A program made the position numbers and the translations under genes. Under the pieces are notes generated by a model. That model searched no databases, was not told the origin of the DNA, and worked only from the letters and a program-made list of their open reading frames with translations. A DNA stretch of 64,000 nucleotides, from NCBI RefSeq assembly GCF_003344785.1, contig NZ_QPMK01000002.1, positions 343,758 through 407,757 of the forward strand, in the 5' to 3' direction. The stretch comes from Thalassococcus profundi (GTDB taxonomy: Bacteria; Pseudomonadota; Alphaproteobacteria; Rhodobacterales; Rhodobacteraceae). Below, in pieces: positions 1 to 64,000 of this stretch. How positions within the stretch are numbered: position 1 is the stretch's first letter; every line of letters begins with the position of its first letter.

Positions 1-300
1 GACGCCCGCGCGAAAGCCGAGGCGCAGGCCAAGGCCGAGCGCGAAGCCGCTGAACGCCGCAAGCACGCCGAGGAAGAGGCGCGCCGGAAGACGGCGGAGG
101 ACAGCGCCCGCGCGAAAGCCGAGGCGCAGGCCAAGGCCGAGCGCGAAGCCGCTGAACGCCGCAAGCACGCCGAGGAAGAGGCGCGCCGCAAGGCGGAAGA
201 CGATGCCCGCGCGAAAGCCGAAGCGCGGGCCAAGGCCGAGCGCGAGGCCGCCGAATCCCGCAAGCGTGCAGAGGAAGAGGCGCGCCGCAAATCGGTGGCG
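1..300 (+). repeat. Three tandem in-frame repeats encoding a charged coiled-coil
   Basis: A unit of 33-34 codons (about 102, then 99 bases) occurs three times at the 5' edge, beginning near positions 4, 106 and 205. It encodes alternating A/K/E/R residues such as ARAKAEAQAKAEREAAE and RRKHAEEEARRK. The first two copies are nearly identical at nucleotide level and the third has diverged. Further copies may precede the window. Confidence 0.9.
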
Positions 301-1188
301 GCGACGCGGAGCGAGGCCGAGGCCCAAAGTCTGGCGGTGACGAATGCCATGCGTCAGGGCGAAACTGCCCCGCCCGCCGAAGTACCGCCGGCGCCTGCGC
401 CTGTCCTTGCGCTCGACCCGGAGCGGCGGGTGTCAGACGCTGTCGTCGCGCCGCAGGATGCGGCCTCGGGCTGGCAGCGGCTGGGCACCTTCGATCTCGA
501 CGCCCGCATGCTCGAACGCAACCGCATCATCACCGCCGCCCGCCAGGATCCGGCGCACACCACCTTTGACGTGCTGCGCACCCGGCTCTTGCAGGCACTG
601 GCCGAGCGGGGCTGGTCCCGGGTGGCGATCACCTCTCCGACCAAGGGCTGCGGCAAGACCTTCACCGCCGCCAACCTCGCCATCAGCCTCGCGCGCCAGG
701 AAAACTGCGCGACCCTGCTCCTGGATCTCGACATGCGTGCGCCCACTTTGCACAAGACCTTCGGGCAGAAGTCTGTAGGCAGTATCGGCGACATGCTGCG
801 GGGCCGGGTCGATCCGGCCGACCATCTGCGGCGTCCCGGACCCAACGCGATGAATGTCGGGCGCAACATCGCCTTCGGCTTCAACGACGTGACAGAGGAT
901 TACGCGTCGGAATTGCTGCAGGACCCTGTCACCGCGCAGACGCTGAAGACCATGACCGACACGCTGCGCCCGGACGTGGTGATCTACGACATGCCGCCGG
1001 CGCTCAGCTCGGACGACGTGATCGCCTTCCGCGCGCATTTCGATGCGGTTCTGCTTGTGGTGGGCGGCGGGCTGACCACCGATGCCGAAGTCAAGGATGT
1101 GGAGCGCCGCCTGGGCGAACAGACGCCGCTTCTGGGCATGGTCCTGAACAGGGCCGAAGGCACAAACCCGGCGAAATACGCCTACTGA
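1..1188 (+). CDS. CpsD/CapB-like polysaccharide biosynthesis ATPase (tyrosine-kinase family), 5' truncated by window edge
   Basis: The frame is open from base 1, so the N-terminus lies outside the window; 395 residues are visible. The first ~100 visible residues are a Lys/Glu/Ala/Arg-rich helical region built of near-identical units, presumably a coiled coil. The last ~250 residues are a P-loop domain of the MinD/BY-kinase type: Walker A SPTKGCGKTFTAANLA around residue 215, Walker A' LLLDLDMRAP around 240, and Walker B VVIYDMPPA around 330. BY-kinases pair with Wzz/Wzc membrane proteins and control length and export of polysaccharide; the Wzz-like gene converging on it fits. The C-terminus has only two tyrosines (KYAY), so a classic tyrosine cluster is absent and kinase activity is uncertain. 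The domain assignment is firm; the role is inferred from family and context. Confidence 0.85.
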   Translation, partial: DARAKAEAQAKAEREAAERRKHAEEEARRKTAEDSARAKAEAQAKAEREAAERRKHAEEEARRKAEDDARAKAEARAKAEREAAESRKRAEEEARRKSVAATRSEAEAQSLAVTNAMRQGETAPPAEVPPAPAPVLALDPERRVSDAVVAPQDAASGWQRLGTFDLDARMLERNRIITAARQDPAHTTFDVLRTRLLQALAERGWSRVAITSPTKGCGKTFTAANLAISLARQENCATLLLDLDMRAPTLHKTFGQKSVGSIGDMLRGRVDPADHLRRPGPNAMNVGRNIAFGFNDVTEDYASELLQDPVTAQTLKTMTDTLRPDVVIYDMPPALSSDDVIAFRAHFDAVLLVVGGGLTTDAEVKDVERRLGEQTPLLGMVLNRAEGTNPAKYAY

Positions 1189-1227
1189 GACCGGTTTCGC
1201 CAGGCGCAGGCGCGCGTCGCCTCCCTG

Positions 1228-2544
1228 TCAGGTTTGCGACAGGCGCGGCAGGATGCGGTCCAGCCCCAGCTGCCAGATCTTCTCTCCGAAGAAGCGCATG
1301 ACCCCGAAGATCGCCAGCGCCACCGCAAGCAGCGCCGCCCCCCACTTGATCCGGCGGCCGCGAATGTCCCGGCGGGTCTTGATCGGCGGGATCGACACGA
1401 CGGGCTGCAGACCCAGCGCCCGTTCCATCTGCGCCGGCGTGCGGATCGCCGGGTTGCGCATCTCGGCCAGGAAGGCCGCGCCGATGCCCAGCAGCAGGCT
1501 GGCAAAGGCCCCCATCATCGCCGTGCGCTTTCGGCTGCGCGAGATCGAGAATTCGGGCACCAGCGCGGTTTCGAGAATTTCGAATCGATCCGACTGCGCC
1601 CGGTCCTCGAGCATCTGTCCCATCTCCGCCTCGGCAGTGCGGCGGGTGATGACCGTGTACTGTTCCTGCAGACGGCTGAGCTCGCGTTCCATCGCGCCCA
1701 GCGTGCGCTCGACCTCCGGGGCCTCGCGGATCTGCTCTTCGATGCGGGTCAGCCGGGCGGCGATCAGGGCTTTTTGCTCTTGCAGCAGGGCGATCTGGCG
1801 GTCCAGCACCTCTTCGCGCTGCCGCTCGGAATTGCTTTGCAGGGTCACGATCTCCTGGTCCAGCCGCAGATCGGCCTCGCGCAGCGACCCGGCCTCGCTG
1901 CGCAAAAGTGCCAGGCCTTCCGGCAGGTAGCGCGCATTCTCGCGTTTGAACGTGGCGATGCGGTTCTCGATTGCGGTGATATCCGCCTCTACGCGTTCCG
2001 ATTCCGAATTGAAGAAATCGAAGGTGTCGCGGACACGTGTCTCGGCCCGGGTGGCGGATTGTTCAACCAGCGACCGGGCCAGTTCGTTGGCCAGCGCCGC
2101 CGCCTTGACCGGATCGTCGACCTGGGCGGTGATGTAAAGACCGGTGGCGGCACCGCGCTGCCAGGACGGGGAATCGTCGCGAATCTCGACGATGCGCACG
2201 GATTGGCGCATCCGCGCCACCCGTTCATTGAGCGAAAGTTCGGGATCGTCGGTGTAGATTTCCAGGTCGTCCATGATCGCGATGACATTGTCGCGCGCCA
2301 TCAGCCGCTGTTCGATCAGCCGCAACCGAAGGGTCGCGTCTTCTCCCTCGGCGGCGGCACCGGACATGGCTTCGGGAATGCGGGCTTCCTCGATCTGCAC
2401 GACGGCGGTAGCCTCGTACATCTTGATCATGTTCGCCGCGAAATACATCGACAGCACGCAGCCCAACAGGAAGATCGGCACGATCAGATAGGCGCGGCGG
2501 CGCAACGCGGCCATCACCTCGTCAACGGACTGGAACTGGTTCAT
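1228..2544 (-). CDS. Wzz/GumC-like polysaccharide chain-length determinant (inner membrane)
   Basis: 438 residues. An N-terminal Wzz domain begins MNQFQSVDEVMAALRRRAY, with a first membrane helix at about residues 16-35. A long periplasmic section rich in heptad-like Leu/Arg/Gln/Glu (roughly 150-320) follows, then a second helix (MMGAFASLLLGIGAAFLAEM) and a third hydrophobic stretch near the C-terminus. There is no ATPase domain, so it would work with a separate CpsD kinase, which is the convergent neighbour 40 bases away. I chose the ATG at 2544 because GGGAG lies 8 bases upstream and the Wzz domain starts immediately; the frame is open further upstream but that extension looks non-coding. 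Predicted to control chain length or export of an exopolysaccharide. Confidence 0.85.
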   Translation of the reverse strand: MNQFQSVDEVMAALRRRAYLIVPIFLLGCVLSMYFAANMIKMYEATAVVQIEEARIPEAMSGAAAEGEDATLRLRLIEQRLMARDNVIAIMDDLEIYTDDPELSLNERVARMRQSVRIVEIRDDSPSWQRGAATGLYITAQVDDPVKAAALANELARSLVEQSATRAETRVRDTFDFFNSESERVEADITAIENRIATFKRENARYLPEGLALLRSEAGSLREADLRLDQEIVTLQSNSERQREEVLDRQIALLQEQKALIAARLTRIEEQIREAPEVERTLGAMERELSRLQEQYTVITRRTAEAEMGQMLEDRAQSDRFEILETALVPEFSISRSRKRTAMMGAFASLLLGIGAAFLAEMRNPAIRTPAQMERALGLQPVVSIPPIKTRRDIRGRRIKWGAALLAVALAIFGVMRFFGEKIWQLGLDRILPRLSQT

Positions 2545-2748
2545 CTGACTGCTCCCGCAATGGGCCCCCAATGCGTTCGTGAAGAAAGCGCCCGGGCAGG
2601 TCCTGGGGTCTGGTCCCATTCCACCCGGCACACGCCTTCTTCACGCCCCAATCTAGGCAATTCGCCCTAATTTTGCCACGTATTTCCTAGGGGCCGAGGG
2701 AAACAGATCATTTCCAAATGCGTGTTTCTGAACACATTTTCGCCATAT

Positions 2749-3414
2749 TCAGCGACGCAGCACGCTGAGGGACAGGCAAAGCCCCGCGGTCTCCCATTGC
2801 CGCACCACGATCCGCGACCCCGCGACGAAGGGGGGAACCTCCTCCGAAAAGCGGAACGTCAGGGTATCGGCTTGTCGTTCAGCCAATCCGAGGGTGTGAA
2901 AGCCGAACACCCGGCGGCTGAGCGGATACTGCGCCTTGTAGGCGGCTTCCTTCGCGGAAAAGAGGCGCTTGGCGGCCAAGGAGGGCGCGCCGCCCATCCT
3001 CCGCAACTCCAGCGACGTGGCGATCGACGGCATCAGGTCGGCATCCAGAGCGCCCGCCGATTCCACATCGATGCCCAACGCCGCGATGTTGCCTTCGCGT
3101 GCCGCGACCGCGATGCACAGGTCGTCCATGTGGCTGATGCTGCCGCAGAGGCCCGAGGGCCAGACCGGCGCGCGGTCGCTGCCCATGGGGATCGCCACCG
3201 GCGCCACGCCAAGCTGCGACAGCGCCATGCGGGCCGCGGCGCGGCCGGCGGTGAACTCTGCGACCCGGCGCGGCACGGCACGGGTCATCGCCGCGGACTC
3301 TGCGGGGTAAATCGCAGGCAAATCGCCGCCCGCGCGGGTCATCGCAAGCGCGACTCCTGTGGGCATCTGCGCCTGCAGCTTCCTGCACAGCGCCTCGAGT
3401 TCCTGGGGTGCCAC
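2749..3414 (-). CDS. 4'-phosphopantetheinyl transferase, EntD/Sfp type
   Basis: About 221 residues from a GTG four bases after the NRPS stop, which implies translational coupling; the exact start is uncertain. It carries the family features: a GRAAARMAL helix, GSDRAPVWPSGLCGSISH with the substrate-contact GS.SH, the metal-binding motif LGIDVE near residue 113, and FSAKEAAYKAQYP near 151. It transfers phosphopantetheine from CoA to a conserved serine of carrier proteins. As last gene of the four-gene operon it should activate the carrier domains (GGHSL) of the adjacent NRPS and PKS. Confidence 0.93.
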   Translation of the reverse strand: MAPQELEALCRKLQAQMPTGVALAMTRAGGDLPAIYPAESAAMTRAVPRRVAEFTAGRAAARMALSQLGVAPVAIPMGSDRAPVWPSGLCGSISHMDDLCIAVAAREGNIAALGIDVESAGALDADLMPSIATSLELRRMGGAPSLAAKRLFSAKEAAYKAQYPLSRRVFGFHTLGLAERQADTLTFRFSEEVPPFVAGSRIVVRQWETAGLCLSLSVLRR

Positions 3415-3418
3415 GACC

Positions 3419-6400
3419 TCAGGCGCTGCGGCGCGCACGCATCGCCCTCCGGCGCGCCATCGCTTCACTACGCATCCGGGCGCGGTCGGTGTTGGCGGGC
3501 TGCGGGTGCAATTGCGGCGCCGGTGCGGTGACGACCGGAGCGGCACGGGTCGGCAGTACGGGCGCGGGTTGCGGCGCGGGCGCCTGCGCCGGGTCGATCA
3601 GCTCTGCGACCCGTCCCGCCAGCGCCGACAGCACCGGGAAGCGGAAGATGTCGGTGATCGACAGCTTCGCCGCGCCCATCTCTTCGCGCAGAAGGCGGTG
3701 GGTCTGCACGGCAAGCAGCGAATGACCGCCGAGGTCGAAGAAATTGTCGCGGCCCGACACGGACTCGATGCCCAGCACTCGGCACCAGACGGCGCCGACG
3801 CGCGCCTCCACGTCACTGCTCGCCTGCCGCGTTCGGGCCGCCGCGGGTCGCGGCGCCGGGGCCTTGGCCTGCGGCGACTTCGGCGCCGGCAAGGCATTAC
3901 GGTCGACCTTCTTGTTCGGCGTCAGCGGAAAGCTTTCCAGCCGGACGAATCGCGACGGCACCATCACCTCGGGCAGCACCTCGGCCAGCGCCGCTTTCAG
4001 CGCAGCTTCGCCCAGGTCCGCGCCGGCGGTGTAATACCCGACCAACCGGACGTCACCCGGCTGATCCTCGCGCGCGGCCACGACTGCCTGCTGCACGCCC
4101 GCCTGCGCCTCGAGAGCGGCCTCGATCTCGCCGAGCTCGATCCGGTGACCGCGCAGCTTGATCTGGTGGTCGACCCGCCCGACGAAATCGATGCGGCCAT
4201 CGGCGCGGCGCTGCACGAGGTCGCCGGTGCGATACATCCGGCCCGGGTGGAACGGGTTGTCGCGGAACCGATCGGCCGTCAGCTCCGCCCGGTTCCAGTA
4301 GCCGCGCGTCACGCCATCGCCGCCGATCCAGAGTTCCCCGGGCACGCCAATGGACGACGGCTCCTGCGCGTCATCCAGCACATAAAGCTGGGTGTTGGCG
4401 ATGGGCAGACCGATGTTGACCACCCCGTCGCCCGCGACGGCCGGTTCGGTCGAGGACCAGATCGTCGTTTCCGTCGGGCCGTACATGTTGGTGATGCGCG
4501 CCTTGGTAATCTTGCCGAATTCCGCCACCAGCGCGCCGGGCAACGGCTCTCCGCCCAGCATCAGGTGCTGCACGCCGCGCAGCGCAAACCGCGCCTCGTC
4601 GTTCATCGCGATCATCCGCGCCATCGACGGGGTGCATTGCAGGTGCGTGACGTCATGGCGCAGGATCTGCGCCGCGATGGAGAAATCGTCCGTCGCCAGT
4701 TCCGTATGCTGATTGGCCAGCCGGTTGACCTCTGCCAGCGGGCGCAACCCTTCGAGAACCGCGTCCGGCGCCATGCCATAGTCGATGAGGCAGGCAATCT
4801 CGCCCACGCCGATCTGCTTGAGCTGTTCGGTCCGCGCCAGCGCATCCTCGACGGTGCCGAACAGGCCGCTGTCGTTGAAATAGCGCTCGAAGGCGAAATC
4901 GAGGATGCCCTCGAGTTCCTCTTCGCTCAGCGACCCGAGGTCCAGTTCGAAGGGATTTTTCACCCCCTCGGGTTTCTTGAAGGCCGGAAAGGCCCAGGCG
5001 TATTGCTTGATGAGGCCCGCCGCCGAACGCAGGTAGTCCTTCATCGGCTCGCGCGCGATCTCGCGCGCCGCGTCGCGGGTGTCGGCCAGGCAGGTGTGCA
5101 GCATCAGCGTGACGGTGAAATCGTCCGGGTCATGCCCCGCCTCGCGCAGCGCGCCGTGATAGAGCGTGATCTTGCCCGCAACCTCGTCGATGGACTGGCC
5201 CAGCAGGTGCGTCAGCACGTTGGCGCCGAGCCGTCCGGCCTCTTTCCAGGTCTCGGGATTGCCGGCGGTGGTGACCCAGACCGGCAGCTCTTTCGACACC
5301 GGGCGCGGCTGCGTCACCACCTCGTGCAGCGTGCCGTCCTTGCGCGGAAAGGCGACCGGCTCCCCGGCCCAGAGCCTGCGCAGGGTGCCGATGGTCTCGA
5401 TCATCGCGGGCTTGTTGTCGGGTGGTGTGTTCTCGGGCCGCAGCACGAAATCGTCGGGCTGCCAGCCGCTGGCGATGGCCATGCCCGCGCGGCCGTTGGT
5501 CAGGTTGTCGATCACCGCCCATTCCTCGGCGATCCGCGCGGGATGGTGCAGGGGTGCGACACAGGACCCGGCGCGCACGCCGATGTTTTTCGTAAACCCG
5601 GCAACGGCGGCACCGGTCACGGAGGGGTTCGGATAGGGGCCGCCGAAGGCGTGGAAATGCCGCTCGGGCGTCCAGACCGCGACAAAGCCGTTGTCGTCGG
5701 CGAATTTCGCGCCTTCGATCAGGGTCTTGTACTTCTCGGGACCGACGCCGTCGTCATTGCCCCAGTAGTAGAGCGAGAACTCCATGCCGCCGACCGACGG
5801 CAGCGGGCCGTTCGAGATGAGGCCGCGGTCGGCATCCGAGGTCAGCACCACCTTGAAGCCGCGGGCGGTGGCATAGAACAGTTCCAGCACCGAGATGTCG
5901 AAGGACAGCGACGTGACCGCCAGCCAGGTGCCCGCCGGATCATGCGCGATGCGCTGGTCCATCCCGGCGTAAAAGTTGATGACGTTGCGGTGTTCGATCA
6001 TCACGCCCTTGGGCAGACCGGTGCTGCCCGAGGTGTAGATGAGATAGGCGAGGTTCTCGGCCCCCGAGGTGTCGGGCAGATTGTCCGCCGCTGCCGCGTC
6101 GATCCGCGGATCGGCATCCAGCACCAGAACCTGCGCGCCGTGCGATGGCAGCGTCGGCCGAAGATCGCCTTGCGTGACGATGACCGGCGCGCCGCTGTCG
6201 GTCGCGAAATGCGCCAGCCGGTCGGCGGGATAGGCCGGGTCCATCGGCAGGTAGGCGCCGCCCGCCTTGAGGATCGCCAGCGCGCCGACCATCAGGTCCA
6301 CAGACCGGGGGGTGCACAATCCGACGACCGTGTCCGGCCCGACGCCCATATCACGCAGAACATGCGCGACGCGGTTGGCGCGGGCGTTGAGTTCGGCGTA

Positions 6401-8014
6401 GGTGAGGCTTTCGGTCTCGAAGACCAGCGCGGTGGCATCGGGCGTCCGCGCCACCTGCGCCTCGAAGGCGCGGTGCATGGTCAGGTGGCGGTCGAAATCC
6501 GTGCCGGTGTCGTTCCAGCGGTTGAGCACGAGGTCGCGTTCCGCGGCGGGCAGAACGGGCAAGGGCGCGTCGCCATCAAGCGCCCCGTGACTCGCGACAT
6601 GATCCAGACGCGCTGCCAACAGGGCCGCGTGTTCCGCCGAGAACGCGCCGGTGTCGGCATGCAGCAGGCAGCCGTCGTCGCCGATCTCGACCGTCAGGGC
6701 GGCGCCCGGCACCGGGCCGCCGTCCAGCGACAGGGCGATCTGCGGCGTGTCCAGCGCGCCGATGGCCGGGTCGCGCAGGGGTAGGTCGGCGGCAAAGCCA
6801 ACGTGTTGCCAGTTGCGCTCGATCGCATCGTGGATCGCGTCGGCCTCTGCCTCCGGCAGGCGGAGCGGCACCCACGGGGACACCAGCGGGCTGCCCGACA
6901 GCCTGCCATGGCGCAGGGCCAGATCGTTGCCCGCCTCGACCAGGTGCCGCGCCCAGAGCGCGACATGCGCGGGCGTCACCGCGGACGAGAGGGTCAGATA
7001 CGTCGTCTCGCCGCTCTGCACCCCCATCCGCGCCAGCCGTACCGGCGCCGTATCGCGCAGGACATCCCGCCAATAGCCGTCATGCCGGGCGAGGTCCCGC
7101 AGCGCATCGTCGGCCAGCGGCGCATCCAGCACATCGCCCGCGGCGAGCCTGTCCGAGGGCGCGATCGCCACGCCATCGCTTGTGCGCAGACCGGACAGGA
7201 TCAGCGCCCCCGTCCCGCAGGCCACCGTGAGGCGCGTGTCATCCGCCGCCAGAACCGTGCCCGGCGCGCCGCTGCCATCGGTCAGCCGCGCCGCGCCGAT
7301 GTGCCAGAGCCTACCGGCGACGTGCATCTTCGCGGTGCAAAGCGGGTTCCAGTAGCCGCCGTGATCCAGTGCGCGCACCAGCCGCTCCAGGTCTTCGGCG
7401 GGTCGGGCAAACTCCAGCTGGCCGCCGTGCTCGGGCCGGTCGGCCAGCGCGTGGTAGCTGCGTTGCGACAGGTCCTGGGGCTGCGCCTCGGGCGTGCCGG
7501 ACTCCAGCGCCACGCACAACGCGTCGAAACTGTCGAGACCTTCGGCGAAACACTTGGTGTTGAGCGTCAGCGCCGTGTCCTCGGCGCCGATGTCGAACCG
7601 CCGCTGCACGAGGATGTCGCCGGTGTCGGCATCGCCCGTCATCCGGTGCCAGGTGATGCCGTGCCGGGTTTCTCCCTCGATCAGCGCCCAGACCGGGGCG
7701 TTGAGACCTGCGTGCCGCGGCAGCGGTCCGTCGTGGAAATTCACCGCACCTTTTGCGGCGATATCCAAAACCGGTTGCGGCAGCATGTCGAGATTGGCGA
7801 TGCTCAGCAGCCAGTCGCAGCTCAGCCCGGCGAGCCGGTCCGCCAACCTCTTGCCCGGCGCAATCACCCGGATCCCCTGCCCCGCGGCCCAGTCCGCAAG
7901 GTCGGTGTTGCGTGTCACCAGCGCCGCAATCCGGTGCCCGCGCGCCAGCAGCTTTTCGCTGCACTGAAGGGTCAGGGACTGGTTGCCGATCACGAGGGCG
8001 GTAAAGCTGGACAT
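3419..8014 (-). CDS. NRPS: formyltransferase-like / truncated C / A domain with internal luciferase-like monooxygenase / carrier
   Basis: 1,531 residues. Residues ~1-240 resemble Fmt-type formyltransferases, keeping NFHDGPLPRHAG near 91 and the GDADTGDIL aspartate near 130. Residues ~330-490 look like the C-terminal half of a condensation domain without HHxxxDG. The adenylation domain begins near 505: A3 YTSGSTGLPKG near 660, A4 FDISVLEL near 705, A5 MYGPTETTIW near 1175, A10 lysine NKKVD. Between A4 and A5 an FMN-dependent luciferase-like monooxygenase (~744-1083; GMAIASGWQPDDF) is embedded, as in the MupA/Atu3671 family. The carrier serine is in DLGGHSLLAV near 1428. By hand alignment to GrsA the specificity residues read DILQMGMIWK, one or two changes from the glycine code DILQLGLIWK. 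With no intact C domain it is probably a starter module feeding the PKS. Domain calls are firm; substrate and chemistry are inferred. Confidence 0.9.
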   Translation of the reverse strand: MSSFTALVIGNQSLTLQCSEKLLARGHRIAALVTRNTDLADWAAGQGIRVIAPGKRLADRLAGLSCDWLLSIANLDMLPQPVLDIAAKGAVNFHDGPLPRHAGLNAPVWALIEGETRHGITWHRMTGDADTGDILVQRRFDIGAEDTALTLNTKCFAEGLDSFDALCVALESGTPEAQPQDLSQRSYHALADRPEHGGQLEFARPAEDLERLVRALDHGGYWNPLCTAKMHVAGRLWHIGAARLTDGSGAPGTVLAADDTRLTVACGTGALILSGLRTSDGVAIAPSDRLAAGDVLDAPLADDALRDLARHDGYWRDVLRDTAPVRLARMGVQSGETTYLTLSSAVTPAHVALWARHLVEAGNDLALRHGRLSGSPLVSPWVPLRLPEAEADAIHDAIERNWQHVGFAADLPLRDPAIGALDTPQIALSLDGGPVPGAALTVEIGDDGCLLHADTGAFSAEHAALLAARLDHVASHGALDGDAPLPVLPAAERDLVLNRWNDTGTDFDRHLTMHRAFEAQVARTPDATALVFETESLTYAELNARANRVAHVLRDMGVGPDTVVGLCTPRSVDLMVGALAILKAGGAYLPMDPAYPADRLAHFATDSGAPVIVTQGDLRPTLPSHGAQVLVLDADPRIDAAAADNLPDTSGAENLAYLIYTSGSTGLPKGVMIEHRNVINFYAGMDQRIAHDPAGTWLAVTSLSFDISVLELFYATARGFKVVLTSDADRGLISNGPLPSVGGMEFSLYYWGNDDGVGPEKYKTLIEGAKFADDNGFVAVWTPERHFHAFGGPYPNPSVTGAAVAGFTKNIGVRAGSCVAPLHHPARIAEEWAVIDNLTNGRAGMAIASGWQPDDFVLRPENTPPDNKPAMIETIGTLRRLWAGEPVAFPRKDGTLHEVVTQPRPVSKELPVWVTTAGNPETWKEAGRLGANVLTHLLGQSIDEVAGKITLYHGALREAGHDPDDFTVTLMLHTCLADTRDAAREIAREPMKDYLRSAAGLIKQYAWAFPAFKKPEGVKNPFELDLGSLSEEELEGILDFAFERYFNDSGLFGTVEDALARTEQLKQIGVGEIACLIDYGMAPDAVLEGLRPLAEVNRLANQHTELATDDFSIAAQILRHDVTHLQCTPSMARMIAMNDEARFALRGVQHLMLGGEPLPGALVAEFGKITKARITNMYGPTETTIWSSTEPAVAGDGVVNIGLPIANTQLYVLDDAQEPSSIGVPGELWIGGDGVTRGYWNRAELTADRFRDNPFHPGRMYRTGDLVQRRADGRIDFVGRVDHQIKLRGHRIELGEIEAALEAQAGVQQAVVAAREDQPGDVRLVGYYTAGADLGEAALKAALAEVLPEVMVPSRFVRLESFPLTPNKKVDRNALPAPKSPQAKAPAPRPAAARTRQASSDVEARVGAVWCRVLGIESVSGRDNFFDLGGHSLLAVQTHRLLREEMGAAKLSITDIFRFPVLSALAGRVAELIDPAQAPAPQPAPVLPTRAAPVVTAPAPQLHPQPANTDRARMRSEAMARRRAMRARRSA

Positions 8015-8019
8015 GTCAG

Positions 8020-9033
8020 TTACTCCGGGGTTGCCTTGAGCCGCAGCGTCGGCGCAAGCGGGGCCGCGAGGGCCGGGCGGCGCCGGAACAGAGCCCGCAG
8101 GTCATGCAGGATCAGACCGCGCAGAAAGCCGGGCGGATCAGCGGGCGGCTTGCGCTGGATCACCCGGCGCAAACGCCACAGCAGCCCGCCCGCGAGATGC
8201 GCCAGCGTCGCGGCGACGGCATAACCGCGGCCATGGTTCTTGACGAAGTAATGCCAGCGGCTGTCGTACCAGTAGCCGGGCATCTTCTTCCAGGTCTTCA
8301 TCCCGGTCGAGACCGACCCGATATGCGCAACGCGGCTGGCAGGCACGTAATGCGTCTCGAACCCGGCGCGGGCGGCGCGCAGGCAGAGGTCGGTTTCCTC
8401 GAAATAGAGAAAGAAGGTCTCGTCGAAGAGGCCGATCCGTTCCAGCACGTCGCGCCGCATCAGCATCGACGCCCCGGCCAGCCAGTCGACCCGTTGCGCC
8501 TGTTCGGGCAGGTCCAGCGGCACCCGGTGGCGCGCCAGAAGACGCGAGATCGGGCCGAACCGGGCCGCCCCTTCCAGTTCCGACAGGATCGACGGGAAGC
8601 GGAAGGCGGTCACGTGCGGATCGCCTTCGGGTCCGTGGATGTGGCTGCCGGCAAAGCCCGCCTGCGGATTGGTGCGCAGATGCGCCAGAAGCCTGGAAAT
8701 GGCATCGGGGGCGGGAAAGGCGTCGGAGTTGAGGATATAGACGAACTCCGGCGCGTCGCCGTTGGCAAGCTCCGCGCGAATGCCAATGTTGTTGCCCGCG
8801 CCGAACCCGCCGTTATGCCCCGACCGCAGCAGCCGCACCGGTTTCCCGCGCGCCCAGTCGGCGGTCGCGAGCCCCGCGGCGATCTCTTCGAAAGACCCGT
8901 CGCGGCTGTCGTTGTCCACAATGACCAGTTCGCCACCGGTCGAGGCCATTGCCGCCAGCGCCGCCTCGGCCGATTGCAGGGTCATCGCCGGGGTCCGGTA
9001 GTTCAGGATGACCGTCAGGAGGGTGGGTGTCAT
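8020..9033 (-). CDS. Family 2 glycosyltransferase in the NRPS/PKS operon
   Basis: 337 residues with a GT-A fold: opening LLTVILNYRTP, VIVDNDSRDGS, GHNGGFGAGNNIG, a DxD-like ILNSDAFPAPDA near residue 103, and the acceptor-side motif DETFFLYFEETDLCLRAARAG. This pattern is typical of rhamnosyl/GT2 enzymes of surface polysaccharides. The ATG at 9033 lies 4 bases after the PKS stop and the gene ends 5 bases before the NRPS start, so it is co-transcribed. That suggests either glycosylation of the assembly-line product or a polysaccharide step recruited into the operon. The sugar donor and acceptor cannot be read from sequence. Confidence 0.88.
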   Translation of the reverse strand: MTPTLLTVILNYRTPAMTLQSAEAALAAMASTGGELVIVDNDSRDGSFEEIAAGLATADWARGKPVRLLRSGHNGGFGAGNNIGIRAELANGDAPEFVYILNSDAFPAPDAISRLLAHLRTNPQAGFAGSHIHGPEGDPHVTAFRFPSILSELEGAARFGPISRLLARHRVPLDLPEQAQRVDWLAGASMLMRRDVLERIGLFDETFFLYFEETDLCLRAARAGFETHYVPASRVAHIGSVSTGMKTWKKMPGYWYDSRWHYFVKNHGRGYAVAATLAHLAGGLLWRLRRVIQRKPPADPPGFLRGLILHDLRALFRRRPALAAPLAPTLRLKATPE

Positions 9034-9037
9034 CGGC

Positions 9038-12000
9038 TCACTCCGCCGCCCGTGCGGCATCGAAGGACACCACCGTGCCCCGGTGGGTCGCCTCGGCCTC
9101 GGCGCTCGCGATCTCGTCGCGCAGGATGGCGGCGAGAACGCGCACATTGGGCTCCAGCACCATGCTGTCGTGGTCGCCCGGCACCTCGTGCACCGTGATG
9201 CGCGGCGCGTGCTGGGTCCAGTCGTTGTCGGGCAGCACGTAGGCGCGGTCGGCATCGACCAGACGACCCTCGCTCACCGTCCAGTGGCCATGTTGCGGCG
9301 GCCGGAACAGCGCCAGCCGCCCGTCCCAGGGCGCGACCTCGTACTGCGCCACGGCACCGAGGAAGGCCGCCTCGATCTCGGCATTGTGGAAGGCGTGTTC
9401 GGTGGCGGTCTGCTGGTAGCCCTTCTGGCGCTTGCGCATCTCCCACGCCAGCCGGTTGCGCGCCCAGGTCAGCGGATAGAGCGGCCCCTTGCGGCGCAGC
9501 TCCTGAAGCTGGATCAACATCCGGTCGCGGCCCGTCAGCGGCCGGCGCTGCGGCAGCGGCGTGTCGAGCATGACCACCAGCGCCACCTCGTCGCCCATGG
9601 CGCGCAGTTGCTGGGCGATCTCGTAGGCGGTGATGCCGCCGCCGGAAAAGCCGCCGACCATGTAGGGGCCATCGGGCTGCACCTGCTTCATCTCGGCAAT
9701 GTAGTCGCGGGCCGCTTCGGCGATGGTGCGATGCGGCGCCTCGTCGCCGTAAAGCCCGCGCGCCTGCACCCCGTAGAACGGGCGGTCCGCGCCCAGCAGA
9801 TGCGCAAGGTGCCGCAGGTTCAGCACGTTGCCGAACATGCCCGCGACGAGGAAAAACGGCGTCCGCGACCCGCCTTCGCCGTCGTGCATGGCGACCAGGT
9901 GCTTGAACCGGCGTTCCGGTTTCTGGACCACGGGTGCTGCGCCATCCTCGCTGCGCGCACCTGTGCGTTCCGCGATGAGGGCCGCGCATGTGCGGATCGT
10001 CGGCGCCTCGAACAGGATCGAGATCGGGAAATCGACGCGATATGCCTTGCGCACCATGGAGAACAGCCGCACCGCGATCAGGGAATGCCCGCCAAGGTCG
10101 AAGAAACTGTCCTCGACCCCCGGATCGGATACGCCCAGCAGCTCCTGCCAGAACCCGGCCAGCGTGCGTTCGATGTCGTTGGCCGGAGCGACGTAGTCGC
10201 CGTCCAGTTGCGGGCGGTCGAACTTCTGCGCCTCACCCGCCTCTGCGGTACTGGCGGCGGTCTGCCGCGTCAGCGCATCGAGGTCCATGGAACTGACGAC
10301 GACCTGGGTTGCGCCTAAGGCCAGCGCGCGGGCAAAGGCCTCGGCCCCCTCGGCAGGCAGGATGCCTTGCGTGAGGTTGTGATGCAGACGTTCCTCGGCC
10401 GCCGACAACGGCTGCGCAGTCCCGTCTGCGGCATCGTCGAACTCCACCTCGGCAGGCGTCAGGCGCGGTGCGGCGCTGAGCACGGCGATATCCTCGAGCC
10501 GGCGGATGGTGAAGCCGGTGATGTCCACGCAGACGGTGCCATCGGGGGCGGCCAGGGTGATGTCGAAACTCGCGGTCTCATCAGTGGCGGTATTGCCGCC
10601 CGCGTTGCGCACCCAGGACACGATCCGATCGGGCAGCGGATGAAACACCCGCACCCGCGCATAGGACACCGGCACCCAGAGATGCGTCGGACGGTAGCCG
10701 TCGATCAACTCCATCGCCCAGCCGGTGGCGATGTCCAGCAGCGCCGGATGCAGGACGAAGCCTGCGTCGTCGCGCGCCTCTGCGGGCAGCGACAGTTCGG
10801 CGATGCCTTCGCCCTCGCCCAGAGCTCGCGTGTCGAGCACTCGCCAGCGCGGACCGAAATTCAGATGTACCTCTTGGCCGGTGCGCAGCTTGGTGCCGCC
10901 CGCATGGGCCTGTTCCGCCCCGCAGCGGGCACGGATCCCGGCCACATCGAGTACCCGCGGCTGCGCCAGCGGCACCAGCGCCAGGCTGCCCTGCGCGGTC
11001 AGACATCGGCCCTTGCGCCCCTTGAGCATGCAATCGGCCTGCACCTCGAAACCGTAGCCCGCATCGTCGCGCGTCAGCCGCACCTGCACGTCGCGCGCAC
11101 CACCGTCGGGCACATGCAGCGGACGCAGGAAGGTGAGGTCGCGGATCTCGAAGGCGCCGGTTTCACGCTGCGCCTTCAGCGCATGGGCGGCGAGCGTGAG
11201 GTATCCGGTGCCGGGCAACAGCGCGTCGCCCTGCGCGGTCCGGTGTTCGTCGATCACCCAGTCCTCGGACGTCAGGCGAGTGCGGAAGATGCGGTTGCCC
11301 TTGGCGTCGAAACTCGCCTCGTCCAGCAAAGGTACGCCGGGATCGGTGACCGGCGCCGCCGGGGTGTCGCCGCTGCGCGCGGCAACCGCTTCGGCGGCCA
11401 TGCCGACCTCGTTCCAGATGCCCCAGTTGATCGCAACCACCCGGGTCCTGCCGCCTGCGCGCGATGCGGCAAAGGCGTTGAGGTACTCGTTGGCGGCGAC
11501 GTAATCCACCTGCCCCGCCGGAGCCGTGACCGTGGAGGACGAGGAAAAGAGCGCGATCCACGCGACCGATCCGTCCGGGAACACCCGGTCGAGCACCTGC
11601 GTGCCGTGGATCTTGGGCGTGAAGACGTCCTCGATCGACGCCGGCGACTTGGCCAGCAGCGGCGCGTCGGCGATGACGCCCGCGCCGTGGATGACGCCGG
11701 TGATCGGGCCGAATTGGGCCACCGTCTCTTCGGCGATCCGGCGCATCTGGCTTTCGTTGCAGACGTCGGCGGCGGCGATCCGCACCTGCGCCCCCATGGC
11801 TTCGAGCATCTGCACGGCGCGGATACGGCGGGCCGTGGCGTCCTGCGGCGCGTGCCGCGCCAGGTAGTCGGGCCAATCCTTGCGCGGCGGCAGGTCTCCG
11901 CGCGTCACCAGCACTAGGTTGGCCCCCGTTCGGGCGAACTCCTGCGCCAGCGTCAGGCCGATACCGCCGAACCCGCCGGTGATGAGGTAGGTGCCGGGAG

Positions 12001-15000
12001 CGTAGACGGGTGCCTCGGCCGTAGCCAGCCGCACCGGCTTCATCGCGCATTCGAACCGGCGCGCACCGCGCAGGGCGGCGATGCTGTCCGCGGGCTCCGC
12101 CATCAGGTCTTCGAGGACGCGCAGGGCAAGCGCGTCCATCGCGGCCTCCTGCGCGGCGCGGGCCTTTGCACCGCCGAAGAGTCCGGCATCGTCCGCCGTG
12201 GGCAAGAACACGTCCAGCGTCGCCACCGACACGCCGGGCAGTTCGCGCGGGATCACCCGAGCCGGCCCCGCGATCGTGGCCTTGGCGGGATCGGTCAGCG
12301 CTTCGTCCCGCACCTGCGCGGCGCCGTTGGTCACCACCGTCATGTGCAGCGGACGCGGCAGGTTTTCGTCCGCCATGGCCTGCGCCAGGAACAGCAGCGC
12401 GTAGAAGCCCTGCTCCTGCATCCGGTGAAAGAAGCTCGATCCGGGGCGGTGACCGCGATCCGCCGTCAGCAACCAGAAATGCGACACGCGGTTGGGCACA
12501 TGGCCATGCTGCATCAGGTCCTGGATCAGCAGGTCATAGCCTTCGCGCCCGCGCTCGGGCGCGATGACGTACGACGTCTCGGACAGGCGGGCAAAGCTGT
12601 CGCCGGCGCGCAGCTCGATCACCGTGTGGCCAGCAGCGGTCAGGCGCGCGGCGCATCGCGCCGCGATGCCCGCGTCGTCCATGAACATCAGCCAGGTCTG
12701 CGGATCGGATTCGTGCAGCCCCTCGGCCACGTCGACCTCGGCCAGAGCGGCGCGCGGGCGCCAGACCGGTTTCCAGCCCCAGCCGGCGATGTCGTCGCTG
12801 CGCATCAGGTATTGCGGCGCGGTGTCCGCCTGCGCCTTGCCCGGCGCGATGAAATAAGGCGCGCGCTGGAAGGCGTAAGTCGGCAGCGGCACGCGGTTGC
12901 GGCGCGCCTCGCCCCAGACCTGGCCCCAGTCGAAATCGGCGCCCAGCGCCCAGAGCCGCCCCAGAACCTCGAACATGTGCATGTCGTCGGGGATCGCGTC
13001 GTCGGGATGGCGCAGTGACGACAGCACCTGCTGGCCCGGCACGGACCCGTGTTGGCGGGTCAGCGCCGAGAGCGCCTTGCCCGGCCCGACCTCGAGGAAG
13101 ATGCGGTTGTCGGCGGCCAGCGTGCCGATGCAGTCGGCGAAATGCACGGTGTGGCGCAGATGCTCGACCCAGTAATCGGGATCTGTGGCCTGCGCATCGG
13201 TCATCATCTGCCCGGTGCGGTTCGACGTCAGCGGAATCTGCGGCGGCATCAGGTCGATGCTGCGCAGGTAGGCGCGGAAATCCGCCAGGATCGGGTCGAG
13301 CATCCGGCCATGGGCGGCAATGTCGATGGGGATGCGCTGGCAGTCGATATCCGCGGTGCGCAGCCGCGCCTCGAGCGCGTCGAGCGCCGCCTGCGGGCCT
13401 GACGCCACGGACAGCTCGGGTGCATTGACCGCACCGAGGTCGAGGTCGTCGCCCAGCATCGGGCGCAGCTTGTCGGCCGGCAGGCCCACCGAGAGCAACC
13501 CGCCTGCGGGCACGGAATCGAACAGACGCCCGCGCAGGTGCACGAGGCCGATGCAATCCTCGAAGCTCATCACGCCGGCGACGCAGGCGGCGGTATTCTC
13601 GCCCATGCTGTGCCCGGCAAGGACGGCGGGCTGCACCCCCCAGCTCATCCAGAGCTGGGCCAGCGCGTATTCTACGATCATGATCAGCGGAAGTTGCAGC
13701 GACGGGCGGGTGAGCACCTCATCGGCCCGTTTCCGGTCCTCTTCGGCAGGAAGCCACAGCGCCTTGATGTCGGTGTCGTCGATCTCGGACAGAACGGACA
13801 GGCCGCGGTCCATCCAGTCTGCAAAGACCGGTTCGGTCTCGTAAAGGTCGCGCGCCATGCCTGCATATTGCGCGCCGCCGCCGGGGAAGAGAAAGGCGAC
13901 ATCCGGCGCGTTCAGAGCGGTGTGGCTGTGCACACGGCGCGGTGTGTCGTCTTCGAGCAGGCGGGCGGCGTCGGCATGGCTCTGCGCCACGACGATGCGG
14001 CGCTTTTCAAAGGCGCGGCGGCCTTCCTTCAGCGTATAGGCCACATCCGCCAGCGCCTGATCGGGATGCGCGCGCAGATGCGCCGCCAACCGCTTTGCGT
14101 TCGCATCGAGCGCCGCCTTGCTGCGGCCCGACACGGTGAGGATCTGGAAGGGCCAGTCGCTGGCCTGCGACGGCGCGCGGTCGGGCGCCTCCTCGATCAC
14201 CGCATGGGCGTTGGTGCCGCCGACGCCCAGCGAATTGACTCCGGCCCGGCGCGGCTGCGCGCCGCGCGGCCAGTCGGTCAGCCGGTCGTTCACGCGAAAG
14301 GGCGAGCCTGCGAAGTCGATGGCGGGGTTCGGCGCCTCAAAGCCGAGGCTGGGCGGCATCTGCCGGTTGTAGAGCGCCAGCGAAGTCTTGATCAGCGACG
14401 CGACGCCGGCGGCGGTATCCAGATGGCCGATGTTGGTCTTGACCGATCCGATGCGGCAAAAGCCGGTCTTGTCGGTGGTCTGCGAAAACGCCTGGCTCAG
14501 GGCGGCGACCTCGATGGGATCGCCAAGGTATGTGCCGGTTCCGTGGCATTCGACGTAGTCGACGGTGTCGGCGCTGACGCCCGCCACCGCCTGCGCCTCT
14601 GCCACCGCCTTGGCCTGGCCGTCGACCGACGGGGCGAGGTAGCCGGCCTTGGCGGCACCGTCGTTGTTGACCGCCGTGCCCTTGATGACCGACCAGATAT
14701 GGTCTCCATCGGCGATCGCATCCGCCAGCCGCCGCAGCACCACGACACCGGCACCCGAGCCAAAGACAGTGCCCTGCGCGCGATGGTCGAAGGCGTGGCA
14801 TTCCCCGTCCGGCGACAGGATCTCGTTTTCCTTGTAGAGATAGCCGCGGTTCTGCGGCAGCTCGACCGTGACACCGCCCGCGATGGCAAGGTCGCATTCG
14901 CCGTTGAGCAGCGCCTGCACCGCGTAATGGCTGGCCACCAGCGATGTCGAACACGCGGTCTGCAGGTTCACCGACGGGCCGGTCAGGTCGAACACGTGAC

Positions 15001-15511
15001 TCGCGCGGGTGGTCATGAAATCCTTGTCGTTGCCGGTATGGCGCAACAGGAACATGCCGGTGCCGTCCACAAGATCCGGGTTCGAACACAGATTGAAATA
15101 GAAGTAGCTGCCCATGCCGCAGCCCGCGAAGACACCGACCTGACCGGGGAAGTTCTCGGGGACGTGCCCGGCGTTCTCCAGCGCCTCCCACGTCACTTCA
15201 AGGAATTGCCGGTGCTGCGGGTCCATGATCGCGGCCTCTTTCGGCGAGAAGCCGAAGAACTCCGCATCGAACATCTCGAACCCGTCGAGCGGCGCGGCGA
15301 AGGGCACGTAGTTCTTGTGCCGCATCAGGCCCGGATCTTCGCCCGCCTCGCGCAGCTCGTCTTCGGTCAGGCGGCGGATCGACGAAACGCCGTCGCGCAG
15401 GTTGCGCCAGTAGGCGGCAATGTTCGCGGCACCGGGCAGATGCGCGGCCATGCCGACGATGGCGATATCGGTCTCGCCGACGCCCGTCTGATGCCTCTCT
15501 TCCGCCGTCAT
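9038..15511 (-). CDS. Type I polyketide synthase KS-AT-(psi)KR-DH-ACP-TE
   Basis: 2,157 residues. KS (~15-440): TACSTSL near 187, VECHGTGT near 322, NIGHLD near 360. AT (~540-840): GHSMGE near 633; the specificity position reads IAAH rather than HAFH or YASH, so the extender is unclear, malonyl being most likely. A structural KR-like region (~880-1150) precedes a catalytic KR: TGGFGGIG near 1175 and the Ser...Tyr...Asn triad in SSSSTVT / VDYVAANEY. DH: DEHRTAQGDALLPG near 1425 and HPALLDIATG near 1590. ACP serine in DLGGHSLIAV near 1809. C-terminal thioesterase: GGFSGGG near 1955 and GDHDSM near 2112. Placing DH after KR departs from the common DH-KR order. The TE implies that this protein releases the product. 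It is first in the operon and has its own upstream region. Confidence 0.93.
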   Translation of the reverse strand: MTAEERHQTGVGETDIAIVGMAAHLPGAANIAAYWRNLRDGVSSIRRLTEDELREAGEDPGLMRHKNYVPFAAPLDGFEMFDAEFFGFSPKEAAIMDPQHRQFLEVTWEALENAGHVPENFPGQVGVFAGCGMGSYFYFNLCSNPDLVDGTGMFLLRHTGNDKDFMTTRASHVFDLTGPSVNLQTACSTSLVASHYAVQALLNGECDLAIAGGVTVELPQNRGYLYKENEILSPDGECHAFDHRAQGTVFGSGAGVVVLRRLADAIADGDHIWSVIKGTAVNNDGAAKAGYLAPSVDGQAKAVAEAQAVAGVSADTVDYVECHGTGTYLGDPIEVAALSQAFSQTTDKTGFCRIGSVKTNIGHLDTAAGVASLIKTSLALYNRQMPPSLGFEAPNPAIDFAGSPFRVNDRLTDWPRGAQPRRAGVNSLGVGGTNAHAVIEEAPDRAPSQASDWPFQILTVSGRSKAALDANAKRLAAHLRAHPDQALADVAYTLKEGRRAFEKRRIVVAQSHADAARLLEDDTPRRVHSHTALNAPDVAFLFPGGGAQYAGMARDLYETEPVFADWMDRGLSVLSEIDDTDIKALWLPAEEDRKRADEVLTRPSLQLPLIMIVEYALAQLWMSWGVQPAVLAGHSMGENTAACVAGVMSFEDCIGLVHLRGRLFDSVPAGGLLSVGLPADKLRPMLGDDLDLGAVNAPELSVASGPQAALDALEARLRTADIDCQRIPIDIAAHGRMLDPILADFRAYLRSIDLMPPQIPLTSNRTGQMMTDAQATDPDYWVEHLRHTVHFADCIGTLAADNRIFLEVGPGKALSALTRQHGSVPGQQVLSSLRHPDDAIPDDMHMFEVLGRLWALGADFDWGQVWGEARRNRVPLPTYAFQRAPYFIAPGKAQADTAPQYLMRSDDIAGWGWKPVWRPRAALAEVDVAEGLHESDPQTWLMFMDDAGIAARCAARLTAAGHTVIELRAGDSFARLSETSYVIAPERGREGYDLLIQDLMQHGHVPNRVSHFWLLTADRGHRPGSSFFHRMQEQGFYALLFLAQAMADENLPRPLHMTVVTNGAAQVRDEALTDPAKATIAGPARVIPRELPGVSVATLDVFLPTADDAGLFGGAKARAAQEAAMDALALRVLEDLMAEPADSIAALRGARRFECAMKPVRLATAEAPVYAPGTYLITGGFGGIGLTLAQEFARTGANLVLVTRGDLPPRKDWPDYLARHAPQDATARRIRAVQMLEAMGAQVRIAAADVCNESQMRRIAEETVAQFGPITGVIHGAGVIADAPLLAKSPASIEDVFTPKIHGTQVLDRVFPDGSVAWIALFSSSSTVTAPAGQVDYVAANEYLNAFAASRAGGRTRVVAINWGIWNEVGMAAEAVAARSGDTPAAPVTDPGVPLLDEASFDAKGNRIFRTRLTSEDWVIDEHRTAQGDALLPGTGYLTLAAHALKAQRETGAFEIRDLTFLRPLHVPDGGARDVQVRLTRDDAGYGFEVQADCMLKGRKGRCLTAQGSLALVPLAQPRVLDVAGIRARCGAEQAHAGGTKLRTGQEVHLNFGPRWRVLDTRALGEGEGIAELSLPAEARDDAGFVLHPALLDIATGWAMELIDGYRPTHLWVPVSYARVRVFHPLPDRIVSWVRNAGGNTATDETASFDITLAAPDGTVCVDITGFTIRRLEDIAVLSAAPRLTPAEVEFDDAADGTAQPLSAAEERLHHNLTQGILPAEGAEAFARALALGATQVVVSSMDLDALTRQTAASTAEAGEAQKFDRPQLDGDYVAPANDIERTLAGFWQELLGVSDPGVEDSFFDLGGHSLIAVRLFSMVRKAYRVDFPISILFEAPTIRTCAALIAERTGARSEDGAAPVVQKPERRFKHLVAMHDGEGGSRTPFFLVAGMFGNVLNLRHLAHLLGADRPFYGVQARGLYGDEAPHRTIAEAARDYIAEMKQVQPDGPYMVGGFSGGGITAYEIAQQLRAMGDEVALVVMLDTPLPQRRPLTGRDRMLIQLQELRRKGPLYPLTWARNRLAWEMRKRQKGYQQTATEHAFHNAEIEAAFLGAVAQYEVAPWDGRLALFRPPQHGHWTVSEGRLVDADRAYVLPDNDWTQHAPRITVHEVPGDHDSMVLEPNVRVLAAILRDEIASAEAEATHRGTVVSFDAARAAE

Positions 15512-15560
15512 CCACTGATCCCCACGAACACTCTCATCCGCCTTCGGGCTAGCGGGAAAC

Positions 15561-15594
15561 TATGGAAAAATTGCGGCAATTTTGGGGTTTCCAT
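15561..15594 (-). promoter_or_regulatory. Nested inverted repeat upstream of the PKS operon (candidate operator)
   Basis: In the 184-base gap before the PKS start there is a perfect odd palindrome AAAATTGC-G-GCAATTTT (15567-15583). It sits inside a wider pair of arms, ATGGAAA (15562-15568) and TTTCCAT (15588-15594). The site is 50-80 bases upstream of the PKS ATG and is AT-rich against a GC-rich background, which is what a repressor or activator site would look like. No regulator gene is adjacent. The rest of the gap shows no gene. Confidence 0.4.
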
Positions 15595-15695
15595 CTCGCA
15601 ATCGCCTTATTTCCCGGAGTTTTCGCCCGCAGTGTATATGGGTGCGACACGGTTCTTTCGCTACGGGGAATTATGCCGCATCCGGAAACACCGGC

Positions 15696-17060
15696 CTACC
15701 CCGATTGCGCCGCCAAGGTGGCGATGGCGCCCCAATTCAGCCACAGCGCAACGGCGCCGAGGGCGACGCCAAGCACCGACATCGCAAGGTCATGCGCCGG
15801 GTCCCAGGCGCCCAGACGCCGTGCCAGCCAGACCACCACCGGATAGACCGCCAGAACAGCGACGCCCTGCCCCGCCAGTGCCCCGATCAGGCCGCCGGTT
15901 TCGAACCCGATCAGCAGCCCGGCGATCATCAGCGCCGCACGCGCCGCCGACAGCACGAAGAACCGTCGCGAATCCCCCGCAGCCAAGGCCGCCTGATCAT
16001 AGGTCAGAACGATGATCTGCGGGATCTGGATGCAGCCGATCAGCACCACGATGGCCCCGGCCATGGCATACCGCGGGTCGTACATGATGGCGACCAACCA
16101 GTCGCCCAGCGCCGCAAATCCCCCCACCAGCGCCAGCAGCGCCATGCTGAGGGCAAAGCGCATCTTGCGCAGTTTCAGGAAATTGGCGCGGCTCTCGCCC
16201 GGCGGGCGTTCGCGGTAGATCGGGATCAGCACTTTGCGCGTCACCATGCCGCCCAGAAGCAGCGGGAAGGACGCGAGGAAGAAGCCGATGTTGTAGACCC
16301 CGAACATGTCGAGCGTCAGGTACTTGCCGATGATGAGCTTGTCGCTTTGCAGGAACAGAAAGCCGCAGACCGTCGAGAGGAAGATCCACTTGCCGAAATG
16401 CACCAGCTCCTGCACCGCCGCGCGTTCCCAGCGGAAGCGGTTCGCCTCTCCGGGCAGGTAGAGATTGTAAAGCACCAGGACCGTCACCGCGCTCACCAGC
16501 CCGCTGATGACCAGCGACCAGACCGACCCGGTGAGCCACGAGAGCACCACCGCCACGACGATCCCCAGGACCTGCGCACCGAGGTCGAGCGCGGTCAGGC
16601 GCCCCAGCACCAGGTGCCGGTTCGCCGTATCCATCCGCGTCGGGTTGAAGCCCTGGATCACCAGCGTCAGGCTCGCCACCGGCAAGAGCTGCATGAGCTG
16701 CGGTTCGCCGTAGAAACTGGCCACCGGCCAGGCCAGCGCGCAGGCCGCGAGCCAGAGGCAGACACCGCGAATCGCCTGGATCGTCCAGGCGGTGTTGAGG
16801 AAATCCCGATCGTCGCCGCGCTTGCTTTGCAGGATCGCGGGCGTCACGCCGACGTCCGAGAACATCGCGAGCCCCTGCATGAAGACCGCGATCAGCGCCA
16901 TCATCCCGAAGGCTTCGGGGAACAGCAGCCGCGTCAGGATCAGGTTCGACGCCAGCCGGATCACCTGGCTACCGCCGAATCCGCCCACCGTCACCAGCGA
17001 TCCGCGCAGGGCGCGCGCGCTCAGGCTGCCGCCGCGCATCCGGGTCAGCACGCCGATCAT
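15696..17060 (-). CDS. Wzx-type oligosaccharide flippase (MATE/MOP superfamily)
   Basis: 454 residues, strongly hydrophobic throughout, consistent with 12-14 membrane helices. The N-terminus carries the family pattern RGSLVTVGGFGGSQVIRLAS followed by NLILTRLLFPEAFG, typical of PST/Wzx exporters, which move undecaprenyl-linked repeat units across the inner membrane. The ATG overlaps the stop of the upstream glycosyltransferase (ATGA), so the two are coupled. The same reading frame stays open upstream, but that part is an alternative frame of the glycosyltransferase. The PKS operon begins 184 bases downstream on the same strand. Confidence 0.9.
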   Translation of the reverse strand: MIGVLTRMRGGSLSARALRGSLVTVGGFGGSQVIRLASNLILTRLLFPEAFGMMALIAVFMQGLAMFSDVGVTPAILQSKRGDDRDFLNTAWTIQAIRGVCLWLAACALAWPVASFYGEPQLMQLLPVASLTLVIQGFNPTRMDTANRHLVLGRLTALDLGAQVLGIVVAVVLSWLTGSVWSLVISGLVSAVTVLVLYNLYLPGEANRFRWERAAVQELVHFGKWIFLSTVCGFLFLQSDKLIIGKYLTLDMFGVYNIGFFLASFPLLLGGMVTRKVLIPIYRERPPGESRANFLKLRKMRFALSMALLALVGGFAALGDWLVAIMYDPRYAMAGAIVVLIGCIQIPQIIVLTYDQAALAAGDSRRFFVLSAARAALMIAGLLIGFETGGLIGALAGQGVAVLAVYPVVVWLARRLGAWDPAHDLAMSVLGVALGAVALWLNWGAIATLAAQSG

Positions 17061-17902
17061 CGGCCCCGGCTCCAGCCGCTTGCGCGGTGGCGGGTCAGGC
17101 GGCTGGCCAGCGCCACGCCGGAATAGACCGCGAACCCCAGCGGCGCGCGCAACGCGAGCGCCAGCTTGTCGCCCGCCGGAAAGGCCGGCTTGTCGTCGTT
17201 GCGCATCAGCTCCGGGAACCGCGCCGCGATTTCGGCCACTCCGGCATCCTGCCGCCGCCGCACCCTGGCCAGCGCGGGCAGCCCTTCGACCAGCGGCCAG
17301 TCGTAGGAGGCGGGCACGGCGATCCGTTCCGAGGGGGCGAATTGCAACCGGACAAAGGTGTCGTCCGAGATGATCTGCGGAAACGCGCCCCAGTGCGCAC
17401 GACCCGCCGCGTTGACGGCAAAGACCCCGCAACCCGGCACGCCCTGCGCCATGAACGGCACCTGACGGTAGATCCGCGCATAGGCTCGCGCGGCCCAGCC
17501 CTGCGCGGTGATCCGCAGCGTACCGCTGGCATAGCGCGGCCCATCGGTGTCCAATGCATCGTGCAATTGCGCCACGAGATCGGGCGATATGGTGACGTCG
17601 GCATCGAGGTAGACGCGGATGCCCGCCCGCGCCTGCGCCTCTCCGGCGTCGAGCGCCGCGAGCTTGCCTCCCTCGGCACGCTCGATCACCGTCAGCGTCC
17701 AGCCCTTCGCGGCAAAGCTGTCGGCCTGCGCCCGCGCGGCATCCGCGGTGGCGTCCTGGCATCCGTTGGCGATGACGATGACCTCGGCCCACCCGTCCAA
17801 TCCGCGCGACCGCGCCAGCGCGCCGAGGCAGGCACCGATCAGTGCCTCCTCGTTGCTGGCCGGGATCAGGACGCAAAGCGCCGGGTCAGAGTTCATCGCC
17901 AT
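17057..17902 (-). CDS. Family 2 glycosyltransferase
   Basis: 281 residues. GT-A features: CVLIPASNEEALIGACLGAL, VIVIANGCQDATADAA, EGGKLAALDAGE, and the DxD motif VYLDADVTISPDL near residue 97; an acidic acceptor-site stretch (IISDDTFV) follows. A late hydrophobic segment (LGFAVYSGVALA) may touch the membrane. I used the ATG at 17902 because AGGAAA lies 7 bases upstream; an internal ATG two codons later is the alternative. It overlaps the flippase gene by four bases and belongs with polysaccharide repeat-unit assembly. Confidence 0.85.
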   Translation of the reverse strand: MAMNSDPALCVLIPASNEEALIGACLGALARSRGLDGWAEVIVIANGCQDATADAARAQADSFAAKGWTLTVIERAEGGKLAALDAGEAQARAGIRVYLDADVTISPDLVAQLHDALDTDGPRYASGTLRITAQGWAARAYARIYRQVPFMAQGVPGCGVFAVNAAGRAHWGAFPQIISDDTFVRLQFAPSERIAVPASYDWPLVEGLPALARVRRRQDAGVAEIAARFPELMRNDDKPAFPAGDKLALALRAPLGFAVYSGVALASRLTRHRASGWSRGR

Positions 17903-18024
17903 CCGTGTTTCCTGCCGCCGGTCTCTGGCGGTGTTCCATATGCCTGGCAGTGTCATGCGCAGCACAAAATGGCCAAAGCATGGAGCGACTCGGGTTTTCC
18001 CGTGCGCGCCGCCCCTGTCCGCGG

Positions 18025-20967
18025 TCAGAGCGTCTCTGCCGTCAGCACCGTTTCGGGCGCCGCGTCGAACCCCACCAGCTCCACCCCGGCCAGGGTCACC
18101 GTGCCGTCCGGCCCGCTGGCCAGCAGGCGCACACCGTCACGGCGCATCTCGTACTGGTCCGGAGTGCCGGGCAGAACCGCGCGGTCCCGGCCCGCACCGC
18201 CGTGCAGGTGATCCGCCCCGCCGCCCGCGACCAGCACATCGTCGCCGGCGCCGCCCAGCAGGATATCCGCACGCGTCGTACCGGTCAGCGTCTCGCCACC
18301 GCCGGCCGCCTGCCGCAGCACGCCTCCGGCAAAGGCATCGGCGGCGCGCGTCTCCCAATCGGCGGGTGCCGCAGAGTTGTAGGCCATCAGCACATCCCAG
18401 CGCGGATTGGCATCGTCGAGGTGCCGCAACGCGCCCCAGCTGCCCCATTTCGACGGCGGCGCCACGTCGACGAAGGCGTTGAAGAGATGCCCGCCCGCGT
18501 CGGTCCAGGCGGCCAGAAGCTCCTGATAAAGGCCCGCCATGTCGGGGCTGTAGCTGAAGGCTTCGAAAAAGGCGGTCAGGCGCGGGTCCTCAAGCAGCGG
18601 CCCTTCGCCCTTGGCATGGGTACCGCCCTCGTACATCACCATCCGCAGCCCCGCGTCGCGCGCGGCGCGGGCGTGATGCGGCCAGAGCTCGGTGATCAGC
18701 TCTTGCATGGACCCGCCGCGCAGGACTTCGGCCGCCGGTGCGAAGGCCGTGTCGAATCGGCGTTCGTCGACATATTCACGCAGGGCGACGCGGCGCAGGC
18801 CCTCGGCCTCGCCAGCCGTAACCGCATCGGCCTCTGCGGCATCGAGCCAGCCGTTGAGCTGGCTTGCGTTGTCAGGCCCACCGAAGCCGTGGCCGAAATA
18901 GCCCGACACCGCGTAGGCGTCGAAGCTTGCCGCCGGCGCGCGGCGGAGTTCAAGCCAGGCCAGCGGCGCGTTCAGAACCTGTTCCTCGAGCCCCGGCCAG
19001 CCGGTATGCACCGCCACGACGCGCACCAGCCGGTCGGACTGATCCCCGAAGACCTCGGAAAAGAGGTCCATCACCTGCGCCGCGCGCAGGCCGTAGAATT
19101 GCATCCACCCGCTCTCGCTCTGGCCCCAGCGCGCCTCGGCCTGCGCCTGCGCCCACTGGGCCTGCGGAAAGATGAAATTCCACACCTCGTTGGAATACTC
19201 GACATAGGCGTGCAGCTGCTGGTCGAGCCCGGTCTTCACCGTCTCGGCGAAGGCGCGGACATAGGCATCGTCGGCCCGGTGCGGCAGGGTGAACCAGGGA
19301 TCGGCACCGATCTGGTTCGACAGCGCGATCATCGCCTCGACAGGCACGCCGCGCCAGGCATAGGTCATGTCGTCGGGGCGCGGGCGGTCGTCCCATGTGA
19401 CCTGCGTCGACCCGTTGGTGGCCATCCAGTCCATGAACCGCAGGCTGCGCAGGTCCTCGACGCGGCGGGTCCAGTCGGGGTTGAAGATCACCCCGGCCTC
19501 GAGCAGCGGCAGCTGGTCTTCGCGCACCACGCGGATGTTGCGGATCGGGTCGTCGGCATCGGTGGCCTCCACCGCGATCCCCACCAGCCCCTCGCCCGGC
19601 GTGTAGCTGAAGGCGGCGCGGCCCGGCTCGAAGAACTGCTGCCGCGCGCGCCCGGTCAGCGCCAGCTCGCCCTGCCCGTCGTAAAGGACCACGTAGCGCC
19701 CCGCGAGATGCGCCGCCGCTTCCGGCTGGTCGGTGAGGATCAGCGCCTCGAGCCTCTCGATACCTTGCGGGATGCGCAGCGGCCAGCCCTGCGCATCGAG
19801 GTGGCCGCCATTGCGCAACTCGTCAAAGGTCATGCCGCCCCACTGGCCGGGCTTGTGGCCGATCCAGGGCCGGGCGGATTTCATCAGGTCGACGAAGGGA
19901 TGCTGCGTCGACCAGTCGGAAATGCCGTTCAGTCCCATGGCCAGCGCCGGGGCACCGCTGGGCCGGGCGCCTCGCGGCGGCAGGTTCGCGGCGACGCGCA
20001 TCGGTTCGAGTCGCGGCGCGACGGCGGGCGACGGCGCGATCTCTGGCGCGCCGGAGGGTGGCGGTGCGACCAGCGCCTCGTCGGACCCCGAGACGCTGCG
20101 CCAGATCACGTCGCGCAGCACCGGATAGCCGTCGCGGATCAGCGGATGCAACGCCTCGGATACGGTGTAGCCTTCGGGCGGCGGCGCCTCGTAGAGCGCG
20201 GCATAGCTGACCATCGCGGCGAGGAAATAAAGATTCGCGGTGCCGTGTGGCGCATCGTCCGAATAAAGCGTTTCCACGTCCATCTCGGCCAGCGGACTGT
20301 CGGTCAGAAGCTCCGACAGGATGCGCGCCACCGGGATCAGGGAGATATCGTCACCGGGCCGCGCCGCGCGCAGGTCGGCGACATAGGCATCGTACCAGTC
20401 GGCATTTTCTCCGAGGTTGTAGGCGTGGTAACGCCGCAGCTGCCGGGCACGGGGCGGGAAATTGCGCAGGAACCCCTGCATGTCCGCCCAGCCCTCGTAG
20501 ACCATGTAGCGCCCGCCCGGCCCGAGGTTCGCGGCATCGAAGGCCTGTAATGTGGCGCCAAGCGGCGTGACATTGCCGGGATTGTCCCATTCATAGGCCG
20601 CATCCGGCGCCTGGTACTGGATGAAGTTCTCGGGGGTCAGCAGCACCGTGTCGACGCCGGCCTCGGCAAAGCCCTGCCCGCGGGCGATGGACAGACGCTC
20701 CACCCCGTCGATGCGCCATCCGGGAGTTGGCGGCAGTTCGTCGGGCAAGTTCTTGAGGAACATGAACTGCCCCTCGACTTCCAGCCCGCGATCATCGGCG
20801 GCAGCCATCTGCTGCAGCCAGTAGGGGACGTTGGTGGTGGGATCGTCGCTGACGTGGTTCACAAGCGAATTGGCGAACATGTAGACCCGCAGGTCGTCGC
20901 GCGGCGTGGCGAGCGACACGCTTGCCGTCAGACACCAGACAAAAACTCCGATCGCGATCCTGAACAT
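18025..20967 (-). CDS. Large exported protein with C-terminal RTX calcium-binding repeats, possible glycan-active enzyme
   Basis: 980 residues. The N-terminus looks like a signal peptide (MFRIAIGVFVWCLTASVSLA). Residues ~25-300 resemble an SGNH-like domain (YMFANSLVNH). Residues ~330-850 contain a barrel-like region with TLPHRADDAYV, YVEYSNEVWNF, a run reminiscent of glycoside hydrolases, and MVMYEGGTH. The C-terminal ~100 residues hold degenerate RTX nonapeptides (GGAGDDVLVAGG, GGAGRDRA). RTX tails normally use type I secretion without a signal peptide, so having both is odd. Its place next to the glycosyltransferase and flippase suggests polysaccharide binding or trimming; no catalytic pair could be assigned. 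No type I secretion genes are in the window. Confidence 0.75.
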   Translation of the reverse strand: MFRIAIGVFVWCLTASVSLATPRDDLRVYMFANSLVNHVSDDPTTNVPYWLQQMAAADDRGLEVEGQFMFLKNLPDELPPTPGWRIDGVERLSIARGQGFAEAGVDTVLLTPENFIQYQAPDAAYEWDNPGNVTPLGATLQAFDAANLGPGGRYMVYEGWADMQGFLRNFPPRARQLRRYHAYNLGENADWYDAYVADLRAARPGDDISLIPVARILSELLTDSPLAEMDVETLYSDDAPHGTANLYFLAAMVSYAALYEAPPPEGYTVSEALHPLIRDGYPVLRDVIWRSVSGSDEALVAPPPSGAPEIAPSPAVAPRLEPMRVAANLPPRGARPSGAPALAMGLNGISDWSTQHPFVDLMKSARPWIGHKPGQWGGMTFDELRNGGHLDAQGWPLRIPQGIERLEALILTDQPEAAAHLAGRYVVLYDGQGELALTGRARQQFFEPGRAAFSYTPGEGLVGIAVEATDADDPIRNIRVVREDQLPLLEAGVIFNPDWTRRVEDLRSLRFMDWMATNGSTQVTWDDRPRPDDMTYAWRGVPVEAMIALSNQIGADPWFTLPHRADDAYVRAFAETVKTGLDQQLHAYVEYSNEVWNFIFPQAQWAQAQAEARWGQSESGWMQFYGLRAAQVMDLFSEVFGDQSDRLVRVVAVHTGWPGLEEQVLNAPLAWLELRRAPAASFDAYAVSGYFGHGFGGPDNASQLNGWLDAAEADAVTAGEAEGLRRVALREYVDERRFDTAFAPAAEVLRGGSMQELITELWPHHARAARDAGLRMVMYEGGTHAKGEGPLLEDPRLTAFFEAFSYSPDMAGLYQELLAAWTDAGGHLFNAFVDVAPPSKWGSWGALRHLDDANPRWDVLMAYNSAAPADWETRAADAFAGGVLRQAAGGGETLTGTTRADILLGGAGDDVLVAGGGADHLHGGAGRDRAVLPGTPDQYEMRRDGVRLLASGPDGTVTLAGVELVGFDAAPETVLTAETL

Positions 20968-21064
20968 GACGCCTCCCGATACCGATGCACGGTCAGGATA
21001 TGGCGTCGGCGCCGCGGATCACAACGATTCCGCGCCCGCCACGCCAGGACTGCCTACAATTGCG

Positions 21065-21095
21065 AAACGATCCGGGGCAAAAGCCCGGATCGTTT
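21065..21095 (-). terminator. Hairpin after the MscS gene
   Basis: Arms AAACGATCCGGG (21065-21076) and CCCGGATCGTTT (21084-21095) form a perfect 12-base stem with a 7-base loop, 14 bases beyond the MscS stop. The run of T on the minus strand is only three bases, so termination strength is uncertain. The rest of 20968-21108 shows nothing recognisable apart from the RTX gene's upstream region. Confidence 0.55.
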
Positions 21096-21108
21096 GCGGC
21101 TGGATCGG

Positions 21109-23607
21109 TCAGCGCGGCGCGTCGTCGCCGTCGCCCGTGTCCGGGTCATCGTCATGCCAATGCTTGCCGCCGTTGTCGGGCGCACTGTCGCTGGCGGGCG
21201 CGGACGGGGCATCGCCGTGCGGCGCGTTCGTATCCTCGGCCTTTTCCAGGCGGATCGGCTGGGTGGTGCCGTCCTTGGCCTCTCCGAAAAAGATCGTCTG
21301 GTGCGGGAACGGAATCTCGATGCCGCGCGCATCGAAGATACGCTTGAGGATACCATTGTAGGCGCGGCCCACGCCCCACTGCTTGCCCGGCAGCGTCTTG
21401 ATCCGCGCGCGGCAGACCACGGCACTGTCGCCGAAGGAATTCAGCCCGAACCATTCCAGATCCGACGTGATGAACTGGCCCTGGTCGGGATCGGCTTTCA
21501 GCTCTTCGAACCCGTCGAGCATCGCCTGTTTCACCTCGTCGACATTCTCGCGGTAGGCGACACCCATGTCGCAGACGAAATACGAGAAATCGCGCATGAA
21601 GTTCGACACCATGTCGACGCTCGAGAACGGGATGATATGGAACACGCCGTGCAGGTCACGCAGGGACACCGACCGCACCGTCAGCTTTTCCACCGTGCCG
21701 GTGGTGCCGCCGACGGTCACCACGTCGCCGACGTTGATCGCGTTTTCGAACTGGATGAAGACGCCGGTGATGATGTCCTGCACCATCTTCTGCGCACCGA
21801 AACCTATGGCCAGACCCAGCACACCGGCCGAGGCCAGCAGCGGCCCGATGTCCAGGCCGATCTCGCTGAGCGTGAACATCAGCGTCAGGATGAGGATCGC
21901 GATGGTCGCGGCGTTGCGCAGCAGGGTCAGCAGCGTGGTTTCGCGCGAGGTCGGGACCGAGCCGTAATCGGGGTTCAGCCGGTAATCGACCCAGGATGTC
22001 ATCGCCAGCCAGATGCCGTAAGCGACCAGCAGGATGAAGAAGACCGACACCAGTGCGCTCGAGAACCCGAGCCCAGCCTCGCTCGACAACCAGGTGCCGT
22101 AGTCGATGATCCCGATGATGCCCAGCACGAAGAGGATCACCACCGCGGCCACCGCGTAGCGCAAAACGAACAGCAGCTTGGGCACCGATCCGTTCAGCCG
22201 CGTTTCGAGCAGGGGCAGTTTCTGATTCACCGTATCGGGCAGGGAGATTCCGCGCGCCATCGCCCTGGACAGGGCCGAAAAGATCGCCGAGGCGACGACG
22301 ACCGCGGCGGCAATCTTGACCGAGGCCAGAACGTAGGCAAGCACCACGTCGGTCGGGCGGCTCATCACCGTGATGAACATGAAGGCGAGGTAGGCCAGCG
22401 CGAACCAGTGCCATCGCTTCACGAGGCTGCCGGTGATCCCCGTCAGCTCGCGCTTTTCATCGCTCGTCTGCGCGTCTTCGATGCCGCCTTCTTCGCGCTT
22501 GGCCGGCACCAGCGCATCGTGCAGCCAGTTGCTGACCGGCGTGTGATAGCGCAGCACCGCAAAGATGAGATACAGAACCACGATCACCGACAGCACGGCC
22601 GAGACGCCGACGCCAGCTGCGTAAGACACGCTCTGGTTGGTGATCGGCAGGATCAGAAGCTGGCCATAGCCAAGGATCGTGACCGTCACCGTCAGGACGC
22701 GGTTCAGGCGCCGGGCGCCCTGGTCGCTGATCGGCAGGGGCCGCAAACCGGCCGCACTGGGCGAGATGACGGCGCGCAGCAGCACCTTGATCATCTCGAC
22801 GATCAGGAAAGCGTTGAGGTAGAGGCTTTGCCGGAACCCGATCTGGCCGTAGTCGCCAAGGTACAAGACCGTCACCGCATAGCCGATGGCCCAGGCGGCC
22901 AGGACGATCAGGGTATCCACGACGATGGACCCCATGAAAATGAACACGCAGCGAACCCAGCTGCCCTCGGTCGCGCGGCGGCCCATGGAGCGGAAATAGG
23001 GCAGCGCCAGCATTCGCAGCGTGATGTAGACGGCGATGGTCAGTGCGATGACGATCAGCAGGCCCCGGAAGGCCTCGAACAGCACGCTCAGCTCGTCGCC
23101 CTGCAACCCGTCGAACACCGACCCGGTGCTGGTCAGCGACTGCCAGAGCGCGGTGCCCTGCGCAGCGGCCGTTTCCGCGATCTCTTGCGTGAAGACGGCA
23201 ATGCGTCCGCCCAGAGACATGCGCGGTTCTTCACTGGCCGCCTCTGCGGCGGAATCTATGGTGTCTTCGACCGGGCCCGCTTCGCTACCGGACGTGACAG
23301 CCTCGGACGCGCCCGAGACGCGCCTTTCAAGCTCCGTGACGAGTTCCTGCCGGGCCGTGTCGTCGCGCAGCACTTCGAGCAGGGCCGCCAGCGGGTCCGT
23401 TGCCGCGCCCGTCTCCGACCCACTCTCCGCGCCATCGCCGCCGGAGTCTCCGCCCTCTTGTTCCGCCGATGCTTGTGGCCCGCCGCCGGTCAGGGCCGAT
23501 TGTGCATGGGCCGGACTTTGAAAAATGCAGAGGGCAACAAGAAGGACGGACAAAGGGCGAAACAGGCTCTGCTTGGCGGCAGAGGGACACATGGCAACTC
23601 GAAGCAT
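21109..23607 (-). CDS. Mechanosensitive ion channel, MscS family, long form
   Basis: 832 residues. A signal peptide (LSVLLVALCIFQSPAHAQ) and an acidic Gly/Ser-rich linker precede about ten predicted membrane helices. The MscS core lies at about residues 585-800: pore helix and hinge LASAGVLGLAIGFGAQKMVQD, then the beta domain NVGDVVTVGGTTGTVEKL and HIIPFSSVDMVSNF. The tail (GIEIPFPHQTIFF) is typical of the family. At ~830 residues it is nearer to the large MscK/YbdG-like types than to E. coli MscS (~286). It opens on membrane tension during osmotic downshock. The ATG at 23607 has AAGGA 12 bases upstream; a second ATG five codons in is possible. Confidence 0.9.
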   Translation of the reverse strand: MLRVAMCPSAAKQSLFRPLSVLLVALCIFQSPAHAQSALTGGGPQASAEQEGGDSGGDGAESGSETGAATDPLAALLEVLRDDTARQELVTELERRVSGASEAVTSGSEAGPVEDTIDSAAEAASEEPRMSLGGRIAVFTQEIAETAAAQGTALWQSLTSTGSVFDGLQGDELSVLFEAFRGLLIVIALTIAVYITLRMLALPYFRSMGRRATEGSWVRCVFIFMGSIVVDTLIVLAAWAIGYAVTVLYLGDYGQIGFRQSLYLNAFLIVEMIKVLLRAVISPSAAGLRPLPISDQGARRLNRVLTVTVTILGYGQLLILPITNQSVSYAAGVGVSAVLSVIVVLYLIFAVLRYHTPVSNWLHDALVPAKREEGGIEDAQTSDEKRELTGITGSLVKRWHWFALAYLAFMFITVMSRPTDVVLAYVLASVKIAAAVVVASAIFSALSRAMARGISLPDTVNQKLPLLETRLNGSVPKLLFVLRYAVAAVVILFVLGIIGIIDYGTWLSSEAGLGFSSALVSVFFILLVAYGIWLAMTSWVDYRLNPDYGSVPTSRETTLLTLLRNAATIAILILTLMFTLSEIGLDIGPLLASAGVLGLAIGFGAQKMVQDIITGVFIQFENAINVGDVVTVGGTTGTVEKLTVRSVSLRDLHGVFHIIPFSSVDMVSNFMRDFSYFVCDMGVAYRENVDEVKQAMLDGFEELKADPDQGQFITSDLEWFGLNSFGDSAVVCRARIKTLPGKQWGVGRAYNGILKRIFDARGIEIPFPHQTIFFGEAKDGTTQPIRLEKAEDTNAPHGDAPSAPASDSAPDNGGKHWHDDDPDTGDGDDAPR

Positions 23608-23789
23608 ACGGGCAGGATCCTTTGGGCGGTCGCTTTACTACGTCACAGATTAACGCCGAAACGGCAGAATGGTTTCCTTGCCGCCTGACGCTGCGGCGCG
23701 GGACGGGGTTGCGGATATCGCGGCTGTCCTCTGGCCGCAACCCGTGCTATCTGGGCGCATCCGGCCAAGCCATTGATGATGCGCATTTC

Positions 23790-24920
23790 ATGCCCCGTTC
23801 TCCCGCCCACGAAATCCGCATCTCCGACCGCGACGGCGTGCAGTACGTTGTCCTGTCCGGCGCCCATACGGTTTCGGGCGTGGCGGCATTGCTGTCGCGC
23901 CTGAACAGCCTCCGCGACGACGCGCCCGTGCGGGTCGACCTGTCGGAGCTCAGCCGCATGGACACAGCCGCCGCCTGGGCGCTGGTGACGACGCAAAAGC
24001 GGATCGAGGCGGCGGAGCAGAGGCTGACCATCGAAGGCGCCGATGACGGTGTGCAAAGCCTTCTCGATACGGTCGCAAACAGCCTGCCCGAGCCGCAGAC
24101 CGAGACACCGAAAACGGTGACCATCGCCGACCGGCTCGAAGCCTTGGGACGCAGCCTGCACGGCGCCTTGAAATTCCTCGCCGCCCTTACGGGCTATTTC
24201 GGCCTGTTCCTGTCGCGCCTTGCGCGGGCGGTCCGGCATCCCTCGGAATTCCGCCTCACCTCGCTGGTGCACCACTGCCAGGAGGTCGGTCTGCGCGCCG
24301 TGCCGATCGTGGCGCTGCTCGCCTTCCTGATCGGCGTGGTGCTGGCCTTCCAGGGCGCCACGCAGCTGCGCCAGTTCGGCGCCGAGGTCTATGTCGTCGA
24401 CCTGCTGGCGATCTCGATCCTGCGCGAACTGGGGATTCTGCTGACCTCGATCATCGTCGCGGGCCGCACCGCGTCGGCCTTTACCGCCGCCATCGGGTCG
24501 ATGAAGATGCGCGAGGAAATCGACGCGATGCGCACGCTGGGCCTCGATCCCGCGCAGGTGCTGTTCGTGCCGCGCATCCTGGCGCTGCTCCTGATGCTGC
24601 CGATTCTGGGCCTGATCGCCAACGTCACCGGGCTAGTCGGGGGCGCGCTGATGGCCTGGATCGACCTTGGCATTTCACCGAAGCTCTTCGTCACGCGATT
24701 GATCGAAGACACATCGGTCGACCAGCTGACCATCGGCATGGTCAAGGCGCCGGTCTTTGCGATGCTGATCGGCGTGATCGGCTGCCACGCCGGCATGCAG
24801 GTCAAGTCGAACGCCGAGTCGCTGGGCGCCATGACCTCCTCGGCGGTGGTGCAGGCGATCTTTGCGGTGATCGTCGCCGACGCCGTGTTCTCGGTCTTCT
24901 TCGCACAGCTGGGGCTTTGA
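23790..24920 (+). CDS. mlaE: MCE/Mla lipid transporter permease with N-terminal STAS domain (MlaB-MlaE fusion)
   Basis: 376 residues. Residues ~1-95 form a STAS-like domain (VVLSGAHTVSGVAALL, RVDLSELSRMDTAAAWAL), the role played by separate MlaB in E. coli. Residues ~110-376 are the MlaE permease: VGLRAVPIVALLAFLIGVVLAFQGA, ELGILLTSIIVAGRTASAF, and the coupling-helix region GSMKMREEIDAMRTLG. First gene of a four-gene operon whose ATPase starts two bases after this stop. The complex moves phospholipids between inner and outer membranes. I chose the ATG at 23790, where the STAS domain begins; the frame is open upstream but overlaps the divergent channel gene's promoter region. The Shine-Dalgarno site is weak. 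Confidence 0.9.
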   Translation: MPRSPAHEIRISDRDGVQYVVLSGAHTVSGVAALLSRLNSLRDDAPVRVDLSELSRMDTAAAWALVTTQKRIEAAEQRLTIEGADDGVQSLLDTVANSLPEPQTETPKTVTIADRLEALGRSLHGALKFLAALTGYFGLFLSRLARAVRHPSEFRLTSLVHHCQEVGLRAVPIVALLAFLIGVVLAFQGATQLRQFGAEVYVVDLLAISILRELGILLTSIIVAGRTASAFTAAIGSMKMREEIDAMRTLGLDPAQVLFVPRILALLLMLPILGLIANVTGLVGGALMAWIDLGISPKLFVTRLIEDTSVDQLTIGMVKAPVFAMLIGVIGCHAGMQVKSNAESLGAMTSSAVVQAIFAVIVADAVFSVFFAQLGL

Positions 24921-24922
24921 CG

Positions 24923-25720
24923 ATGGACCGCACCGATCCGATCATAAAGCTGCGCGGCATCGACACACGCTTTGGCAGCCATGTGGTGCACGAGGGGCTG
25001 GACCTCGACGTCTATCGCGGCGAGATCCTCGGCGTCGTCGGCGGGTCGGGCACCGGCAAATCGGTGCTTTTGCGCGAAATCGTCGGGCTTCAAAAGCCCA
25101 GCGCCGGCAGCATCGAGGTGCTGGGCGTCGATGTGCGTACCGCCGAAGAGGACGAACGCCAGGCGCTCGAGGCGCGCTGGGGCGTGATGTTCCAGGACGG
25201 CGCGCTCTTCTCTTCGCTCAACGTGCGCGAAAACGTCGAAGTGCCGATGCGGCGGATCGAAACGCTCGATGCGGACACCCGCGCGGCGCTCGCGGATCTC
25301 AAGGTGTCGATGGTCGGTCTGCCCTACAACGCGGGCGACAAGTTTCCCTCTGAACTGTCCGGCGGTATGCGCAAACGCGCCGGACTGGCGCGTGCCCTGT
25401 CGCTCGATCCCGAGATTGTGTTCCTTGACGAACCCACGGCCGGGCTCGATCCCATCGGGGCGGCGGAATTCGACCGGCTGATCCATGGACTTAGCCGGTC
25501 GCTGGGGTTAACGGTCTTCCTGGTAACTCACGACCTCGACACGCTGCACGCCACCTGCGACCGCATCGCCGTCCTGGCCGAGAGAAAAGTTCTCGTGACC
25601 GGGACGATGCAGGAAATGCAGAATGTCCACCATCCCTGGGTCCACGAATATTTTCATGGCCCGCGCGCCCGCGCGGCGCAATCTTCGGCCGCTGCGCCGG
25701 ACCGCAACGGGCAAGAGTAG
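24923..25720 (+). CDS. mlaF: MlaF-like ABC transporter ATPase
   Basis: 265 residues from the ATG at 24923; a TTG two codons earlier overlaps the permease stop. It contains Walker A GGSGTGKS near residue 40, Q-loop MFQDGALFSSLNV, the MlaF-style signature ELSGGMRKRAGLARAL near 145, Walker B IVFLDEPTAGLDP, and H-loop VTHDLDT. It powers the Mla/MCE lipid transporter, with the permease before it and the MCE protein after it. Confidence 0.95.
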   Translation: MDRTDPIIKLRGIDTRFGSHVVHEGLDLDVYRGEILGVVGGSGTGKSVLLREIVGLQKPSAGSIEVLGVDVRTAEEDERQALEARWGVMFQDGALFSSLNVRENVEVPMRRIETLDADTRAALADLKVSMVGLPYNAGDKFPSELSGGMRKRAGLARALSLDPEIVFLDEPTAGLDPIGAAEFDRLIHGLSRSLGLTVFLVTHDLDTLHATCDRIAVLAERKVLVTGTMQEMQNVHHPWVHEYFHGPRARAAQSSAAAPDRNGQE

Positions 25721-25726
25721 TCGCTG

Positions 25727-27466
25727 ATGGAAACCCGCGCCAACTACATCCTGATCGGAGCCTTCACCCTTGCCGGAGCGCTCGGCATCCTGGGATTCTT
25801 CCTGTGGTTCGCGCGGGTCGAGCTGGACCGCCAGTTCGCATATTACAATGTCGCCTTTTCCTCGGTCGCGGGGCTGTCTAATGCGTCCGACGTGCGCTTT
25901 GCCGGCCTGCCAGTGGGCAATGTCACCGATGTGCGCCTGTCGCCAGATCGCGACGGCACGATCATCGTCACGCTCGAGGTCGACGCGGACACTCCGGTGC
26001 GGGTGGACAGCCAGGCGATCATCGAGGCCCAGGGCGTGACCGGCGTGTCCTATGTCGGCATCGACGCGGGCACCGCGGCGCTTCCGCTGCTGTCCGAAGT
26101 ATCCGACGATCCGATTCCGCGGATCGAGGCCGGCCGCTCGGCGCTGCAATCGCTGACCGAGGACGGGCCGGCACTGATCGCGGAGGCGCTGCGCCTCGTG
26201 ACCGCGGTGCGCAGCCTGGTGACCGACGACAACCGCAACCGGCTGGAAAACATCCTCATAAACGTGGAGGCGGCGTCCGAAGATTTCTCGGACACACTGG
26301 AGAGCTTTTCCGACGTCACCGACTCGGTCTCGGGCTTTGCCGATCAGATCGACCGGTTCAACACCACGCTGGAAACGCTATCCGGAGATGTCTCGACCGT
26401 TCTGCAAAGCGCCGATGTCACGCTCAACACGATCACCGAGGCGGCGGAGCAGAGCATCGGTCTCATGGCTGACGGCTCCTCGACCCTGACTGCGGCGCAA
26501 CGCACCTTCGACGGCGCGGAGGCGTATCTGACCAACGATCTGCCCGCCGCCACCGAAGAGATCCGCCGCACCGCAGAGGACCTGCGCCAACAGGTGGCAA
26601 CGCTGACCGAAGATGCGCGCAGCACGCTCGCCACCTTCGACGAGACCGGCACCACCGCCACCCAGCGCCTGATCGAGGCGCAGCGGGTGCTCGACGAAAC
26701 CAGCGCTGTCATCGGCCAGCTGGACCAGACCCTGGACGAAATGTACGAGGCCGCGGTAAATTTCGACACGCTGGTGGTCAACGACGGCTACGCGCTGGTG
26801 GATGAAACCCGCGCCATGGTCGACAGTGCCGCCACCGCCATCGACGCCATCACCCGCACCACGCAGAACGACCTGCCGGCGATCCTGTCGGACGTGCGCA
26901 AGTCCACGTCCACCGCGGCGCAGGTGATCGAACAGGTCGGGCTTGACCTGAGCCGCGCCTCGGGCCGGATCGACGGGCTGACCGCCTCGGCGCGCACCAC
27001 GCTCGACACCGCCACCAGCACCTTTGCCAGCGCCAACACCACGCTGTCCGCCATCAACGAGGCGCTGGACGTGGGTCAGGGCGCGCTGGTCGCCGCCGAA
27101 CGCGCCTTCGAAGGGGCGGACCGGGTCATCAACGAGGATATCTCGACCATCACCACCGACCTGCGCGGCGCCATCGCGCGGCTCGACGGCGTGGTGGCAC
27201 AGGTGTCCGAGGACATTCCGGTGGTCAGCGCCGACCTGCGCGCCGCCAGCGCCTCGGCCCAGAGCCTGTTCCGGCAGCTGGAACGGGTGGTCGCCAATGC
27301 CGGCCCCGCGGTCAACACCTTTGCCAACGATGGTTTGCCGCTCTATTCCCGATTGGCGCAGGAAACCCGCACGCTGATTTCCAACCTCGACCGCCTGACC
27401 AACCAGATCTCCCGCGATCCTGCCCGGTTCTTCCTGAACCAGCAGACCCCGGAATTCAGAAGATGA
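25727..27466 (+). CDS. MlaD-family MCE protein with long coiled-coil tail
   Basis: 579 residues. The N-terminal membrane anchor YILIGAFTLAGALGILGFFLWF (about 7-28) is followed by one MCE domain (about 40-120: VAFSSVAGLSNASDVRFAGL, PVGNVTDVRL, ITGVSYV-like). A very long Ala/Thr/Ser/Asp/Glu-rich helical tail runs to the end. E. coli MlaD has ~183 residues; long-tailed MCE proteins form tunnels or needles across the periplasm, so this one may span much of it. It lies in operon, 6 bases after mlaF and overlapping the lipoprotein gene by four bases (ATGA). Confidence 0.9.
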   Translation: METRANYILIGAFTLAGALGILGFFLWFARVELDRQFAYYNVAFSSVAGLSNASDVRFAGLPVGNVTDVRLSPDRDGTIIVTLEVDADTPVRVDSQAIIEAQGVTGVSYVGIDAGTAALPLLSEVSDDPIPRIEAGRSALQSLTEDGPALIAEALRLVTAVRSLVTDDNRNRLENILINVEAASEDFSDTLESFSDVTDSVSGFADQIDRFNTTLETLSGDVSTVLQSADVTLNTITEAAEQSIGLMADGSSTLTAAQRTFDGAEAYLTNDLPAATEEIRRTAEDLRQQVATLTEDARSTLATFDETGTTATQRLIEAQRVLDETSAVIGQLDQTLDEMYEAAVNFDTLVVNDGYALVDETRAMVDSAATAIDAITRTTQNDLPAILSDVRKSTSTAAQVIEQVGLDLSRASGRIDGLTASARTTLDTATSTFASANTTLSAINEALDVGQGALVAAERAFEGADRVINEDISTITTDLRGAIARLDGVVAQVSEDIPVVSADLRAASASAQSLFRQLERVVANAGPAVNTFANDGLPLYSRLAQETRTLISNLDRLTNQISRDPARFFLNQQTPEFRR

Positions 27467-28125
27467 GGCTGCCCATGCCCCTGCCCACGCGCCGATCCCT
27501 CGCCGTCCTACTTGGCCTCGCGCTGACCGGCTTGCCGGGCTGCGGGGCGTTATCGGCCCTCGGCGATGCGACCACGCCGCTCGACGTCTATGAGCTGCGC
27601 GCGCCTTCGGGCTTGCCCACCGCGACGCGGACTCGGCCCTTGCAGGTCACGGTGGAAGTGCCGACCACCGGCGGCGCGCTGCAGACCGACCGTATCCTGA
27701 TCCGTCCCGACCGGCTGCAGGCGCAGTACCTGCCGGACGTGCGCTGGAGCGAGGAAACCCCCGAAATGGTGCAGACGCTGATGCTGCGCAGCCTCGAGAA
27801 CACCAATGCCGTGTCTTACGTCGGCCGCCGTCCGCTGGGCGCCGGAGGCGACATCGCGGTGATGACCGAAGTGACAGATTTCCAGGCCGAAGCGCCCAAC
27901 CCGGACGGCCCCGCCACGGTGGTCCTGCGCATGACCGTGCGGCTGGTGCGCGAAGCGGATGTGAGCATCGTCGGCGCGCGCACATTCAGCGCAACCGTGC
28001 AGACCCCGAGCACGGAGCTTGCAGACGTCGTCGCCGGTTTCGACGCCGCCGCGTCGCAGATATTCGCCGAATTTGCCCGCTGGTCCGCTGCCGAACTGGG
28101 CGCACCGCTGCGCGCCGGCGGCTGA
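27463..28125 (+). CDS. ABC-type transport auxiliary lipoprotein (PqiC/YmbA family)
   Basis: 220 residues. The N-terminus has a lipoprotein signal: RRSLAVLLGLALTGLPGC with the lipidated cysteine at residue 27. The mature part matches the transport-auxiliary lipoprotein pattern: YELRAP, LQVTVEVPTTGGALQTDRILIRP, QYLPDVRWSEETPEMVQTLML, VLRMTVRLVR. In the Pqi system the equivalent lipoprotein is at the outer membrane and interacts with the MCE protein. Last gene of the mla operon; a hairpin follows. Confidence 0.88.
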   Translation: MRLPMPLPTRRSLAVLLGLALTGLPGCGALSALGDATTPLDVYELRAPSGLPTATRTRPLQVTVEVPTTGGALQTDRILIRPDRLQAQYLPDVRWSEETPEMVQTLMLRSLENTNAVSYVGRRPLGAGGDIAVMTEVTDFQAEAPNPDGPATVVLRMTVRLVREADVSIVGARTFSATVQTPSTELADVVAGFDAAASQIFAEFARWSAAELGAPLRAGG

Positions 28126-28143
28126 CCGGGACCGGACAGCTCC

Positions 28144-28163
28144 GATCCGGCACCTGCCGGATC
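28144..28163 (+). terminator. Short hairpin after the mla operon
   Basis: GATCCGGCA (28144-28152), a two-base spacer and TGCCGGATC (28155-28163) make a perfect stem 18 bases after the lipoprotein stop. It touches the 3' end of the convergent gene. There is no T run, so Rho-independent activity is doubtful. Confidence 0.4.
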
Positions 28164-28833
28164 AAGCCCTGACCGGGCGCGTCTGGGGCATCGGTGGATG
28201 GTCGACTATCGCGCAAGCACCATCAAAGAACCCTTCGGCCCGTAGATCGATCCCCAACGCGAGGCAATAATCGCCGATCATATCCACCGTCAGGCGATCG
28301 CGTTTCCGCTTTGCACGGGACGCCTCTGGTTTCTCGAAGGCCAGCGGCGTTCCATGCTCGAAAAAGCGCCATCCACCTTCGTTGTGGACGTAGACGACGC
28401 GTTCCGCCTTGGTCGTTCCGGCAAAATCAGTGTGACAGAACTGGAACGACTCGGCCCCCTTGGTCGCGTTGAGGACGACTCGCAGGAACGGTTTCCTCAT
28501 CGCTTCGGCGGTCATGGCGACATGATCCGCCGACCCGATCCCGTGCATCCCGTTCGCCATCGCGCAACACCAACCGGACGCGGTTTCCGTCAGTAGAACC
28601 TTGGTGAACCCGGGATGGACCACCGGTTTCAAAAGGGCGATCTTCTCGGACAGGGTCAATGAGCCAAGTCTTCTGACATCGGGTGGCGAGGATCGACCGC
28701 CACCCGCGCGCGCGATGTTGTCCAGAATACGCCTGCGCGTTCCGAGGTATCCTTCGAGACACTGTTCGAACGATCCCTCGACGAAATCGAGCGTCGAGGT
28801 GATCGGCGAGCATCCTGGCATTGCGTCGGTCAT
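28162..28833 (-). CDS. Uncharacterised protein, distal gene of the CDI region
   Basis: 223 residues, predicted soluble, no signal peptide or membrane segment. Family not recognised. Visible features are an aromatic and acidic central part (ESFQFCHTDFAGTTKAERVVYVHNEGG is split by a conserved-looking HxxF core) and a late basic RAKRKRDRLTVDMIGDYC segment before a GIDL turn. It lies on the same strand as cdiA, 2.5 kb downstream, after two other unknown genes. Small soluble genes strung after a cdiA are often orphan immunity genes or displaced toxin cargo; that is context inference only. No clear Shine-Dalgarno site; the start is provisional. Confidence 0.6.
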   Translation of the reverse strand: MTDAMPGCSPITSTLDFVEGSFEQCLEGYLGTRRRILDNIARAGGGRSSPPDVRRLGSLTLSEKIALLKPVVHPGFTKVLLTETASGWCCAMANGMHGIGSADHVAMTAEAMRKPFLRVVLNATKGAESFQFCHTDFAGTTKAERVVYVHNEGGWRFFEHGTPLAFEKPEASRAKRKRDRLTVDMIGDYCLALGIDLRAEGFFDGACAIVDHPPMPQTRPVRA

Positions 28834-28951
28834 TATCAGTCGATTGTCCGCAGGATGATGACGGCATTGGGGTCATTGGTTATGCGTTCGGGACGGGCGC
28901 GCAGGCAAGATGTTGGACATGGCGACCTGTGAACGCCTTGCCGCGGTCGTT

Positions 28952-29488
28952 TCAAGTGAGATTGGCAGCGGATCCGGGCAGATCGCTGCGCAGCCACAAA
29001 GGCTCTCCATCCCGGAAAAAGGCGTCGTGCGGCAGGTCGCGGATCAGCATGCTGTCGGGTATCGCCGTGCTCGAAGTGCGGATCGCCATATTCGGATTGT
29101 CTGGAAAATACTCCGCCTCCGCGCGCAATTCCTCGATCACGCGGTCCAGTACGGCCAGGGGCTTGGCACAGATATCGGACAGCGTGGAACCTGTGTTCTT
29201 GGCCAGGTAGTCGGCGGTGAAACCGGCCTGTTGCAGACCGTCCCGGGTTGCGCGCTGGCTGCCCAGGACCCGACGCCCAACGGCCACGTCCCGTTCCAGC
29301 GCATCCACCTCGTCCAGCCCGACGTACCCCTGGTAGAGATGGCCGCGCATCACCGGCACATCCGCACCGCTTTTTGCCAGACAGTCGAAAAAGGCCTTCA
29401 TGTCGGCGCGCGTTCCGATGACGTGGTCGCCCATCGGGCTGAGAAACCCGACCGTACCCCGGCTTTCGCGAATGAGATCCGATGCCAT
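28952..29488 (-). CDS. Uncharacterised small protein in the CDI region
   Basis: 178 residues, soluble, mildly acidic. Family not recognised. It opens GTVGFLSPMGDHVIGTRADM, followed by an amphipathic helix (KAFFDCLAKSGADV), and ends with DLPHDAFFRDGEPLWLRSD. The assigned ATG lacks a good ribosome site, and the 81 bases before it carry only implausible extensions in frame, so it may be a shortened gene. Position on the cdiA strand suggests an accessory immunity-type gene; unproven. The 118-base gap on its 3' side (28834-28951) shows nothing. Confidence 0.55.
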   Translation of the reverse strand: MASDLIRESRGTVGFLSPMGDHVIGTRADMKAFFDCLAKSGADVPVMRGHLYQGYVGLDEVDALERDVAVGRRVLGSQRATRDGLQQAGFTADYLAKNTGSTLSDICAKPLAVLDRVIEELRAEAEYFPDNPNMAIRTSSTAIPDSMLIRDLPHDAFFRDGEPLWLRSDLPGSAANLT

Positions 29489-29569
29489 CGCGTCAAGCGG
29501 CCCGCGGGACCGGGGCCGGCATTGACGCCGACGGTCGGGCGCGCACGCGCTTGCCGCGCAGGCAGCACA

Positions 29570-30115
29570 TCAGACAACCATCGCATCGAGCGCCGCCCGC
29601 GCGGTGTGGCCCAGCGTGGCGTCGTCCGCATAGGGATCGCAGAGCGCTTCCCAGTAGCGCGGCGTCGCATCCGACACTTCCGAAAAGCCGTCCTGCACGA
29701 ACCGGCCCTTGGCCGCATTGGTGAACAGGAAGAAACCGGTGGTGCGCATGCATCGGCAGGCGCGCGCGGTCTTGTGCACCTCGTCCGCCGTCTTCTTGCC
29801 TTCGGCTTTTGCCGCGGCCTTGTGCCAGGCGGCCAGCTTCTTGCGGAATCCGCCCGAACCCTTGCCGACGTAAGGATCCTCTCCGAACGTGAAAAACCGT
29901 GTCCGGTCCAGCCCCTCACGGATCAGCGCGCCAAAAGCGGCATCGGTGGCATCTGGCGCTATGAAAGCGTCGAATCCTTCTTTTTCGAGGTCCATGGAAG
30001 ACACCACCGCCTGCACTGTCGATGTCACCCGCAGATGCGCGTCGTAGGCGTGAATGTGGACCATTCCGGTCAGGTCTTTGTAGAGGTATTTCGTTCCCGG
30101 AGCGGCCATCAGCAT
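29570..30115 (-). CDS. Uncharacterised small protein downstream of the putative CDI immunity gene
   Basis: 181 residues, no signal peptide or membrane helix. Family not recognised. The N-terminal third looks like beta strands (YLYKDLTGMVHIHAYDAHLR, TVQAVVSSMDL). A basic stretch (GGFRKKLAAWHKAAAKAEGK) and two nearby cysteines in ACRCMRTTGFFLF follow. It starts 39 bases after the preceding gene, with GGGAAAGAG upstream of the ATG, so it is probably in the same transcript as cdiA and its immunity gene. A second immunity protein is a reasonable guess but is not shown by the sequence. Confidence 0.6.
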   Translation of the reverse strand: MLMAAPGTKYLYKDLTGMVHIHAYDAHLRVTSTVQAVVSSMDLEKEGFDAFIAPDATDAAFGALIREGLDRTRFFTFGEDPYVGKGSGGFRKKLAAWHKAAAKAEGKKTADEVHKTARACRCMRTTGFFLFTNAAKGRFVQDGFSEVSDATPRYWEALCDPYADDATLGHTARAALDAMVV

Positions 30116-30154
30116 TGGCTCTTTCCCTGTCGCTGCTATCGTGTTTCCGCGTCC

Positions 30155-30706
30155 TCAGACCGCCGCCAAATGTTCAGCATAGACCGGATCGAGTTCGGCC
30201 CATGCGCCGGTCTCTTTCGACGTCACGACACCATCGCGCCAGAAGGTCAGCCCGATCGTTCCGTCCGGGCGGCTTTGGTGCTGGACCGCCAGATCGTACA
30301 TCCCCGTCCCATCCAGACAGCGGCGGAGGAAAAGGTCGCAGCGCGCATCCTCCAGCGCCGCACCGTGCCGCTCGACAATGACCGATGCCGTCACGCGGGC
30401 CGGCGGCTTGGTGCGGCGAAAGAGCAGATCAAACCCCTCGGCCTCGGGCGACCAGAGGTTTTCGGTATGCACCAGTTTGGTCTCGAACCGCTTGGCCCAG
30501 GCGTTCGCCTCGGCCGCGAAATCGTCCTGCGTCAACAGCGTCTTGGGCTTGGCCAGTGCCGCTTTCTTCGACTTGGCCGAGCCGTAATAGACGCCCGACG
30601 GCAGAACGGTTTCGGTACAGATCGCGACGAATGGCCAGCACCTGTCGACAAAGGCCTGAGGGGGCAGGTCCGGGCGGAAGAAAAACTCGGTACGTTCAGA
30701 AGTCAC
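30155..30706 (-). CDS. Putative CDI immunity protein (possibly Imm52-like)
   Basis: 183 residues, soluble. The GTG start overlaps the stop of the CdiA-like gene (GTGA), the tight coupling expected of a toxin's cognate immunity gene. The sequence has a central GVYYGSAKSKKAAL and a tryptophan-containing NAWAKRFETKL helix. These loosely recall Imm52, the family commonly found beside Tox-REase-5 toxins, but I cannot confirm that by eye. The expected role is to bind and neutralise the C-terminal nuclease of the adjacent protein in the cytoplasm. The functional call rests on position; the family name is tentative. Confidence 0.65.
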   Translation of the reverse strand: MTSERTEFFFRPDLPPQAFVDRCWPFVAICTETVLPSGVYYGSAKSKKAALAKPKTLLTQDDFAAEANAWAKRFETKLVHTENLWSPEAEGFDLLFRRTKPPARVTASVIVERHGAALEDARCDLFLRRCLDGTGMYDLAVQHQSRPDGTIGLTFWRDGVVTSKETGAWAELDPVYAEHLAAV

Positions 30707-33700
30707 TGTCTAAGCTCGATGTTCAGGCCAAGGCGGTTGAAGTCCTGCGAGAGTTGCGCACGCAGGGCCGGGGTCTGCACATACCACACAACCGGCGTAT
30801 TTCCAGCCACGCTCAGTTGTCGTGCCGCCTGGTCCAACATGTCCGAATAACTACTCTGAGCCCAGCTTTTCAGCGCGCCGGAGGCTTCGAACATGAAACT
30901 GTAGTCGGCCTTTGCTTCCAACAAGCCGATCGACGGGTCGAAAGAGTCGAACCGGACATTTCCGACAAAGTATGTCTGACCGCTGATCGCGCCGGGAATT
31001 GCGTCCTGATAGCTGCGTGCGGCAGCCGACATGGATTCGTTCACCGGCCGGAACGCGCCCAGACCCGCATATTGACGGGTGACCGCGGTCGCCACGTTCT
31101 CGGCCAGATTTACGCCACCGACCGCGGTAAATCCGCCGGCCGAGACCTCGGCCAGAACCTCGGTCGAAACCTCGCGGCCCAGAAACCCTGCCCAGCAGCT
31201 GGCGCTGCGCACGCAAAGCGCGGCCCCCCTGGTCACGATCGCCCGGACCGCCACAACCGTCAGACCCGCACCGGCCGCGACGGATGCGGCCAGGATCATC
31301 GTTTCGATCGTCGAGGCTTCGAGCCTGGCGGCGCAGGTGTCGTTCCAGACACCTCCACAATTCGCGGCTGCAAAATCGTTCTGGATCTCAAGGATTTGCG
31401 GCAAACGAACGATGTGCGCGTTCACGTAGCTGCTCGGTTCGATCACATTCAGAAGTTGATGACGCACCACCATGTCGACATCGGACCAGACACCGGAGGC
31501 CGTTGTGGCCACGTTGCTGAGCCGCTCGTTGACGCACTCGAGGCTGCGCGTGCATTCATTGACCAGTAGAAAATCATTCTGGGCCGAACGATCGCGGAAT
31601 TTCTGGATGATCGCATCGCGCGCGGCACCCTCGCAACGGCCACCGTTCTGTTGCCGGCACCGGGCGAGATCCGTTTTCAATTCGATGACATCAAGATGCG
31701 TCAGGTAGTTATTGACGATCCCTGTCTGCGCGATGGTCGCTCCATAGCTGACGCCGATGGACTTCCCGTCCGCGAAGAGGAACCCGGCGGCAGCGCCGGC
31801 CAGCGGGGCCAGGCGTTGCTTTTCCTCGATGCTCAGGCTCGATCCGGCCAGGACCGCCTGGCTCGCGCCGGCGAAGAAGCCGCTGGCGCAGGTGCCGTTC
31901 ATCAGCTGGATCGCCACGCAGCCCAGGCCGCCGTGCAGCAGGATGTGTTGTAGCGAGCCTTCGAAGCTTTCCTGCCCCATTCCCAGCTCGCCGATGCCGA
32001 ACTGCGCGACGCTCATCGCCTCGGTGACGAGGAAGGTGCGGCCCACAGAGTCCAGACCGTCGAAAACCGGGCGTCCGAAGACCGCGTTGTCGACCACGGC
32101 GGCGACGATCCGGTCGCCCGCGCGGTTGACGATGGCCTGCGGCGAGAAACTGCCGCGCAGGTCGTTGGCGAAGGGGCTGGCGTCGCTCAGGCCCAGCTGC
32201 GTGCCGATCTGGAAGTTGCTGGTGATGACGTTGGTCACATAGGCCGAGGTGCCGGCCAGCAGCGCGTTGCGCAGCACCACGCCGGGATCGAGCTGGCCGG
32301 TGATCGCGCCCTCGATGCCGCCGGTGATGAGCGAGTTCAGCGCCGCCTGCTGGAACACCGTCAGCCCCAGGCCGCCGGTCATGTACCCCACGGAGACCGA
32401 CAGCAGCGCCTGGAAGGCGGGCGTCAGCCGGACCTGTTTGTCGTACCAGCTGTGGTCGCGCAGCTGGATGGTGTCGTAGGTGGCGCCGTACTGGTCGACC
32501 AGCGTGTCGAGATAGGCGTATTGCGCGCCGTTCGCGGCCCCGGGCAGCGCAAGCGCCCGGGTGTAGTCGGTGTTGATGACCTGTGCCTGTGCCGCAAGGC
32601 CCGAGGTCGCCGCCGCGGTGTTGATCGGCGCCAGGGCCGTGCCGAAGGTGCGCGATCCGATGACGGTCAGCAGTTGCGCGTTGAGCGACGCCCCTTCCTG
32701 CCCGCTGATATGCACCGACCCGCCGATGTTGAAGGTGATCGGGTTCGGAGAGGAGATCTGCGGAAACTGCGCCGTCTGCCGGTCGAAGCCTTCCTGGATC
32801 GTGGTGATCGTCACCAGGTTCTGACGCTCGGAATAGTTCGACACGCGGGTCGAATTGATCAGCGCCATGATGTTGAGGTTGCCGACCGCCGAGATGTTGA
32901 TCCGCTGCCCGGCAAGGCTGCCGCCCTGAATCGTCAGGTTGTTGCCGGACGAGATGTCGATGATGTCATCGGCCAGCAGGTCGTTGCCGGTGTTCAGAAG
33001 CGCCGTGCGCGCGCTGGAATTCGTGCGGTTGCGGTAGGTGATGCCGATGAAGGAACTCTTCGACCGCGTCCTGGTGCTGACGTCGTTGCGCTCTGCATAG
33101 CTGCCCAGTGTGATGGAGCCGCCCAGCGTGGTGCTGCCCGACGCCGGCAGGGTGCTCAGCCGCACATTGTTGGCCGACATCTCGGTCCCGGCCGAGATGA
33201 TCCGTTCGAACCCGGTGCCGCGAGGCGCCCGGCTGACCACGGAAATGGTGCCGTTGGCGGCGTTGAGCTGGGTGCGTTTGTAAATGTCCTTGTAGGCGTC
33301 GTAGGTGGTGGTGGTGTAGGTCTTCTTGAGCCCGAACCAGCTGCGTTTGACCGTGGTGGTCTGGTGGTTGTACATCCAGAACCCCGGCGCCGCCGCCATG
33401 GTGATCGTCCCGGCGTTGGAATAGATCGAGAGGTTGCCGTCGACCGCGGTCACCCGGCTGCCGATCAGGTCGATGTCCCGGCCGGCGTTGATCGCGACCG
33501 ATCCCTTGGCGCTCAGCATGTTCTCGTAGGCGCGGAACTCGGTCAGGACGACCTTGCTCTGGCTATGCCCCGGCAGCACCGCCTTGTAGTCCGGATCGAA
33601 ACTCCAGCCCATGTAGGCGGGACGGGAATCCTCGTAGCTCTCAAGGTAGATCGGCTCGCTCAGGATGTTGCCCTGCGCGGTGATGTTGAGATCGCCCTCG

Positions 33701-36700
33701 GTGTGGATCTTGCCCGAGGTCAGGCGGATGTCACCGTCGGCATAGATCGTCATGCCGCGGGTTTGCGCCTGGAGCGTGCGGCCGCGCAGCCCGGCGGTGG
33801 CGATGTCCAGCCAGTCGCCGTTGTCGACGGCATTCGGGTTGGCCTCGCGCCAGTCGTTGGGGTCGAACTCCACAAGGATATCGCCACCCGCCGAATAGGT
33901 CAGGCCACGGGCCGAAATCACTCGGTCGCGCTGTGCGATGTTTTCGCTCGCGCGGAAGACCACGTCGCGGTTGACGAAGCGGTGGTCGGAGTTGACGACG
34001 ATACGCTTGGCAAAGACCACAAGGTTGTGGTCGACGGTCCGCTTGAGCCAGTCGTCGGTGTAGAACCAGCCCTGGCCCTGCTCGATCTGCACGGTGTTGC
34101 CGGCGGTGTAATTCAGCGACCCGTAGTTCTTGACGTAGCCGCCACCGTAAAGGTGCAGCAGACCGCCCGCATCCAGCGTCGCGCTGCGCAGGCCAGTGGT
34201 GCCCTTGGCGCTGATCAGGATGTCCTTGTCCGCCTTGATCGTGCCGCGCAGGTAGGCGGAGCCGTTCTTGGAAATCAGCGCCACCGATCCCGTGGTGTCG
34301 AAGTTCGCCACCTCGTAGCCGCTGGTATCGTCGGGCGTGTAGGTGCCCAGCGATCCGGTGCGCAGCTGCACGTGCACATCTCCCGCCGCGCCGGTGATCG
34401 CCCCCAGCTTGCGGTTGGTCTCGGCAATGTCGGTGCGCTCGATATCGTCCGCGATCACCTGCGTGACAACGGAGCCGCGCAGGCGCCCCGCGGTGGTGCG
34501 CAGGTCTTGCGCGGCCTCGATCACCAGCGTCCGGGTGGCCATGACGCCGTGCGCGGTGACGTTATAGGCGGTCGACACGAGGGTGATCGCGTTGGTGGCG
34601 GTGATGCTGCCTTCGACACCCACGGCACGCCCCTGCGCGATCAGCGAGCCCGAGGTCGTGATGTTGGCAGGCAGCCAGACATTGCCCGTGTCGGACACAA
34701 TTCCGATCTTGGGACTGCTCAGCGTGCCGTTGTTGTAGACATCCCCGGCGCGGGCGCGCAGGCCGATCTCGGTCGTGCCGGTGATCGTGCCGGTGTTGGA
34801 AATGCCGTCGGTCAGCGCCTCGATGGCGACGCGCACGCCTTGCAGCCTGCCCGCCGATCCGTTCAGCGACCGGTTGAGCAGTCGGCCCGCCTCGATGTTC
34901 AGCCCGGCGGTGGCAACGGCGCTGCCCTGGTTGTCGACCCCGTTGGCCGCGACGATCTGGATGTCCTTCGCCGACAGAGTGCCGAGGTTGGTCACACCGG
35001 CATTGGCCGAGGTCAGCGCGGCAAGGTTCGTGGCCTGCACAACGCCGGTGGCGCCGATGGTGACGTGGCCGGTGCCCTGCAAGCGCAGCTCGGCGCTGCG
35101 CACGGCGCCGTCGTTGTCGATCCAGCTGCCCGAGGCCAGGTTCACCAGCGTCGCCCGCGGCAAGCTGGTGTTAGAGGTCTGGCCGATGGTGCCGCTGTTC
35201 GACAGCGACCCGCCCGCGACCACCGCGATCACCGGCGCGTAGAGCACACCGGAGTTGGTCACGGTGCCGGTGATGTCGGCGATGTTGATGACCTCGCGGG
35301 CACGCAGCTGGCCGGTGTTTTCGAACGACGCGGCGCGGATATCCAGCGCCTTGGCGTGCACGACCGTGGTGGCAAAGTTGCGCACCGCACCGGTGGACCG
35401 GATGTAGATGTGATTGTCGGACCAGAGCGTCGCAGCCGCGGCGTTGGTGAAGGCGCCGCCGGTGAGGCCGAGGTAGGTCGTGGCCCGCAACACGCTGTTG
35501 TTGGTGCTGCTGCCGGTGACGTTGCCGAAGAAGCCGAAGACGTCGATCGTGCCCGAGTTGGTGAAGTTGCCCGCCGCCGTCACGCCCAGCGATCCCGCGT
35601 CGATGCTGCCGCCCGCCACGTTGGTCACGTTGGTGCCGGCGTTGAAGGAAATGTCGCGCGCGCCGAACATCTTGCCGGCGTTGCTGGCCCAGGCGTCGGT
35701 GGTCACGGCGATGTCGTTGGAGCGCGCTTCGGCCCCCGCGCGGTTGTCGAAGGCGTTGGCGGTCACCGCCAGCTTGTTCACCGCCTCAAGGTAGCCGAGG
35801 TTGATGAAGCTGCCCCCCGCCGTGGCGGTCAGCCGGTCGCGGGCATAGACGCCGTCGCGGGTCGTGATGGCGCCGCTGGCGGTCAGGGTCATGAGATCGG
35901 CAAAGACGCGCCCGCGCAGCTCCACGCTGGCGCCGTTCAACGCCATGGTCGCCGCCGAGGTTTCACCGAAAAGGTTCACTGCCGCCGTGGCGGTCGCGTT
36001 CAACGCACCCGTGGCTGTGATCTGCGACGCGGTGCCGCCGCTGACGGTCGTGCCGCTCAGCGTGATCGCGGAGCCGGTCATCACGCCGGAATGACTGATC
36101 GACCCGATCACGCCGGTGCTGGCGCTGGGGATCATCGTCGCGGTGATGCTGCCGTTGCTCGACAGCAGGCTGCCCGCCTGCGTGGTGAGCCGGTTGGCAT
36201 CGATCTTGAGCGCGCCCGCCGCATGGGTCAGGCCGAAGGTCTGCACCAGGTCGCTCACCAGCCAGTCATTGCGCGACGTGCCGGTCAGCGCGATGTTGCC
36301 GCGCGAGATGAACGAGGTGCCGGTGACGTTGAGCCGCGTCGCCGACAGCTGGCTGCCCGCCAGCGTCTGCACCGTACCGGCGGCATTCAGCGCGACGGTG
36401 TTTTTGGCCACGATCGACCCGCCAAGGGTCAGGCCGGCGGCGGAATTCAGGACCATGGCGCTGCGCGACTGCAGCGCGCCCGTGGACGAGATGCTGCCGG
36501 CGTTGATCGTGGTTCCGCCTTCGCTGGCGAAGGTGCCTGTGTTGCTGAAGGCCCCCGCGATGTCGAACCGGTAGGTCGACCCGATCACCATGCCGCCGCT
36601 GTTGGTCAGCGACCCGGCGGTCGACAACAGGTCGAGCCGTCCGCCGATCACCAGCTTGCCCTCGTTGCGCAGCCGGGTGGCCGCGTTGAAGACACTGTTG

Positions 36701-39306
36701 CCGCCCGCGTAGATGTCCGAGGCCGAGGCCAGCCGCAGGTCGGCAGAGGTCAGCGTGAGCCCGCCCGTCGCAGTCTGGATCTTGCCGTTCAGCGTCAGCG
36801 CATCGCCGCCGGTGATGGCGATGTTGCCACCTGCGGCGATCTGGCCGGAAAAGCTCAGGTTCGCGGCGTTCAGCGTCACCGCGCGGCCGGCGATCAGCGC
36901 CTGCGTCGGGTCGTTGGCCTGCAGTCCGGCCACCAGAACGCCATCGGTGCCCATGGTGATGCTCGACGCCGCGTCGCGCCCGGTGATGCTGATACTACCC
37001 GCCGTGGCGAACAGGCCGTCATTGCGGAAGGCGTTGATGTTGCCGCTGCGGGTGAAGTTCGAGGTCAGCAGGATGCGGCCCGAGTTCAGCACCGACGCGC
37101 TGTTGATGGCGCCCGTCAGCGCCCGCACCTGCGCGGCGGCGCCGATGTTATCGAAGGCGCCGCCGTTCACGGTCAGCGTGGTGTCCGCCATCAGCTCGCC
37201 GCGGTTCTCGACATAGCCCGCAGAGGTCAGCGACGCGGTGAGATAGCTGCCGATGCTGCCGCGGTTGATCACCGATACCGCGCCGTTCAGCGCGATGTTG
37301 CGCGCCGACACCAGCGTGCCGTCGTTGGTGATGCGGTCGCCGGTGGCGGTCAGCGCCACTTCGCCGGTGATCGACCCGGCGTTGGTGAAGGTGGGCGTGT
37401 TGGCAATGAAACTGCCGGTCGTGCCGATCAGGCCATTGTTGGTGAACGCGCTGCTGGCCGTGACTTGCAACAGCGACGTCAGCCGCATGTCGCCGGTGCC
37501 CAGCGACAGGATCGTCGGCGCGGTGAGGTACGCCCGCAGCGCCTGCACGGCGCCGGCGTTCTCGATCTTCGTACCGGCGGTGACACGCAGGTCGCCCTCG
37601 ACGGCTATGACCCCGCGGTTGACGAAATCGCCGGTGGTGGTCAGCGTCACCGCCTTGGACAGCACCGCGCCCGTCTCGGTGTTGAGGAAGCTCGCCAGCG
37701 ACCCGGTGATCGCGTTCACGCCGCTCAGCACACCGCGGTTCTCGACCGCGCGCCCGTTCGGCAGGACCAGTGACGCGGCTTCGATGATGCCGGTCAGATC
37801 GTTGATCAGCGCGCCGCCATAGGTGACGCTGGCGCTGGTGTAGTTGCGCAGGTCCGCGCCGTTGCGGAATGCCCCCGCCGCCGTCACCACAAGGGTCGAC
37901 GTGTCCGCTTCGGTCAGGCCGGCAACCACGACGTCACTGCCAAGGTAGAAGCCCTGGGTGTCCACGGTGACGTTGTTGCGGGTGAAGATCGCGCTGTCTT
38001 CGATCCCGGTCTCCGCGCCGCTGCCGGTCACGCTGAATCGGTCCGCAACGATGGTCGCGCCGCTCACCGATGCCGCCCCTGCCGCCGTGGCCGTGACGGC
38101 GCCCGCCGCCGCGACCGACCCGCCGAAGCTCAGCGTGCCGCGCGTCGCGGTGACCGTCACCCCGGCGCCCGACTGGATGTCACCGCCGAAGCTCAGCCCG
38201 CCATGTGACGATCCGATGGTGATCCCGGTCGCGCCGAACAGACCCGAAGTCGCGTCGGTCGTAACGCCGTTGCGGCCGGTCAGGGTCACAGCCGCGCTCG
38301 AAGAGGATACGTCGCGCTCGACCGTCACCGTTCCGGAATCCGACCGCAGAGACACCGCGCCCTGCGACGACGCAGACCGCACCGACACGTCGCCCGGCGC
38401 CTGCACGGACAGGCCCTGCGCCCCGGCGGTCAGCGCGCCCCGGCTGCGCACGCCCAGACCGGTTTCGTTGCCGACAACGGTGATCCGGCCCGCCTCCATC
38501 GCGCCGAATGCGGTCGCATCGACGCCATAGCTCGTGCCCGCGGCCCCGGCGGGCGCCAGCGTGCCGATGCGCGCGGCATTGGTCGCGTCCCAGCTCAGCC
38601 CGCCCGACTGCACGTTGAGCGTGCCGGCCGAAGTCACCTTGCCGTCGATCACCACCGTCCGGCCGATCAGGTTCACCTGTCCGACGCCCGTGGCCGCGCC
38701 GTTCAGGCCGTTCCGCCCGATGGTCACGGCACCCCTTGTCACGTCCAGCCGAACCGAGCCGCCATCGACCACCGGCTGCCCGGTCGACAGCGTCACGGCG
38801 CCCGCGTTGATGAACGAACAGCCGTTGCACGACATGCCGTTCGGGTTGGCGACAATGACATGTGCCGTGGTGCCCGCAACCTCGATGCGCCCGTTGAGCG
38901 ACGAGCCCGAGGTCGAGCGCACTTCGTTCAGGATCGTCGTCGCCGGCGTGCCGGCCAAGTTGGCGTTGCCCGCGATGGTGCCCGCGACCTGCGTGCTGCG
39001 GCTGCCGGTGCTGTTGTTCAGCACGACACCCGAAGAGGTGACGTCGAATCGGGTGTACTGGTTGACCGATACGCCGCCGCTGTTCGGGCGCGCCACATCC
39101 ACAACCTGGGGGCGAGTTGTCCTTTGCATCGTCGGCGCGAAGCCGACATTTCCGCTGGGGTCGATCACCACCTCTTGCGCAGAGGCCGCGGTCAGGAACG
39201 CCGGCTCGAGCGCGAGGATGATGCAGAGCGCAATCTTGCCTGATTTTTGTGCAAATGATTCGGTGATTCGGGGCCGATTCTTCAGAATCAACTTGAAACC
39301 CCGCAT
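30703..39306 (-). CDS. cdiA: CdiA-like filamentous haemagglutinin with C-terminal restriction-endonuclease-fold toxin (Tox-REase-5 type)
   Basis: 2,867 residues. A long signal peptide (about 1-43, ending AASAQE) precedes the two-partner-secretion domain, with NQYTRFDV and VANPNGMSCNGCSFINAG (the NPNG motif needed for TpsB recognition). About 1,900 residues of degenerate filamentous-haemagglutinin repeats follow; an FHA-2-like KRSWFGLKKTYTTTTYD lies near residue 1985. Around 2300-2530 is a hydrophobic alanine/glycine-rich pre-toxin region with NNYLTHLD near 2530, perhaps the local equivalent of the VENN boundary. The last ~100 residues (GQTYFVGNVRFDSFDPSIG, LLEAKADY near 2797, ARQLSVAGNTPVVWYVQ) match a PD-(D/E)XK nuclease with the EAK catalytic pair. 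The start at 39306 has GGAG 7 bases upstream. Presumed function: contact-dependent growth inhibition by delivering a DNase. Confidence 0.88.
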   Translation of the reverse strand: MRGFKLILKNRPRITESFAQKSGKIALCIILALEPAFLTAASAQEVVIDPSGNVGFAPTMQRTTRPQVVDVARPNSGGVSVNQYTRFDVTSSGVVLNNSTGSRSTQVAGTIAGNANLAGTPATTILNEVRSTSGSSLNGRIEVAGTTAHVIVANPNGMSCNGCSFINAGAVTLSTGQPVVDGGSVRLDVTRGAVTIGRNGLNGAATGVGQVNLIGRTVVIDGKVTSAGTLNVQSGGLSWDATNAARIGTLAPAGAAGTSYGVDATAFGAMEAGRITVVGNETGLGVRSRGALTAGAQGLSVQAPGDVSVRSASSQGAVSLRSDSGTVTVERDVSSSSAAVTLTGRNGVTTDATSGLFGATGITIGSSHGGLSFGGDIQSGAGVTVTATRGTLSFGGSVAAAGAVTATAAGAASVSGATIVADRFSVTGSGAETGIEDSAIFTRNNVTVDTQGFYLGSDVVVAGLTEADTSTLVVTAAGAFRNGADLRNYTSASVTYGGALINDLTGIIEAASLVLPNGRAVENRGVLSGVNAITGSLASFLNTETGAVLSKAVTLTTTGDFVNRGVIAVEGDLRVTAGTKIENAGAVQALRAYLTAPTILSLGTGDMRLTSLLQVTASSAFTNNGLIGTTGSFIANTPTFTNAGSITGEVALTATGDRITNDGTLVSARNIALNGAVSVINRGSIGSYLTASLTSAGYVENRGELMADTTLTVNGGAFDNIGAAAQVRALTGAINSASVLNSGRILLTSNFTRSGNINAFRNDGLFATAGSISITGRDAASSITMGTDGVLVAGLQANDPTQALIAGRAVTLNAANLSFSGQIAAGGNIAITGGDALTLNGKIQTATGGLTLTSADLRLASASDIYAGGNSVFNAATRLRNEGKLVIGGRLDLLSTAGSLTNSGGMVIGSTYRFDIAGAFSNTGTFASEGGTTINAGSISSTGALQSRSAMVLNSAAGLTLGGSIVAKNTVALNAAGTVQTLAGSQLSATRLNVTGTSFISRGNIALTGTSRNDWLVSDLVQTFGLTHAAGALKIDANRLTTQAGSLLSSNGSITATMIPSASTGVIGSISHSGVMTGSAITLSGTTVSGGTASQITATGALNATATAAVNLFGETSAATMALNGASVELRGRVFADLMTLTASGAITTRDGVYARDRLTATAGGSFINLGYLEAVNKLAVTANAFDNRAGAEARSNDIAVTTDAWASNAGKMFGARDISFNAGTNVTNVAGGSIDAGSLGVTAAGNFTNSGTIDVFGFFGNVTGSSTNNSVLRATTYLGLTGGAFTNAAAATLWSDNHIYIRSTGAVRNFATTVVHAKALDIRAASFENTGQLRAREVINIADITGTVTNSGVLYAPVIAVVAGGSLSNSGTIGQTSNTSLPRATLVNLASGSWIDNDGAVRSAELRLQGTGHVTIGATGVVQATNLAALTSANAGVTNLGTLSAKDIQIVAANGVDNQGSAVATAGLNIEAGRLLNRSLNGSAGRLQGVRVAIEALTDGISNTGTITGTTEIGLRARAGDVYNNGTLSSPKIGIVSDTGNVWLPANITTSGSLIAQGRAVGVEGSITATNAITLVSTAYNVTAHGVMATRTLVIEAAQDLRTTAGRLRGSVVTQVIADDIERTDIAETNRKLGAITGAAGDVHVQLRTGSLGTYTPDDTSGYEVANFDTTGSVALISKNGSAYLRGTIKADKDILISAKGTTGLRSATLDAGGLLHLYGGGYVKNYGSLNYTAGNTVQIEQGQGWFYTDDWLKRTVDHNLVVFAKRIVVNSDHRFVNRDVVFRASENIAQRDRVISARGLTYSAGGDILVEFDPNDWREANPNAVDNGDWLDIATAGLRGRTLQAQTRGMTIYADGDIRLTSGKIHTEGDLNITAQGNILSEPIYLESYEDSRPAYMGWSFDPDYKAVLPGHSQSKVVLTEFRAYENMLSAKGSVAINAGRDIDLIGSRVTAVDGNLSIYSNAGTITMAAAPGFWMYNHQTTTVKRSWFGLKKTYTTTTYDAYKDIYKRTQLNAANGTISVVSRAPRGTGFERIISAGTEMSANNVRLSTLPASGSTTLGGSITLGSYAERNDVSTRTRSKSSFIGITYRNRTNSSARTALLNTGNDLLADDIIDISSGNNLTIQGGSLAGQRINISAVGNLNIMALINSTRVSNYSERQNLVTITTIQEGFDRQTAQFPQISSPNPITFNIGGSVHISGQEGASLNAQLLTVIGSRTFGTALAPINTAAATSGLAAQAQVINTDYTRALALPGAANGAQYAYLDTLVDQYGATYDTIQLRDHSWYDKQVRLTPAFQALLSVSVGYMTGGLGLTVFQQAALNSLITGGIEGAITGQLDPGVVLRNALLAGTSAYVTNVITSNFQIGTQLGLSDASPFANDLRGSFSPQAIVNRAGDRIVAAVVDNAVFGRPVFDGLDSVGRTFLVTEAMSVAQFGIGELGMGQESFEGSLQHILLHGGLGCVAIQLMNGTCASGFFAGASQAVLAGSSLSIEEKQRLAPLAGAAAGFLFADGKSIGVSYGATIAQTGIVNNYLTHLDVIELKTDLARCRQQNGGRCEGAARDAIIQKFRDRSAQNDFLLVNECTRSLECVNERLSNVATTASGVWSDVDMVVRHQLLNVIEPSSYVNAHIVRLPQILEIQNDFAAANCGGVWNDTCAARLEASTIETMILAASVAAGAGLTVVAVRAIVTRGAALCVRSASCWAGFLGREVSTEVLAEVSAGGFTAVGGVNLAENVATAVTRQYAGLGAFRPVNESMSAAARSYQDAIPGAISGQTYFVGNVRFDSFDPSIGLLEAKADYSFMFEASGALKSWAQSSYSDMLDQAARQLSVAGNTPVVWYVQTPALRAQLSQDFNRLGLNIELRQ

Positions 39307-39340
39307 CACGCCACTCCAGCCCACAGGATTAGGATGAACG

Positions 39341-39369
39341 TCGATACGCCCGCGACGATATTCCGGCAA
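39341..39369 (-). promoter_or_regulatory. Candidate promoter for cdiA
   Basis: On the minus strand TTGCCG (39364-39369) and TATCGA (39341-39346) are separated by exactly 17 bases, about 35 bases ahead of the cdiA ATG. Match to the housekeeping consensus is moderate. It lies in the 181-base divergent gap shared with the Sel1-TpsA-TpsB operon. Confidence 0.35.
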
Positions 39370-39421
39370 GATGCATTTTTATCGCCGTTTCACAGGGTTT
39401 TGAGGCACCCATACAAAACCG

Positions 39422-39449
39422 TTGCGTGGTATTGAAACAGGTCTATACG
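39422..39449 (+). promoter_or_regulatory. Candidate promoter for the Sel1-TpsA-TpsB operon
   Basis: TTGCGT (39422-39427) and TATACG (39444-39449) are spaced by 16 bases, 38 bases before the ATG of the Sel1-repeat gene. Only a consensus-style match; not tested. Confidence 0.35.
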
Positions 39450-39487
39450 CGGCGCTCGATTGGGCGCTGTGTCGAAAGGATTCTGCC

Positions 39488-40342
39488 ATGTCCCGGACTT
39501 CCCTGCTGCTGGCAACGGCGGCGTTTTATCTGCTTACTTTTTCAGCACATGCCGCTGTCGAGGAGGGTCTCGCGGCGCTCGAACAAGGCGACCTGGAAAC
39601 CGCCGCGCGGGAATTCCAGCAATCTTTCAAAGCCGGTGACGCCGATGGCGCGTTCTACCTGGGGAGGATGTACGAGCTGGGTCTCGGCACCGATCCGGAC
39701 CTCCCGCGCGCCGCGGATCTGTTCCGCGTGGCGGCCGAGGCCGACAGCGCGCTGGCGCAGAATCGGCTGGGTCTCATGTACCTCGACGGACAGTCGGTGA
39801 TTCGCGACTTCGAGAAGGGCGCGGAACTTGTCTGCCAGGCCGCCGCCCAGGACGAAGAGAACGGTCTGTTCAACTGCGGCGTCGTGCTGCTCGATGGTCG
39901 CGGCATGGAAGCCGACCCGGCCCGCGCCCGCGACATGTGGTCGAAGGCCGCCGACCTTGGCCACATCGCCGCCGCCAACCTGCTGGGCATGGCCTACAAG
40001 ACCGGCGAAGGTGTAGAGGCCGATGCCGCCACCGCCTACGGCTACTTTGCCAGAACCGCCGAAGAGGGCAACCCGGTCGGCCTTTACGAAACCGCGCTGG
40101 CGCTCGACGCGGGCAAGGGCATCGAGGCGGACAAGGTCCGGGCCTATGCCCATGCCAACATCGCCGCAGCGCTGCAGCATCCGGATGCCCCTGCCCTGCG
40201 CGACCGCATCGAGGCCGAGCTGAGCGTTGACGAAGTGTCCCGCGGTCAGCAGATCGCCCGCGACTGGATCGCCGCCAGCGAAGCCAAGGCCGTAGCGCAG
40301 GCCGAGGCGCCGGCCCCGACCGCTCAGACCGAAAGCAACTGA
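39488..40342 (+). CDS. Exported Sel1-repeat (TPR-like) protein
   Basis: 284 residues. Signal peptide MSRTSLLLATAAFYLLTFSAHAA, then about five Sel1-type repeats from residue 27 to 210: GAFYLGRMYELGLGTDPD, ALAQNRLGLMYLDGQS, GLFNCGVVLLDGRGMEAD, AAANLLGMAYKTGEGVEAD, GLYETALALDAGKGIEAD. Sel1 repeats are helical protein-binding scaffolds. The ATG at 39488 has AAAGGA 11 bases upstream. It is first in an operon with the small TpsA and TpsB (3-base gaps) and divergent from cdiA, which suggests a periplasmic helper of two-partner secretion; that role is inferred. Confidence 0.85.
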   Translation: MSRTSLLLATAAFYLLTFSAHAAVEEGLAALEQGDLETAAREFQQSFKAGDADGAFYLGRMYELGLGTDPDLPRAADLFRVAAEADSALAQNRLGLMYLDGQSVIRDFEKGAELVCQAAAQDEENGLFNCGVVLLDGRGMEADPARARDMWSKAADLGHIAAANLLGMAYKTGEGVEADAATAYGYFARTAEEGNPVGLYETALALDAGKGIEADKVRAYAHANIAAALQHPDAPALRDRIEAELSVDEVSRGQQIARDWIAASEAKAVAQAEAPAPTAQTESN

Positions 40343-40345
40343 GCC

Positions 40346-42589
40346 GTGCGCGCTCTGCCAGCCCTGTCCCTGGCGCTGGCAACGGCGCTGTGTGCCGCCG
40401 GTCCGCTGGCGGCGCAGATCGTCGTCGACGGCACGACCGACACCGTCGTCACCCTGGGCGCGGGCGGCGAGGTCAACGTGCGCGTCGCGCCTCCGGCGGC
40501 GGGCGGGCTGAGCCACAACCGCTATGACAGCTTCAGCGTGCCCAAGGCCGGCGCGGTGCTGGACAACCGCACCGCCGCCGCCCGGACCATCCTCAACGAG
40601 GTCACCGGAAGCGCCCCGTCGCGGATCGAAGGCGCGCTGCGCGTCGAGGGCCAGCTGGCGCATGTGGTTGTCGCCAACCCCAACGGCATCACCATCGACG
40701 GCGGGCGTTTCGTCAACACCGGGCGCGTCGCGCTGACCACCGGGCCGCTGACCTTCGAGGACCGGCAGATCGCGCCGGGCATCTTCCAGCGCAACGCCGT
40801 GACAACCGTGCGAGGCGGTACGATCGTGATCGAGGGGGGCGGGCTCTCGGGCCAGATGGATGCGCTCGACCTCATCGCCGAGAAGATCCGCGTCGGTGGC
40901 CCGGTCGAGGTCGCGGGCGACACCGGCGCGCTGGCCCTGACCGGCGGCTGGTCCGTAACCGAGTTCAACAGCGCCATCCTGCCCGGCAACACCTCGGCGC
41001 TGTGGTCGAGCCCCAGCGCGCTCGACGGCGGACCGGAGGGGGTGATGGTGGAGGTTCTGCGCCCGGGCGTTCTGGGCGCCAACCGTATCGGCATCGCCGT
41101 GACGGGTGCGGGCGCCGGTGTGCGCATGGCCGGTGGCGCGCAGGCCGGGCGCGACGGCTTTCGGCTCTCCGCCAGCGGCGACGTCCTGCTTGACGGCGCC
41201 CGGATCGCAAGCACCGGCGACGCCGTTGTCACGGGCCGCTCCGTCACGGTCTCCGCAACCGATGTGCAGGCGGCGGGCCTGTCGGTCGATGCGGCAGAGA
41301 GGCTGGACATCGACACAGGCGTGACCCTGTCGGCAGAGGCCGCGCTTCTCTTGACGTCGGGCGGCGCGCTGAACCTGTCGCAGGCGACCCTGCGCAGCGA
41401 CAACGCGCTGCTCTTCGACAGTGCCGGGCCGATGACCCTTTCCAGCAGCAGCCTGCGTGCGGCGGGGCACCTCACGGGTGCGGCCTCGGCCATCACCTTG
41501 CAGACGGGATCGGAACTCGTGGCCGAAAACGGCGCGCTTATTGCCACCACGCGGGCCGGAAACTTCACCAACCTGGGGAGCCTCGTCCAGGGCGGACAAA
41601 AGGCCGAAGGGCTTGCGGACGCCGCCGGCACGCTCTCCGACGGGGCGGTGACGCTCAACGTGGCCGGGGACCTGCGCAACGTCACAGCCACCGGCACCGA
41701 TGCGCCGCTGGCGATTCTCTTCGGCGCTGCCGGTGACCTGTCGCTGACTGGCGCCGGAAACCTTGCCAACCTCGGCGGGCGACTCGTCGCGAATGGCGAC
41801 GTGCGGCTGCGCTTCGGCGGCGATCTCGACAATGCCGCGGGCGCGGACCTGCCCGCGCCACAGCCGGTGCAGATGCGCAAGGGCAAGGGCAAGCGCAGCT
41901 GGTGGGCCTTCTGGATGCGCCGCCCGACCACCTACCGGCTGAGTTTCACCGGCCTGCCCGAAAGCCACGTCCGCGCCGCGGGCATCACCGCGCAGGGCGC
42001 CGTCGACCTGCGCCTTGCCGGAGATCTGCGCGTGCAGGGCGCCGACATCAACGCCAATGGCGGCGATATCGCGATCAGCGCCGCGTCTGTGACGGTGGCG
42101 TCGGTCGCCACAGGAGCGCTCGATGCGCGCCAGACCTGCGGCTTTACCTGCCGTGGCAAGGCGTCGGGCCAGGTGCAAAGTCTTGGCGGGCAGATCAACG
42201 CCGCGGGCGCGATCGACATCGCCACCACCGGCGCGCTGATCCTTCGGGGCGGCAGCCTCTATGCGCTGAGCACGGTCGCCGCGACGGCGGACCGCGTTCT
42301 TCTGGCCGCGCGGCAGCTGCCGATGGCGGTGCGCCGCCCCGACGGCATCCACGCGCTGTGGTCCGGCGGCACGATCTGGGCTTACCTGCGCGACCTTGGC
42401 GGCACCGTGACCTCGGGCGCCGGCGACGTGACCCTTGCCGCACCGGTCACGCTCGAGGGGGGCGCCGTGGCCGCTTCGGGCAGCGTCACCACCGGCCCGC
42501 AGGAGGTCTTGCGCAGGCCCGGTATTCAGACGCTGATCGCGGGCCGCGAAATAGGCCTCTTCCGCGACCTGCCGGGCGTGGGCCAGTAG
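40346..42589 (+). CDS. Short two-partner-secretion exoprotein (TpsA, filamentous haemagglutinin N-terminal domain)
   Basis: 747 residues from a GTG three bases after the Sel1 stop; no ATG fits better, and the signal peptide (ALPALSLALATALCAAGPLAAQ) begins immediately. The TPS domain is clear: SHNRYDSFSVPKAGAVLDN, ILNEVTGS, VVVANPNGITIDGGRFVNTG. Short beta-helix repeats follow, then a basic aromatic segment KRSWWAFWMRRPTTYRLSF near residue 511 that resembles the KRSWFGLKKTY segment of the neighbouring CdiA, and a cysteine pair CGFTC near 597. There is no long repeat region, pre-toxin or toxin domain. Substrate of the adjacent TpsB; could be an adhesin or a processing partner. Confidence 0.85.
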   Translation: MRALPALSLALATALCAAGPLAAQIVVDGTTDTVVTLGAGGEVNVRVAPPAAGGLSHNRYDSFSVPKAGAVLDNRTAAARTILNEVTGSAPSRIEGALRVEGQLAHVVVANPNGITIDGGRFVNTGRVALTTGPLTFEDRQIAPGIFQRNAVTTVRGGTIVIEGGGLSGQMDALDLIAEKIRVGGPVEVAGDTGALALTGGWSVTEFNSAILPGNTSALWSSPSALDGGPEGVMVEVLRPGVLGANRIGIAVTGAGAGVRMAGGAQAGRDGFRLSASGDVLLDGARIASTGDAVVTGRSVTVSATDVQAAGLSVDAAERLDIDTGVTLSAEAALLLTSGGALNLSQATLRSDNALLFDSAGPMTLSSSSLRAAGHLTGAASAITLQTGSELVAENGALIATTRAGNFTNLGSLVQGGQKAEGLADAAGTLSDGAVTLNVAGDLRNVTATGTDAPLAILFGAAGDLSLTGAGNLANLGGRLVANGDVRLRFGGDLDNAAGADLPAPQPVQMRKGKGKRSWWAFWMRRPTTYRLSFTGLPESHVRAAGITAQGAVDLRLAGDLRVQGADINANGGDIAISAASVTVASVATGALDARQTCGFTCRGKASGQVQSLGGQINAAGAIDIATTGALILRGGSLYALSTVAATADRVLLAARQLPMAVRRPDGIHALWSGGTIWAYLRDLGGTVTSGAGDVTLAAPVTLEGGAVAASGSVTTGPQEVLRRPGIQTLIAGREIGLFRDLPGVGQ

Positions 42590-42592
42590 CCG

Positions 42593-44275
42593 ATGCGCCG
42601 CTGTCACGCCGCCACGCTGGCCACGCTCATCACCCTCGCCGCGCAGGGCGCACAGGCGCAGGACATCCCCGCCGACCCGCTGCTCGAGGCGCGGCGGATC
42701 GAGGCGCTCGAGGCGCGGACCAACGCGCTTGGCAGTTTCACCCAGCAGGGCGGCGTGCCCGACCCCGGCGCGCCGCAGGCCCGCAGCGGCCCCTGTTTCG
42801 ACGTGCAGAGCGTCACCGTCACCGGCGTCACCGCCCTGTCGCAGGATCGGATCGACGCGCTGATGGCGGGCTACGTGCCCGCCTGCCTGCAGGGCGCGGA
42901 CATCCAGGGGATGATGCGTGACATCGACCGCGCCTATGGCGAAGAAGGGCTGATCACCACCAAGACCTACATTCCGCCGCAGAACCTTGCCGAAGGCACG
43001 CTGACGCTCGACGTGCTCGAAGGCCGGATCGAGGGCCTGTTCCTTGTCGGCCCCGAGGGCGAGATCACTGGCGCACGGGCCAAACGTCTGCTTGGCACCG
43101 CCTTCCCGGAGGCTGCGCCCGGCGACCTCTTCGACCTGCGCGGGTTCGAGCAGGGTTTGGACCAGATGAACCGGCTGACCTCGGTCGATGCCAAGCTGCA
43201 GTTGCAGCCGGGCGACACGCCCGGCGGGTCCTTCGTCATCGTCGAGCGCGCCCAGGCCGACCGCTTCCGCGGCCGCGCACAGTTCGACACGCTGGGGTCG
43301 GACGTGAACGGGCGCCTGCGGGTCACCCTGGGCGTCGAACTGGACGACGCGCTGGGGCTCAACGACGCCTGGGCCGCATCGCTGTCGGGCACCGCCAACA
43401 GCAACGCGATCAGCCTGTCGGGCTCGGTGCCTTACGGCCGCTGGACCTTCGGCCTCGATCTCTCCGCGTCGGAATACCTGACGCCCCTGTCGCCGGTGTC
43501 GGAGCTGTTCGGCACCGCCAGCACGGCAGAGCTCTCGGCGGGCTACATGCTGCACCGCGGCCAGTTCTCGACCACCAGCGCCCGCGCCCGGCTGGCTGTG
43601 CGCGATTCGGAGCGGTTCGTGAACAATGCGCAGCTGATCCCGCTGCGGCTGTCGACCCTGCAGCTGGGCCTGGAACGCCTGCAGCTGAGCGAGACGGCGC
43701 GCAATTCCTTCGATGGCACGCTGACCCTTGGCCTGCCCTGGTTCGACGCCACCCGCGACCCCGATGCGCCGTTGCCCGACGAACCGCGCGCACAGTTCCT
43801 GAGCCTCGGCTTCGGCTGGCAGCGGCAGGGCGCGCTGGGGTCCGCCGGCACGCTGGTTACCGACCTGCGCGGGCAATTCAGCCCGGTGCCGCTCTACGGA
43901 GTAGAGCAGCTGGCGCTCGGCTCCTATTCCACCATACGCGGCTACGATGCGCCCGTCGCCATCGGCGACAGCGGTATCTACCTGCGCAGCGACCTGTACC
44001 TTTCGCCGGAGCTCTGGACCCGGGCGTTGCCGGTCTTCGAACGCTCCGAGATCCTGGCGCGGATCCAGCCGCATGTCTTCGCGGATTTCGGCGTGACTCA
44101 CGACCGCGCCGGCGACCGGACGCAGCGCGCCGCCGGTATCGGCGCGGGCCTGTCGTGGGATTTTTGGCGCTTCAACGCCACGGCGCTGGTGGCCCTGCCG
44201 CTGGTGGACGACCGGAACCGCTGGGACCGCGGCGCGCCGCTGGTGCAGGTGCGGCTGGACACCAAGCTCTGGTAA
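42593..44275 (+). CDS. TpsB outer-membrane transporter (FhaC/ShlB/CdiB family)
   Basis: 560 residues. Signal peptide (TLITLAAQGAQAQ), a short N-terminal plug-helix region, then POTRA domains (CFDVQSVTVTGVTALSQ near 67; PGDLFDLRGFEQGLDQMNRL near 180) and a 16-strand-type beta barrel. The conserved loop motif appears as STIRGYDAP near residue 447, and the chain ends in alternating hydrophobic residues with a terminal tryptophan. It exports TpsA proteins across the outer membrane. It is the only TpsB in the window, so it may serve both the short TpsA and the divergent CdiA. The start is 3 bases after the TpsA stop. Confidence 0.93.
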   Translation: MRRCHAATLATLITLAAQGAQAQDIPADPLLEARRIEALEARTNALGSFTQQGGVPDPGAPQARSGPCFDVQSVTVTGVTALSQDRIDALMAGYVPACLQGADIQGMMRDIDRAYGEEGLITTKTYIPPQNLAEGTLTLDVLEGRIEGLFLVGPEGEITGARAKRLLGTAFPEAAPGDLFDLRGFEQGLDQMNRLTSVDAKLQLQPGDTPGGSFVIVERAQADRFRGRAQFDTLGSDVNGRLRVTLGVELDDALGLNDAWAASLSGTANSNAISLSGSVPYGRWTFGLDLSASEYLTPLSPVSELFGTASTAELSAGYMLHRGQFSTTSARARLAVRDSERFVNNAQLIPLRLSTLQLGLERLQLSETARNSFDGTLTLGLPWFDATRDPDAPLPDEPRAQFLSLGFGWQRQGALGSAGTLVTDLRGQFSPVPLYGVEQLALGSYSTIRGYDAPVAIGDSGIYLRSDLYLSPELWTRALPVFERSEILARIQPHVFADFGVTHDRAGDRTQRAAGIGAGLSWDFWRFNATALVALPLVDDRNRWDRGAPLVQVRLDTKLW

Positions 44276-44388
44276 AGCCGGTCTTCGGGAAGACTTCTCG
44301 AATGTTAGCAAGGGCGCCGTCACCGAACCGGCTTCCAATGTGGCCTGCAACGCTTATCTATGACGCAAAGCCAAGGGAGGACCGCGCC

Positions 44389-45048
44389 ATGCGCATCAAT
44401 GCCGAATTTTCGGAAACCGTGACACTCGACACCCGCGCGATGGACTGGGTCGCATCCCCCATGGCCGGGGTCGAGCGCAAGATGCTCGACCGGATCGGTG
44501 AGGAAGTGGCAAGGGCCACGTCGCTCGTGCGCTACGCTCCCGGTTCGCGGTTCTCGTCGCACACCCACGGCGGGGGCGAGGAATACCTGGTGGTCGAGGG
44601 AACCTTCTCGGACGAACACGGCGACTATCCGCAGGGCACCTATGTCCGGAATCCCATCGGCACCAAGCACGCGCCGCACAGCGACGGCGGCTGCACCATC
44701 CTCGTCAAGCTGCACCAGTTCGAGGAGGACGACACGGAGCAGAAGCAGATCGACACGACCGCCGCCGACTACCGGCCCACCGACACGGCGGGCGCCACCT
44801 ACCTCCCTTTGCACGAACACGGAGCCGAACGGGTCGAGATGCTGCGCCTTGCCCCCGGCGCCGCGCTGACCCGCGACGTGCCGCCGGGCGGGTTCGAGAT
44901 GCTGGTGACCGAAGGAGCGGTGGCGGACGGCACAACGACGTTCGAAACCGGAGGCTGGCTGCGCCGGAACGATGGCGCGGCCCAGACGTTGCAGACCGAC
45001 AGCGGCTGCACGCTGTTCATCAAGACCGGTCACTTACCCGCGGATTGA
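44389..45048 (+). CDS. ChrR-like double-cupin protein
   Basis: 219 residues. The first cupin has the zinc-type histidines in FSSHTHGGGEEYLVVEGTF and the KHAPHSDGGC turn; a second, less conserved cupin (LPLHEHGAERVEMLRL, FEMLVTEG) follows. This is the C-terminal domain arrangement of ChrR-type anti-sigma factors, but the N-terminal zinc anti-sigma domain and an adjacent ECF sigma gene are absent. It is thus better called a ChrR-like cupin of unknown substrate. AAGGGAGG lies 8 bases before the chosen ATG. The upstream gap (44276-44388) shows only a weak GTCTTC/GAAGAC hairpin. Confidence 0.8.
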   Translation: MRINAEFSETVTLDTRAMDWVASPMAGVERKMLDRIGEEVARATSLVRYAPGSRFSSHTHGGGEEYLVVEGTFSDEHGDYPQGTYVRNPIGTKHAPHSDGGCTILVKLHQFEEDDTEQKQIDTTAADYRPTDTAGATYLPLHEHGAERVEMLRLAPGAALTRDVPPGGFEMLVTEGAVADGTTTFETGGWLRRNDGAAQTLQTDSGCTLFIKTGHLPAD

Positions 45049-45066
45049 GCGCCGCAAGGACATCCG

Positions 45067-46047
45067 ATGCACATCTTCTCCTGCCCGGCCTGCGCCGCGC
45101 ATGTATATTTCGACAACCTCACATGCCGCTGCGGACAGAAGGTGACGTTCGACCCCGACCGGAACGCCATGCGCACCGATGCGGCGGTCTGCGCCAATCG
45201 CGGTGATATCGCCTGCAACTGGCTGGCCGAGGACGGCGGCCTCTGCCGGTCCTGCGCCATGACCGGCACGGTGCCCGACATGGTCGGCGAGGAAAACCGC
45301 GAGCTTTGGGCGCGGACGGAACTGGCCAAGCGCTGGATGCTGGCCAACCTGATCCGCTGGGGCTGGTTCACTCCCGCCGACACCGGCGCGCGGCCGCGGT
45401 TCAAGCTGCTTTCCGAGGTCACTGCCGATGGCGAAACCGACGTGGTGATGGGCCACGCCGATGGCGTCATCACCATCAACGTTACCGAGGCGAGCGAGCC
45501 GACCCGCATGCACCGGCAGGAAGAACTGGGCGAGCTCTACCGCACCATGCTCGGCCATATGCGCCACGAGATGGCGCATTTCCTGCACCTGCGGCTGATG
45601 GCGCTGCCCGGATTTCCCGACCGATTCCGGGCGCTCTTCGGCGACGAACGCGACGATTACGGCGAGGCGCTGCAACGGCACTACGCCGACCCGAAGCCGG
45701 CGGGCGAATGCCACATCACCGGCTATGCCACCGCCCATCCGCACGAGGACTGGGCCGAGACCACGGCGCATCTGCTGCACCTGACCGATCTGCTGGACAG
45801 CGCCGCCGCGGCCCAAGTGCTGCCTCCGGGCGGGCCCGCCGCGGGCTATGACGCCTATCGCGAGACGGACACGTCGCAGCTGGTGACCTATGCGGTGGAT
45901 ACGGCGCTGGCGGTCAACCACCTCAACCGCGCGATGGACCTGCCGGATCTCTATCCCTTCGTCCTGACCGATCCGGTGCGCATGAAACTGGCCTTCGTGC
46001 ATCAGGAACTGCGCGCCGGTGCACTTGCCAAGCCGCAGGCCGCCTGA
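45067..46047 (+). CDS. Zinc-ribbon putative metallopeptidase
   Basis: 326 residues. The N-terminus is a zinc ribbon (FSCPACAAHVYFDNLTCRCG), with two further cysteine pairs up to about residue 63 (CANRGDIACNW, CRSCAMTG). A peptidase-like domain follows, with HEMAHFLH near residue 167 (HExxH) and a downstream HPHEDWAETTAHLLH that could supply the third zinc ligand. This is the pattern of the putative zinc-binding metallopeptidase family found widely in proteobacteria; substrate unknown. No signal peptide, so cytoplasmic. It begins 18 bases after the cupin gene on the same strand. Confidence 0.85.
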   Translation: MHIFSCPACAAHVYFDNLTCRCGQKVTFDPDRNAMRTDAAVCANRGDIACNWLAEDGGLCRSCAMTGTVPDMVGEENRELWARTELAKRWMLANLIRWGWFTPADTGARPRFKLLSEVTADGETDVVMGHADGVITINVTEASEPTRMHRQEELGELYRTMLGHMRHEMAHFLHLRLMALPGFPDRFRALFGDERDDYGEALQRHYADPKPAGECHITGYATAHPHEDWAETTAHLLHLTDLLDSAAAAQVLPPGGPAAGYDAYRETDTSQLVTYAVDTALAVNHLNRAMDLPDLYPFVLTDPVRMKLAFVHQELRAGALAKPQAA

Positions 46048-46078
46048 CACCCTCTGCCCACAGCAAGGGGGAAGAGCC

Positions 46079-46825
46079 ATGCGGATCGGATTTCTGGGCA
46101 GCGGACATATCGCGGCCCCCATGGCCCGTGCGCTGGCCCGCGCCGGGCACGATGTCACCGTGTCGGAGCGCAACGCGGAGGTTGCGGCAGAGCTGGCCGA
46201 CGCCGGCCTTGGCATCACGGTGGCGGACAACCAGACGGTCGTGGACAGCGCTGACGCCGTGTTCCTGTGCCTGCGGCCTGCGGTCTGGCAGGGTATCGTC
46301 GCGCCGCTGAGCTTCCGCGCGCGCCAAAGCATCGTGTCGGTGATGGCGGGCGTGCCGCTCTCCGACATCGCGCAGGCGGTCGCCCCGGCCAGCGACCTGT
46401 CGGTCACCATTCCCTACGGCTTCATCGAAAACGGCGGCTGTCCGCTGCCGGTGGCGGGTGACCCGGCGACGCTCACCGCGCTTTTCGGCGACGCCAACCC
46501 GGTGCTGCCGCAAGCCTCCGAGGATGCCTTGCGCCACCATTTCGCCGCCTCGACCATGACCACCGCGACCGTGGGCCTGCTGCTGACCGCGTCGGACTGG
46601 CTGGCGAAACAGACCGGCGATGCGGAGGCGGCAGAGGTCTACGTGGCACACCTGGTGTCGGGCTTCCTTGCGGACCTGCCCAAGAGCGATCCGGTCGCGC
46701 TGGCGCAGGCGCGGGCAGAGCTGGCCACGCCCGACACGCTCAACCTGCAGATGGCCGAGGGGCTGCGGTTCGACGAGGTCCATGCGGTGCTGGACCGTAT
46801 CTCGGCCAGCATGACGAACGGCTGA
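46079..46825 (+). CDS. NAD(P)-binding oxidoreductase (ProC / F420-dependent reductase-like)
   Basis: 248 residues. It opens with a Rossmann motif, MRIGFLGSGHIAAPMARALA, and continues AVFLCLRPAVWQ and IVSVMAGVPLSDIAQAV, as in pyrroline-5-carboxylate reductase-like proteins. The catalytic C-terminal region is divergent, so the true substrate is not clear. GGGGGAAGAG immediately precedes the ATG at 46079. The gene abuts the convergent uraH stop with no gap and may form a transcript with the metallopeptidase gene. Confidence 0.8.
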   Translation: MRIGFLGSGHIAAPMARALARAGHDVTVSERNAEVAAELADAGLGITVADNQTVVDSADAVFLCLRPAVWQGIVAPLSFRARQSIVSVMAGVPLSDIAQAVAPASDLSVTIPYGFIENGGCPLPVAGDPATLTALFGDANPVLPQASEDALRHHFAASTMTTATVGLLLTASDWLAKQTGDAEAAEVYVAHLVSGFLADLPKSDPVALAQARAELATPDTLNLQMAEGLRFDEVHAVLDRISASMTNG

Positions 46826-47185
46826 CTAACTGCCGCGGTAGGTGGAATAGCCGTAGGGCGACAGCAGCAGCGGCACGTGGTAATGCGCTTCCGCGTCGTC
46901 GATACCGAACCGAAGCGGGATCTGGTCGAGGAATTTCGGCTCGCTCTGCCCCAGCCCGTGCCGATCCAGGTAAGGCCCGCAGAAGAACACCAGCTCGTAG
47001 GTGCCCGGCGTCATCTGCCCCTTGGGCAGGATCGGACTGTCGGTGCGGCCGTCGTCGTTGGTCACCGCCTCGGCGATGCGGTCCCGCGCCGTTTCTGACA
47101 CCCGGTAGAGCGCGATCTTGATCCCGTCCGCCGGCACACCCCGGGCCGTGTCCAGAACATGTGTGGTCAGGTAACCTTCGGACAT
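46826..47185 (-). CDS. uraH: 5-hydroxyisourate hydrolase (transthyretin-like)
   Basis: 119 residues, typical length. Signature sequences are THVLDTARGVPADGIKIAL near the N-terminus and the family-defining C-terminal YHVPLLLSPYGYSTYRGS. It hydrolyses 5-hydroxyisourate, the product of urate oxidation, to OHCU. The ATG at 47185 follows AAGGAG. Divergent from puuE-uraD, which encodes the next two steps. Confidence 0.96.
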   Translation of the reverse strand: MSEGYLTTHVLDTARGVPADGIKIALYRVSETARDRIAEAVTNDDGRTDSPILPKGQMTPGTYELVFFCGPYLDRHGLGQSEPKFLDQIPLRFGIDDAEAHYHVPLLLSPYGYSTYRGS

Positions 47186-47286
47186 GGAACACTCCTTTTC
47201 CGGGCGATGGGCCTTTGCAACGGTCAAACCCTAGGCGATTGTGCGGCCACGCGCAGCCCCGAAAGACTTTACGAAAAAAATTGAAA

Positions 47287-47308
47287 ATGCGCGGGGATTT
47301 TCTCGCAT
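47287..47308. promoter_or_regulatory. Small inverted repeat between uraH and puuE-uraD
   Basis: ATGCG (47287-47291) and CGCAT (47304-47308) form a perfect interrupted dyad in the 151-base divergent gap, within an AT-rich stretch 30-50 bases before puuE. It could be an operator for a purine-responsive regulator; the arms are short. Confidence 0.25.
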
Positions 47309-47336
47309 ATGAACATACCGACTCGAGAGGAGCACC

Positions 47337-48749
47337 ATGCAACGATATCCGCGTGACATGACAGGCTATGGCGCAACCCCGCCCGATCCGCAGTGGCCGG
47401 ACGGCGCGCGCGTGGCCGTCCAGTTCGTTCTGAATTACGAGGAGGGCGGCGAGAACAGCGTTCTGCACGGCGATGCCGCGTCAGAGGCGTTCCTGTCCGA
47501 CATTCCCGGCGCCGCGCCCTGGCCCGGCCAGCGGCACTGGAACATGGAATCGATCTACGACTACGGCGCGCGCGCCGGGTTCTGGCGGCTGCACCGCCTG
47601 TTCACCGGTGCGGGCATTCCGCTGACCATCTACGGCGTCGCGAGCGCGCTGGCGCGCAGCCCGTTGCAGGTCGAGGCGATGAAGGACGCCGGCTGGGAAA
47701 TCGCGTCGCACGGGCTCAAGTGGGTCGAACACAAGGACATGCCCGAGGCCGAGGAGCGCGCGGCGATCGCCGAGGCGATCCGCGTGCACACCGAAGTCGT
47801 GGGCCAGGCCCCGCGCGGCTGGTACACGGGACGCTGTTCGGTCAACACCGTGCGGCTGGTGGCCGAGACAGGCGCCTTCGACTACATCAGTGACACCTAT
47901 GACGACGACCTGCCGCACTGGATGCGGTTCGGCGACCGCGACCAGCTGATCATCCCCTACACGCTCGAAGCCAATGACATGCGCTTTGCCACCGCGCCGG
48001 GCTACATCACCGGGCGGCAGTTCTACCAGTATCTCAAGGATGCCTTCGACGTGCTCTATGCCGAAGGCGAGGCGGGCCGCCCGGCGATGATGAGCATCGG
48101 CCTGCACTGCCGCCTGATCGGCCGCCCCGGCAAGCTGCGCGGCCTGCAAAGGTTCATCGAGCATATCCAGAAACACGAGGGCGTCTGGTGCCCGCGCCGC
48201 ATCGACATCGCGGAGCATTGGGCAAATGTGCATCCGCCGGTGGCAAGGGAGCGGCCCAGCCAGATGGACCTGCCGACCTTTGTCACGCGCTTCGGCGGGG
48301 TCTTCGAACACTCGCCCTGGATCGCCGAACGCGCCCACGGGCTGGAGCTTGGCCCCGCCCATGACTGCGCCGCCGGTGTGCACAACGCGCTGGCGCGGAT
48401 GTTTCGCTCGGCCACGCCCGAGGAGCGCATGGGCGTTCTGACGGCGCACCCGGACCTGGCCGGGAAGCTCGCGGCGGCGAAACGGCTGACGGCGGAATCC
48501 ACCGCCGAACAGTCGAGCGCGGGCCTCGATGCCCTGACAGATGCCGAACGCACCCGGTTCACCGAGCTCAACGATGCCTACGTGGCCAAGCACGGATTTC
48601 CCTTCATCATCGCCGTGCGCGATCACGACAAGGCCGGCATTCTCGCCGCCTTCGAGGCGCGGCTGGACAACGACACGCAGACCGAATTCGCCACCGCCTG
48701 CGCCCAGGTCGAACGCATTGCGCGGCTGCGGCTGGAGGACATGCTGTGA
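47337..48749 (+). CDS. puuE-uraD: Bifunctional allantoinase (PuuE type) / OHCU decarboxylase fusion
   Basis: 470 residues. Residues ~1-305 are a polysaccharide-deacetylase-fold, metal-independent allantoinase: VQFVLNYEEGGENS, WEIASHGLKWVEHK, GWYTGRCSVNTVRL, MMSIGLHCRLIGRPG. Residues ~307-470 are OHCU decarboxylase: FVTRFGGVFEHSPWIAERA, the catalytic histidine in LTAHPDLAGKLA, and LNDAYVAKHGFPFI. One chain therefore makes (S)-allantoin from OHCU and opens it to allantoate. GAGAGGAG precedes the ATG. The stop overlaps the next gene (GTGA). Confidence 0.95.
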   Translation: MQRYPRDMTGYGATPPDPQWPDGARVAVQFVLNYEEGGENSVLHGDAASEAFLSDIPGAAPWPGQRHWNMESIYDYGARAGFWRLHRLFTGAGIPLTIYGVASALARSPLQVEAMKDAGWEIASHGLKWVEHKDMPEAEERAAIAEAIRVHTEVVGQAPRGWYTGRCSVNTVRLVAETGAFDYISDTYDDDLPHWMRFGDRDQLIIPYTLEANDMRFATAPGYITGRQFYQYLKDAFDVLYAEGEAGRPAMMSIGLHCRLIGRPGKLRGLQRFIEHIQKHEGVWCPRRIDIAEHWANVHPPVARERPSQMDLPTFVTRFGGVFEHSPWIAERAHGLELGPAHDCAAGVHNALARMFRSATPEERMGVLTAHPDLAGKLAAAKRLTAESTAEQSSAGLDALTDAERTRFTELNDAYVAKHGFPFIIAVRDHDKAGILAAFEARLDNDTQTEFATACAQVERIARLRLEDML

Positions 48750-49636
48750 GCTACGCCTTCCCCCCCGGCGGCCTGCCCGGCCAGAACGTCAACCCCGAGG
48801 GCACGGCGGTGTTCCGCGAAAGCTACGCGGTGATCCCGGCGATCTGCATGCGCGATATCGTCACCAGCTTTCTGCCCGGCTGGGTGTCCACCCGCGTCTG
48901 GATCCTCGCCCGCCCGATGACCGGCTTTGCAGAGACCTTCGCGCAATATGCGATCGAGATCGCGCCGGGTGGCGGCAGCTCCGAACCGGAGCCCGACAAG
49001 GACGCCCAGGCGGTGCTGTTCGTGGCCTTCGGAGAGGTGCGGCTGAAGATCGGGCGCGATACCTTCGACCTCGTGGCGGGCAGCTATGCCTATATTCCCC
49101 CGGCGGCGGTCTGGACGCTGTGGAACGTGTCGGACGCGGCCTGCGGCCTGCACTGGATCCGCAAACGCTACACCTGGCTCGAGGGCAAGCAACCACCGGA
49201 GTCGAAGGTTACGCACGAACATGACATCACGCCGGTCGAGATGCCCGGCACCGCCGGCGCCTGGTGCACGCAGCGCTTTGTCGATCCGCTGGACCTGCGC
49301 CACGACATGCATGCCAACATCGTCACCTTCCAGCCCGGCGGCCGCATTCCCTTTGCCGAAACCCACGTGATGGAGCACGGGCTCTACGTGCTGCAAGGCA
49401 CCGCGCGCTACCTTCTGAATACCGACTGGGTCGACGTGGGTCCGGGAGATTTCATGTGGCTGCGCGCCTTCTGCCCGCAGGCCTGCATCGCCACAGGTGA
49501 CGAGCCCTTCCGCTACCTGCTTTACAAGGACGTCAACCGCCATCCGTCGCTGAGCCTGGGCGGCCTGCCCTCGCAGAACCGCGGCCATCGCGGCACCATG
49601 CTGCCGCGCGATCCGGCGGCGCTGGCGGGAGAATGA
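48746..49636 (+). CDS. allE: (S)-ureidoglycine aminohydrolase
   Basis: 296 residues with two cupin halves. YAVIPAICMRDIVTSFLPGW and GSYAYIPPAAVWTLWNVSD are in the first; the manganese-type cupin site is in the second (DLRHDMHANIVTFQPGG, then ETHVMEHGLYVLQG). It releases ammonia from ureidoglycine to give ureidoglycolate. The start is a GTG overlapping the puuE-uraD stop, and the stop overlaps allA (ATGA), so all three are translationally coupled. Confidence 0.92.
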   Translation: MSYAFPPGGLPGQNVNPEGTAVFRESYAVIPAICMRDIVTSFLPGWVSTRVWILARPMTGFAETFAQYAIEIAPGGGSSEPEPDKDAQAVLFVAFGEVRLKIGRDTFDLVAGSYAYIPPAAVWTLWNVSDAACGLHWIRKRYTWLEGKQPPESKVTHEHDITPVEMPGTAGAWCTQRFVDPLDLRHDMHANIVTFQPGGRIPFAETHVMEHGLYVLQGTARYLLNTDWVDVGPGDFMWLRAFCPQACIATGDEPFRYLLYKDVNRHPSLSLGGLPSQNRGHRGTMLPRDPAALAGE

Positions 49637-50124
49637 CCATGCCGACCCTGACCGCCCGCCCGCTGACCGCAGAGGCCTTCGCCCCGTTCGGCGACGTGAT
49701 CGAGGTGGCGGGCGATCCGGACAAGCTCATCAACGCCGGGATGTGCGGCCGGTTTCACGACCGCGCGCAACTCGATTTCGGTACGAAAGGCCGCGCCGGG
49801 ATCAGCCTTTTCGACGCGGTGCCCCGACACCTGCCCTACACCTGCGACCTGATCGAACGGCACCCCGAGGGCAGCCAGGCCTTCATCCCGCTGCACCAGA
49901 ACCCCTGGTTGGTGGTGGTCGCCGAAGCGGGCGACACGCCCGGCCAACTGCACGCTTTTCTGGCGCAGCCCGGCCAATGCATCAATTTTCACCGCGGCAC
50001 CTGGCATGGCGTGTTGACGCCGCTGGCGGCGCCCGGACTCTTTGCCGTGATCGACCGCATCGGGGACACGTCCAACCTCGAGGAACGGCGGCTCGATCCA
50101 CCCGTGACAATCGAAGGGCCCTGA
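49633..50124 (+). CDS. allA: Ureidoglycolate lyase
   Basis: 163 residues, the usual length. RPLTAEAFAPFGDVIE at the N-terminus, ERHPEGSQAFIPL in the middle, and INFHRGTWHGVLTPL near residue 115 are typical of AllA. It splits ureidoglycolate into glyoxylate and urea. ATGA overlap with allE. No allantoate-degrading enzyme (allantoicase or amidohydrolase) is in the window. Confidence 0.95.
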   Translation: MTMPTLTARPLTAEAFAPFGDVIEVAGDPDKLINAGMCGRFHDRAQLDFGTKGRAGISLFDAVPRHLPYTCDLIERHPEGSQAFIPLHQNPWLVVVAEAGDTPGQLHAFLAQPGQCINFHRGTWHGVLTPLAAPGLFAVIDRIGDTSNLEERRLDPPVTIEGP

Positions 50125-50189
50125 GCCCCGGCATCGCACCGACCGCCCGGCAGAAGGCGGCGGTGTATATCCAAGAAGGGACGTTGAAG

Positions 50190-51539
50190 ATGACTGACGC
50201 AAGCCTGGGAACGCCCGCGCAGCTGGCCGATCCGAACTACACGCCGCCGCTGGCCAAGGCGGTGCCGCTGGGCATCCAGCACGTGCTGGCGATGTTCGCC
50301 AGCAACGTCACCCCCTCGATCATCGTCGCGGGGGCGGCGGGCTTCGGCTTCGGCTCGAACAGCCCGGACTTTCCCAACATGATCTACATGATCCAGATGT
50401 CGATGCTGTTCGCGGGCCTTGCCACACTGCTGCAGACCATCGGCATGGGCCCGGTGGGATCGCGCCTGCCGATCGTGCAGGGCACGAGTTTCGCCTTCCT
50501 GCCGATCATGATCCCGGCGGTGGCGGGACAGGGCGTCGCGGGGCTGGCCGGGCTGATGACCGGCGTGGTGATCGGCGGCATCTTTCACTTCTTCATCGGC
50601 ACCTTCGTGGGGCGCATCCGCTTCGCCCTGCCGCCGCTGGTCACCGGCCTCATCGTACTGATGATCGGTCTCGCGCTGGTCAAGGTCGGCATCCAGTACG
50701 CCGCGGGCGGCGTGCCCAAGCAGGGCACCGACGGCTTCGGCACGCTGGCGATGTGGATCCCGGCGTTGGTGGTGATTGTCGTGACGCTCGCGATCAAGTT
50801 CTTCACCAGGGGTCTGATGTCCGTCGCCGCGGTACTGATCGGTCTGGTGGCCGGCTACGTGGTGGCGCTGGTCATGGGGCAGGTCAACTTCGGCAACGTC
50901 GGAAGCGCCGCGGTCTTTGCCCTGCCCAATCCGTTCCGCTGGGGCATCGAGTTCAACGCCGCGATCATCATCGGCATGTGCTTCATGGCGGTGATCTCGG
51001 CCATCGAGACGGTGGGCGACGTGTCGGGCATCACCAAGGGCGGAGCGGGCCGCGAGGCGACCGATGACGAGATTTCCGGAGCCACCTATGCGGACGGCCT
51101 GGGCACCGCCGTCGCGGGTATCTTCGGCGGTCTGCCCAACACCAGCTTCAGCCAGAACGTCGGCCTGATCTCGATGACCGGCGTGATGAGCCGTCACGTC
51201 GTGACCATCGGGGCGCTGTTCCTGATCCTCTGCGGGCTAGTGCCCAAGATCGGCGCGGCGGTGTCGACGGTGCCGATCAACGTGCTGGGCGGCGGCGTGA
51301 TCGTCATGTTCGGCATGGTCTGCGCGGCGGGGGTCAACATGCTGTCCGACGTGATCTGGAACCGCCGCAATATGGTGATCTTCGCGGTGTCGCTGTCGGT
51401 GGGCCTAGGGCTGCAGCTGGTGCCTGACGCGCTGCAGCACATGCCGGGGACGCTGCAGATCCTGCTGACCAGCGGGTTGCTGCCCGCGGCGGCGCTGTCG
51501 ATCATCCTCAACCTCGCGCTGCCGGAAGAGCTGGACTGA
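50190..51539 (+). CDS. NCS2-family purine permease (urate/xanthine type)
   Basis: 449 residues, about 14 membrane helices. NCS2 hallmarks are LGIQHVLAMFASNV in helix 1, the carrier signature FSQNVGLISMTGVMSR near residue 325, and AIETVGDVSGITKGG in helix 8. AAGAAGGG precedes the ATG at 50190. Co-directional with and 65 bases after allA, so urate, xanthine or another oxopurine is the likely substrate; uracil transport is less likely from context. Confidence 0.9.
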   Translation: MTDASLGTPAQLADPNYTPPLAKAVPLGIQHVLAMFASNVTPSIIVAGAAGFGFGSNSPDFPNMIYMIQMSMLFAGLATLLQTIGMGPVGSRLPIVQGTSFAFLPIMIPAVAGQGVAGLAGLMTGVVIGGIFHFFIGTFVGRIRFALPPLVTGLIVLMIGLALVKVGIQYAAGGVPKQGTDGFGTLAMWIPALVVIVVTLAIKFFTRGLMSVAAVLIGLVAGYVVALVMGQVNFGNVGSAAVFALPNPFRWGIEFNAAIIIGMCFMAVISAIETVGDVSGITKGGAGREATDDEISGATYADGLGTAVAGIFGGLPNTSFSQNVGLISMTGVMSRHVVTIGALFLILCGLVPKIGAAVSTVPINVLGGGVIVMFGMVCAAGVNMLSDVIWNRRNMVIFAVSLSVGLGLQLVPDALQHMPGTLQILLTSGLLPAAALSIILNLALPEELD

Positions 51540-51612
51540 GGCGACGAAAGCCCGCGAGGGCTCGAGGAGCGGCAACTCCTCCGGCCCGGACGGGCCGTCG
51601 TCGGAAACAGAA

Positions 51613-51639
51613 AAAGGGCCGGGATTGTCCCGGCCCTTT
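51613..51639. terminator. Bidirectional Rho-independent terminator
   Basis: AAAGGGCCGGGA (51613-51624), loop TTG, TCCCGGCCCTTT (51628-51639): a perfect 12-base stem flanked by A and T runs. It sits between the convergent permease and symporter genes and can serve both. Confidence 0.85.
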
Positions 51640-51659
51640 CCTTTCGGCGCCTCGCGCGA

Positions 51660-53195
51660 TCAGTTGAACTTCTTGATCTCGCCGGACTTCAGCCGCGACA
51701 CGTAGCTGCCCAGCTCGCGCTTCACGATCGGCATCAGCAGGTAGAGCGCGATGATGTTCACGATCGCCATCGAGAACAGCATGGCGTCCGAGAAGTCGAT
51801 CACCGGTCCCAGGTTCGCCGCAGCCCCGATCACGATGAAGACGCAGAAGATCACCTTGAACACGGTCTCCTTCGCCTTGCCCTCGCCGAAGAGGTAGGTC
51901 CAGGCCTTGAGGCCGTAATAGGACCAGCTGATCATCGTCGAGAAGGCAAAGAGCACCACCGCCACGGCCAGCAGCACCGGGAACCACGGCAGCGCGCGCG
52001 CATAGGCCGCAGAAGTCAGCGCCACGCCCACAACCTCGCCCTCGGTCGAGATCCGGCCCGCCTCGGCGTTCCAGATGTAAAGACCGGTCTCGGGGTCGAC
52101 GTTCAGCACGCCCGAGATCACGATGACCAGCGCGGTCATGGTGCAGATCACCACCGTGTCGATGAACGGCTCGAGCAGGGCGACATAGCCCTCGGTCACC
52201 GGCTCTTTGGTCCGCACCGCAGAGTGGGCGATGGCGGCCGAGCCGATGCCCGCCTCGTTCGAGAACGCGGCGCGGCGGAAGCCCTGGATCAGCGCGCCGG
52301 TAAAGCCGCCGACCACGCCGAGGCCGGTGAACGCGCCGACGAAGATCTGACCGAAGGCCCAGCCGATCATGTCGTAGTTCATGATCAGTATGAGCAGCGA
52401 CACGACGACATAGAAGATGCCCATGAACGGCACGACCTTTTCGGTGACCCGCGCGATGGACTTGAGGCCCCCGACGATCACCGCAAAGGTGATGCCCGCG
52501 AGGATCACCCCGGTGATCCAGCCGGGATAGTCGCCGATGACGCCCGCCAGCTGCGCATGCGCCTGGTTGGCCTGGAACATGTTGCCGCCGCCCAGCGCGC
52601 CGAGGATGGTGAAGATGCAGAACAGCACTGCGAAGATGCCGCCGCCCTTGAGCCCGCGCTCGGCAAAGCCCTTGACCATGTAATACATCGGGCCGCCCGA
52701 CACCGTACCGTCGGGATATTCGTTGCGGTACTTCACGCCCAGCGTGCATTCGGTGAACTTCGTCGCCATGCCGAAGAGGCCCGCGATCACCATCCAGAAG
52801 GTCGCGCCCGGCCCGCCGATGCCCACGGCCACCGCCACCCCGGCGATGTTACCGAGGCCCACCGTGCCCGACAGCGCCGTCGCCAGCGCCTGGAAATGGC
52901 TCACTTCACCGGCGTCGTTGGGGTCGGAATAGTCGCCCTTCACCAGCTTGATCGAGTGGACGAAGCCCTTGAACTGGATAAAGCCGAAATAGAAGGTGAA
53001 GATCAGCGCCGCCACCACGAGCCACATGGCGATCCACGAGAAATTCGTGCCTGGGATCGGCGCGAAGATGAGACTCACATACCAGCCGGTATAATCGGCA
53101 AAGGCCTGGTTGATGGCCTGGTCGAGGCCCTGGGCCGCCGCCGGCAAGGCCGCGGCGAAATATGCGGCCAAGGCCGCGCAAAGTCTGAAAATCAT
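51660..53195 (-). CDS. Alanine/glycine:cation symporter (AGCS family)
   Basis: 511 residues. An N-terminal hydrophobic segment possibly cleaved (MIFRLCAALAAYFAAALPAA) is followed by about ten membrane helices. Family motifs are ALSGTVGLGNIAGVAVAVG, GGPGATFWMVIAGLFGMATK, SGGPMYYMVKG, and FSNEAGIGSAAIAHSAV. It imports small amino acids with sodium or protons. The ATG at 53195 follows AAGGA; the frame extends upstream only into the universal stress protein gene. It begins 26 bases after that gene's stop, so the two are likely co-transcribed. Confidence 0.92.
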   Translation of the reverse strand: MIFRLCAALAAYFAAALPAAAQGLDQAINQAFADYTGWYVSLIFAPIPGTNFSWIAMWLVVAALIFTFYFGFIQFKGFVHSIKLVKGDYSDPNDAGEVSHFQALATALSGTVGLGNIAGVAVAVGIGGPGATFWMVIAGLFGMATKFTECTLGVKYRNEYPDGTVSGGPMYYMVKGFAERGLKGGGIFAVLFCIFTILGALGGGNMFQANQAHAQLAGVIGDYPGWITGVILAGITFAVIVGGLKSIARVTEKVVPFMGIFYVVVSLLILIMNYDMIGWAFGQIFVGAFTGLGVVGGFTGALIQGFRRAAFSNEAGIGSAAIAHSAVRTKEPVTEGYVALLEPFIDTVVICTMTALVIVISGVLNVDPETGLYIWNAEAGRISTEGEVVGVALTSAAYARALPWFPVLLAVAVVLFAFSTMISWSYYGLKAWTYLFGEGKAKETVFKVIFCVFIVIGAAANLGPVIDFSDAMLFSMAIVNIIALYLLMPIVKRELGSYVSRLKSGEIKKFN

Positions 53196-53221
53196 GGAGT
53201 TGTCCTTTCTCACGAACCGCA

Positions 53222-53656
53222 TCACGGCACGATGGTGCAGGGCACCGGGGCAATCTGGACCAGCGTCCCGGCGGTCGAACCGAAGACCCGGCTCACGAGC
53301 GCGCTGTTGCCGTCCCGACCGATGACCATCTGCGTCGCCCCGGTCTGCTTGGCGATCTCGCACAGTTTCTCGGCGATATGGCCGTAGGTGATGATGGTCT
53401 CCACGGGCACGTCGACCTTGGCCAGCTTGTCCTTGACCGGTCCCATGATCGCGGTTTCGGCCCGGGCGATCTCCTGCTTGCGGCGGGCGTGCCGCTCCTC
53501 GAGCTCTTCGGGCGTGAGAAAGGTATAGGGCGACCATTCCATCACATGCGCCAGCACGATGGATCCGCCCTGCCTGGCCGCCTTGTCCAACGCGAAATCA
53601 AGCGCACGCCGCGCGGGCGAACTGTCGTCGTAACCGACAACGAATTTTCCGGACAT
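53222..53656 (-). CDS. Universal stress protein, UspA family, ATP-binding type
   Basis: 144 residues. KFVVGYDDSSPARRALDFAL at the N-terminus and the nucleotide-binding motif G-2X-G-9X-G-S in VIGRDGNSALVSRVFGSTAG near the C-terminus show that it is an ATP-binding Usp. Proximity to the symporter suggests that it modulates or shares regulation with transport; the pairing is positional. The 53657-53833 gap before it holds its promoter region, with no recognisable site. Confidence 0.93.
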   Translation of the reverse strand: MSGKFVVGYDDSSPARRALDFALDKAARQGGSIVLAHVMEWSPYTFLTPEELEERHARRKQEIARAETAIMGPVKDKLAKVDVPVETIITYGHIAEKLCEIAKQTGATQMVIGRDGNSALVSRVFGSTAGTLVQIAPVPCTIVP

Positions 53657-53833
53657 CGTTTTCTCCTTTGCAACGAACTGCGGCTGCGCTTCCGCAGAAT
53701 AGGGTACGGTAACACGGAAAATTGACAGCGCGGAATTGAATGCACCCGGTACGGCAGGAAACCTGACTACTTTTTCACCTTCTGGCGAAACTTTTGCCCG
53801 GAAAACGGGTTCGGCAGGTTCCGGAGCCCGGTG

Positions 53834-54550
53834 TCAGAGCGCGATGCGGCCTCTGCCCGACAGCAGCCACGCCCGGCGTCCCACGAGTCGCGCGGCGCTC
53901 AGCGGCCGGCCATAGCCGGCCCCGCCGTCGAGGTTCAGACGGTTGCCGTAATGCACCGGCCCGTCCAGCGCGGTATGGCCATGCACCACGAGTTTGCCGT
54001 GATCGCGCGGGTCGTCGAGGAACGTGTCGCGGATCCAGAGCAGGTCATGCTCCGCCTGCTTTGCCAGCGGCACGCCCGGGCGCAGGCCCGCATGCACGAA
54101 AATCTGCGCCTCGGTGTCATGGCAGGTTTTCAGACCGCGCAGAAAGTCCAGATGCCGCGCAGGCACGGCCTCGAGCGCATCGGCGCGAATGTCGGCTTCT
54201 GGCCGGGTCTCACCGACATCAACACCGTAGGACCGCAGCGCAGAACGGCCGCCGACACGCGGGTCCAGCCAGCTCAGCCGTTCGGGCTTTTGCGGGCCCC
54301 GCCCGTCGAGGAAATTGCGCATGTAGCGGTCGTGATTGCCCATCAGCAGCACCCAGGGCAAACCGGCGGCCTGACCCTCGCACAACAGGTCGATCACGCC
54401 GCGGGTATCCGGCCCGCGGTCCACGTAATCGCCCAGGAACACCACCGGCGCACCGGCATCCGGATCCGCGGCGATCCGGTCCAGCGCGGCGGCCAGCATC
54501 CCGGCCTGCCCGTGAATGTCGCCCACGGCAAAAATCGGCGCGTCGGTCAT
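53834..54550 (-). CDS. PPP-family metallophosphoesterase (serine/threonine phosphatase-like)
   Basis: 238 residues. All metal-binding motifs are present in order: AVGDIHGQAG, FLGDYVDRGPDTRG, LLMGNHDRYM, IFVHAGLRPG, and VVHGHTALDG. This matches bacterial PrpA/ApaH-like phosphatases; candidate substrates are phosphoproteins or dinucleotide polyphosphates. GGAGGAG precedes the ATG at 54550. The 234-base gap to serA contains serA's terminator and nothing else recognised. Confidence 0.9.
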   Translation of the reverse strand: MTDAPIFAVGDIHGQAGMLAAALDRIAADPDAGAPVVFLGDYVDRGPDTRGVIDLLCEGQAAGLPWVLLMGNHDRYMRNFLDGRGPQKPERLSWLDPRVGGRSALRSYGVDVGETRPEADIRADALEAVPARHLDFLRGLKTCHDTEAQIFVHAGLRPGVPLAKQAEHDLLWIRDTFLDDPRDHGKLVVHGHTALDGPVHYGNRLNLDGGAGYGRPLSAARLVGRRAWLLSGRGRIAL

Positions 54551-54730
54551 GGCTCCTCCGGTCGCAGCCTGTCGCGGCGCGCCGGGGCAAACCGCGGCGA
54601 CGGCGTATCGCAAGTTGCCCCGCGGCAAGGGATCGTCAAGCTTAGTGCCCATCATCGGCCGAGGATTAGCACAGGAACGCCGGTGTTCCGACCGGAGAAT
54701 TCCAGTTGTACGCGCCATGTCCCGACGCGA

Positions 54731-54759
54731 AAACGCGCCGCCCGAACCGGGCGGCGCGT
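54731..54759 (-). terminator. Rho-independent terminator of serA
   Basis: ACGCGCCGCCCG (54733-54744) and CGGGCGGCGCGT (54748-54759) form a 12-base GC-rich stem with a 3-base loop, 25 bases past the serA stop, followed on the minus strand by TTT. Confidence 0.7.
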
Positions 54760-54784
54760 CGCTCATCCGATCGGCACGTCTGGC

Positions 54785-56380
54785 TCAGGCGACGTCGAAC
54801 TGCAACGGTTTGACCTGCTGGAACATGCCGGTCTTCTCCAACTTTCCGATCACGGCGGGAGGAACCACGTCGTCGACGTAGAGAAGCGCGATCGCCTCGC
54901 CCTTCGCCGCCGACCGGCCCAGGGTGAAGTTGGCGATGTTCACGCCGTTTTCGCCCATGGTCATGCCGAGCGTGCCGATGATGCCGGGCACGTCCTCGTT
55001 GGTTGTATAGAGCATGTGCGCCCCGATCTCGGCGTCGATGTTGATGCCCTTGATCTGGATGAAGCGCGGCTTGCCGTCGCTGAACACCGTGCCCGCGATC
55101 GACCGTTCGCGTTTGGCCGTGACCACCGTCACCTTGATGTAGCCGTCGAAAGCGCCGGACTTGTGCTGGTTGGTGGTGCTGATCTTGATGCCGCGTTCCT
55201 CGGCGATCACCGGCGCGCTGACCATGTTCACGTCCGGATTGGCGCGCTTCATGATGCCCGCGATCACCGAGCAGTTGAGCGCGGCGAGGTTCATCTCCGC
55301 GACCGAGCCGTCGTAAAGGATGTTGATCGCCTTGATCGGCTCGTCGGTCATCTGGCCGATGAAACTGCCCAGATGGTCGGAGAGCTTGATCCACGGACCC
55401 ATGACCTTGGCCTCTTCGGCGGTGACCGAGGGCATGTTGAGCGCGTTGGTCACGGCGCCGGTCAGCAGGTAATCCGACATCTGTTCGGCCACCTGGAGGG
55501 CGACGTTCTCCTGCGCCTCTGTGGTCGCCGCACCGAGGTGCGGCGTGCAGACCACGTTGGGCAGTCCGAAGAGCGGGTTTTCCGTCGCCGGTTCCTGCGC
55601 GAAGACGTCGAAGGCCGCGCCGGCCACGTGACCGGATGTCAGCAGGTCCGCCAGCGCCTCTTCGTCCACGAGACCGCCGCGGGCGCAGTTGATGATCCGC
55701 ACGCCCTTTTTGGTCTTCTCGAGGTTCTCGCGGCTCAGGATGTTGCGGGTCTGGTCGGTGAGCGGGACGTGCAGGGTGATGAAATCGGCACGCTTTAGAA
55801 GATCGTCGAGCTCGACCTTCTCGACGCCCATCTTCTCGGCCTTCTCGGCGGACAGGAAGGGATCGTAGGCCGCGACCTTCATCTTGAGCCCGCGCGCGCG
55901 GTCGCAGACGATGCCGCCGATGTTGCCCGCGCCGATCACGCCCAGCGTCTTGCCGGTCAGTTCGACGCCCATGAACTTGGACTTCTCCCATTTGCCGGCG
56001 TGGGTCGAAGCCGATGCTTCGGGGATCTGACGCGCCACGGCGAACATCATCGCGATGGCGTGTTCGGCGGTGGTGATCATGTTGCCGAAGGGCGTGTTCA
56101 TGACGATCACGCCTTTCTTCGACGCCGCCTCGCGGTCGACGTTGTCGACGCCGATGCCGGCGCGGCCGATTACCTTGAGGTTAGGGGCGGCGGCGAGGAT
56201 CTTCTCGGTCACCTTGGTGGCGCTGCGGATCGCGAGGCCGTCGTATTGGCCGATCACCTCGGCCAGCTTGTCCTTGTCCTTGCCGAGGTCGGGCTGAAAA
56301 TCGACGTCGATGCCGCGATCCTTGAAGATCTGCACGGCGGCGTCGGAGAGTTTGTCGGAGATGAGTACACGGGGGGCCAT
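54785..56380 (-). CDS. serA: D-3-phosphoglycerate dehydrogenase
   Basis: 531 residues, the long form with intervening and ACT domains. Substrate/NAD domain: IGRAGIGVDNVDREAASKKG, nucleotide fold GVIGAGNIGG near 150, catalytic arginine region INCARGGLVDE near 235, catalytic histidine CTPHLGAATTEAQENVA near 283. The C-terminal ACT domain (about 455-531) suggests serine feedback. It catalyses the first step of serine synthesis from 3-phosphoglycerate. Downstream of serC on the same strand. Confidence 0.97.
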   Translation of the reverse strand: MAPRVLISDKLSDAAVQIFKDRGIDVDFQPDLGKDKDKLAEVIGQYDGLAIRSATKVTEKILAAAPNLKVIGRAGIGVDNVDREAASKKGVIVMNTPFGNMITTAEHAIAMMFAVARQIPEASASTHAGKWEKSKFMGVELTGKTLGVIGAGNIGGIVCDRARGLKMKVAAYDPFLSAEKAEKMGVEKVELDDLLKRADFITLHVPLTDQTRNILSRENLEKTKKGVRIINCARGGLVDEEALADLLTSGHVAGAAFDVFAQEPATENPLFGLPNVVCTPHLGAATTEAQENVALQVAEQMSDYLLTGAVTNALNMPSVTAEEAKVMGPWIKLSDHLGSFIGQMTDEPIKAINILYDGSVAEMNLAALNCSVIAGIMKRANPDVNMVSAPVIAEERGIKISTTNQHKSGAFDGYIKVTVVTAKRERSIAGTVFSDGKPRFIQIKGINIDAEIGAHMLYTTNEDVPGIIGTLGMTMGENGVNIANFTLGRSAAKGEAIALLYVDDVVPPAVIGKLEKTGMFQQVKPLQFDVA

Positions 56381-56426
56381 GGCTGTGGTCCTTTGAATGA
56401 GCGAGGGAGGACGCCGCCGGGTGCCC

Positions 56427-56469
56427 GGACTTTTCGAAAAGTCCTGTCCGTTTTCCTCGTGGAAAACGG
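56427..56469 (-). repeat. Two adjacent hairpins between serC and serA
   Basis: A perfect palindrome GGACTTTTCGAAAAGTCC (56427-56444) is followed three bases later by CCGTTTTCC-TCGT-GGAAAACGG (56448-56469). They occupy the middle of the 117-base serC-serA gap. They could attenuate, process or stabilise the serC-serA message, or be copies of an interspersed palindromic element; similar CGAA-centred palindromes follow serB. Confidence 0.6.
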
Positions 56470-56497
56470 CGTTGCCCCCGGCGGCGGATATCTGTGA

Positions 56498-57652
<1,155 letters not shown>

Positions 57653-57694
57653 TGATGCTACCCTTCCAGATAAGCGCCCCTCGTTGGGGAGGGG
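57653..57694 (-). ncRNA. Candidate serC leader RNA (two-hairpin regulatory motif)
   Basis: Reading the minus strand into serC, hairpin one is CCCCTC-CCCAAC-GAGGGG (57694-57677). Hairpin two is GCTTATCT-GGAA-GGGTAGC (57675-57657), in which one U bulges and two or three G-U pairs are needed. The ribosome site GGAAGGG lies in the loop and 3' arm of hairpin two, four bases before the ATG. Tandem hairpins with the ribosome site in the second one are how I recall the serC motif of alphaproteobacteria; that match is from memory. Confidence 0.5.
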
Positions 57695-57811
57695 TGTCCC
57701 ACCGCCGGAGTTACGGCCCAATTCGCGGTTCCACAAGCGGGAAAAGCGCGCTATTGCGCCGCTTGAACGACAATTTGCGACACCCGCCGCCTACGATCGG
57801 AAACCTGCCCC

Positions 57812-58684
57812 ATGTTCACTGCCACCCTGATCGCCCGTCCCGGCCTGCTCGATCCCGCGCTCACCGACTCGCTGCGGAATGCCTGGGGCGGCGGCGATGT
57901 GACCTGGCTGGCCCCCGACGAAGCAGCGGAATTCGCCCTGGCCGAGGTCCCCGGCAACCTCTGGCAGGTCTGGGACGACGTGCAGGGGTTGGGCGTCGAT
58001 CTGGCGGTGCAACCGGCAGATGGGCGGCGCAAGAAGATGCTGCTGGCGGACATGGACAGCACGATGATCCGGCAGGAATGTATCGACGAACTGGCCGATG
58101 CCGCCGGGGTCGGCGACCGTGTGAAAGAGATCACGGCGCGGGCGATGAACGGCGAGCTGGATTTCGAGGGTGCGCTGACCGAACGGGTCGGTCTGCTGCA
58201 AGGGCTGCCCGAGACCGTGATCTCGGACGTTCTGGAGAGCCGTATCACCCTGATGCCCGGAGGTCCGGTCCTGCTCGCAACGATGAAGGCGCACGGCGCC
58301 TTTGCGGCGCTGGTGTCGGGCGGGTTCACCGCCTTCACCACGCGGATCGCGGCGACGCTCGGCTTCGACGAACACCGCGCCAACACGCTGCTGGCCAAGA
58401 ACGGCCTTCTGAACGGCGACGTCGCACGCCCGATCCTGGGGCGCGAGGCCAAGGTGCAGGCGCTGGACGAAATCACCGCACGGCTGGGAATCACGCCCGC
58501 AGAGGTATTGGCGGTGGGGGACGGTGCCAACGACCTGGGCATGTTGCAACGCGCAGGCACGGGCGTGGCGCTGCACGCGAAGCCCTCGGTTCAGGCGCAG
58601 TGCGACATCCGGGTGAACCACGGCGACCTGACGGCGCTGCTCTACCTTCAGGGATATGCACGCACGGAGTTTGCCGCGGCGTGA
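57812..58684 (+). CDS. serB: Phosphoserine phosphatase
   Basis: 290 residues. An N-terminal ACT-like segment (~1-70) is followed by a HAD phosphatase: nucleophile motif LLADMDSTMIRQECIDELA with the first Asp near residue 80, VSGGFTAFTTRIA, and the metal-binding VGDGANDLGMLQ. It completes serine synthesis from phosphoserine. Divergent from serC-serA, so the whole pathway sits in one 4-kb block. Confidence 0.96.
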   Translation: MFTATLIARPGLLDPALTDSLRNAWGGGDVTWLAPDEAAEFALAEVPGNLWQVWDDVQGLGVDLAVQPADGRRKKMLLADMDSTMIRQECIDELADAAGVGDRVKEITARAMNGELDFEGALTERVGLLQGLPETVISDVLESRITLMPGGPVLLATMKAHGAFAALVSGGFTAFTTRIAATLGFDEHRANTLLAKNGLLNGDVARPILGREAKVQALDEITARLGITPAEVLAVGDGANDLGMLQRAGTGVALHAKPSVQAQCDIRVNHGDLTALLYLQGYARTEFAAA

Positions 58685-58689
58685 CGCGC

Positions 58690-58734
58690 AAAACCTCTCG
58701 AGAGGTTTTGGCAAAAGTCTTCGAAGACTTTTGC
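58690..58734. terminator. Two perfect palindromes after serB
   Basis: A 20-base palindrome (58690-58709, half-site AAAACCTCTC) and a 24-base palindrome (58711-58734, half-site GCAAAAGTCTTC) lie one base apart in the 63-base convergent gap between serB and the asparaginase gene. Both stems end in T runs on either strand, so they can act as a bidirectional terminator. They share the AAAAGTC/CGAA core with the serC-serA palindrome. Confidence 0.65.
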
Positions 58735-58747
58735 TCCGTGGCCGCCG

Positions 58748-59749
58748 TCAGGTCAGAAGACCGGTGGCCGCGCGAATTTCGCCCACGTCCAGCCCGCGCC
58801 GGTTGGTGATCTTGGGGTTCAAGAACGCCGCCACCTCGGGATGCGCCGCCTCGGCCGCGCCCAGCCGCACCAGCAGGGCCGCGATGGCGCATTCCGCCGC
58901 GCGCGTCGCCCCGTCCGCCGCCTTGACCGCGACACCGATGCCGCGCTCCGGCAGGATCGCCACGAAGAACCCCTCGGCCCCGGTCTTGAGCGCCACAGGC
59001 TCCGTCACCGCCTGCATCAGCCGCGTGCAGGCGCGGCCCTCACCGGCGACGAGCATTGGATGCGCATACATCGCTTCGACCAGTGTCGCAGCCGCTGTGC
59101 TTTGCCGGTCGCTGCGGGCGCGGGCGCTGGCGAACCAGGCCATGGCGCGCGCCATACCGTGCATGGTGGTGGCGAAGTTGGGCGCGGAGCAGCCGTCGAT
59201 GCCGAAGCCCGGGCTGTCCATTTGCGTGACCTCCTCGAACGCGTCGCGTGCCGCGGCCTGCACCGGGTGATCCGGCGTCACGTAATCCGGACCGCCGCCC
59301 ATGTAGCGGTTCAGGGTCAGGAACCCCGCATGTTTGCCCGAGCAGTTGTTGTGCAGCTGGCAGGGGGCCTCGCCTGCCCGGATCATCTCGATGTCGAGAT
59401 CGCGGTCGCGCGTGGTCTCGGCGCCGCAGCGCAGGTCCGGCTCGCTCAGTCCCAACTCCGACAGCCAGCGCGCCACCGCCTCGGTGTGCAGGCGCGCGCC
59501 CTGGTGCGAGGCGCAGGCCAGCGCCAGCTGCGCCTGGCTCAGACCGTAGCGGTCGGCGGCGCCGGAGGTGATCAGCGGCAGCGCCTGGATCATCTTGGCC
59601 GAGCTGCGCGGCAGGATCACCGTTTCCGGATCGCCCCAGGCCTCGAGGATGCCACCGGAGGCGTCGCAGATCACCGCATGCCCGCTGTGCAGGCTTTCGG
59701 GAATCGGACCGCGCCAGATTTCGGCAAGAGGGGCGGGAGAGAGCGTCAT
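58748..59749 (-). CDS. Asparaginase II family protein
   Basis: 333 residues. Family features: EIWRGPIPESLHSGHAVICD at the N-terminus, PRSSAKMIQALPLI with the serine-lysine core, CASHQGARLHTEAVARWL, CQLHNNCSGKHAGFL, and DGCSAPNF. These are the rhizobial-type (thermolabile) L-asparaginases, unrelated to the E. coli type. The reaction is asparagine to aspartate and ammonia. TGAGGA precedes the ATG at 59749. Confidence 0.92.
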   Translation of the reverse strand: MTLSPAPLAEIWRGPIPESLHSGHAVICDASGGILEAWGDPETVILPRSSAKMIQALPLITSGAADRYGLSQAQLALACASHQGARLHTEAVARWLSELGLSEPDLRCGAETTRDRDLDIEMIRAGEAPCQLHNNCSGKHAGFLTLNRYMGGGPDYVTPDHPVQAAARDAFEEVTQMDSPGFGIDGCSAPNFATTMHGMARAMAWFASARARSDRQSTAAATLVEAMYAHPMLVAGEGRACTRLMQAVTEPVALKTGAEGFFVAILPERGIGVAVKAADGATRAAECAIAALLVRLGAAEAAHPEVAAFLNPKITNRRGLDVGEIRAATGLLT

Positions 59750-59916
59750 GGAAGTCCTCACATCTTGGCGATATTCTGCCGATTGGGGTTTAATCGGCCC
59801 GGTCTTTCGGGCTAATTTAGCAAGGTCGACAGAAAAACGGTTGCGCGGCACCATAAGCCGGACCACCAAGGGCGCAACCACGCAATTGAGGCTGAGGACA
59901 GCTGGAGGCTGGACGT

Positions 59917-60453
59917 ATGAATTCATTTCTTGGGCGGGTGATGTCCGGGGCGCTGGCGGCCCTGATCGCGACCTCTGCGGCTGTTGTCGCGCAGGAGGCC
60001 AGCACGAACCGTGTGGACGCGATGACCGACTGGTCGGTCTTCGAAGGCCAGGACCCGCGCGAATGCTGGGCGGTGACCACCTACAAGGAAAGCGTGAACA
60101 CCAAGGACGGGCGCGTCGTGGCGGTGACACGGGGCGAGATCCTGCTGATGGTCTTCTACCGTCCCGGTGCCAACGTGACCGGACAGCTGGCCTTTACCGG
60201 CGGGTATCCCTTCGCCGACGGATCGACTGTCAACGTCAACATCTCGGGCACCGAATTCGAGCTGTTCACCGAAGGCGAATGGGCCTGGCCCGCGACGCCG
60301 GCGGAGGATGCCAAGCTGATCACCGCGATGAAGCGTGGCGCGGATGCGGTGGTGACGGCGCGTTCGTCGCGCGGGACGACCACGAAGGACACCTTTTCGC
60401 TGCTGGGCTTTACCGCCGCGGTCGAGGATGCCGAGAAGCGCTGCTCCAGCTGA
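59917..60453 (+). CDS. Exported IalB-like protein (invasion-associated locus B family)
   Basis: 178 residues. Signal peptide MSGALAALIATSAAVVAQE, then the IalB fold: TDWSVFEGQDPRECWAV, EILLMVFYRPGANVTGQLAFTG, and a final cysteine in DAEKRCSS that probably pairs with the one in RECWAV. Such periplasmic proteins are common in alphaproteobacteria, and the name does not imply virulence here. The divergent 167-base gap before it shows no clear promoter. Confidence 0.78.
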   Translation: MNSFLGRVMSGALAALIATSAAVVAQEASTNRVDAMTDWSVFEGQDPRECWAVTTYKESVNTKDGRVVAVTRGEILLMVFYRPGANVTGQLAFTGGYPFADGSTVNVNISGTEFELFTEGEWAWPATPAEDAKLITAMKRGADAVVTARSSRGTTTKDTFSLLGFTAAVEDAEKRCSS

Positions 60454-60464
60454 CACCTTCGGAG

Positions 60465-60510
60465 TGGGGGCCAGCCCCCACACGCAGGTTCAAGTGGGGG
60501 CCAGCCCCCA
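60465..60510 (+). repeat. Duplicated GC-rich hairpin element
   Basis: TGGGGGCCAGCCCCCA occurs at 60465-60480 and again at 60495-60510, 30 bases apart; each is a perfect 7-base stem with a CA loop. They follow the IalB-like gene by 11 bases and may terminate it or be a small interspersed repeat. Confidence 0.7.
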
Positions 60511-60630
60511 CACCCCCGAGGGTTATTGTAAACCGAAGAAGACCGGACCGGCGCATCGTTCCGGTCTTTTGCTTTTGGCAAGGGCGCGCGAATCCTGTAG
60601 AAGGCGCGCTTCGACAAAGGATGAGACCCC

Positions 60631-61815
60631 ATGAGCGTTTCCGCACCGATCACTCAGGATGTGCTGACGATCCCCCGCAAGATGGCCGAGGGGCCGCTGA
60701 ACCTGATCGGCCTCACCCGCCCGGCGCTGGCCGAGGCGTTGCGCGCCGTTGGCGTGCCCGACAAGCAGGTCAAGATGCGCGTTGGGCAGGTCTGGCAGTG
60801 GCTCTATCACTGGGGCGTGCGGGATTTCGGTGCCATGACCAACCTGTCGAAGGATTTTCGCGCCACGCTTGCCGAGAATTTCACCATCGCCCTGCCCGAG
60901 GTCGTATCGCGGCAGGTGTCGTCGGACGGCACGCGCAAGTACCTCGTGCGCATCGCCGGCGGCCACGAGGTCGAGGTGGTCTACATCCCCGAGACCGACC
61001 GCGGCACGCTGTGTGTCTCGAGCCAGGTCGGCTGCACGCTGACCTGTTCCTTCTGCCACACCGGCACGCAGAAGCTGGTGCGCAACCTGACCGCGGCCGA
61101 AATCGTCGGGCAGATCATGCTGGCGCGCGACGACCTGGGCGAATGGCCGCAGCCGGGCACGGGCACCGGCGACAGCGGGCCGAGGCTGCTGTCCAACGTC
61201 GTGCTGATGGGCATGGGCGAGCCGCTTTACAATTTCGACAACGTCCGTGACGCGATGAAGATCGCCATGGACGGCGAGGGCATCGCCCTGTCGCGCCGCC
61301 GCATCACCCTGTCGACCAGCGGCGTGGTGCCCGAGATCGCCAAGACCGCCGAAGAGATCGGCTGCCTGCTGGCGGTGAGCTTTCACGCCACGACGGACGA
61401 GGTGCGCGACAAGCTGGTGCCGATCAACAAGCGCTGGAACATCGAGACGTTGCTGAACGCCCTGCGCGAATATCCGAAGATCAGCAATTCCGAGCGTATC
61501 ACGTTCGAATACGTTATGCTGAAGGACGTGAACGACAGCGACGCCGACGCGCGGCGGTTGGTCAGGCTGATCAGCGGCATCCCGGCCAAGATCAACCTGA
61601 TCCCCTTCAACGAATGGCCCGGCGCGCCCTACCAGCGGTCTGACTGGGCGCGGATCGAAGCCTTTGCCGACATCATCTACAAGGCCGGCTATGCGTCCCC
61701 GATCCGCACGCCGCGGGGCGAGGACATCATGGCGGCCTGCGGTCAGCTCAAATCCGCGACCGAGCGGGCGCGCAAGTCGCGCGCGCAGATCGCGGCAGAG
61801 ACCGGCCAGGTCTGA
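60631..61815 (+). CDS. rlmN: Dual-specificity RNA methyltransferase RlmN (23S rRNA A2503 / tRNA A37)
   Basis: 394 residues. Radical-SAM cluster motif [11 protein letters not shown] (C-x3-C-x2-C) near residue 135, the upstream [16 protein letters not shown] segment, [13 protein letters not shown], and the catalytic C-terminal cysteine in DIMAACGQL. It methylates C2 of A2503 in 23S rRNA. Single gene with a strong terminator. Confidence 0.97.
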
Positions 61816-61842
61816 CAACCTTACCGGACGGCTCAAGGACAA

Positions 61843-61867
61843 GGCACCGCGCAGACGGTGCCTTTTT
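61843..61867 (+). terminator. Rho-independent terminator of rlmN
   Basis: GGCACCG (61843-61849), a six-base loop and CGGTGCC (61856-61862) followed directly by TTTTT (61863-61867). Confidence 0.88.
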
Positions 61868-61972
61868 CATGTGCGAAACCATGCCGGACTTATCCCGACT
61901 AAAACAATAAGGATTGACGGGCCCTCCGCCCTTCGGCATCTTGAAGGCAATTCATCCTGCCGGAGCCGCGCC

Positions 61973-62437
61973 ATGACGCTTGCCCTGTCCGACGAAAACC
62001 GCACCGCCGATCCCGTGCCTGTGGCCGGTCTGCGACAGGCAGAGGCGCAGCTGATCGCGATGCTGCGGCTCTGGCGATCCGGAGCGGAGAGCCGGGCAGA
62101 AGTCTGGAACAGGCTCTGCCTGGCGCTTGGACCCGCGCGTGGACGGATGTGCCTGCGCGCATTCGAAGACGTTTTGCGCCTCTTGCACCAGCACGGCTGG
62201 CGCGACCTGACAGTCCTGCCCCCCGGTGCGATGCGGATCAGCGACGATGAACGCGGTTTCGCCGCCTTTGCCCTGCAAGCGACCGAAGCCGACCGGGAAG
62301 AGGCTCTGTTACAAGCGACCTTCCTCGTGGCGCCGGCGGCGATGCTGCGTCTCGTGCACGCCGCGGGACGGCTGAGCCTGCCGCTCCTGTGCGAGGAAAG
62401 CCGGTGCCGGCTGGCGGCGGCCGCGCGCGACGCCTGA
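61973..62437 (+). CDS. Conserved-looking hypothetical protein
   Basis: 154 residues, mostly alpha-helical by composition, no signal peptide or membrane segment. Family not recognised. Notable are SRAEVWNRLCLALGPARGRM and RAFEDVLRLLHQHGWRDLTV, and a C-terminal CEESRCRLAAAARDA with two cysteines four apart. The ATG at 61973 is 8 bases after CGGAG. Codon use matches its neighbours. It precedes copA but is separated from it by the copA promoter, so a functional link is unproven. Confidence 0.65.
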   Translation: MTLALSDENRTADPVPVAGLRQAEAQLIAMLRLWRSGAESRAEVWNRLCLALGPARGRMCLRAFEDVLRLLHQHGWRDLTVLPPGAMRISDDERGFAAFALQATEADREEALLQATFLVAPAAMLRLVHAAGRLSLPLLCEESRCRLAAAARDA

Positions 62438-62455
62438 GAAATCGCCGGACGGCTC

Positions 62456-62486
62456 TTGACCTTCCAGTCACGGGAACCCCTATCTC
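62456..62486 (+). promoter_or_regulatory. CueR-type (MerR family) promoter of copA
   Basis: TTGACC (62456-62461) and TATCTC (62481-62486) are separated by 19 bases rather than 17. The spacer holds an imperfect dyad, CTTCC-AGTCACG-GGAACC. Over-long spacers with a TTGACCTTCC-like start are the hallmark of MerR-family metal promoters activated by DNA untwisting, and the gene begins 29 bases on. No cueR gene is visible in the window. Confidence 0.75.
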
Positions 62487-62514
62487 TGCCCTGAGACGGA
62501 CAGAGGAGGCCACC

Positions 62515-64000
62515 ATGGCCGAAGCGAGCTTGCGATTCGAGATCACCGGGATGAGTTGCGCCGGGTGTGCGGGCCGCGCTGAACGGGCGTTGTCGGCGGT
62601 GCCCGGCGTCGCGCAGTCGAATGTGAACCTTGCCGATCACACCGCGCGGGTCACCGGCGATGTGACGCCGAAGGCGCTGGCTGACGCGCTGGGTGCGGCG
62701 GGATACCCCGCGGCGACCGAGACGGTGCATCTGTCCATCGACGGGATGAGCTGCGCGTCCTGCTCGGCGCGGGTCGAGAAGGCGCTGACGGCGGAACCCG
62801 GCGTTCTCGACGCCACGGTCAACCTTGCCACCGAAACGGCCACCGTGCGTCACCTGGGCGGCGCCGTGGACCTTGCCGCCCTGACCGAGGCGGTGCGCAA
62901 GGCAGGATACGAGGCACGGGCCGAAGACCGCTCCGGCCCAACGACCGACGTGCATGAAGACGCACAGGCGCGGCTTTGGCGCGATACGCTGATCGCCGGG
63001 GCGCTGACGCTGCCGGTCTTTCTGGTCGAAATGGGCGGTCACCTGGTGCCCGCGGTGCATCACGCGGTGACCGGGCTGGTGGGTCAATCCGTCTGGTGGT
63101 TCGTCCAGTTCCTAGTGATCTCGGCTGTGCTGTTCGGACCGGGGCGGCGGTTCCTGTCCATCGGTCTGCCGCTGCTGGCGCGCGGGACTCCCGACATGAA
63201 TTCGCTCGTGGCGCTTGGTACGCTGTCGGCCTGGAGTTACTCCAGCGTCGCGCTTTTCGCTCCGGGATTGCTGCCCGAGGCTGCGCGCGCGGTCTATTTC
63301 GAGGCGGCGGGCGTGATCGTGACGCTGATCCTGCTGGGCCGCTGGCTCGAGGCGCGCGCCAAGGGCCGCACGGGCGAAGCGATCCGCAAGCTGATGGCGC
63401 TGCGCCCGGACGTGGCGCGGGTCGAGCGCGACGGCGAGGTTGTCGAACTGCCCGCAGAGGCGCTGCGCGCGGGTGACATCCTGCACCTGCGGCCCGGTGA
63501 ACGCGTGGCGGTCGACGGCGAGGTGATCGAGGGCCGGTCCTACATCGACGAAAGCCTTGTCACCGGAGAGCCGGTGCCGGTCGAGAAATCCCTCGGCGAC
63601 AGCGTCACCGGCGGCACGATCAACGGCTCCGGCGCCCTGCGGTTCCGGGCCACGGCGGTGGGGCGCGACACGGTGCTGGCGCGGATCATCGCGATGGTGC
63701 AGGACGCCCAGGGCGCCAAGCTGCCAATCCAGGCGCTGGCCGACAAGGTCGTGCTCTGGTTCGTACCCGCGATCATCGCCATCGCTGTCGTGACGGTCGC
63801 CGTCTGGCTGGCGGTGGGCCCGTCCCCCGCGCTCAGCCATGCGCTGGTGGCGGGCGTGTCGGTGCTGATCATCGCCTGCCCCTGCGCAATGGGTCTGGCG
63901 ACGCCCACGTCGATCATGGTCGGCACCGGCCGGGCGGCCGAGCTGGGCGTCCTGTTTCGCCGGGGTGACGCGCTGCAGCGGCTGGCCGAAGTGCCGGTGA
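62515..64000 (+). CDS. copA: Copper-exporting P1B-type ATPase, 3' truncated by window edge
   Basis: 495 complete codons visible. Two N-terminal heavy-metal domains: GMSCAGC (cysteines 15 and 18) and GMSCASC near 80. Then membrane helices, the actuator motif LVTGEPVPVEK near 350, and the ion-site ACPCAMGLATPTS near 453, giving Cu(I) specificity. The phosphorylation DKTGT and nucleotide domains lie beyond the window. AGAGGAGG precedes the ATG. It exports copper across the inner membrane. Confidence 0.95.
   Translation, partial: MAEASLRFEITGMSCAGCAGRAERALSAVPGVAQSNVNLADHTARVTGDVTPKALADALGAAGYPAATETVHLSIDGMSCASCSARVEKALTAEPGVLDATVNLATETATVRHLGGAVDLAALTEAVRKAGYEARAEDRSGPTTDVHEDAQARLWRDTLIAGALTLPVFLVEMGGHLVPAVHHAVTGLVGQSVWWFVQFLVISAVLFGPGRRFLSIGLPLLARGTPDMNSLVALGTLSAWSYSSVALFAPGLLPEAARAVYFEAAGVIVTLILLGRWLEARAKGRTGEAIRKLMALRPDVARVERDGEVVELPAEALRAGDILHLRPGERVAVDGEVIEGRSYIDESLVTGEPVPVEKSLGDSVTGGTINGSGALRFRATAVGRDTVLARIIAMVQDAQGAKLPIQALADKVVLWFVPAIIAIAVVTVAVWLAVGPSPALSHALVAGVSVLIIACPCAMGLATPTSIMVGTGRAAELGVLFRRGDALQRLAEVPV

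Follow-up and report, generated by a model that had tools for sequence, protein, structure and literature searches.

The closest described systems are glycine-activating adenylation (A) domains interrupted by a monooxygenase, and starter modules headed by a formyltransferase. In MtaG and MelG, of myxothiazol and melithiazol synthesis respectively, a monooxygenase lies between motifs a4 and a5 of the glycine A domain and hydroxylates the glycyl alpha carbon, and cleavage releases an amide and leaves a two-carbon glyoxyl thioester (PMC10204066). Module 4 of SolF, in solanimycin synthesis, also has a flavin monooxygenase embedded in its glycine A domain, and solanimycin B retains the hydroxyglycine (PMC10204066). 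A survey found the specificity code DILQLGMIWK in 4/4 of its glycine A domains with an embedded monooxygenase (PMC12283262). F-A(Gly)-PCP starters feed polyketide synthases (PKSs) in conglobatin and oxazolomycin synthesis, and the F domain of LgrA formylates the residue bound to the peptidyl carrier domain (PCP) (PMC4504003).

We analysed a window of 64,000 nt from Thalassococcus profundi (NZ_QPMK01000002.1). It encodes a putative formylating initiation module with an A domain interrupted in the manner of MtaG and MelG, a combination that, as far as we found, is undescribed. The domains, their motifs and order, their conservation and the gene neighbourhood are all read directly from the sequence. 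The 1531-aa ORF (3419..8014, (-)) is organized as FT - C' - A1 - LLM - A2 - PCP, where FT is the formyltransferase, C' half of a condensation (C) domain and LLM a luciferase-like monooxygenase; Pfam, NCBIfam and homologues agree on this. In brief, Pfam recognized Formyl_trans_N/C, AMP-binding in two pieces, Bac_luciferase at residues 756-1070, AMP-binding_C and PP-binding. We compared the protein with 80 homologues, giving a set of 81 sequences. The 80 homologous loci and the invariant motifs rule out chance or artefact as the origin of the module. Within the protein, conservation is highest in the LLM insert, whose mean identity to the window is 0.81, compared with 0.66-0.68 in the A domain and 0.54 in FT.

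The N-terminal part of the A domain (5780..6466, (-); PF00501 at residues 517-729) carries motif A4 (FDISVLELF). The C-terminal part (3908..4717, (-); TIGR01733 at residues 1100-1312, and PF13193) runs from A5 (NMYGPTETTIW) to A10 (K1369). The initial annotation placed a luciferase-like insert at residues ~744-1083, splitting the A domain between A4 and A5. This is borne out, with A4 at residue 705 and A5 (NMYGPTE) at 1177 flanking an LLM (4727..5779, (-)) that TIGR04020 fits at residues 746-1096. The TIGR04020 score of 465 bits, against the curated NCBIfam cut-off of 244.45, places the insert in the MupA/Atu3671 family. The LLM motif PERHFHAFGG is invariant at the positions tested in 81/81 sequences, a PDB search matched 6ket (E 2.6e-93), and the LLM model fits 6ket with a TM of 0.89. 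The invariant motif and this fit argue for an intact flavin-monooxygenase fold, and a dead LLM is ruled out on the same grounds. The entry 6ket, from PuwE, is the flavin monooxygenase domain of a hybrid synthase and shares family and fold with the LLM of the window. Both 6ket and the FbnE-like relatives in loci L089 and L099 occur either as proteins of their own or at PKS modules, whereas the LLM of the window lies inside an A domain.

All A4-A5 inserts examined are in the same place, and nearly all have glycine-type flanks. One sequence, L091, was labelled 'other' in the insert comparison solely on account of its A5 motif, GMYGPTE. In a tree of the LLMs the A4-A5 inserts fail to group as a single clade, and there are several long branches and weak forks. 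A single origin for all A4-A5 inserts is thus unsupported by the tree, and it is the insertion point, the code and the literature, not the tree, that suggest a kinship to MtaG and MelG.

The specificity residues were re-derived from motif anchors as D706, I707, L710, Q1126, M1152, G1154, M1177, I1185, W1186 and K1369, the same string, DILQMGMIWK, that had been aligned by hand. We take the GrsA numbering of the code positions as given, the positions themselves being set by the anchors. All 81/81 sequences read DILQ[MFYL]G[ML]IWK, and three homologues of the set have exactly DILQLGMIWK. The code of the window protein differs by one residue from the DILQLGMIWK of the survey (PMC12283262). Together, the re-derivation, the conservation among homologues and the survey code speak for glycine as the probable substrate, as first proposed. 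The AlphaFold model of A(LLM)-PCP has a mean pLDDT of 82 and a pTM of 0.62. In this model 403 residues from both sides of the insert superpose on the A domain of Txo1 at 1.6 A, and the A core is predicted to be continuous across the insert. From this fit and the fit of the insert to 6ket, the monooxygenase is predicted to form a lobe of its own and to leave the fold of the A domain intact; how the lobes are oriented to one another is unreliable given the pTM.

The formyltransferase-like head noted previously is a complete FT (residues 1-310; 7085..8014, (-); PF00551/PF02911). The catalytic residues N92, H94 and D130 are present in 81/81 sequences. A PDB search matched ArnA and FMT (methionyl-tRNA formyltransferase). 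The AlphaFold model of FT-C' has a pLDDT of 92, and Foldseek aligned it to ArnA with E 1e-25 and TM 0.82; ArnA and methionyl-tRNA formyltransferase both gave TM values of about 0.8. A degenerate FT is ruled out by the invariant catalytic residues and the full predicted fold.

Between FT and A we found a half condensation domain of ~190 residues, C' (residues 312-505; 6500..7081, (-)), which was absent from the initial annotation. Aligned to a C-domain profile with hhalign (probability 94.8, E 4.8e-8), it covers columns 194-447 only, so the half bearing HHxxxDG is missing. As in other F-A-PCP initiation modules, FT and A are therefore separated by no functional C domain, only the C-terminal half of one. 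The carrier domain (3611..3802, (-); PF00550 at residues 1405-1468) has its serine, Ser1432, in 80/81 sequences, and the remaining one is unreadable at this position. A basic C-terminal tail (3422..3481, (-)) is present in 78/81 sequences and is a possible docking element towards the PKS.

Two known ways of preparing a starter, formylation and on-line oxidation of glycine, come together in the module. It shares the a4-a5 insert in a glycine A domain with MtaG and MelG, but those are terminal modules that release the chain as an amide, with an upstream C domain and a thioesterase (TE); the window protein is a starter with FT and half a C domain upstream, and no TE. SolF module 4 likewise combines a glycine A domain with an embedded flavin monooxygenase, whereas its insert lies between a8 and a9 of an elongation module (PMC10204066). 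CongA (conglobatin) and OzmO (oxazolomycin) are F-A(Gly)-PCP starters that hand formylglycine to a PKS, as the window module would; they make oxazoles in long assembly lines, and the portion of the source considered here mentions no embedded monooxygenase for them (PMC4504003). LgrA of linear gramicidin shares F-A-PCP initiation, and the models of the window protein align to LgrA structures, but the A domain of LgrA is uninterrupted and feeds an NRPS.

The partner PKS, of 2157 aa (9038..15511, (-); Pfam), has the organization KS-AT-KR-DH-ACP-TE, is kept across loci and has its active-site motifs. The motif of its DH is HxxxxGxxxxP, with one residue more than the customary HxxxGxxxxP, and has this form in the commonest variants of the clade. 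A GT2 glycosyltransferase (8020..9033, (-); Pfam) lies between PKS and NRPS, as it does at the loci of both Rhodobacterales and Hydrogenophaga. Its ATG start is 4 nt past the PKS stop, and the core-gene junctions span a few nucleotides. The ORF of a 4'-phosphopantetheinyl transferase (PPTase; 2749..3546, (-); PF17837/PF01648), with a relative at 65 loci, probably has its true start near 3417.

The half C domain, the absence of a TE from the NRPS, its presence on the PKS and the gene order in Aliiroseovarius all point to an order from NRPS to PKS, in line with the hand-over that was first suggested; the reverse order is ruled out by the same features. Aliiroseovarius has an FT-A(LLM)-PCP gene and, after it, KS-AT-KR-DH-ACP-C-A-PCP-TE. 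In Deinococcus a separate FT gene lies beside A(LLM)-PCP and KS-AT-KR-DH-ACP-C. This stand-alone gene (L092:9104-10018) is a split form of the fused module and retains the catalytic residues, which argues that FT and LLM go together. No C-domain match was obtained for the first 365 residues of the Deinococcus NRPS.

All 80 loci, from Rhodobacterales and Hydrogenophaga, encode the module, together with PKS and GT2 in unchanged order where the contig allows. The conserved locus consists of the module, the PKS and GT2, usually with the PPTase. Among 391 sampled Rhodobacterales genomes, 160 (about 40%) encode the LLM, in 65/140 genera. The initial annotation called the union of FT, LLM and glycine A domain in one starter module unusual. 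This stands in so far as our literature search, a weak negative with most subscription papers beyond its reach, returned no published description of the module or the locus; it does not stand as a statement of rarity. A genome of the same genus (G389) is without the LLM module, and the locus is thus accessory within the genus. Relatives also occur in Rhizobiales, Methylobacterium and Deinococcus. Related NRPS-PKS pairs with a divergently placed PKS are found in Aminobacter, Shinella and Rhizobium, and in Rhizobiales GT2 is not between the NRPS and PKS genes. In Paracoccus marcusii (NZ_CP143307.1 249125-250203) the match is broken into five pieces spread across a number of short annotated genes, so this copy may be decaying. 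In Hydrogenophaga flava a FAAL-ACP-C-A-PCP-TE-like synthetase (L063:18753-24764) lies just downstream of the same core.

The core is set among genes for surface polysaccharide, namely Wzx, Wzz, CpsD, glycosyltransferases, epimerases and sugar oxidoreductases, a setting that the initial annotation lacked. The Wzx-type flippase (15696..17876, (-)) matches PF13440 at residues 313-601 and has a relative at 55 loci; its ORF has a long N-terminal extension, which is probably non-coding. The Wzz-like chain-length determinant (1228..2631, (-)) is a relative of L003:17639-19084, which matches PF02706, and has a relative at 60 loci. A CpsD/CapB-like ATPase (1..1188, (+)), cut by the window edge, has a CbiA/ParA-type match and a relative at 48 loci. 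At least 2 of 14 glycan-gene queries matched at 77/80 loci. The other three are L072, with ManC and an OpgC-like acyltransferase, L069, with one match, and L058, a 10-kb contig. The queries matched nothing in 18 control stretches (19-20 kb each) of the same genome, in a small control from one contig with queries drawn from the loci themselves. Glycan genes also lie beside relatives in Aminobacter, Shinella, Paracoccus, Ruegeria, Deinococcus and Methylobacterium. We did not see a conserved dedicated acyltransferase at the loci that could place a product on a sugar.

We infer the chemistry as follows, including which atom is oxidised, what is made and what it is used for. The A domain would activate glycine and load the PCP. 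The embedded LLM, presumably FMN-dependent, would hydroxylate the glycine on the carrier, with the alpha carbon as the likeliest site by analogy with MtaG and MelG, and FT would formylate the amino nitrogen. The N-formyl group would stop the unstable hydroxyglycine from losing ammonia. C' should be unable to condense and may be a scaffold only. The starter leaving the NRPS would be N-formyl-alpha-hydroxyglycyl-S-PCP, which the PKS would take up, extend by one two-carbon unit (KS-AT), reduce and dehydrate (KR-DH), and the TE would release or transfer a small acyl product. This product would formally be N-formyl-4-amino-4-hydroxycrotonyl, or a 4-oxocrotonyl unit upon loss of formamide. It would most likely decorate, or be glycosylated into, the surface polysaccharide of the surrounding genes, a use suggested by the association with this neighbourhood. 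For a loading module that prepares an N-formyl, alpha-hydroxylated glycine, from which the PKS builds, by a two-carbon extension, a small acyl group destined for a surface glycan, we regard the chances as evenly balanced. We put forward more tentatively the wider proposal of a glycan-decorating, two-protein NRPS-PKS line that is dedicated to an acyl group derived from oxidised N-formylglycine, installs it on surface polysaccharide and is spread across much of Rhodobacterales and further lineages, including Deinococcus.

The locus might instead make an ordinary small secreted metabolite, such as a toxin, signal or metallophore, maybe glycosylated by GT2, the glycan genes being incidental or serving as shared export machinery. 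The TE on the PKS would suit such a product, as would the Aliiroseovarius relative, which has a longer assembly line and lies outside any glycan locus. The presence of glycan genes at nearly all loci and in several lineages, against none in the 18 control stretches, makes this explanation doubtful.

The LLM might also oxidise the glycine nitrogen, giving N-formyl-N-hydroxyglycyl-S-PCP, a tethered hadacidin, and a PKS product with a metal-binding N-hydroxyformamide. FT and LLM in one starter module, or as neighbouring genes in Deinococcus, are consistent with this, since formylation following N-hydroxylation would stabilise the group, and hydroxamates are usually made by flavin-dependent N-hydroxylation and subsequent acylation (PMC12971057). 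We consider this unlikely because the described embedded glycine monooxygenases act on the alpha carbon (PMC10204066), and we saw no siderophore uptake or export genes in the annotated neighbourhoods. Breakdown of hydroxyglycine on the enzyme, with formamide lost and a glyoxylyl thioester starter extended by the PKS to a reactive 4-oxocrotonyl unit, has a precedent in the two-carbon glyoxyl thioester of MtaG and MelG (PMC10204066), but is quite improbable, as solanimycin B keeps its hydroxyglycine, so that cleavage is not obligatory, and formylation would be wasteful if the nitrogen were discarded.

The module is common in Rhodobacterales, which are abundant marine bacteria. If its product is placed on surface polysaccharide, assembly-line enzymes would here be put to a new use, and the four core genes would offer an experimentally tractable locus for how these bacteria build their coats. 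The homologues are also natural examples of a monooxygenase within an A domain, useful to enzyme engineering.

Two further genes of the window should be mentioned. An RTX-type calcium-binding protein (18025-20967, (-)), with relatives at 17 loci, is encoded beside the locus. The ORF at 30703-39369, (-), encodes a two-partner-secretion protein of 2888 residues with a C-terminal Tox-REase-5 domain, and resembles a contact-dependent inhibition exoprotein.
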